Shown here one piece after another: positions 1 through 27,777 of a stretch of 27,777 bases of DNA. Both the position numbers and the translations under genes were made by a program. A model generated the notes under the pieces. It was not told the DNA's origin. It did not search any database and saw only the letters and a list, made by a program, of their open reading frames with translations. Positions within the stretch are counted from its first letter, which is position 1. Each line of letters opens with the position of its first letter. Origin of the DNA: a virus; IMG/VR virus record IMGVR_UViG_3300025137_004231, positions 1 to 27,777 of that record; one strand, written 5' to 3'.

Positions 1-2192
1 CTTTCATCACCCTTTTTGTAGATGATCTTTTCTAGCTGATCCATACCACCAGTGACAATACCAATTGGTGTGTAGTCATTGATGTATTCTAAGTGGTTAG
101 CTAGGTATCTAGGAAATGGCATGTCTAAACCAGAGGAGATAACAAAAGGCATTTGTTTGTGTAGCCTTTGGATCTCTTGAGCACCCTTACCAAAGAGAGA
201 GTTGTCACCCCTAAAGTCTCTCTGAAAAGTAAATCTCTTAGCATAATCTGAAGCCTCAGACAAAATGCCAGAGGATCTTAGTGCTTCTAAGTCTGTGTGT
301 ATCTCTAAGTATTCCTTAAAGTTTCTACCAAGGGCAGGATTATTTAGCTCTCGTAGTCTTCTATCAACAGCCCCATAGAATGAACCCTGTTTAAACACTG
401 AGTCTGTTGCCATGTTCAAAGTGTTAAAAAATCTACCTGCCTTTGACATAAGACTGTTAGAATTAACAGCGTCACCTATTCTTTGTGACTCATAAAATAA
501 TTGTGAAAACTCAGCAGGTGCATCCTCCATTAACATAGCAGAAAGAACTTCAGACTCTTTTTTGTTTACTGTAAATCCTTTGAGAATAGACAGAGTGTTT
601 CCTGTCCATCGTCTTTTAACCTTACCATCTGCTCCTCGTGAACCAAGAGTAACATTCATTACATCTTTCCAGAAAGCATCTGACATATCAATAAAAGTAT
701 TGCCTACGCCTGTAGCTACGTTAGCTATAGTTGTTCCAAGCTGAGAAGTCATAAATGCAATACGCATACCATCAAGATCTTGTACACCCTCATAGCCTTT
801 TCTTATAAAACCTTTGCCTTTAGCCTCGTTAATTGTGTCAAGGATTTGATTACCAGTAAACACTGATGCACCATTACTAGAAAGAATATCAATGTCCTGT
901 ACAATTGCTTTCTTAATCCTTGAACCTTCAGCAAGGATAGAACCTGCTCTAGATAGTTCTGCCATCCACACGTAGGACAACTCTTGAGCAGTTAGATTAT
1001 ATCTTTTTCTAATATCAGATATTTGTTGATTTGATATTGATCCATTCTCAAGACCTTCTGAAACAGCCTCTGTTATTCTTTGACCAGGTTTTACTTTTAA
1101 AGCTTGTCTCATTTCAATACTTGCTGCTGCAATACCTCGTATGGCATTCATGTCTAGTCCAGGAGCAATCTCAGTATTGTCTGCAGCATTCAACATTCGA
1201 TCAAAGATTTCTCTTCCAAGAGCTACTTGATCTTCTGGTAACTTATCTAATTTTACATTCTGATTTTTTGCCCTGAGAACAGCAGCAAGATCTGCCATAG
1301 AGGTCATGGTTTCATTGATCTCAATGGTACTTGTACCAGACTTCTGCGCTTGTTTGATTCTATTTAAGGCTACCTTTGCAACTTCTTCAGACCTAATGTT
1401 TGCTTTCTCAGCCTGATCAACGATCATATCCATAGCTTTATTTTTTGTACTCTGATTCCAAGCCCCACCTATACCACCAAGAGTAGATCCAATGGTTCCA
1501 TCTATTGTTGCATCTAAAGCAAGATCACCTAGTCCATACTCATAGCCTTCTATAACTTCTTTCTTTGTTTCACCTCTACCATAAGAACCCACGCCACCAA
1601 GAGTACCCTCTTGTACAAAAGAAATACCTCCTGCTTTTAGAGCAGCACTCCCTACAGTATTTGTTTTAACACCCTCTTTAATTGTTTGCTTTGCAATCCC
1701 TGACTCCAACATTTTCTGAGCGTACTTTCTAATGCTCATCTGTGTTGCTTTAGACGCAGCCTTTGCTACGATCTTTGATCCAACACCAAGCCCAAACGTA
1801 GCTACAGTAAAACCAGTAGAAGGAGCAGAAGCCAGAGCAGAGAGGTAATCCCAGGCTCCTTCAATAACACCAGTACCCCCACCATCTGACTTATCATACG
1901 CATTCATTAGCTTCCCAAAAGCCATGAGACCTTCCTCAGTGGCATTGTCATCATCGTAACCAAGACCTCGCTTAACGTAGTTTAAGTCAAAGATTGCAGT
2001 GCTCTCATTCATGTCTTGCCAACGCATGTGTTGAACAAAATCATTTGCTAACTGTTCAGTATCTTCTATTTTTTTATCAGAGTATGTGTATCGCCCACCC
2101 TGAAAGAAAGACTTTAAGTCCTGCTCAAACTCCTCGTTGCCAAGAAGATCCATGAAGTCTTTTTCTTCAATTTCTTTTAAATAAGTAGCCAT
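1..2192 (-). CDS. Large internal virion / DNA-ejection-type protein, 3' end cut by window edge
   Basis: An open minus-strand frame runs from an ATG at 2192 to the window edge without a stop, giving at least 730 residues. The N-terminus is charged (starts MATYLKEIEEKDFMDLLG). Glycine-rich hydrophobic stretches follow at about residues 112-145, 180-205 and 221-245, with helical, charged sequence after that. This pattern suits the very large ejection proteins that podoviruses store in the capsid and insert into the cell envelope, but I see no catalytic motif and cannot name a family. An AGGAT Shine-Dalgarno sits six bases before the ATG. The start overlaps the upstream gene's stop as TAATG, so translation is probably coupled. 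It is the last visible gene of the internal-protein group. Confidence 0.75.
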   Translation of the reverse strand, partial: MATYLKEIEEKDFMDLLGNEEFEQDLKSFFQGGRYTYSDKKIEDTEQLANDFVQHMRWQDMNESTAIFDLNYVKRGLGYDDDNATEEGLMAFGKLMNAYDKSDGGGTGVIEGAWDYLSALASAPSTGFTVATFGLGVGSKIVAKAASKATQMSIRKYAQKMLESGIAKQTIKEGVKTNTVGSAALKAGGISFVQEGTLGGVGSYGRGETKKEVIEGYEYGLGDLALDATIDGTIGSTLGGIGGAWNQSTKNKAMDMIVDQAEKANIRSEEVAKVALNRIKQAQKSGTSTIEINETMTSMADLAAVLRAKNQNVKLDKLPEDQVALGREIFDRMLNAADNTEIAPGLDMNAIRGIAAASIEMRQALKVKPGQRITEAVSEGLENGSISNQQISDIRKRYNLTAQELSYVWMAELSRAGSILAEGSRIKKAIVQDIDILSSNGASVFTGNQILDTINEAKGKGFIRKGYEGVQDLDGMRIAFMTSQLGTTIANVATGVGNTFIDMSDAFWKDVMNVTLGSRGADGKVKRRWTGNTLSILKGFTVNKKESEVLSAMLMEDAPAEFSQLFYESQRIGDAVNSNSLMSKAGRFFNTLNMATDSVFKQGSFYGAVDRRLRELNNPALGRNFKEYLEIHTDLEALRSSGILSEASDYAKRFTFQRDFRGDNSLFGKGAQEIQRLHKQMPFVISSGLDMPFPRYLANHLEYINDYTPIGIVTGGMDQLEKIIYKKGDE

Positions 2193-3094
2193 TAATTATC
2201 CTGTGGTATAGATACATTTCCCCAGTCAAAGTCTGGTTTTTTCAACGCCTCATCTAAATACTGATTTACAAGAGATGCCTCTAAACCATCTATCTGACTA
2301 GCAGGTGTAACTTTATCTATTACAAACTGAGAAGCACCCACTGTGCTAAGATTGTTAAAAGGATCTTGGCTTATTTCTGTAGCCTTTTTAGCAAGGTTAT
2401 TAAATAAGAATTGAACTTCTTCACTACCATCTACCTCAGACTTTACATACCAATCCCCATCGTTAGTTCTATCAAACATATCTTGATACATAACATTGAG
2501 GGCGTTACCTAAAATTGAATTTATATTTTTAAATTCTGAGTCAGTAATAACTGAACCTTTACCTACTGTAATACCAAACTTGTTATCAATGCTTGTAGAG
2601 TTACTACCCCCCATATAATTAATTAGGTTGGCAAGTTCTGTATCAAAACTAGCTTGGTCTGTGGCTTGATAGGCTCTAAGAAAAGCGTTCTCTTGATCTT
2701 CTACAGACTCAAGTGGTCCAGACAAACCTGCAGCTACAGCCTTAGCTAACTCCTCATCATCATCAATCCTAGCCTCTAAACCTGAAGTTAGGTTGGGAAT
2801 GTAGGTTGGATCTAAGTCTTTCTTTAAATCAGTTATGTTTTGTAGTATAAACTCTAATTGACCAGTTAACTCTAGGGCTGTCGCAGCACGTTCACTGAAT
2901 TGCATCCCCATAGCAGCATCAATTCTAGCAGTTCGTTCTCCTGCTGCCTCTGTTCTGTCTGCTATACGTTGCATCAAATCAGGAAGAATTTGATCCTTAC
3001 GTTTCTCTAGTAGTGACTGCATAAATTCATCAGCCCTAGTTGCTGCGTCTTCCTGGCGATTTACTTCGTTTACTACACCTTGTAAAAATCCCAT
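2192..3094 (-). CDS. Unrecognised virion-module protein, 300 aa
   Basis: I do not recognise a family. The first 110 residues are highly charged and probably helical or coiled-coil (Glu/Arg/Gln-rich, with the motif MQRIADRTEAAGERTARID near residues 41-59). The remainder is a mixed acidic region without cysteine, signal peptide or membrane span. The start at 3094 follows GAGGA by seven bases. The gene lies two bases after the preceding gene and overlaps the next start as TAATG. Position between a lysozyme-like gene and a large ejection-type protein suggests a small internal virion or ejection protein. That role is inferred from context only. Confidence 0.7.
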   Translation of the reverse strand: MGFLQGVVNEVNRQEDAATRADEFMQSLLEKRKDQILPDLMQRIADRTEAAGERTARIDAAMGMQFSERAATALELTGQLEFILQNITDLKKDLDPTYIPNLTSGLEARIDDDEELAKAVAAGLSGPLESVEDQENAFLRAYQATDQASFDTELANLINYMGGSNSTSIDNKFGITVGKGSVITDSEFKNINSILGNALNVMYQDMFDRTNDGDWYVKSEVDGSEEVQFLFNNLAKKATEISQDPFNNLSTVGASQFVIDKVTPASQIDGLEASLVNQYLDEALKKPDFDWGNVSIPQDN

Positions 3095-3096
3095 GC

Positions 3097-3789
3097 TTAC
3101 GTCCTCGCCATCAGACCTTTAGGTGCAGCCTTTGGCTCACCCAGATCCATTTCCATCTGTTGTTTAGGTTCTTCTCGTGGAGCCTGGTCTATCTTAGGTT
3201 TACTTCCTTTACCTTTTCCAAGCATACTCTTAACAAGAGCGATCTCTTTTCTGTCTTTATCTTTTTCATCAGGCTCAAAGCCTGTCTTATAAGTAACACC
3301 TACCTCATCAGCTACATCAACAATAAAGTCGTGAATAGTAGGGGCAATGATAAGGCTCACATCAATGCTGTGTATACCCTCAGTTACTGCGCTACGTAGA
3401 ATACCCTCAGTAAGAGTGCGAACATCCACACCCTTCTGAAGTAGAAGCATGGCTGTGTCTAGTCTTTCTACATCATTAAGACGTGTGAGGTGTAAGCGCA
3501 GTGCATCTTCAGGATCAGTAATCTCTGGTGGTCTCTCATAGGGTCTGTTCTTTGGTTCAGCAGTAAGAGATTGACCAGGTATAGGTCTCTGAAATGTTTT
3601 AGGACTTGGCTGACCCATAGGCTTTCTAGGTTTCTTTGCTACATTTGCTACAGGTGGTCTACTACGTTTCTGAAATCCTCTAGGACTTGGTGTCCCCATA
3701 GGTTTATTAGGTGGCTGACCAATCATAGGATTATCGTAAACCTTTGCAGCCTGGGGATTCATCTGTTGTCTTGCTCTTGGTGCTATCAT
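3097..3789 (-). CDS. Unrecognised virion-module protein with Pro-rich duplicated motif, 230 aa
   Basis: No family recognised. Residues 1-85 are basic, proline-rich and probably disordered. They carry two copies of a KPMG(T/Q)PSP(R/K)xFQ motif at about residues 29-41 and 56-68. Residues 90-170 look like a compact helical domain, with hydrophobic stretches around 143-165. The C-terminal 60 residues are again charged, Lys/Glu/Pro-rich and disordered. The ATG at 3789 overlaps the lysozyme-like gene's stop as ATGA and has AAGGA eight bases upstream. The disordered-folded-disordered layout and the neighbours suggest a structural or assembly role, not proven by the sequence. Confidence 0.7.
   Translation of the reverse strand: MIAPRARQQMNPQAAKVYDNPMIGQPPNKPMGTPSPRGFQKRSRPPVANVAKKPRKPMGQPSPKTFQRPIPGQSLTAEPKNRPYERPPEITDPEDALRLHLTRLNDVERLDTAMLLLQKGVDVRTLTEGILRSAVTEGIHSIDVSLIIAPTIHDFIVDVADEVGVTYKTGFEPDEKDKDRKEIALVKSMLGKGKGSKPKIDQAPREEPKQQMEMDLGEPKAAPKGLMART
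3586..3705 (-). repeat. Imperfect direct repeat of 33 bases inside the Pro-rich protein gene
   Basis: Plus-strand segments 3589-3621 and 3670-3702 both begin CTGAAAT and both contain AGGACTTGG and CCCATAGG at the same offsets. They match at roughly 26 of 33 positions. They encode the duplicated KPMGxPSP motif. Confidence 0.8.
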
Positions 3790-4538
3790 GATTCGTATCC
3801 TTGAGTAAATAATTTGGCTTCAGCTTGTCTACGCTTTGTTAGACCCTTAGCAGTTACAAGCTTACCATTTCTATCTCTCATCTTATTGTACTCTAAAATC
3901 ATTTCTGAAATCTCTCCATCCCCACGAGTTCCATCCTCTGTAAGACTATCAATAGATCCAATGTTGTAAGCAAAGATTGTTAGTGCATCAACTTGATGGG
4001 GTTGCCAGTTATACCCATGCTCTTCCCTATGATCTACTACCATACTACGAAACTTATTAAACTCTGTTTTAAGTTTAGCCTCAGCTTCTTCCTTTGTAAT
4101 TGAAGCATCTTCACCTGAGGCTTTAGAACCATATCCAATAGCCCAGTGATCTACATCCCAGTAAGCTTTTTCTCTGTAACCCTCAAACTCTCTGATGATT
4201 GAGAGAGGATCTCCAGTTGAGATAATATCAGGGTCAACATCAATGTCTTTGTCTGCGTCAATTACTGTTTCATATCCCTGGGGTAAACTAGCCTTTTCAT
4301 TAGGCATAGATTCTTTATAGTCTTGAAGAGAACTACGATAGTACCCTGTAGCCTCACCACCACTTTCACTGGATGAAGCCCTCTCTACAGAAGGAAGCAA
4401 AGAAGTATCTATCTCACCCAAGGCTCTTTGTGCTTGTGCCTTAGAAGATCCAACAGCGTACTTTGTTCTTTTACGCGCAGTTCTTTGAGATGCTTTAGGC
4501 TCTTCTCTTTCCATTTGATCTAATCTGTATGTAGTCAT
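3786..4538 (-). CDS. GH24 lysozyme-like protein (virion-associated or endolysin), 250 aa
   Basis: Residues about 109-250 resemble phage T4/P22-type lysozymes (glycoside hydrolase 24), which cut the MurNAc-GlcNAc bond of peptidoglycan. Visible marks are the FEG catalytic Glu (E119), Asp nine residues later (D128), IGYG, QVDALTIFAYNIG, and a late LTKRRQAEAKLF motif. The Thr expected just before IGYG is Ala (A133), and the usual His after GYG is Ser, so activity may be reduced or altered. The first 105 residues are charged and disordered. I chose the ATG at 4538, thirteen bases after the previous stop, with only a weak GGGA upstream. A TTG at 4613 with a perfect AGGAGG would add a hydrophobic N-terminus. 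Placement among ejection proteins favours a virion-borne lysozyme; endolysin is the alternative. Confidence 0.8.
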   Translation of the reverse strand: MTTYRLDQMEREEPKASQRTARKRTKYAVGSSKAQAQRALGEIDTSLLPSVERASSSESGGEATGYYRSSLQDYKESMPNEKASLPQGYETVIDADKDIDVDPDIISTGDPLSIIREFEGYREKAYWDVDHWAIGYGSKASGEDASITKEEAEAKLKTEFNKFRSMVVDHREEHGYNWQPHQVDALTIFAYNIGSIDSLTEDGTRGDGEISEMILEYNKMRDRNGKLVTAKGLTKRRQAEAKLFTQGYES

Positions 4539-4551
4539 TATGTATATCCCA

Positions 4552-7329
4552 CTATGAACCAAAAATAGACTTAAAATCAGAAGAGAAAAACACTTTAGTA
4601 AGAAGTTCACCAAGGGCTGTATCCTCCTGTGAGTCTAGTTGTGCCATAACTGATTCCAGTTGTTTGTCTGCCATAAGAATACTTAATGCACGATCTGCTA
4701 CATTCTCACTCTGGGTAAATGCGTAGTCCATCAAGTCTCGTTCTCTCTGCCATACTTCATCTAACGATTTTATAGTAAGCCCATTAACTGTTTGTGCATA
4801 GTCCATGTTGGACTCGTTAGCAGCAGAAGTATTTATAGTTGATAAATTTTGTCTCCACTGTGCATTAGCTTGAGCAACTACAAGGTAGTTTTGAGCATTA
4901 AACATTTCTCTTTGATTTTGAATAGTAGCATTAAACTCTAACAGTGCGTTAACTTCGTCAGCATTATACTGCTTCATAGCATTTACTTGCGCTGCGTTAA
5001 ACTGATTTACTGAAGCAGCTAGGTTAGCAAAGAACTGATTAGTTTGATTTTCACTTGTTGCATTAAACTGTAAGGAAGCATTTGTAGCAGCCTGGTCAGA
5101 AAGAATACTACTAACTAGAGACTGGTTCTTAAACATTGCAGTCTGTTGAGAATTGTTTAAGTTAGCCATGTCTACCTGTAAAAAGTTTTGTGCATTCTGT
5201 ACTTCAGCCTGTTGTCTATTATTTAGATTAGACATATCTATCTGTGATAGTGCTGCAGCCTCTGACATAATTAGTGCTTGTTTATTAGTAAGATTTTGTA
5301 ATGCCATTGTGTTAGCAGCTTTAGAATTTTCCAAAGCAATTTGCTGTTGAGCAGTAAAGTTCATGTTGGCAATCTCAGCTACTTTAGCAGCATTCAAAAC
5401 CTTAGCCTGGAATGCTTGATCAAAGTCTATCTGTAAAAACTTAGCTCTCTGTTCTGCTTTAAACAAGGCTGTCTGTTGTTTGTTGCTTGCATCAATCTGA
5501 GCAATAGGAAGAGCAGCTTCCATAGCAGCCTGAACTATAGCCTGACCTGCCAAGCTAGATGCGCCTAGACCACGAGCAGCCATCGTAGCAGTAGCTGCCC
5601 TCATAGATCCTGCTGCCCATGCAGGGGTCTGCCCCCCATCAAACTGTTGCATCAAAGAAGCTAGTTCATTCTGTACAGATGCAGCCTGTATCTCACCAGT
5701 CCCAAATGCTTGACCTACCTGAGCCTGATTTACACCAGTCTCTTTAACCATCTCCCCAGTTTGTTCTGTCCTAGTGGGTTTTCCTGTTACGTCTTTTGAT
5801 TGTGATGTCGCTGCATCAAGATTTGATACTGCAGTACCAGTCTGTTGTTGAGCAGTTATAGTATCAGATAAATCTGCAATTTCTTCAGGCGTCATACTTG
5901 CCACAGCAGTTTTAATATCAGAGTATGCTTTGTCTGCGTTTATTGTTTTTGTTGATTTTTGAGTAGGGGTATCAGCAGTTGTAGCAGAACTAATCTGTGC
6001 TACCTGATCAGACTGAACCATAGGTGCAGTAGGTAAAGACTGTCCTGCTGTGGACTCAATGACTGAACCATAAGCATTGGGATCAATGTAAGCAACAGGA
6101 GAAGCACCTACAGCCCCACCTGGGGCTACGTAAGTTTGAGCAAGTAAGTTTCTTTGAGCCTGTTCAAGATCATCTCTAGTTACAGCAGTTCCTCCTGGAC
6201 TAAATCCTTGTACAGCACCACCTGTATTCATATTAACATAGCCTACTGGGGGTGGATCTGAACTTTGACTATCAGACCCCTCAGTTGTAGTAGATGTATT
6301 ATCAGTGCCAAATTGTTTTACTCTGTAGTAACCTGGTGGGATAGGTTGTGCAGGAACACCATTGATATGTTGTATATACATAGACATACCCATGCTGTTT
6401 CTATATAAAACATTTTCAAACACAGGGCCATTTTGTTGTTCTTGAATTGTCTGTGGTTGATAGTACTGCTGTTGGTCTAAGGCTCTTTGATTAAACTGAT
6501 CAGCCTGTCGATCAAGACCTTGTTCGTATGTGGGGATTGCTACTTCAGTCATACCATCTTGACTAGTTCCAATTGCTGTTGTTGCACCAATGTTAGGAGT
6601 TCCTGCTACGTATGGTGTAATTTGAGGAGCAGATACTCCAGTATTGTTAGCTCCCATCCCAGTTTGATTTCCACCAGTCTGACCAAGAGTAACATTACCT
6701 GTCACTAGATCATCTGCAGATGTAATTATTGCTTTCTTTTTCTTTAACTGTTCTGCCCACTGCAAAGAATTTTCATATATAGGTCTACCTTCATTAAAGG
6801 TAGCTGCTCTAGTCTCTTGATCATCATAGGACTCATTGTATTTTTCTGCTGCAGGTTCTTGCCACTCACTAACATTTGAAGGAGTTAAAGCAACAGTTGA
6901 TTCAGTTGTTAAACCCTGTTCTGACAGAAGATCTTCTATTAACTGTGCATTAGCAATATTATCATTCACCATAAATTTATATGGCTCACCAGTATTAGGA
7001 TCAATTTTACCTGAATACTCTTTAAGATTTTCAGTGGTACTTTCTAAGTATCCATACTCATTCATAGCAGTTTGTACTGCTGTATGATGGGCAAGAAGAC
7101 CTGCATCTACAGGTGCATTAGTTACAGTTGAATACTGATAGAACTGATTAGTGCCTGGGCGATACCCATAAGACTCAAGCAAAGACTGCCTTTGCATATA
7201 AGCATCAGAAGCGTTTGTATCAATGCCAACAGCTTCCATAGCAGCGTTAATGTCTTCTGTGGAAACACCAGTGGTCTGTGCTGCATAAGCCATATCAGCC
7301 AGTGCTGTAATTTGTTCTGTAGTAGCCAT
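4552..7329 (-). CDS. Large virion-module protein with Asn/Gln-rich coiled-coil C-terminal half, 925 aa
   Basis: The N-terminal 150 residues are helical (MATTEQITALADMAYAAQTT...). Residues about 150-480 are low-complexity, Gln/Thr/Gly/Pro-rich linker. From about 560 to 870 the protein is a long, nearly proline-free helical region of short Asn/Gln/Ala-rich repeats, such as QVDMANLNNSQQTAMF and QFNATSENQTNQFF. There are no cysteines or enzymatic motifs. Its length, repetitive helices and position before the lysozyme-like gene suit an internal or ejection protein of a podovirus-like particle; a tape-measure-like role is less likely without a long-tail module. The ATG at 7329 has AAGG eight bases upstream, near the hldD stop. 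It is the first virion gene after the sugar cassette. Confidence 0.75.
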   Translation of the reverse strand: MATTEQITALADMAYAAQTTGVSTEDINAAMEAVGIDTNASDAYMQRQSLLESYGYRPGTNQFYQYSTVTNAPVDAGLLAHHTAVQTAMNEYGYLESTTENLKEYSGKIDPNTGEPYKFMVNDNIANAQLIEDLLSEQGLTTESTVALTPSNVSEWQEPAAEKYNESYDDQETRAATFNEGRPIYENSLQWAEQLKKKKAIITSADDLVTGNVTLGQTGGNQTGMGANNTGVSAPQITPYVAGTPNIGATTAIGTSQDGMTEVAIPTYEQGLDRQADQFNQRALDQQQYYQPQTIQEQQNGPVFENVLYRNSMGMSMYIQHINGVPAQPIPPGYYRVKQFGTDNTSTTTEGSDSQSSDPPPVGYVNMNTGGAVQGFSPGGTAVTRDDLEQAQRNLLAQTYVAPGGAVGASPVAYIDPNAYGSVIESTAGQSLPTAPMVQSDQVAQISSATTADTPTQKSTKTINADKAYSDIKTAVASMTPEEIADLSDTITAQQQTGTAVSNLDAATSQSKDVTGKPTRTEQTGEMVKETGVNQAQVGQAFGTGEIQAASVQNELASLMQQFDGGQTPAWAAGSMRAATATMAARGLGASSLAGQAIVQAAMEAALPIAQIDASNKQQTALFKAEQRAKFLQIDFDQAFQAKVLNAAKVAEIANMNFTAQQQIALENSKAANTMALQNLTNKQALIMSEAAALSQIDMSNLNNRQQAEVQNAQNFLQVDMANLNNSQQTAMFKNQSLVSSILSDQAATNASLQFNATSENQTNQFFANLAASVNQFNAAQVNAMKQYNADEVNALLEFNATIQNQREMFNAQNYLVVAQANAQWRQNLSTINTSAANESNMDYAQTVNGLTIKSLDEVWQRERDLMDYAFTQSENVADRALSILMADKQLESVMAQLDSQEDTALGELLTKVFFSSDFKSIFGS

Positions 7330-7338
7330 GTTTGTACC

Positions 7339-8112
7339 TTAAATTGATATCGTCTGCCAAAGTTTTACAGTATCTGCCCTAGTAAAATTCTGATAACTGT
7401 CCTTTAAATTTTCTGGCATATCTATCCATTCAATAGATGCACCTGTTTCTTTACATATATCTATAGCAACCTCATAAAAACTTCTTTCAAAACCTGTACC
7501 CACGTTCCAGACACCTGACTTTTCTATAGAGAAAAACTTTTGATGATACTCTATAATCTTGTCTACGTGAATAAAATCCCTGTAAAAATATTCTGAGTTC
7601 TTGAATAGTTTTATCTTCCCAGTTTCTTTTGCTTGCTTTCTAAACTTAGTATGTGGACTTGCCTGTTCTCCCTTGTGTTCCTCATTAGGACCATACACAT
7701 TAAAGTATCTGAATACTTGAGCAGTGATGGGAGCCTTTCTATACTTGATATAGTTTTCAAATATAGCCTTGCTTCTAGCGTAGTGATTGAGAGGATCTAG
7801 AACTGCAGTCTCTTTAAAGCCACAAGGATCTAATCCATATACTGATGCACTACTAGCAAACTGAAAGTTGATACCCCTATCTATACAGTCTTCAAATAAA
7901 TAAATAGAGGACTCAATATTCTGTACTGTTATCTTACGTATGTCTTTCTCTGTAGTAGAGCTTACTGCTCCTAAGTGTATTACCCAGTCAAGACCATCCA
8001 GTATTGGGTACTGATTACCATACTCGTAAGTAGAAATCTGATGTTTATATTTTAGGGCATTGACCATGTTCTGACCAATGAACCCTTTGCTACCAGTAAC
8101 TAGTATCTTCAT
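7339..8112 (-). CDS. hldD: ADP-L-glycero-D-manno-heptose 6-epimerase (HldD), 257 aa
   Basis: Converts ADP-D,D-heptose to ADP-L,D-heptose, the last step of the nucleotide-heptose pathway, in the cytoplasm. It is an extended short-chain dehydrogenase/reductase. Seen directly: NAD-binding GSKGFIG at residues 7-13, ASSASVYG with catalytic Ser near 88, YARSK with Y111 and K115, RYFNVYGP at 135-142, the HldD-type HKG with K147, RDF near 178, and NVGTG near 203. The order and spacing follow E. coli HldD (310 aa). The protein is shorter, mainly because about 25 C-terminal residues after the ADTVKLW segment are missing and the region after the nucleotide-binding strand is compact. Its start overlaps the cupin stop as ATGA. 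It ends the sugar cassette, nine bases before the next virion gene. Confidence 0.93.
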   Translation of the reverse strand: MKILVTGSKGFIGQNMVNALKYKHQISTYEYGNQYPILDGLDWVIHLGAVSSTTEKDIRKITVQNIESSIYLFEDCIDRGINFQFASSASVYGLDPCGFKETAVLDPLNHYARSKAIFENYIKYRKAPITAQVFRYFNVYGPNEEHKGEQASPHTKFRKQAKETGKIKLFKNSEYFYRDFIHVDKIIEYHQKFFSIEKSGVWNVGTGFERSFYEVAIDICKETGASIEWIDMPENLKDSYQNFTRADTVKLWQTISI

Positions 8113-8465
8113 GCTTGACTGTCACCCTTACCTACTCTGTAATTATCTTCTACAGAGTCAGGGGTAGATACTTCTAGGATTGTACCCTCTTCTAAGCAAA
8201 TGATCTGATGAGGCACAAGAGTCGCATTCGTCCAGGCTTCGCCCTCACCCAGGGACTCAATGTTAACAGTGGCGTCTTCTGTGTCAATCCAATGCACTTC
8301 AAACTTGCCTGATAAAACGTACCAACTCTCTTCCTTATCCTTGTGGAAGTGCATAGAGAATTTAGCGCCAGAATTAAAAGATAAAAACTTACTACAATAC
8401 TTGTCATTTGTTACCCATATTAGTTCAGATCCCCAACCTTTTTTAACAAAACCCTCAAGTCTCAT
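8109..8465 (-). CDS. Small single-domain cupin, probable sugar-modifying protein, 118 aa
   Basis: A textbook cupin motif 1 is present: GAKFSMHFHKDKEESWYVLSG fits G-X5-H-X-H-X4-E-X6-G around residues 33-53, supplying two His and a Glu to bind a divalent metal. Motif 2 is partial, with PHQI near residue 88. Such small cupins include isomerases, epimerases and C-terminal domains of mannose-6-phosphate isomerases, so the reaction cannot be told from sequence. It overlaps the kinase gene by 11 bases and the hldD gene by four, so it is coupled to heptose synthesis and most likely acts on a heptose or related sugar. The start has GAGG six bases upstream. A nucleotide-sugar epimerase or isomerase is plausible; a purely regulatory role cannot be excluded. 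Confidence 0.8.
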   Translation of the reverse strand: MRLEGFVKKGWGSELIWVTNDKYCSKFLSFNSGAKFSMHFHKDKEESWYVLSGKFEVHWIDTEDATVNIESLGEGEAWTNATLVPHQIICLEEGTILEVSTPDSVEDNYRVGKGDSQA

Positions 8466-9210
8466 GAACTACCTCTTCTATTTTGGGGGCATATACGCCC
8501 CTGTGTTGCACAGTTATGGCTGCTGCTTGCATCGCAAACTTTATAGCCTGGTCTATACTATAAGTATCCAAATAGTTGAATACAAGACCTGCGAGAAAAG
8601 TATCTCCTGCACCACACACATCATGAGTTTCTACACTTGGGGGTAGGTAAGTCCTATTTTTATATTCGACTTTCTTTGAGCCATAGGTAATTATTAATTC
8701 GTTAGTAAGGCTTTCAGCCCCTTCGTACTCATACTGATTTATCTTTACAAAGCACCCATCAAACTGAGCCAAATCTTTTTTCTTTGTATCTACAAAAATA
8801 GGGCCATCAAACTTTGCCCTAAGTTTTTTTATGTCACCCTCTTCTACAAAACCTTTGTTATAGTCTGATATAACAATTGCAGAATAACCATCTAGACTTT
8901 GATCTGCTGTGTCTACCTGCTCAGTCTTAATCTGTTCGTCTACTCTAAGCAGTTGTTGACCAGTCTTTTCTTCTACGTACCTGTGCTTACGCTCTTTGTA
9001 GTCTGTTATGACATCTACTCTTGCACCTAAGTTAACAAGGTTATTGTAGACGTTGTAGGCCATACCTCTTTTTACAACAGTAGATGTAAGATCAAAGACA
9101 GGCACAGGAGCTTCAGGACTTATTCGAGTTACAGTTCCTGTGTGATATTCATCATAGCAACTGTCGCCTAGTAATAAAATTTTCGATTGTTTTTGTTGTT
9201 GATTGACCAT
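8455..9210 (-). CDS. hldE (kinase domain): D-glycero-D-manno-heptose-7-phosphate kinase, HldE kinase-domain type, 251 aa
   Basis: Phosphorylates heptose-7-phosphate at C1 with ATP. It belongs to the PfkB/ribokinase family. The N-terminal LLLGDSCYDEYHTG and TRISPEAPVPVF match the HldE-specific RISPEAPVPV signature. ISDYNKG at 115-120 matches the LSDYAKG segment, and DVCGAGDTFLAG at 197-208 is the anion-hole motif with catalytic D203. The usual GGAANVA substrate-binding motif is changed to RGMAYNV near 48-54. At 251 residues it is about 65 shorter than the E. coli kinase domain; the missing parts fall after GARVDVIT and between KINQYEYE and the GAGD motif. The only usable start overlaps the upstream nucleotidylyltransferase gene by 59 bases. 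In E. coli both activities sit in one HldE chain, kinase first; here they are separate and in the opposite order. Confidence 0.9.
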   Translation of the reverse strand: MVNQQQKQSKILLLGDSCYDEYHTGTVTRISPEAPVPVFDLTSTVVKRGMAYNVYNNLVNLGARVDVITDYKERKHRYVEEKTGQQLLRVDEQIKTEQVDTADQSLDGYSAIVISDYNKGFVEEGDIKKLRAKFDGPIFVDTKKKDLAQFDGCFVKINQYEYEGAESLTNELIITYGSKKVEYKNRTYLPPSVETHDVCGAGDTFLAGLVFNYLDTYSIDQAIKFAMQAAAITVQHRGVYAPKIEEVVHET

Positions 9211-9562
9211 TGGTTCTCTCGTAGAATACTACCTTGTTACAGTACTCCTCCCCTATAACCTTTTTTCCTCTCCAATCAGAACCCTTAACCATTATGTCTG
9301 GTCTGTACCTTTCAAGAATTGCAAGAAGATCATTGTCTGTGTCAAATGTTACTACGCTTGTAACAGGTTTCAACGAACCAATTAAATGTTTTCTATTCTT
9401 AAGTTTATTGAAAGGTCTTCCTTCCCCCTTGTTATACTCAATACGCCTATCTGTGTCAATAGCTACGAGCAGGTGAGTGCCTAAACCCTTAGCAAAATCA
9501 AGCAGATCAAGGTGCCCTGAATGCACTACATCAAATGCTCCATTGACAAATATCTTCTTCAT
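9152..9562 (-). CDS. hldE (nucleotidylyltransferase domain): ADP-heptose nucleotidylyltransferase, HldE C-terminal-domain type, 136 aa
   Basis: Transfers AMP from ATP to heptose-1-phosphate to give ADP-D,D-heptose. A complete single-domain nucleotidyltransferase-fold enzyme is visible: NGAFDVVHSGH with the HxGH motif at residues 14-17, AIDTDRRI, KGEGRPFN near 45-52, DIMVKGSDW near 89-97 and the GQSTTKTI motif at 119-126. All match the C-terminal half of E. coli HldE. I start it at the ATG at 9562 because MKKIFVNGAFD is the family N-terminus; a longer frame to 9631 would run into the divergent gmhB. The Shine-Dalgarno is weak. Only fifteen bases separate it from the gmhB start, and the two promoters would lie inside each other's genes. 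Confidence 0.92.
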   Translation of the reverse strand: MKKIFVNGAFDVVHSGHLDLLDFAKGLGTHLLVAIDTDRRIEYNKGEGRPFNKLKNRKHLIGSLKPVTSVVTFDTDNDLLAILERYRPDIMVKGSDWRGKKVIGEEYCNKVVFYERTNGQSTTKTIENFITRRQLL

Positions 9563-9571
9563 AATTAAAAT
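9543..9571 (+). promoter_or_regulatory. Sigma70-like promoter for gmhB, apparently leaderless
   Basis: TTGACA at 9543-9548 (perfect -35), a 17-base spacer, and TAAAAT at 9566-9571 (five of six -10 matches). The expected transcription start, six or seven bases on, coincides with the gmhB ATG at 9578, and no Shine-Dalgarno is present. A leaderless message is inferred. Confidence 0.6.
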
Positions 9572-9577
9572 TACACC

Positions 9578-10222
9578 ATGTCTAGATTTAAACATATAAT
9601 AGAACAAGACCCACAGCAGATTCAACAACAAAATATTCCTAGTGATTGGCCTAAAGTATTTCCTAAGTCAATTGTTGGTTTGGATCGTGATGGTGTAATA
9701 AATGTAAACAAAGGTTACATCTCTGATCCTAACGATTGGGAGCCTATCCCTGGTTCTCTTGAAGCTATTCGTATGATTAGACTCAAAGGATATAAACTAG
9801 TTATACTAACCAATCAGGGTGGTATTATAAAAAAGGAGCAGACACATGACCAAGTAGAAGCTGTTCATCAACGTATGATGGAAGTCTTTGGTAATGCAGG
9901 TATCTACTCCATTGATGGTTTGTTCTATTCTGAAACCTCTCTGAAATGTGATTGCTTTGCTAAACCTAATCTTGGTATGTTTCACAGAGCAGAGAAAGAA
10001 ATATTTTTAGATAAGCATAGGTTTAAACAAAATGGTTTTTATGTTGGTGACAAGATGACAGATCTTAAAGCTGCAGAACGTATAGGTGCTAGACCTATTC
10101 TTGTTCGTACTGGTCATGGATTAGAAACTGAAGAAGACCTCAAGAAATTCTCAAGAGAGAAACTTAGAAAGAAGACCAAAGTGTTTGATGATCTTCTTCA
10201 GTTTGCTCAGAGGTTGCCTTAA
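9578..10222 (+). CDS. gmhB: D-glycero-D-manno-heptose-1,7-bisphosphate 7-phosphatase (GmhB), 214 aa
   Basis: Removes the C7 phosphate from heptose-1,7-bisphosphate, between the kinase and nucleotidylyltransferase steps. It is a HAD-superfamily histidinol-phosphatase-type enzyme. Seen directly: LDRDGVINV with nucleophile D36 and general acid D38, LTNQGGI with motif-II Thr at 78, KP in the motif-III region near 129-130, and VGDKMTDLKAA with D158 and D162. E. coli GmhB binds zinc through a CPH...CDC loop; here CDC is kept (C124, C126) but the first Cys and the His are replaced by SETS and the loop is shorter. About 30 extra Gln-rich residues precede the core. It is the only plus-strand gene. Its TAA is shared with the stop of the convergent carbamoyltransferase gene in a TTAA palindrome. 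Confidence 0.9.
   Translation: MSRFKHIIEQDPQQIQQQNIPSDWPKVFPKSIVGLDRDGVINVNKGYISDPNDWEPIPGSLEAIRMIRLKGYKLVILTNQGGIIKKEQTHDQVEAVHQRMMEVFGNAGIYSIDGLFYSETSLKCDCFAKPNLGMFHRAEKEIFLDKHRFKQNGFYVGDKMTDLKAAERIGARPILVRTGHGLETEEDLKKFSREKLRKKTKVFDDLLQFAQRLP
9596..9625 (-). promoter_or_regulatory. Possible sigma70-like promoter for the nucleotidylyltransferase-kinase-cupin-hldD group
   Basis: On the minus strand, TTGAAT (9625-9620), an 18-base spacer and TATTAT (9601-9596) lie inside the gmhB coding region, about 35 bases before the ATG at 9562. The -35 hexamer is the same as in the candidate promoter before the glycosyltransferase gene. In AT-rich DNA a chance match is possible. Confidence 0.35.
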
Positions 10223-11931
10223 GCAGCTTCCTCCATATCCTCAACAAGACTATCATTATAAGGATAATGCACTAGCTTACCTATGTCTGGTAAGTATAGA
10301 TAGTTTATGTCTGAGTTCTTCACAGTGTTTATGGCATCCTGTAAAGTCTCAACTAGAGGCTGACCTGCTAGATTAAAACTTGTGTTAAACAGGATAGGAA
10401 CACCAGTTATCTTATCAAACTCTTTTATCAGGGAATAATAGCTAGGGTTTTGTTTCTTGGTTACAGTCTGAATACGACATGTACCATCTACGTGTGTAAT
10501 CGCAGGAACTTCACCATGCTTCTCAGTCTTAAAGTCCATAGCATACATCATGTATGGTGACTCTTCTAGACCACGAGTTTCAAACCACTCTTCAAAGTTT
10601 TCTTGCAGCATCGAACCTGCAAAAGGTCTGAACCACTCTCTTCCTTTGACTGCGTTTACAAAGTCTTTACCATTAGTATCTGTAGGATCGTATAGTATAG
10701 AACGATTACCTAGTGCTCGTGGTCCTGCTTCAGAACGTCCTTGGAATAAAGCTACAATGTTTTTGTCTGCTATTAGCTTTGCTACATCAGCAGCTTTAAC
10801 ATCTTTAGTTTCTATATCACCAAGGTCATAGTCTTCTTTACGTTCAGGGCCAAGATAAAGAGTAGTCATAGGACGTATAGTCTTATCCTCTTTGTTCTTA
10901 TCGTAGTGAATTATTTTAGCTAACCCTATTGCTGTACCACCATCGTGAGAGATAGGGTCAACAAAGATATTGAGATCAGGAAACCTCTCCTTGTAGTAGT
11001 AGTTGGCTACACAGTTAAGACCATAACCACCTGATATAACAATGTTTTTGTGTCCTGTTCTATCTACAGACTTTTCGATTAAGTCTCCTACAAGAGTTTG
11101 TGTCTCATCTTGCACAGCCCAAGCTAAGTCTTTTGCTGCATCTGTTACCTTTGTGTGGTCACTATGCCAAGCTTTAGGATCTTCTTTTAGTTCTAGTAAA
11201 GGGTGGCGTGAGTGATCTACGTAAGCACCTGCAGGGTAGTTAGGGGTAAATACGTTTTTGTTACCTCTGCCATTATAAAACAAACTAGGAATAAACTCGT
11301 TTCTTTTACCATATGGTGCAAGACCCATAGTCTTACCTGCTTCAATGTAACCAAAACCAAGATAGTGTGAGACAGCTTCATATGCTTTAACTATTGTTAC
11401 AGCACTATCCATTTCTAAATCTTCACTTACTATACGTTGGGTATCGTAGTTTCCACCATAAGAAGTAAATACAGGTTTTATTCCCTCTTCATAGTCACAG
11501 TTAAAAATAGACTCTGTTTCAAAACCTGGGTTCTTAAACTCTTCATTAATTTCTATCTGTCTATGAGAACCAGACCCATCTACAATAACAGCAGCAGCCT
11601 GTTTAAATCCTGAGTTGTAAAAAGCATTTGCTGCATGACCTAGATGGTGAGCACTACCAACACTTATTATTTCCAGATTAGGGTTAAACTTTCTCAAAAA
11701 ACCAGAGTAAGGATCTTCTCCTGTCCAAGGTAACTGTGGGAATTGTTCTGAAGTACCACCAAGAACTAGGATGTCTACACCATACTTTAGTGCTTCCATC
11801 ATTCCTGCAAAAGGATTTCCATCATACTTACTACGAGAAAGTCTTTCTTCTTCTATGTAAAATTTTAATTCACCATCTACTACTAGAGCAGCAGAACCAT
11901 TATGCCCTGGATTGATTGCTAAAATATTCAT
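10219..11931 (-). CDS. O-carbamoyltransferase, NodU/CmcH family, 570 aa
   Basis: Transfers a carbamoyl group from carbamoyl phosphate, through carbamoyl-adenylate, to a hydroxyl of a sugar or other acceptor. The full family pattern is visible: INPGHNGSAAL at 6-16, metal-binding HHLGHAANAF at 95-104, VDGSGS near 117-122, GKTMGLAPYG at 199-208, GGYGLNCVAN at 301-310, HDGGTAIGLA at 329-338, EAGPRALGNRSIL at 401-413 and FRPFAGSML near 434-442. Length is normal for the family and no key motif is missing. AAGGTGA precedes the ATG, which overlaps the glycosyltransferase stop as TAATG. Tight linkage to a heptosyltransferase-like gene and to ADP-heptose synthesis suggests the acceptor is heptose. 7-O-carbamoyl heptose is a known component of Pseudomonas LPS cores. 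The acceptor here is inferred. Confidence 0.92.
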   Translation of the reverse strand: MNILAINPGHNGSAALVVDGELKFYIEEERLSRSKYDGNPFAGMMEALKYGVDILVLGGTSEQFPQLPWTGEDPYSGFLRKFNPNLEIISVGSAHHLGHAANAFYNSGFKQAAAVIVDGSGSHRQIEINEEFKNPGFETESIFNCDYEEGIKPVFTSYGGNYDTQRIVSEDLEMDSAVTIVKAYEAVSHYLGFGYIEAGKTMGLAPYGKRNEFIPSLFYNGRGNKNVFTPNYPAGAYVDHSRHPLLELKEDPKAWHSDHTKVTDAAKDLAWAVQDETQTLVGDLIEKSVDRTGHKNIVISGGYGLNCVANYYYKERFPDLNIFVDPISHDGGTAIGLAKIIHYDKNKEDKTIRPMTTLYLGPERKEDYDLGDIETKDVKAADVAKLIADKNIVALFQGRSEAGPRALGNRSILYDPTDTNGKDFVNAVKGREWFRPFAGSMLQENFEEWFETRGLEESPYMMYAMDFKTEKHGEVPAITHVDGTCRIQTVTKKQNPSYYSLIKEFDKITGVPILFNTSFNLAGQPLVETLQDAINTVKNSDINYLYLPDIGKLVHYPYNDSLVEDMEEAA

Positions 11932-12857
11932 TACTTCACCTTCTTTTCAATATCTTTTACAATGTTAGTATACATTGCATTTATTTCTTCGTCACTAAAA
12001 TCCATCAGAGTATCGTTAGCTCTGTCAGCTAGGTGACTCTCAAGACCTGAGATACGAATAGGTGAGTATTTCTTAGCATCCTTCTTTTCTACAATGTTAA
12101 AGTAATCTGGATAAGTTGTGTTGATAGCAAATGTAGAACCAACAATTACTGTTCCAGGAGTTCCTAATGCTCTAGCCATGTGTTGACCAACTGAGTCTAC
12201 ACCAATAAAGTAGTCTGCTGAACCAATAAATGCAGTCCACATTCGTAGGTCTGCCTGTGGTTTTACAGTATAGGTATCCTCTGCCATATGAAAATCTGGT
12301 TCAGCCATAAGAACTAGGTTGTACTTTACACTTAGCTTCTTAACTAGTTTTAGATACGACTGAGGATCAAGAGAACGAGATGATTCATCAATAATAGTAC
12401 CAGTAGGATGTTTTTGTGCAGAACGTCCAAAGGGTTGTAACACAATGTTCTTTTGTTTTTTCTGCTGATTCTTTGCATCCAAGAACATACCTGCTGCATT
12501 AATCTCTTCCATCTTAGAGGTTTTAAGAACAGGTAGGCCTAGATCAGAATGATCATGCGTATCATTAATTAGAACATCAAAGGCTTCAGCTAAAGATAAT
12601 TCTTGTTTAAAGTATCCTGGTACTCGATATGGTTCAGGAGATACAAGTTCTTCAGCATCTTTTATTACGTGGTCAAAGATACCTTTTTGTTCAGGGTTAA
12701 ATACTTTGTCTTGTAGTTCAGGGATACCCCAGTATAAAGTATCCCATCCATGTACTAGTATAGCAAAATCGTCATGTTTCTTTGCATACTTTAGGAAAGC
12801 AGGTATAGATGCTACAGCACGACCTGCGCCCCCATCAATAAAAAATAGTTTTTTCAC
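11931..12857 (-). CDS. GT9-family glycosyltransferase, ADP-heptose:LPS heptosyltransferase-like, 308 aa
   Basis: Two Rossmann halves of a GT-B glycosyltransferase are visible. The N-terminus reads MKKLFFIDGGAGRAVASIPA, equivalent to the glycine loop of heptosyltransferases. After the linker come IVLQPFGRSAQKH near 138-150 and the hallmark GVDSVGQHMARALGTPGTVIVGST near residues 219-242, which contacts the nucleotide sugar. GT9 enzymes typically move heptose from ADP-heptose to LPS core; other sugars are possible. The start is GTG, fixed by in-frame TAA codons just upstream. A near-consensus promoter ends about 40 bases before it. With the downstream carbamoyltransferase it forms the transfer half of the sugar cassette, while genes 9578-7339 form the synthesis half. 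Confidence 0.85.
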   Translation of the reverse strand: MKKLFFIDGGAGRAVASIPAFLKYAKKHDDFAILVHGWDTLYWGIPELQDKVFNPEQKGIFDHVIKDAEELVSPEPYRVPGYFKQELSLAEAFDVLINDTHDHSDLGLPVLKTSKMEEINAAGMFLDAKNQQKKQKNIVLQPFGRSAQKHPTGTIIDESSRSLDPQSYLKLVKKLSVKYNLVLMAEPDFHMAEDTYTVKPQADLRMWTAFIGSADYFIGVDSVGQHMARALGTPGTVIVGSTFAINTTYPDYFNIVEKKDAKKYSPIRISGLESHLADRANDTLMDFSDEEINAMYTNIVKDIEKKVK

Positions 12858-12900
12858 GAGTCTTCTTTCTTATTATTATTACCCATGAAGGGTGCTCGTT

Positions 12901-12929
12901 ATTATAGTCTGATGTTAAACTAAATTCAA
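12901..12929 (-). promoter_or_regulatory. Sigma70-like promoter ahead of the sugar cassette
   Basis: On the minus strand, TTGAAT (12929-12924), a 17-base spacer and a perfect TATAAT (12906-12901). The -35 overlaps the stop of the chaperone-like gene. The expected start near 12894 would give a leader of roughly 35-40 bases before the GTG at 12857. It would let host RNA polymerase transcribe the cassette separately from the virion genes. Confidence 0.6.
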
Positions 12930-13399
12930 GAGGGTTGTGTAGGCCAGTCTATTATCCAAGGGTTAGTCACAGACGTAGGAAGGTTACGCAGTAAACCCCT
13001 GTAAGTAGCCCACGCAGCTTTCTTTTCGTCTGTTAAAGGAGAGTCAGAAGATTGAGTCCAGTCACTGTCACTAAGCTTTTTATTTCTAGCTAACCTGAAT
13101 ATATCTATTTGATTATTTTTAGCTTCATCTAGTGGAATCTCATCAGTAACTTCTAAATAAAAAGGCGTAGTATCAGGTTCAGCCTGGCCATACTTACCAA
13201 AGTTAGGGATAGCATATTCAAAAAGATCTATTACAGCATCATCAACACCCTCTTCTAATGACTCTATTGTAATAGTTCTTGGGTGTACTTCTGTATCCCA
13301 CTCCATAACTTTCTTATTGTATAAGGATGTTGGGTGTGAATACAATATTTCAGACAGTATGCCATCTGAACTACTATTAAAAATAAAATAGTATTTCAT
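12926..13399 (-). CDS. Tail fibre assembly chaperone-like protein, 157 aa
   Basis: The C-terminal third matches the phage tail assembly chaperone motif (Phage_TAC / tail fibre assembly type). LARNKKLSDSDWTQSSDSPL and DEKKAAWATYRGLLRNLP correspond to the common R-x-x-L-x-x-SDWTQ...LT-x-x-KKAAWA-x-YR-x-x-LR-x-LP pattern, around residues 103-141. Proteins with this domain are usually encoded right after a fibre gene and help the fibre fold or trimerise. Here the gene directly follows the cysteine-rich 826-aa protein with a TAATG overlap, marking that protein as the likely client. The N-terminal 90 residues are acidic and not recognised. AAGGT lies eight bases before the start. Confidence 0.8.
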   Translation of the reverse strand: MKYYFIFNSSSDGILSEILYSHPTSLYNKKVMEWDTEVHPRTITIESLEEGVDDAVIDLFEYAIPNFGKYGQAEPDTTPFYLEVTDEIPLDEAKNNQIDIFRLARNKKLSDSDWTQSSDSPLTDEKKAAWATYRGLLRNLPTSVTNPWIIDWPTQPS

Positions 13400-15879
13400 T
13401 AATCTTTACCTTTTATAAATGAAGTAATTTTTTTATCTGTTTGACACACAGTTAATGTATCTAAATGAGGAACTGTTCCCTGAATACTCCCTTGAACTGC
13501 GTCTGTTATTCCTGTGTTAAAAGTTGAATAGCAATTATTTGATGGATTATAAATACCATGAATTAACCCAAGATTAGTAAAAATTACACCTGAACAAATC
13601 CACTGTTCCCCTGCCATTAAAAGCCTACACGTACTAGCACTATAACCACTGGTCCATTTTCTTCCTGAACTGGTTTTTGAAACTATACAACAAAAAATTG
13701 CTCCAGGAAATGTATCCATATTATAACTCATAATTTGCATGTTAAGACCACCACACACATTATGTATAGTATTAAGCCATCTAGTATTGCTTTGATTATA
13801 GAAAAGGTAGCAAGAACATTCACACTGTTGTTTAGCCCCTGGAAAAGAATTACCTGAAGTTGTTCCCATGCAGCAGACAGTTGCTTGGTTACAAGCACCA
13901 GTTATACACCACATAGTTGCAAGACCTCTTGCTACATTATAAGAACACAATCTACAGGTTGCACAATTCCAGTATTTAAATCCATGATGTTCATTACAAA
14001 TACAGTGATTGTTATATTCTGCTTGAATAAATGCTGTAGGTAGACAGATTTTAAAGCAACATGTTTGGCAATTATGGCTAGTGTTAAGGTGAAACTTTTT
14101 CAGTTTTAAACATTCACCATTCTGATCATGAGCAACAATAAATCCTGCTAGACAAGTAAGAGTATCACAGGAAAGAAAGAATGCGTTATCAAATGATTGG
14201 GGGAAGGCAGAGCCTTCACCTTTATTGTCACAAGATCTCTGATAGACTGCAGTAAGATCATTGTATTTACAGTAGTCCATACCACTGTTATTTTTAGTTT
14301 TTCTTGCTTGATCATTTCTATCTCTGTCGCCCCAATGGTTATTACCATTTTGATCAATAGCTGGCATACCCACAAACAAACACATAGCATCATTACATCT
14401 ACGATTTTGTGTTAGGTTGTTGTAGTTTAAACAATTTACACAGTTACTCCCATTTGTAAGGTTGACTTTACATACGCAGTTTTGGCAAGCACACTTTAAA
14501 TAAATTGTGTCATTAATACATCTGCAACATCCTCCCAAAAAGAAGTAATGAAGACCAACAGGTAAAATTCCACACTGCTGTGATGTCCAAGATGCGAGAT
14601 TACAGACACAACAACCATTTCCACAATGATTTACTTTAACAAATTGGTTAGTACAAGAAGGTGCAGAGATGCAAGCTTTCCAAAAAAACTGATCACAAAT
14701 AAAGTACGCATCTCCACTTACATCAGTAGCACCTGAAGTACCATTATTAAGAACATTACAATTTTCACCTCCAAAAATGTAACAAGCATTTCCTTTAAGG
14801 TGGACTAAATAGACTGAAGAACCTGCATAACAACTATTATTCCTAAACGCAATTAAACTAACTACTGAAGCACAACATTTTGGTCTATCATAACATAATG
14901 TGTTTCGTTGACAAATTGTCTGCTGTCTTCCACGAGTCCAATTAGCACAGCCCACAAGAGTTTGTATACACTGGACACATGTGTGACAAGTGGGAGCACC
15001 TGTAGTAGTTGTACATATTTTAGCTAATGATATTGAACCACATCTACTATCACAATTAAATACGTTAAAACTTTGAAGCATAGATGTGCCTTCAGTTAAA
15101 AAACACATCCAACATCCTGCTACACCTGCGCCATTTGACAGTGTTGAGTTATTACAACAACCTACATCACAACAGTTTATAAAGGTAACAGCACAAGTAG
15201 AGTCACAGTTAATAGCTGTAATAAATTTTGCGTAGTCTACTAATGCACTGTCACACTGACAAAACCTACAGCTAAAAATTACAAACCCATTATGTGCAGG
15301 TGCTACACCAAAGTTACACTTACATACAGTTCCATTAATTTCACCTACTTTAGTGTATTCTCCACTCACAGTTTTAAATGTTACAGCTTTGTAGCAACAA
15401 GTAGGAAAATCATATGTTACTGCTGAAAAACCCTGACAACAGTCATGAAAATTTGTTTCAGTACTAGCAAGTGCTCCCCCAGTAAAAATATCTATATCTG
15501 ATAAAGGATTAAATGGTGTAGGTTTTGAAAACTTACCTATTACCCACTCACCCTGTTGAGCACTGTTGTCATACAGTGAAGCATCCACTGCTCCTCCAGG
15601 AAGTATAGCAGTTAAAACACAACTTGTGTTATCTCGTAAAAGAAAAGTAGTTGTAGTGTTTTCATTTTTTATTACATAAGTAGGAGATCCTGGGGATAGA
15701 GAAGTTGCGTTGGGAAGGGTAATATTCCCACTAGGACACTCACAGGTTAAACAAATAGCTAAAGATCTATTGCTGTCTGCACAAACTGTGTAAGAAGTAG
15801 TGCCAGTAACTAAACCACCACCACCCCCTGCAGGGCCATCAGAACCACCACTTGCTGCAAATGTTGAATATGTACTCAT
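13399..15879 (-). CDS. Cysteine-rich putative tail-tip / receptor-binding protein, 826 aa
   Basis: By my count about 83 of 826 residues are Cys (10 percent), with ten CC pairs and about ten CxC motifs from residue 33 to the C-terminus. The neighbouring fibre has none. After a Gly/Ser-rich N-terminus, residues about 28-120 look like a beta-rich domain of the kind seen in phage fibre tips (ITLPNATSLSPGSPTYVIKN and later GEWVIGKF). The rest is Asn/Cys/aromatic-rich with no recognised fold, no signal peptide and no membrane span. The reading frame is sound: uninterrupted over 2.4 kb, GAGGGA before the ATG, and a TAATG link to a tail-assembly-chaperone-like gene. Position at the end of the fibre module suggests a receptor-binding or tip protein. 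Cysteines may bind metal, stack in a beta-solenoid or form disulfides after release. Function is inferred. Confidence 0.75.
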   Translation of the reverse strand: MSTYSTFAASGGSDGPAGGGGGLVTGTTSYTVCADSNRSLAICLTCECPSGNITLPNATSLSPGSPTYVIKNENTTTTFLLRDNTSCVLTAILPGGAVDASLYDNSAQQGEWVIGKFSKPTPFNPLSDIDIFTGGALASTETNFHDCCQGFSAVTYDFPTCCYKAVTFKTVSGEYTKVGEINGTVCKCNFGVAPAHNGFVIFSCRFCQCDSALVDYAKFITAINCDSTCAVTFINCCDVGCCNNSTLSNGAGVAGCWMCFLTEGTSMLQSFNVFNCDSRCGSISLAKICTTTTGAPTCHTCVQCIQTLVGCANWTRGRQQTICQRNTLCYDRPKCCASVVSLIAFRNNSCYAGSSVYLVHLKGNACYIFGGENCNVLNNGTSGATDVSGDAYFICDQFFWKACISAPSCTNQFVKVNHCGNGCCVCNLASWTSQQCGILPVGLHYFFLGGCCRCINDTIYLKCACQNCVCKVNLTNGSNCVNCLNYNNLTQNRRCNDAMCLFVGMPAIDQNGNNHWGDRDRNDQARKTKNNSGMDYCKYNDLTAVYQRSCDNKGEGSAFPQSFDNAFFLSCDTLTCLAGFIVAHDQNGECLKLKKFHLNTSHNCQTCCFKICLPTAFIQAEYNNHCICNEHHGFKYWNCATCRLCSYNVARGLATMWCITGACNQATVCCMGTTSGNSFPGAKQQCECSCYLFYNQSNTRWLNTIHNVCGGLNMQIMSYNMDTFPGAIFCCIVSKTSSGRKWTSGYSASTCRLLMAGEQWICSGVIFTNLGLIHGIYNPSNNCYSTFNTGITDAVQGSIQGTVPHLDTLTVCQTDKKITSFIKGKD

Positions 15880-15891
15880 TCTATTCCCTCT

Positions 15892-16464
15892 TTATTGTGC
15901 TATTGCCCAACCAATAGTTGAGTTAACAAACTGTAACTGAAAAGCTGCGTAAGCTGCATCGACAGTCATATCCTCACCAAGGCTCATAATATTAGATCCA
16001 TTACGTCCAATGATACAATTATTGTTACCACCTATTTCTGTGATAGCTACTGTATCCCCTGCACTTGGACTAGCAGGTAACGTAAGTGTTACTGCAGAAC
16101 CATTTAAGATAACTCTAGTATCTTTGGTAGCTGTCGCATTTGAAGTAACTACAGTAGGCGTAAGCTCTTTTTGTTTCGTATCCATTTGAGTTTGTATTGC
16201 TGAAGTAACACCAGTAGTATGACTTAGTTCTGCAGCAGATGCTGTCACCCCATCTAGTTTGTTTAATTCAGCAGCATTAGATGTAATAGCTGCACCACCT
16301 ATCTGCAAAGCTGTAGAAGCATTAAGAGTAGGTACTGTAGCAGTTCCTGTGAAGGTAGGGTTTGCAAGAGGAGCAGCGCCTGTTACTTCTGCCACAGATA
16401 TTGCACCATCAACCAGGATACCTCCTGCTGACATAAAGTCTGCTAAATCTCTTGCTTTACTCAT
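15892..16464 (-). CDS. Short tail-fibre-like protein, 190 aa
   Basis: Begins MSKARDLADFMSAGG, an N-terminus common to phage tail-associated proteins, then GAAPLANPTFTGTATVPTL. A linker with AELNKLDGV and TSAIQTQMDTK follows, and residues about 105-190 form a beta-rich domain ending FVNSTIGWAIAQ. The TSAIQTQxDTK and NPTFTGTA elements recur near the C-terminus of the 998-aa fibre. AAAGGG lies seven bases before the ATG. It is one of four consecutive genes between the tail hub and the chaperone-like gene, so it is probably an accessory fibre or adaptor for a tip protein. Confidence 0.75.
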   Translation of the reverse strand: MSKARDLADFMSAGGILVDGAISVAEVTGAAPLANPTFTGTATVPTLNASTALQIGGAAITSNAAELNKLDGVTASAAELSHTTGVTSAIQTQMDTKQKELTPTVVTSNATATKDTRVILNGSAVTLTLPASPSAGDTVAITEIGGNNNCIIGRNGSNIMSLGEDMTVDAAYAAFQLQFVNSTIGWAIAQ

Positions 16465-16478
16465 ATTTTAACCCTTTC

Positions 16479-17594
16479 TTACACAGGTGGATCGTAGTTT
16501 ATAACTTTAACTTGCCCTGGATCAGTACCACTTCCACTTAAAACATGTTTGGCTCTAAACTGTGCATTTGCAGCAACATTCATTACAGTCAGATAAGCAC
16601 CACTGCTATCAGAATTAGTAACATACATTTTGTCATTGGTATCATCTAAAACACCATATTGAGGTGAGTTTAAATTAGTAGTTCCACCAGTTGTTTGTCT
16701 TACAAAAGTAGGATTATTAATGTTACTTACATCAATGGTTACAAGTTTATGGTTGTTTGCCTGACTCATATTATACATGTAATTTCTAGTTCTATGAAAT
16801 ATATTTACTTTAGCACCATCTAAACTTCCAGATTTACTGAAGGCACTAGCATTAGCAATTTGATCTGTATTTGAACCAGAGGTAAATCCTTCTTTAAAAA
16901 GTATTTGTTCTTGAGAGGTACTTGAAATAGCAATAAAAACATTGTCACCATTACCACTAGGTGCGATACCAAGACCTCCATACCCTGAAGAAATATCCTG
17001 ATCATCTCTATCTTGTACTGATGATCCATCGTATTCTAATAATTGTAATTTACCAGGACTACCATTAGAGTTTGAATATGCAAAACCTGTGTCTGGATCA
17101 ACAGAAATATCAAATTGACCTGCGTTATTCCCACCTGTACCTCTGTTTCCAAGAAGACTAAAACTACTTTGATTGGATACATTTATCGCATAAACTTGAT
17201 TTTCACCAACAACCCAAAGCCTACTATTTGTAACGTCAATATCACAAGCAAACAAAGGGTCATTTGAACCTACATTAAGTGTGCTACCTAAAGACATACT
17301 TTTAGGATTAGATACATCTATAACACCAACACGCCTTGTTGAGTTTCTTGTGGAAAAATATATTCTTTTGTTAGTTTGATCTGCTGCAATTCCAGAAACA
17401 CCATTAAGTGTACCACCACTAATTGTATCAATTTCTACAGGATTATTTGGATCACTTACGTCAATAGCATGTATTGTATCTATTTCTTGATTTGCTACAA
17501 ATACAACAGATGTAATTGATGCTCCTGCTGCTGCACCAATGCCACCAAACCCTCTAGCTGAAGCTGCACCAAATGTTGAAAGTAAAGGAGCCAT
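16479..17594 (-). CDS. LVIVD-type beta-propeller protein in the tail module, 371 aa
   Basis: The sequence is built of six to seven beta-propeller blades. Recurrent blade motifs include IHAIDVSDPNNPVEIDTI, VGVIDVSNPKSMSLGSTL, VYAINVSNQSSFSLLG, LVTIDVSNINNPTFVRQT and LTVMNVAANAQFRAKHVL. The xxIDVSNPxxP core is typical of LVIVD repeats, which occur in bacterial surface and secreted proteins and are not standard tail parts. I start it at the ATG at 17594 because AGGA lies five bases upstream, overlapping the fibre stop region; the upstream TTG at 17609 is less likely. The N-terminal 30 residues are small and hydrophobic (Gly/Ala-rich). Its place between two fibre-like genes suggests a tail-borne, possibly glycan- or protein-binding module. 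Confidence 0.8.
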   Translation of the reverse strand: MAPLLSTFGAASARGFGGIGAAAGASITSVVFVANQEIDTIHAIDVSDPNNPVEIDTISGGTLNGVSGIAADQTNKRIYFSTRNSTRRVGVIDVSNPKSMSLGSTLNVGSNDPLFACDIDVTNSRLWVVGENQVYAINVSNQSSFSLLGNRGTGGNNAGQFDISVDPDTGFAYSNSNGSPGKLQLLEYDGSSVQDRDDQDISSGYGGLGIAPSGNGDNVFIAISSTSQEQILFKEGFTSGSNTDQIANASAFSKSGSLDGAKVNIFHRTRNYMYNMSQANNHKLVTIDVSNINNPTFVRQTTGGTTNLNSPQYGVLDDTNDKMYVTNSDSSGAYLTVMNVAANAQFRAKHVLSGSGTDPGQVKVINYDPPV

Positions 17595-17601
17595 ATTATT
17601 C

Positions 17602-20598
17602 CTATGCAAACTGTGTTTGAGATGCTAACACTGTGAATGTAGCATCTGCTGTTTTGATAATCGTGAATGAGTAAGCATCAATACTAGATGCGTTACCTCC
17701 TGTAGGGGCTGTCCCACCTGACCACTTTGGTGTTACTGATGAACTATCAACCTGATACGCATTTAAATAATATGCAGTAGAACCTTGTGTCATTGCAATA
17801 GAAACAGTTAATGACTGACCAATAGCCAAGTTAGAATTTACATTTGTAAAATTTATAGTTCTGTTTCCACCTTGATTTGCAGTGTAAAGTTCAACAGCTT
17901 GTGCAGTTGTATCAAAAGTAATTGTTCCAGTAGTAGAGGTTTGTACTGTTACTTTCTCATACACTTCTTCAATATCAAGTGTACCATCAATTGTTGCTTT
18001 TGTTGTAAATGTTGGGCTTGCAGTTGGTGCTTTTGTATCTAATTGAGTTTGTATTGCTGATGTTACACCATCAAGATAACCAACTTCTGTTGTAGTAATT
18101 CCTGATGGAAAAGTAGGTAAGTTTGCATCGTATGCTAAAACGTTTGTTCCTATGGCTACACCTAGAGTTGTTCTAGCTGCTGATGCGTCAGCATCATCAA
18201 CAAGTGTTCTAGCAAATGAAGAGAAGTCTGTTACAGCATATGTATCAGAACCACTCGTAAAAATTATTTTATCTGCTGCAGTTGTTAGTCCTGCAATTGA
18301 AGTTAGACCTGCATCGTAAGCCTGTACGTTAGATCCAATAGCTACACCAAGATTTGTTCTTGCTGTTGATGCACTGTCTAAATCAGAGAGGTTGTTTGAT
18401 TCTAGTAAATATCTAGCATCAGACTGTGTTTGTGATAAATGATCAGCTAAAGTAAATGTACCATAAGCTACAATATCAATTATGTCACCTACAGTAGCTC
18501 CAGATGCAAGAACTATACTAGTTCCTGATGTAGCTGTAAAGTCTGTTCCAGATTTTAATTTCAAACCATTCATAAATACATCTACAAAACCAGAATCGTA
18601 TGTAGCTGCAAACGTTGTTTGATTTGCAGTGGCTGTGTAAGTGTTACGACTTGAAGTTCCATTAACAGATGAACCTGCAGCAGTCCAAGAACCACCACTA
18701 GTTCTAACATTCATAATATTTGTGGTGCTATTAAAATAGAGAGCACCAGTAACTAGGGCATCCCCATCGTTGTCTACACTAGGAGCAGATGACTTAGCAC
18801 CAAGGTATCTGTCATCAAACGAATCAAAACTAGCTGCTGCAGAGGTTGCACTAGAAGCAGCCCCAGTTGCAGAGGAAGCACTAGCAGTAGCACTTGAGGC
18901 AGCAGCAGTGGCAGAACTAGCAGCAGCAGATGCTGAAGTAGAAGCTGCAGTAGCTGAACCAAGTATGCCATCTACATATGTTTTTGTTGTGAGATCAGCA
19001 CTTGCACTTGGTGTATAACTAGCAGTAATTTTGTTACTACCTACTGCCAATGCACCTGTTAATGTACCACCTGCTAATGGTAAGAATGTATCTGTTGTAT
19101 ACTTCTTAGTTGCTGCATCTTGGTTAGCTGTTGGATCACCTAGCCCTGTAATCTTGCTAGTACCCATAGCTATAGCACCAGACATTGTACCACCTGCTAG
19201 TGGTAGCTTGGTAGCTATACTATTTGTAATAGTTGTAGAAAAATCTGCATCATCACCTAACGCAGCAGCAAGTTCATTTAATGTATTGAGTGTTCCAGGT
19301 GCTGAGTCAACAAGCCCTGCTACCTCTGTATCCACATATAATTTTGTTGCTGCGTCTAAATCAGAACTAGGTGCTGTAAGATTAGTAATCGTTGCAGATG
19401 TACCTGCGTTCATATTTAGACTGCCATTAATAGTCACATTAGTAAATGATGATGTGCCTGAACCTGCAGTTACGTTACCTGTTAAATCCCCTGCTACGTC
19501 ACCAGTAACATCACCTGATATATTACCTGTAACGTTACCTGTAATGTTTCCAACAAAATTTGTGTTTGCTGTAACTGTTGTGCCTGTTATGGCTGCAGGT
19601 GTACTACCCCCAATAACAGCAGCATCAATAGTACCACCATTAATATCAACAGTCGCCAGTGTCGCCTGACCAGATGTAGCAACAGTTGTAAAGCTACCTG
19701 ACGAAGCACTAGAAGCACCAATTGTTGTGCCATCCACAGCACCCCCATTAATATCGACTGTAGCATGTGTTGATGTTCCTGTGCTTGTTAAGTCTGTAAA
19801 TGTACCTGCACCTGCAGAAGACCCACCAATAGTAACACCATCTATTGCTCCACCATTAATGTCTGCAGTTGTTATTGTAGTAGTGCCTGAAGCTGTAAGA
19901 TCTGTAAACGTACCTGCAGCAGCAGTTGTATTACCAATAGTAGTGTTGTCCATTGCACCTGAGTTAATATCAGCAGATGTAATAGTTGTTGTACCTGTAA
20001 GAGCAGATGTACCTGTAACAGCAAAAGTGCCACCTACAGCAGCATTACTAGAAGCAGCTAGTGTTGTAAAACTACCTGCTGCTGCTGAGTTTCCACCTAC
20101 TACTGCACCATCAACAGTACCTCCATTTATATCTGCAGTGGTAGCAACTAAAGATGTAAATGTACCTGCTGCAGGGGTAGTACCTCCTATTACTGCACCA
20201 TCAATTGTACCACCTGTAATGACAACAGAATCAATGTAACCTATACCATCAATGTACAGATTTTTGAACTCTGCTCCTGTAGCACCAAGATCTATATCAT
20301 CATCAGATACAGGTTTGAGGACACCATCCTCTAGTCTAATTTGCTCTACAGCAGAAGAAGATACCTCAGTAAAAAAACTAATTCTGTTATTTGATGTATC
20401 TACAACAACTTTGTTTAGGGCGTCAGCATCAGCTATGCGAGGAACGTTAGCTCCCTCACCTGTACTGCCATCATGTTTGTGTCCACTTGCTGCAGCAAAG
20501 GCATCTCGCAAAGCATTGTATTCTGCGTTTACTGGTGCAGCTTTAATGACTGCATTAGCAATAATGTCAGCTACTGATTGTCTTGTATAACCTGCCAT
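17602..20598 (-). CDS. Long repeat-rich tail fibre, 998 aa
   Basis: Residues 1-70 form a conserved-looking attachment region (YNALRDAFAAASGHKHDGSTGEG). Residues about 124-345 hold six tandem repeats of some 30-36 residues with the core INGG(T/A)(I/V)DGxxIGGxxxAAGTFTxL, then a GNVTGN/GDVTGD stretch at 350-376. Two PLAGGTxxGAxxxGxxKIT units (466-525) and an Ala/Ser-only coiled-coil linker (548-590) follow. Two copies of xxARTxLGVAIGxNVxAYDAxL lie at about 745-765 and 806-826, and a C-terminal beta domain at 880-998 ends LASQTQFA. There are no cysteines. Such architecture is typical of trimeric fibres that bind host surface receptors. GGGGGAT precedes the ATG, which abuts the upstream stop. Confidence 0.88.
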   Translation of the reverse strand: MAGYTRQSVADIIANAVIKAAPVNAEYNALRDAFAAASGHKHDGSTGEGANVPRIADADALNKVVVDTSNNRISFFTEVSSSAVEQIRLEDGVLKPVSDDDIDLGATGAEFKNLYIDGIGYIDSVVITGGTIDGAVIGGTTPAAGTFTSLVATTADINGGTVDGAVVGGNSAAAGSFTTLAASSNAAVGGTFAVTGTSALTGTTTITSADINSGAMDNTTIGNTTAAAGTFTDLTASGTTTITTADINGGAIDGVTIGGSSAGAGTFTDLTSTGTSTHATVDINGGAVDGTTIGASSASSGSFTTVATSGQATLATVDINGGTIDAAVIGGSTPAAITGTTVTANTNFVGNITGNVTGNISGDVTGDVAGDLTGNVTAGSGTSSFTNVTINGSLNMNAGTSATITNLTAPSSDLDAATKLYVDTEVAGLVDSAPGTLNTLNELAAALGDDADFSTTITNSIATKLPLAGGTMSGAIAMGTSKITGLGDPTANQDAATKKYTTDTFLPLAGGTLTGALAVGSNKITASYTPSASADLTTKTYVDGILGSATAASTSASAAASSATAAASSATASASSATGAASSATSAAASFDSFDDRYLGAKSSAPSVDNDGDALVTGALYFNSTTNIMNVRTSGGSWTAAGSSVNGTSSRNTYTATANQTTFAATYDSGFVDVFMNGLKLKSGTDFTATSGTSIVLASGATVGDIIDIVAYGTFTLADHLSQTQSDARYLLESNNLSDLDSASTARTNLGVAIGSNVQAYDAGLTSIAGLTTAADKIIFTSGSDTYAVTDFSSFARTLVDDADASAARTTLGVAIGTNVLAYDANLPTFPSGITTTEVGYLDGVTSAIQTQLDTKAPTASPTFTTKATIDGTLDIEEVYEKVTVQTSTTGTITFDTTAQAVELYTANQGGNRTINFTNVNSNLAIGQSLTVSIAMTQGSTAYYLNAYQVDSSSVTPKWSGGTAPTGGNASSIDAYSFTIIKTADATFTVLASQTQFA
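19459..20229 (-). repeat. Tandem coding repeats in the tail fibre gene
   Basis: About six degenerate units of roughly 90-110 bases encode the INGGxxDGxxIGG...AAGTFT repeat, followed by short hexapeptide-scale GNVTGN units near 19470-19550. They are visible on the plus strand as recurring ACCACCATTAATATC-like and GTACCTGC-like blocks. Confidence 0.8.
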
Positions 20599-22137
20599 TT
20601 AAAGTCTATCCCCCACGCCAAACGTCACAACTATGCCTTGAATACTGTGTGAAGCATTTGAATCATTTGTAACATATTTTAAAGAAACTGATTTACCTGA
20701 ACCTGATATATTTGTACGTTGTACTGGTGATGGATTACCATCAAATATAGCTGTACTATTATAAGCAGCTTCATTGTAGTATGCTGCAGCACCCTCAGTA
20801 CTCAAAGTAAAGTTTGTTGGACTTAAAGATTTTGGATCTTCGTAGTCATATACTACAGACATCACAATCTCGTTATCTCCCTCAGAACGTAAATAAGTTG
20901 CTACAGTATAAAATATTTTTCTTTGTTCTGGATCTTGCATATAAAGAAAGGGAGTCTGATAAACACTAAAGATATTTGTTCCTGCAAAAGTATTGCCCTG
21001 TTCTTGTCTGTGAACTTTACCTGTGCTATCTCCATGAATTACAAATTCATTTTGTCCTATGTATCCACTAGCTGCAGAAGTTGCTGAGATACCTAGCATC
21101 TGGCTGTACTCAAACTGTAGCCCATTAGGTGTTTCTCTAAAGCCACCTATAATACCCTGTGAATCTGCTGCTCCAAAGAAATATCTAAACTGAGTCTTCT
21201 GTTTAATGGTAACAGCATTTAGTGTATCTAGATCAATATCAAATACAATATCTGTAAAGATAGACTGAATATTTTTAGATACTGTTTCTAGATTAACGTC
21301 ACCTATTTTAGATGTACCTGAGATTGGGCGTAGACCATCCTGGGATAAAAATAGTAAGTCACCACCAATTTCTATAACACTGTCTGTAGCTAAACACCCA
21401 AGGTCATCTGTAACAGTCTGTAGCGCAAAGTTGGCTAGTGCTGTCCCTGATAACTTTTTAATATTGGTAGAACCAAAAATGTAGAGTTCATTCCTAAAAG
21501 ACTTTATAGCTACAATAGGAAACCCTACATTTACTACTCCTGCTCCACTGGCTGAAGCAAAGTTTGTTTCTGCTAATGGAGCACTAAAGTAAAGATTTGT
21601 TTTTTCTGCAGGATCACCTGCTAGAAATAAATGATTTTGAAATACTGCAGAATACTTAGGGTCTGTAGGTGCATCTGAATGAGTAATCTGAGTATATGTC
21701 GAACCATCATAAGTAGCTGCAGGATTTATTCCATCTGTAAGCACAACCTTTGGGGAGCCAAAGTTTAGTTTAGAAAATCTAACTTTAGTTACGCCTACCA
21801 TTGTAGGTGAACCTGAAGTACTTACTGCATCCCAGGCTGAACTAGAGTTATTAAATTTATGTAAGTAGTTATTACCTGATGAGGGTTTACGAGCAGCTAA
21901 GATTCCATCGTTAATTCCATCGACTACTGCTACACCTAGAACATTTCCTGTCCCTGTTACAGTTCCATAATCATTAGAAAAACCATTTATCTTTCTGTAG
22001 CCACCAGTAACAGCAGGTTCGTAATTGATAAGTGTAATAGCAGAGCCAGGTTGTGTCTCACCCTGAGATAACACGTCACGACTGGTATTCAATCCACCCT
22101 GAGCAAACACCTTAAAAGAGGCAAGATTGTCAGCCAT
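20599..22137 (-). CDS. Tail hub / nozzle protein, P22 gp10-like, 512 aa
   Basis: The N-terminus FKVFAQGGLNTSRDVLSQGETQPGSAITLINYEPAVTGGYRKINGFS is typical of podovirus tail-hub or stabilisation proteins (P22 gp10-like, functionally akin to T7 gp12), where an early Gly-rich segment is followed by INYEPxxxGGYRxxxGF. The rest is predominantly beta, in propeller-like units (VVLTDGINPAATYDG, AVFQNHLFLAGDP, IVAIKSFRNELYIFGS, LLFLSQDGLRPI). It would join the adaptor ring to the tail tip. The ATG overlaps the adaptor stop as TAATG, with AGGAAGAG upstream. Length is normal for the family. Confidence 0.82.
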   Translation of the reverse strand: MADNLASFKVFAQGGLNTSRDVLSQGETQPGSAITLINYEPAVTGGYRKINGFSNDYGTVTGTGNVLGVAVVDGINDGILAARKPSSGNNYLHKFNNSSSAWDAVSTSGSPTMVGVTKVRFSKLNFGSPKVVLTDGINPAATYDGSTYTQITHSDAPTDPKYSAVFQNHLFLAGDPAEKTNLYFSAPLAETNFASASGAGVVNVGFPIVAIKSFRNELYIFGSTNIKKLSGTALANFALQTVTDDLGCLATDSVIEIGGDLLFLSQDGLRPISGTSKIGDVNLETVSKNIQSIFTDIVFDIDLDTLNAVTIKQKTQFRYFFGAADSQGIIGGFRETPNGLQFEYSQMLGISATSAASGYIGQNEFVIHGDSTGKVHRQEQGNTFAGTNIFSVYQTPFLYMQDPEQRKIFYTVATYLRSEGDNEIVMSVVYDYEDPKSLSPTNFTLSTEGAAAYYNEAAYNSTAIFDGNPSPVQRTNISGSGKSVSLKYVTNDSNASHSIQGIVVTFGVGDRL

Positions 22138-22865
22138 TAGAGAACTCTTCCTAGAACCTGATTAGAAGAAGTAACTCTATCAACTACTGTTGATCTTATT
22201 CTTAGGGGTTCATCAACAAGTAGTCTTCTCATTGATTTAATACCATCTTCAAAATTGTTTTGGTGCATTGCAGCACTCTGCTCATTAGACCTAAACCTCA
22301 TCATGTACATCATAGCACCATCAATAAGAACGTGTTTGAACCTATCTGGCACGATTGCTGTATCATTAAAAGCAGTTAGGTCTGCAGGAAACTTGTAATA
22401 AATATATTCTATTTCGTAGGCTTGATCTGCTATAGGAGTTACACCAAACTTTGCTTCATCAGTCTGATATACTAAAGTTGGCGCAGAGATACCTGTTTGA
22501 TCTCCTGTGTCATCAAAGTGTCTGTACTTTTGAATGTACTCTTCGTAGCTAATTGTAGGAAGAGACATAGGACTATTATCTACAGATGTTAGCTTCTTAA
22601 TATAAAACGTTTGCCAGTCTGCCCTAGAATAATCAGCAGGAAAATCGTATTGTCTAGTTCCTGCTACTAGAGTTTGTGTGTTTGTTGTTTTTAGAAAAGG
22701 CCATTCTTGGCCTGTCTGTAAGATATTTCTAATGGAGTTGTTTACTGCATCCTTAGCTAATGCTTGAACATTACGTACTGCCCCAAAGCCATCTCCTGCT
22801 GTATCAAGAGTAACTTCATTTAACCTACGTAGTAATTCGTTAACTAACGCAACGTATGTAGCCAT
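22137..22865 (-). CDS. Head-tail adaptor, T7 gp11 / P22 gp4-like, 242 aa
   Basis: Helical N-terminus (VALVNELLRRLNEV), then NSIRNILQTGQEWPFLKTT and a RQYDFPADYSRADWQTFYIKK segment. These are typical of phage adaptors that bind the portal ring and carry the tail (tail tubular protein A family). The C-terminal helices include RFKHVLIDGAMMYMMRFRSNEQ and FEDGIKSMRRLLVDEPLRIRS. AAGGA lies eight bases before the ATG. The gene is separated from the capsid genes by a hairpin and is coupled to the hub gene by TAATG, so the two are probably made in similar amounts. Confidence 0.82.
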   Translation of the reverse strand: MATYVALVNELLRRLNEVTLDTAGDGFGAVRNVQALAKDAVNNSIRNILQTGQEWPFLKTTNTQTLVAGTRQYDFPADYSRADWQTFYIKKLTSVDNSPMSLPTISYEEYIQKYRHFDDTGDQTGISAPTLVYQTDEAKFGVTPIADQAYEIEYIYYKFPADLTAFNDTAIVPDRFKHVLIDGAMMYMMRFRSNEQSAAMHQNNFEDGIKSMRRLLVDEPLRIRSTVVDRVTSSNQVLGRVL

Positions 22866-22890
22866 TACAAAAATCCTTCAGATAAGCTAA

Positions 22891-22912
22891 AGGGGCAAGT
22901 AGCCCTGCCCCT
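22891..22912 (-). terminator. Terminator-like hairpin between capsid-associated and adaptor genes
   Basis: A 7-bp GC-rich stem (AGGGGCA / TGCCCCT) with an eight-base loop lies just after the stop at 22923. On the minus strand it is followed by TTAGCTT, a weak U-tract. It may partially stop transcription after the highly expressed capsid genes, or protect the upstream message. Confidence 0.5.
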
Positions 22913-22922
22913 AAAGTTTTAT

Positions 22923-23453
22923 TTATGCTAGTAGATCACGATCTACATCAACTGGTCTTACTCGACCAGAGATACCTGTATCTACACAACATGCGACAAC
23001 ACGAATGCGTCCTGATGTAACATCTGCAGAAGAAGCAATCAACTTAACGTCAATTGTATCTGTAGCTGTTACGTGCTGTGTAAATGTCAGAGTACCTGAA
23101 GTGGTCATAGCAGCACCATTTGAACCTGATGCTAAGAAACCTGCAGATGAAACGTCACCACCATCAACAATGTCATCGCCTTCAGCAAAGTCAATGTCAA
23201 CAGTTGGAGATGAGCCATTGACAGCAGCTTCAACTTCAGCCCCTGCAAATAACACCATAGTGTTAGCAGGAATCTCTAGTAGTTGAAAGATGTCGCCATT
23301 AGCAGCAGTCCAACCTGCAGCAGTCATCTTGTCAAAGTCAAGTACAGCCTCTCGCATGTACATACCATTTGATTGGAAACGTGATTTAGCCTCAGCAATA
23401 CTGTCAGAGTTAACCCCAGTAGTTGCTTTTGCTGTCATATCATAAGTAGCCAT
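22923..23453 (-). CDS. Small capsid-associated / decoration-type protein, 176 aa
   Basis: A basic or neutral N-terminal 50 residues (SRFQSNGMYMREAVLDFDKM) lead into a beta-rich, acidic domain (IPANTMVLFAGAEVEAA, DIDFAEGDDIVDGGDV, LTFTQHVTATDTIDVKLI). It ends GRVRPVDVDRDLLA. Location directly after the major coat gene, a strong GGGGGAG ribosome site eight bases upstream, and the compact beta composition suggest a head decoration or other abundant capsid protein. I do not recognise a named family, so the role is inferred from context. Confidence 0.7.
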   Translation of the reverse strand: MATYDMTAKATTGVNSDSIAEAKSRFQSNGMYMREAVLDFDKMTAAGWTAANGDIFQLLEIPANTMVLFAGAEVEAAVNGSSPTVDIDFAEGDDIVDGGDVSSAGFLASGSNGAAMTTSGTLTFTQHVTATDTIDVKLIASSADVTSGRIRVVACCVDTGISGRVRPVDVDRDLLA

Positions 23454-23467
23454 AAGTCAATCTCCCC

Positions 23468-24541
23468 CTAAGCTGCGTTATATTTAGCAGTGACGATTGC
23501 TTCTGGACGTAGGATCTTGCGACCATATAGGTGCATTCCCCTCACAATGTCAGCAAAGCTATCTGGATCACGATATGTTTCAGTCTTACTGATCTGCTCT
23601 GCAGTTGCTACTGCTGAGTCATGACCACCAACGATAACACCAAAATTAGTGTTTTGGTTGGCTGATCCTGAAGTCCCTGAACCTGATCCTACTGCAGGAA
23701 GGTTTGAGGAAACATACATTCTAAAACCATGCATGTTATTCAGTACTAGACCATTACGTAGTGCACCTGATTCACCATAATCAGCATTTAAATATCGAGA
23801 ATCCTCGTCTGCTAATATTTCCATGAACACAGGGTCAACAACAAGCCACCTATTTTGTGTATCAACTTGCTGTTGATCCATCAAACGTTTCATGCGTGAG
23901 ATAATCATCGCAGGGGAAACTGTTGCTGTTGGTAGTGCTGTTGCACCAGGTAGACGTGCTGCTACTGGGATCGAATGATCTGCAGCAGAAGTCGTTGTGA
24001 TGTTACCAAATGAAGACTTGATAAGCTTCATTGAAGATAACAATTCGTCAGAACCTGCAGTTGTAACTGCTTTAGTTCCATTCACTACGTCATTCACTGC
24101 ACCTGCTTTTGAATGTAGAGCAGACTGTTTGTAACCTGATAGATAACCAAGAACTTCTTGGTCATGCTGATCAGCCAAACGATATGCTGCACGATCAGTT
24201 GCAAGCTGCATGAAATTAGAATGTGAGTGCGCTTCCTCAATATCGTCGATCTTAAAAGCATAGTAGTTCGCTTTATCTACGACTAGAGAAAAGTCTTCGT
24301 CATCAAGATCCTGTGCTGAAACCTGTGTACCCCTAGCATAGGCGTTCACAGAAATTTCTGGCTCCTTGATAATTTTTACTGTATCTCCTTGGGCAGAAAT
24401 CTCCCCAAAAAAATCAGAGTTAGTTATGTCGCCAACGACTGTACTCTTGCGAAAAGCAAGCTGTACTTTTTTGCTATAAATGACGCTAGAAAAGTTCCCA
24501 TTGGGCAAATTTCCATAGCCACTTGCTGTTTGAAAAGCCAT
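23468..24541 (-). CDS. Major capsid (coat) protein, 357 aa
   Basis: The sequence has the features of an HK97-fold podovirus-like coat protein. An N-terminal arm (MAFQTASGYGNLPNGNFSSV) is followed by SDFFGEISAQGDTVKIIKEP and VNAYARGTQVSAQDLDDE, which match the E-loop/P-domain pattern. Then come FKIDDIEEAHSHSNFMQLATDRAAYRLADQHDQEVLGYLSG (spine helix region), RWLVVDPVFMEILADEDSRYL and a NNMHGFRMYVSSNLPA segment near the C-terminus. I start it at the ATG at 24541 because GGAGG lies eight to nine bases upstream and MAFQT is a typical coat start; a frame open to 24586 adds an implausible 15 residues. It follows a scaffold-like gene and a 240-bp gap with its own candidate promoter, as expected for the most abundant virion protein. 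Confidence 0.9.
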   Translation of the reverse strand: MAFQTASGYGNLPNGNFSSVIYSKKVQLAFRKSTVVGDITNSDFFGEISAQGDTVKIIKEPEISVNAYARGTQVSAQDLDDEDFSLVVDKANYYAFKIDDIEEAHSHSNFMQLATDRAAYRLADQHDQEVLGYLSGYKQSALHSKAGAVNDVVNGTKAVTTAGSDELLSSMKLIKSSFGNITTTSAADHSIPVAARLPGATALPTATVSPAMIISRMKRLMDQQQVDTQNRWLVVDPVFMEILADEDSRYLNADYGESGALRNGLVLNNMHGFRMYVSSNLPAVGSGSGTSGSANQNTNFGVIVGGHDSAVATAEQISKTETYRDPDSFADIVRGMHLYGRKILRPEAIVTAKYNAA

Positions 24542-24780
24542 GATTAAATCCTCCATGATATTTGGCTTAAGAAAAAGCTTAAACATCTGAAAGAGGCTGT
24601 ACGTTTTCTAGGGTGCAGTAAGTACTTAGATTGCGCCTCTAAATACTACTGGGCCTATACTTGTCCAGGTAGTTCTTTATAGTTTAGACTTTAATGAAAA
24701 GTATCCTTGAAGGTAGTCCATAAGGAGGCTTCAAGCTAGATACTGGTAGTTATATAGATGACTTTAAATAAGTCAACTAT
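24542..24780. promoter_or_regulatory. Non-coding leader region before the coat gene
   Basis: This is the longest gap in the window. On the minus strand it holds the promoter at 24776-24749, a 6-bp stem (AGAGGC 24592-24597 with GCCTCT 24635-24640), a 7-bp stem (CTTGAAG 24706-24712 with CTTCAAG 24729-24735), a small TTAAG/CTTAA hairpin at 24567-24582, and the GGAGG site of the coat gene. A structured 5' leader is plausible. No open frame of note. Confidence 0.5.
24749..24776 (-). promoter_or_regulatory. Sigma70-like promoter for the coat gene
   Basis: On the minus strand, TTGACT (24776-24771), a 16-base spacer and TATAAC (24754-24749) give five of six matches in each hexamer. It lies just after the scaffold stop. 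The spacer overlaps an inverted repeat (TGACTT / AAGTCA, 24759-24775) that could be an operator or RNA stem. Confidence 0.5.
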
Positions 24781-25734
24781 TTATCTGGTTGCCCCAGATA
24801 CGTCATAGACAAACTTACCCTTTCGCATGGATTCGTTTATTTCGTCCTGACGTTCCTCAAACTCCTTATTAGACATCTTAGCTACGTCAGACTCTTTGAT
24901 TTGTCCTGACACACCCTTGGCATCAATAGAAGTACGAGTTCCCTTTGTAACAGTAGACGCTGCAGCTTTCTTTGTTTCTTTCTTGGCTGCAAGTGTCAAA
25001 CCATTATCAACTTTATATAGATCAATTACACGAATAACAGAACCAGGATCATCCATATTTTCATACAAAGCATCCTTAACCCACTTAGGTTGTTCTTCTA
25101 CCCAATTGTGGAATCCTTCTGATTGTCGTAGATCATCAAAGTCATCATGAGTTTTACGTATTACATTTTCTGCTTTCATACGTATTGCCTCAGAATGAGC
25201 TTCATCTAATTCTTTTAGACGTGACTCAGCCTTGCTAAACATTTCTTTTGCTTTCTCTGAAGCAATGCGTTCTACAATACCTGCTACGTCTGGATATTCT
25301 TTTGCCCACTTCTCTATGTCTTCATCAGACTTAGGGGGAATAATACTATCTTTTGCTTTACGCTTCTCAAGCTTTTCTAGTCTTTGATTCCAATCTTTTT
25401 CTTTGTCTTGCATATGTCTACGCAAGTCACCATATCGTTTCTTAAAAGACTTTTCTTCAGGACTTAGTCCTTCGTCTGAATTGTCTTCCTGTGTTTCGAC
25501 TTTCTTGGATTCTTGTTCTTCTTGTTTGGAATCATCTGTGGCTTGTACCTGGTTGTCCTCAGTATCTTCGCCACTGGGTTTATCCTCAGCAACTTCTTCA
25601 CCACGAGCCTCTGCCTCTAGTCTAGCAATCTCTGCTTCTTCTTCTTCTATTCGTTTTTGTTTTTTAGAGTGGTTGAACCCACGATCTACAAAACCTGCTG
25701 TCTTGGGTTTTTCTACTTCTGTTAATTCAGGCAT
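24781..25734 (-). CDS. Scaffold-like capsid assembly protein, 317 aa
   Basis: Highly charged, almost entirely helical and low in aromatic residues: an acidic, disordered N-terminal 100 residues (Glu/Asp/Gln-rich) precede a long helix region at about 95-190 (EEKSFKKRYGDLRRHMQDKEKDW and later Lys/Glu repeats). The C-terminus is basic (SMRKGKFVYDVSGATR), where scaffolds usually contact the coat. Position immediately before the coat gene is the usual place for a scaffold. AAGGAG sits eight bases before the ATG. There is no recognised protease motif, so the scaffold would be released or cleaved by something else. The assignment rests on composition and context. Confidence 0.75.
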   Translation of the reverse strand: MPELTEVEKPKTAGFVDRGFNHSKKQKRIEEEEAEIARLEAEARGEEVAEDKPSGEDTEDNQVQATDDSKQEEQESKKVETQEDNSDEGLSPEEKSFKKRYGDLRRHMQDKEKDWNQRLEKLEKRKAKDSIIPPKSDEDIEKWAKEYPDVAGIVERIASEKAKEMFSKAESRLKELDEAHSEAIRMKAENVIRKTHDDFDDLRQSEGFHNWVEEQPKWVKDALYENMDDPGSVIRVIDLYKVDNGLTLAAKKETKKAAASTVTKGTRTSIDAKGVSGQIKESDVAKMSNKEFEERQDEINESMRKGKFVYDVSGATR

Positions 25735-25749
25735 TTAAAGTACTCCTTA

Positions 25750-25775
25750 TGTTGGGGCCAGGAACCATTCCTGGG
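25750..25775 (-). other. RNA hairpin just upstream of the scaffold-like gene
   Basis: CCAGGAA and TTCCTGG form a perfect 7-bp stem with a three-base loop in the 52-bp gap before the scaffold start. On the minus strand it is followed by the AAGGAG ribosome site, not by a U-tract, so a role in message stability or translation is likelier than termination. Confidence 0.4.
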
Positions 25776-25786
25776 TAGCCTTATTA

Positions 25787-27777
25787 TTATTTTTTCTTTT
25801 TGCCTTTGGACATTAGTCCACCTTTATTAAGTTGAATTGTACCAGTTTGAGCGCCACTTTCTAAACCTTCTATTACATCAGCTAACTGTTTTTCTGTTAG
25901 TTCTCTGTTTTCAGAACCTTCTTCACCAGACTTATCTAAGATGTCTTGGATTGTTGTTCCAGAAGGGTTATTACCTCCACCAGATTGAATATTTTCAAGT
26001 GCTGTTGATGCTACACCTTTATTATCAGAGAGTTGTTTATCAATTGCATCTTCTCTATCCTGTAGGTTATTATACTTTTTGTCTTCATCACTAAAAATTA
26101 ATTTTCCATCTTTTTCTGTGTATCTCATATTTAATCTATCAAGAACAGACTTAGCATTATTCACGCCTGTAGCTAAAATACTATCTAAGCCCTGACCTGC
26201 GAGGTTTTGACTAGATTTTACTGTTTCTAAAATTTTATCTATTTCTGTTGTATCCATGCCTTGAGCCTCTGCTAATATTTTAGAAGCCTCTAACGCAGAC
26301 ACTTGTTGTAGACCAAGAGCAGTTGAACCTACACCTGCTAGCAAAAATCCTGCAGGACCACCTAGCACTGCTGCCCCTAGTGTACCTGCCTTTAAAAGTT
26401 TCTGGGCTGTAGATGGATCAGCCAATTGTTTTGCGTATGCCAGTGGATCAGTCCAGTCCACACCTGACCCAAAAGGTTGTACAGGTTTAGGATCTTTTGG
26501 ATCTTCTCCTCCACCTCCACCTCCAGTATTCTGTGTAGCTTCAAAGGCTGCAATAGCATCTATAAGCCCAGAGCTACCCTGTAGATAGTAGGGGGGTTGA
26601 GTATACTGAACATCAGAAGGAGGTTGCACTGTACCATTTACATACGTAATAACTCTTACATCAGAAGAATTTTCTGCGTTAACAAATGTTTTAGTCAGTG
26701 TAATACTTTTTGGTTTTTCTGGTTCAAATAAAGTACCACCTACTGTTGTATAGTTTGCAGCGTTAAAGGGTTGACCACCACCTAGTTGCTGTGCCTGTTG
26801 TGTGTAATTTGTTAGGTCTGGTGTTGCAGTAGTTATAACACCTGCGTTAGCAGCGATAGGTTGTACAGCAGGTGCTCCTGCCATAGGTTGTCCACTCATG
26901 TTCTGCTGAACTTGCTGAGATGACATTGGCTCTCCACCAATTCTACCATTAGTCTCCATAGTTTGTAAACCCTGTTTAGCTTGTCCACGTAGGTTTTCAA
27001 AAAAGTTAACACCATAATATCTAAGAACATCAGCAGGAACTACGTACTCACCCTCAGATAACATAGCAGGAATATCGTCACGAACTTCTGTAGCCATAGA
27101 GCCAGGAGGAATTGGATTACCAGAAACAGGATCTTTATTCATACCATCGTCTTTAATACCACCCTGCTGCATAAATGCCATTTCCATTTGATCGTTCATT
27201 GCTACCCCACCCTCATACATTTCTTTAGGTTGTTGTTTACGTTTACTTGATATTATATTACTTAATCTTTGGCTAAAAGCATCTGCTTCTTCATCACTTT
27301 TAAACTGTATAAAGTCACCCTTTTCTATCGCCATCTTATATGCTTCTTCAAGTGAGAGTTTAACTAGTTTACCCTCTATCATTCTTATTGTTGGAAAAAG
27401 TTTTCCATCGACAGAAGTAGTTCTTATAGATTCTTCGTTTTCAGTTGTAGGTGTTGTAGGGTCTAATGCTCTTTGTAACCAAGATGGGGGTGTTTGTTTT
27501 TCTTCAGCTAAACCACCCTCGTTAAATTTTGGAATTAAACCCATGTCCTCTGGGGCTGACTTAGAAGCGTCTACCTCAATGTAGTCATAGAGTGGGTGAT
27601 CATTATATCCTTTTGGATTCTTGTCTGTTACTTTTGTTGATATTCTAATAGTGCCTATCTGCTCACCTAGCTGCACGTCACCTACAGTAACAGGACGTAG
27701 GTTAGGCTGTGGAACTTTACCTGTCTTTTTGTCTGTTTTAGTTAACCTATCCATACGAACAGGTCCAACAAACTGAG
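25787..27777 (-). CDS. Virion-module protein with repeated Gly-Gly motifs, 5' end probably beyond window
   Basis: The frame is open to the right edge (reading ...QFVGPVRMDRLT), so the ATG at 27754, which lacks a clear Shine-Dalgarno, is probably internal. At least 655 residues are visible. Short motifs with a Gly-Gly core recur: FNEGGLAEE, MYEGGVAMND, MQQGGIKDDGM and the C-terminal NKGGLMSKGKKKK. A conserved-looking segment, LSEGEYVVPADVLRYYGVNFFENLRGQ, lies near residues 230-256 and is, to my knowledge, frequent in uncharacterised marine phage proteins. A Gly-run linker near 412 and a small-residue hydrophobic segment near 460-485 (GTLGAAVLGGPAGFLLAGVG) could insert in or span a membrane. 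Placement before the scaffold suggests a virion protein, perhaps capsid-internal. Function unknown. Confidence 0.75.
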   Translation of the reverse strand, partial: QFVGPVRMDRLTKTDKKTGKVPQPNLRPVTVGDVQLGEQIGTIRISTKVTDKNPKGYNDHPLYDYIEVDASKSAPEDMGLIPKFNEGGLAEEKQTPPSWLQRALDPTTPTTENEESIRTTSVDGKLFPTIRMIEGKLVKLSLEEAYKMAIEKGDFIQFKSDEEADAFSQRLSNIISSKRKQQPKEMYEGGVAMNDQMEMAFMQQGGIKDDGMNKDPVSGNPIPPGSMATEVRDDIPAMLSEGEYVVPADVLRYYGVNFFENLRGQAKQGLQTMETNGRIGGEPMSSQQVQQNMSGQPMAGAPAVQPIAANAGVITTATPDLTNYTQQAQQLGGGQPFNAANYTTVGGTLFEPEKPKSITLTKTFVNAENSSDVRVITYVNGTVQPPSDVQYTQPPYYLQGSSGLIDAIAAFEATQNTGGGGGGEDPKDPKPVQPFGSGVDWTDPLAYAKQLADPSTAQKLLKAGTLGAAVLGGPAGFLLAGVGSTALGLQQVSALEASKILAEAQGMDTTEIDKILETVKSSQNLAGQGLDSILATGVNNAKSVLDRLNMRYTEKDGKLIFSDEDKKYNNLQDREDAIDKQLSDNKGVASTALENIQSGGGNNPSGTTIQDILDKSGEEGSENRELTEKQLADVIEGLESGAQTGTIQLNKGGLMSKGKKKK

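Follow-up and report, generated by a model that had tools for sequence, protein, structure and literature searches.

A gene in the tail locus of a marine podovirus probably encodes a gp38-like distal tip adhesin, whose leader would dock on the tail fibre and whose beta-propeller head would bind the host. In the mechanism that we propose, the leader (plug) would dock onto the fibre whose gene lies just upstream, at its C-terminal domain (socket), and the propeller head, held at the fibre tip, would bind the host surface, probably through a glycan or a surface protein. The arrangement would be that of T2/S16-type gp38 on gp37, with a propeller replacing the polyglycine head. This reading draws on a leader pairing of the kind expected for a gp37-gp38 arrangement, together with the precedents for propellers in phages; that the leader docks, that the protein is part of the virion, that it binds a receptor and what this receptor is are all inferred. 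The location of the gene is usual for a host-binding protein; its propeller head is the unusual part.

Results

Gene order of the tail locus

The window, meaning the whole stretch of DNA analyzed here, is an IMG/VR virus record of 27,777 bases. Judged by sequence it is an HMO-2011-type marine podovirus, since its major capsid protein (23468..24586) is 78% identical to that of Roseobacter phage CRP-9 and 69% identical to that of Puniceispirillum phage HMO-2011. The capsid and fibre genes are homologous to those of this group and the structural genes lie in the same order; the fibre match to HMO-2011 itself covers 20% of the query, and HMO-2011 has a set of small tail genes at the corresponding place. 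The features of the capsid and tail region given here and below are all on the minus strand. A head-tail adaptor gene (22137..22865; Pfam SU10_adaptor, E 2e-25) and a tail fibre gene encoding 998 residues (17602..20598; PHROG tail fibre, E 3e-31) are present, the latter lying directly upstream of the propeller gene in transcription order. Over residues 1-730 this fibre shares 63-70% identity with the fibre genes of Roseobacter phages CRP-1, -2 and -13, while its C-terminal domain (approximately residues 868-998; 17602..17997), the proposed socket, belongs to class A as defined below, matches phrog_5906 (E 8e-22) and ends in TFTVLASQTQFA. On its other side the propeller gene is adjoined by a second, short fibre-like gene (15892..16464) with the end NSTIGWAIAQ and weak PHROG matches, one of them to a fibre family (E 4e-4), so that the placement between two fibre genes given in the original prediction was borne out. 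There follow a probable second tip/head gene (13399..15879), whose cysteine-rich product of 826 residues starts with MSTYSTFAASGGSDGPAGGGGG and has no Pfam or PHROG match, and a gene for a tail fibre assembly chaperone (12926..13399; Pfam Phage_tail_APC, E 3e-17).

The virion region also contains a block of sugar-related genes (7339-12857), among them a carbamoyltransferase (Pfam E 3e-63) and a GT9-like gene with a sub-threshold Pfam match; its plus-strand members are presumably NAD-epimerase-, cupin-, sugar-kinase-, nucleotidyltransferase- and HAD phosphatase-like.

The propeller gene and its predicted fold

The propeller gene had been placed at 16479-17594, and an open frame does occupy exactly these coordinates. 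It lies on the minus strand, where an in-frame ATG at 17594, 7 bases past the stop of the 998-residue fibre gene, gives 371 residues, and a TTG start extends the open reading frame to 16479-17609 and 376 residues; frame 1 translation of the plus strand over 16479-17594 contains many stops. The protein consists of a leader of approximately 25 residues (MAPLLSTFGAASARGFGGIGAAAGA; 17520..17594), which matches the class A leader profile described below and is the proposed plug, and a head of approximately 345 residues (16479..17519, including the stop codon). Two IMG/VR scans returned only two relatives of this head (L138/L002 and L003).

The head is best read as a seven-bladed LVIVD-type beta-propeller. 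Its assignment to the LVIVD family (PF08309) is a borderline one, made from a single Pfam score that was the top match of the protein (22.7 bits versus a cut-off of 20.2, E 6e-5); no repeat was individually significant at E ≤ 1 in Pfam, and LVIVD was absent from the L138 and L003 relatives at E ≤ 0.001. Alignment of the head to itself gave a best score of 69 versus a shuffle mean of 39.8 (sd 6.8), which was reached by 2 of 200 shuffles, and for the relatives the observed score was reached in 1 of 200 (L002) and 2 of 200 (L003) shuffles. By eye the head could be divided into seven blades, the first being completed by the C-terminal strand of the chain. This accords with the six to seven blades originally proposed, but the IDVSNPxxP core that was attributed to all of them is clear, as IDVS(N/D)P, only in blades 1, 2 and 6 and is degenerate in the others.

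A single-sequence AlphaFold2 model of the protein had a pLDDT of 32, and a model made with an 11-row alignment (the window protein, its relatives from L002 and L003, and eight LVIVD segments from bacteria or archaea) had a pLDDT of 61.6 and a pTM of 0.67, with residues 303-371 (the last ~70) below a pLDDT of 50. Among 967 chains aligned by VIA-align, where rows no more than 1 Z apart count as tied, the predicted fold was matched best by 1l0q, an archaeal surface-layer YVTN propeller (Z 28.4, rmsd 2.4, 276 aligned), and by the seven-bladed designer protein 7bid (Z 27.9, rmsd 2.2, 267 aligned), with nitrous oxide reductases and lactonases just behind. Most of the modelled fold can thus be superposed on solved seven-bladed propellers. 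As the eight LVIVD rows in the alignment may impose the propeller fold, the repeat test serves as independent support, and Pfam match, internal repeats and model agree with the LVIVD beta-propeller that had been predicted.

Lactonases among the neighbours of the model would be in keeping with an enzyme at the fibre tip, a lyase, lactonase or glycosidase that would cut back capsule or exopolysaccharide. Propellers are known from phage endosialidases (PMC4901313, in excerpt), and a few other heads in the same slot match enzyme-named families, namely 3-keto-disaccharide hydrolase (2) and Lactonase (1) among the 40 low-glycine heads surveyed below. We nevertheless consider an enzyme unlikely, as neither Pfam nor PHROG gave an enzyme family match for the window protein and the top match of its model is a surface-layer YVTN propeller, though enzymes are close behind; a binding head remains the preferred reading.

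Sequence searches of the PDB returned nothing, and five tblastn matches of the head among 50,697 phage records (E 0.1 to 7) were discarded. When LVIVD proteins were gathered by motif (119 ORFs), the best phmmer E-value with the head was 3e-10, via short repeats only, and its matches to bacterial LVIVD proteins were short repeat alignments in shifting register. A viral scan for the IDVS motif yielded 10 stretches. Two of them, L220 and L225, were L002 and L003 once more; of the other eight, L221, L224 and L227 have, by eye, propeller-like repeats within larger proteins, and in the remaining five the use of the motif looks accidental by eye. All eight were left out of the analysis. LVIVD proteins of bacteria and archaea are often surface proteins, and the model is matched best by a propeller from an archaeal surface layer, both of which would suit the original suggestion of a mimic, here in the form of a bacterial surface LVIVD protein that was captured and imitates a host protein. 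This suggestion found no support and we regard it as extremely unlikely, given that a pattern-based scan of a genome collection (84,980 species), which needs near-exact short peptides and would let distant relatives escape, found no relative of the head, that likeness elsewhere is at the level of short repeats, and that the protein carries a fibre-specific leader which is also present on unrelated heads.

Leader classes and fibre ends

Class A was defined by the fibre C-terminal end TVLA-QTQ-A and class B by the end found in L002, LFISGTVCVLSGNVS. An IMG/VR scan with the class A fibre end returned at least 120 stretches; the matches listed held 122 class A C-terminal matches including the window, with a downstream ORF in 118, and nearly all of these ORFs start like the window leader MPLLGTFGAGSARGFG. 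For the class B fibre end there were 287 relatives, and in the best 80 a downstream ORF was present in 79, nearly all with an MSGIMMQLLG-like leader (in L002, MSGVMMALLGGSFG).

Leave-one-out profiles, for which each sequence was left out along with its leader-identical copies, were then applied to the non-identical proteins of both classes. A matching leader was found in 108 of 110 class A proteins (among the matches listed, and counting L003, whose fibre ends in LASVTQFA, a sequence that does not fit the class A pattern, and which was put into the set by hand) and in 65 of 67 class B proteins (from the best 80 of 287). The leader of the window scored 35.5 bits on the class A profile (leave-one-out) and 1.7 bits on the class B profile. 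The four failures were L027 and L037 in class A, the latter having a leader-bearing gene just outside the search range, and L165 and L213 in class B. Controls were other non-identical ORFs of at least 100 residues from the same loci: at 8 bits leader A was met in 7/1468 and leader B in 0/1468, and at 5 bits in 10/1468 and 3/1468, respectively. The seven leader-A controls start like additional tip genes, two coming from L041 and one being the out-of-range gene of L037. Cross-scores at 8 bits were reached by no class A protein on the B profile and by one class B protein on the A profile.

Leader class was thus found to follow fibre-end class, as a pairing of sequences. Neighbouring genes are co-inherited, so the pairing alone could reflect linkage; the exchange of heads and the cassette data presented below speak for a coupling of leader and fibre beyond linkage. 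We met no description of such a leader/socket pairing in open-licence PMC papers, though one may already exist in print.

Three class A leader genes lie in a single locus at L041:1889-6046 (minus strand), suggesting that a phage may carry several tip proteins. The class B fibre loci L141, L147 and L153 also hold, within their first ~2.3 kb, a class A leader gene (e.g. MTIWMPRKKPLYAPMLATFGGGSVKGFN), which suggests phages with both couplings.

Among named phages, the cultured CRP-3 and CRP-738 have a class A fibre end. The genes that come next start with MPFLASFGGGSARGFN (glycine-rich) in CRP-3 and MLGTLGGGSARGMG in CRP-738, and their scores on the A leader profile are 28.9 and 22.7 bits, respectively. 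The gene past the class A fibre end of ctXG6705, an assembled genome, scores 12.4 bits and is annotated 'phage tail fiber adhesin gp38'. With S-SCSM1 (11.6 bits), Syn30 (9.1) and S-E7 (9.1), these make 6 of 9 named phages with a class A-like fibre end whose next gene reaches 8 bits; S-MbCM6 (6.6), S-BM3 (4.9) and P-SSM7 (-3.3) fall below, and S-CBS2, with a class B-like fibre end, scores 4.6 bits on the B profile. In S-SCSM1 the similarly placed gene is labelled '(virion protein)' in the record; with a fibre match of only 30% and a leader score of 11.6 bits, this label is not counted as proof. CRP-1, -9, -13 and -603 have a DUF7483-type head past a fibre-like gene with neither leader at 8 bits, and these other leader starts suggest that the A/B coupling is one of several. 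Variation of fibres in CRP phages is treated in general terms in the literature (PMC6918029, in excerpt).

Repeat proteins also occur in two further phages. A WD40-like repeat protein of ctYwJ313 lies shortly past the fibre position (L016:18223-22088; Pfam PD40, E 1e-12) and has neither leader at 8 bits; an antisense ORF that covers part of the region homologous to the fibre bears the name 'ribonuclease E' in this genome, perhaps through mis-annotation. In Lentibacter phage ICBM2, repeats that look propeller-like by eye occur in two hypothetical proteins of the tail region (L354:36421-37632 and 34452-35999, minus strand), which adjoin tail assembly chaperones and have neither leader by eye; a 403-residue protein of ICBM2 is a fold match of the propeller-gene model.

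Heads found on the two leaders

Glycine makes up at least 25% of 137 of the 177 non-identical heads (class A among the matches listed, class B from the best 80 of 287), and 10% of the window head. For the remaining 40 heads, Pfam at E ≤ 0.001 gave 22 families overall, including, beside the enzyme-named ones above, Laminin_G_3 (5), FG-GAP_2 (4), SBBP (3), DUF7483 (3), WD40 (1), Kelch (1) and LVIVD (1). Once BLAST cluster mates of the Pfam-positive members are counted too, propellers account for 17 of the 40 low-glycine heads (SBBP 8, FG-GAP 4, LVIVD 3, WD40-like 1, Kelch 1). Propellers had been thought not to resemble known tail parts, which these data contradict: SBBP, FG-GAP, WD40 and Kelch propellers fill the same slot in other marine phages.

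Four head clusters, the LVIVD, FG-GAP, SBBP and DUF7483-type ones, include both leader classes; heads therefore pass from one plug to another, the leader remaining with its fibre. The window head, on leader A, is 91% identical to the L138/L002 head, on leader B, and the leaders of the window and L002 agree in 3 of 30 columns; an identical head type on two leaders amounts to a natural experiment on fibre-tip exchange. The class B fibre before the L002 propeller (L002:2568-5309) has internal repeats (VGTVSGTSISFGS) that look ICBM2 gp49-like by eye, and perhaps itself contains an additional propeller.

Exchangeable heads also bear on whether the propeller protein could be a fibre assembly chaperone that attaches to the C-terminus of the fibre while the trimer folds and is afterwards shed. 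T4 gp38 is a chaperone of this kind that is released (PMC12892980, in excerpt), and the propeller gene has the same position as T4 gp38. A separate fibre chaperone is encoded at 12926-13399, however, and it is not obvious why a chaperone would require heads that are unrelated, exchangeable and mostly glycine-rich. A chaperone role is therefore quite unlikely in our estimate, and we retain the reading as a fibre-tip adhesin.

Cassette exchange between phages

Close relatives of the window hold other genes at the place of the propeller gene. The fibre of one of them, L356, is 91% identical to the window fibre up to residue 835, where the match breaks off, and similarity of the DNA returns where the 15892-16464 gene starts; between these breakpoints L356 has a fibre end of another kind, along with a small gene and a protein of 529 residues that contains cysteine. 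L003 is 79% identical to the window over 16433..17983, a stretch that opens near fibre residue 873, takes in the propeller gene and closes within the first codons of the gene that follows, and outside this cassette it has only one 72-base match to window positions 12900-20700. L356 and L003 are reciprocal mosaics relative to the window, and the break in the one and the match in the other define the exchanged unit as the fibre C-terminal domain together with the head gene. The propeller gene adjoins a fibre gene in L002 and L003 as well. Its position in a fibre-tip slot, its fibre-matched leader and its movement as a block with the fibre C-terminal domain all support the acquired host-binding module of the original prediction, and the wide presence as a fixed tail component that would have spoken against this prediction was not seen: close relatives have other genes instead, and the two IMG/VR scans gave only two relatives of the head.

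Between the L003 and window heads, identity is 50% in blade 4, 53% in blade 5 and 70-92% in the other blades, and this concentration of divergence makes blades 4 and 5 the first candidate for a putative binding face. A propeller that was exposed as a structural spacer or decoration with no receptor role would fit the similarity of the three heads outside blades 4-5; we judge such a spacer very unlikely in view of the different genes at this place in close relatives and of the L003 divergence being confined largely to two blades, which favour an adhesin.

The short fibre at 15892-16464 has relatives at 69-98% identity in six IMG/VR contigs and at 29% in a seventh. The six (L355-L360) keep the order of short fibre followed by a head-type gene, the place taken in the window by the probable second tip/head gene. 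L358 and CRP-2 have similar TIGWAFS fibre ends, followed by MANISTYFPSGGGG and MSNLSDFLGGSGGGG starts, respectively. The TIGWAIAQ/TIGWAFS fibre ends perhaps represent a third coupling class, though the seven loci, one of them weak, are too small a sample for a claim.

Discussion

On balance, we favour a wider reading in which the fibre C-terminal domain and its matching leader would form a two-part coupling that is common to several marine phage groups and accepts unrelated heads. The heads on this coupling would, with the same degree of confidence, comprise polyglycine lattices, at least five kinds of propeller, laminin-G-like domains and DUF7483 domains. If this is correct, host range may change by a swap of heads on a fixed plug and also by exchange of a socket-plus-head cassette, and the LVIVD head would be a natural example of both kinds of exchange.

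The closest known system is gp37-gp38 of T-even phages (T2/PP01/S16-type), to which the likeness is drawn without a sequence comparison of the leaders with gp38. The gp38 gene of T-even phages lies directly 3' of the fibre gene, and the propeller gene likewise follows its fibre immediately, with a 7-base gap. In T2-type phages the tip of gp37 carries gp38, which has to fit its own gp37 by its N-terminus; in a T2 phage without gp38, PP01 gp38 could stand in only once the N-terminal 113 residues had been swapped (PMC12892980, in excerpt). The sequence pairing of leader class with fibre-end class seen here is what such an arrangement would lead one to expect. The gp38 adhesins are described as glycine-rich (PMC12892980, PMC9608196, both in excerpt), as are most heads in the slot studied here. 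Unlike these, the window protein has a leader of only ~25 residues and a propeller in place of a polyglycine sandwich, its 10% glycine setting it apart from polyglycine heads, and it belongs to a podovirus.

With the LVIVD proteins (PF08309) of bacteria and archaea the window head shares the IDVS(N/D)PxNP repeat core and a predicted seven-bladed propeller. It differs in its borderline score, in blades that are mostly 46-55 rather than ~42 residues long, and in having a fibre leader instead of other domains. Propellers are reported in proven or putative receptor-binding proteins of phages, namely the phi11 RBP, PRD1 P2 and phiKZ gp131 (PMC4901313, in excerpt), which resemble the window protein in placing a propeller in a (putative) host-recognition protein; in phi11, however, a single large RBP chain includes the propeller, whereas in the window it is encoded by a separate gene with its own leader. 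The simplified fibre of Pam3 (gp24/gp25) is alike in having a glycine-rich, S16 gp38-like tip and a separate chaperone gene, and differs in that, as far as the excerpted description goes, fibre and tip form one chain with a TNF-like domain and without a propeller (PMC9608196).
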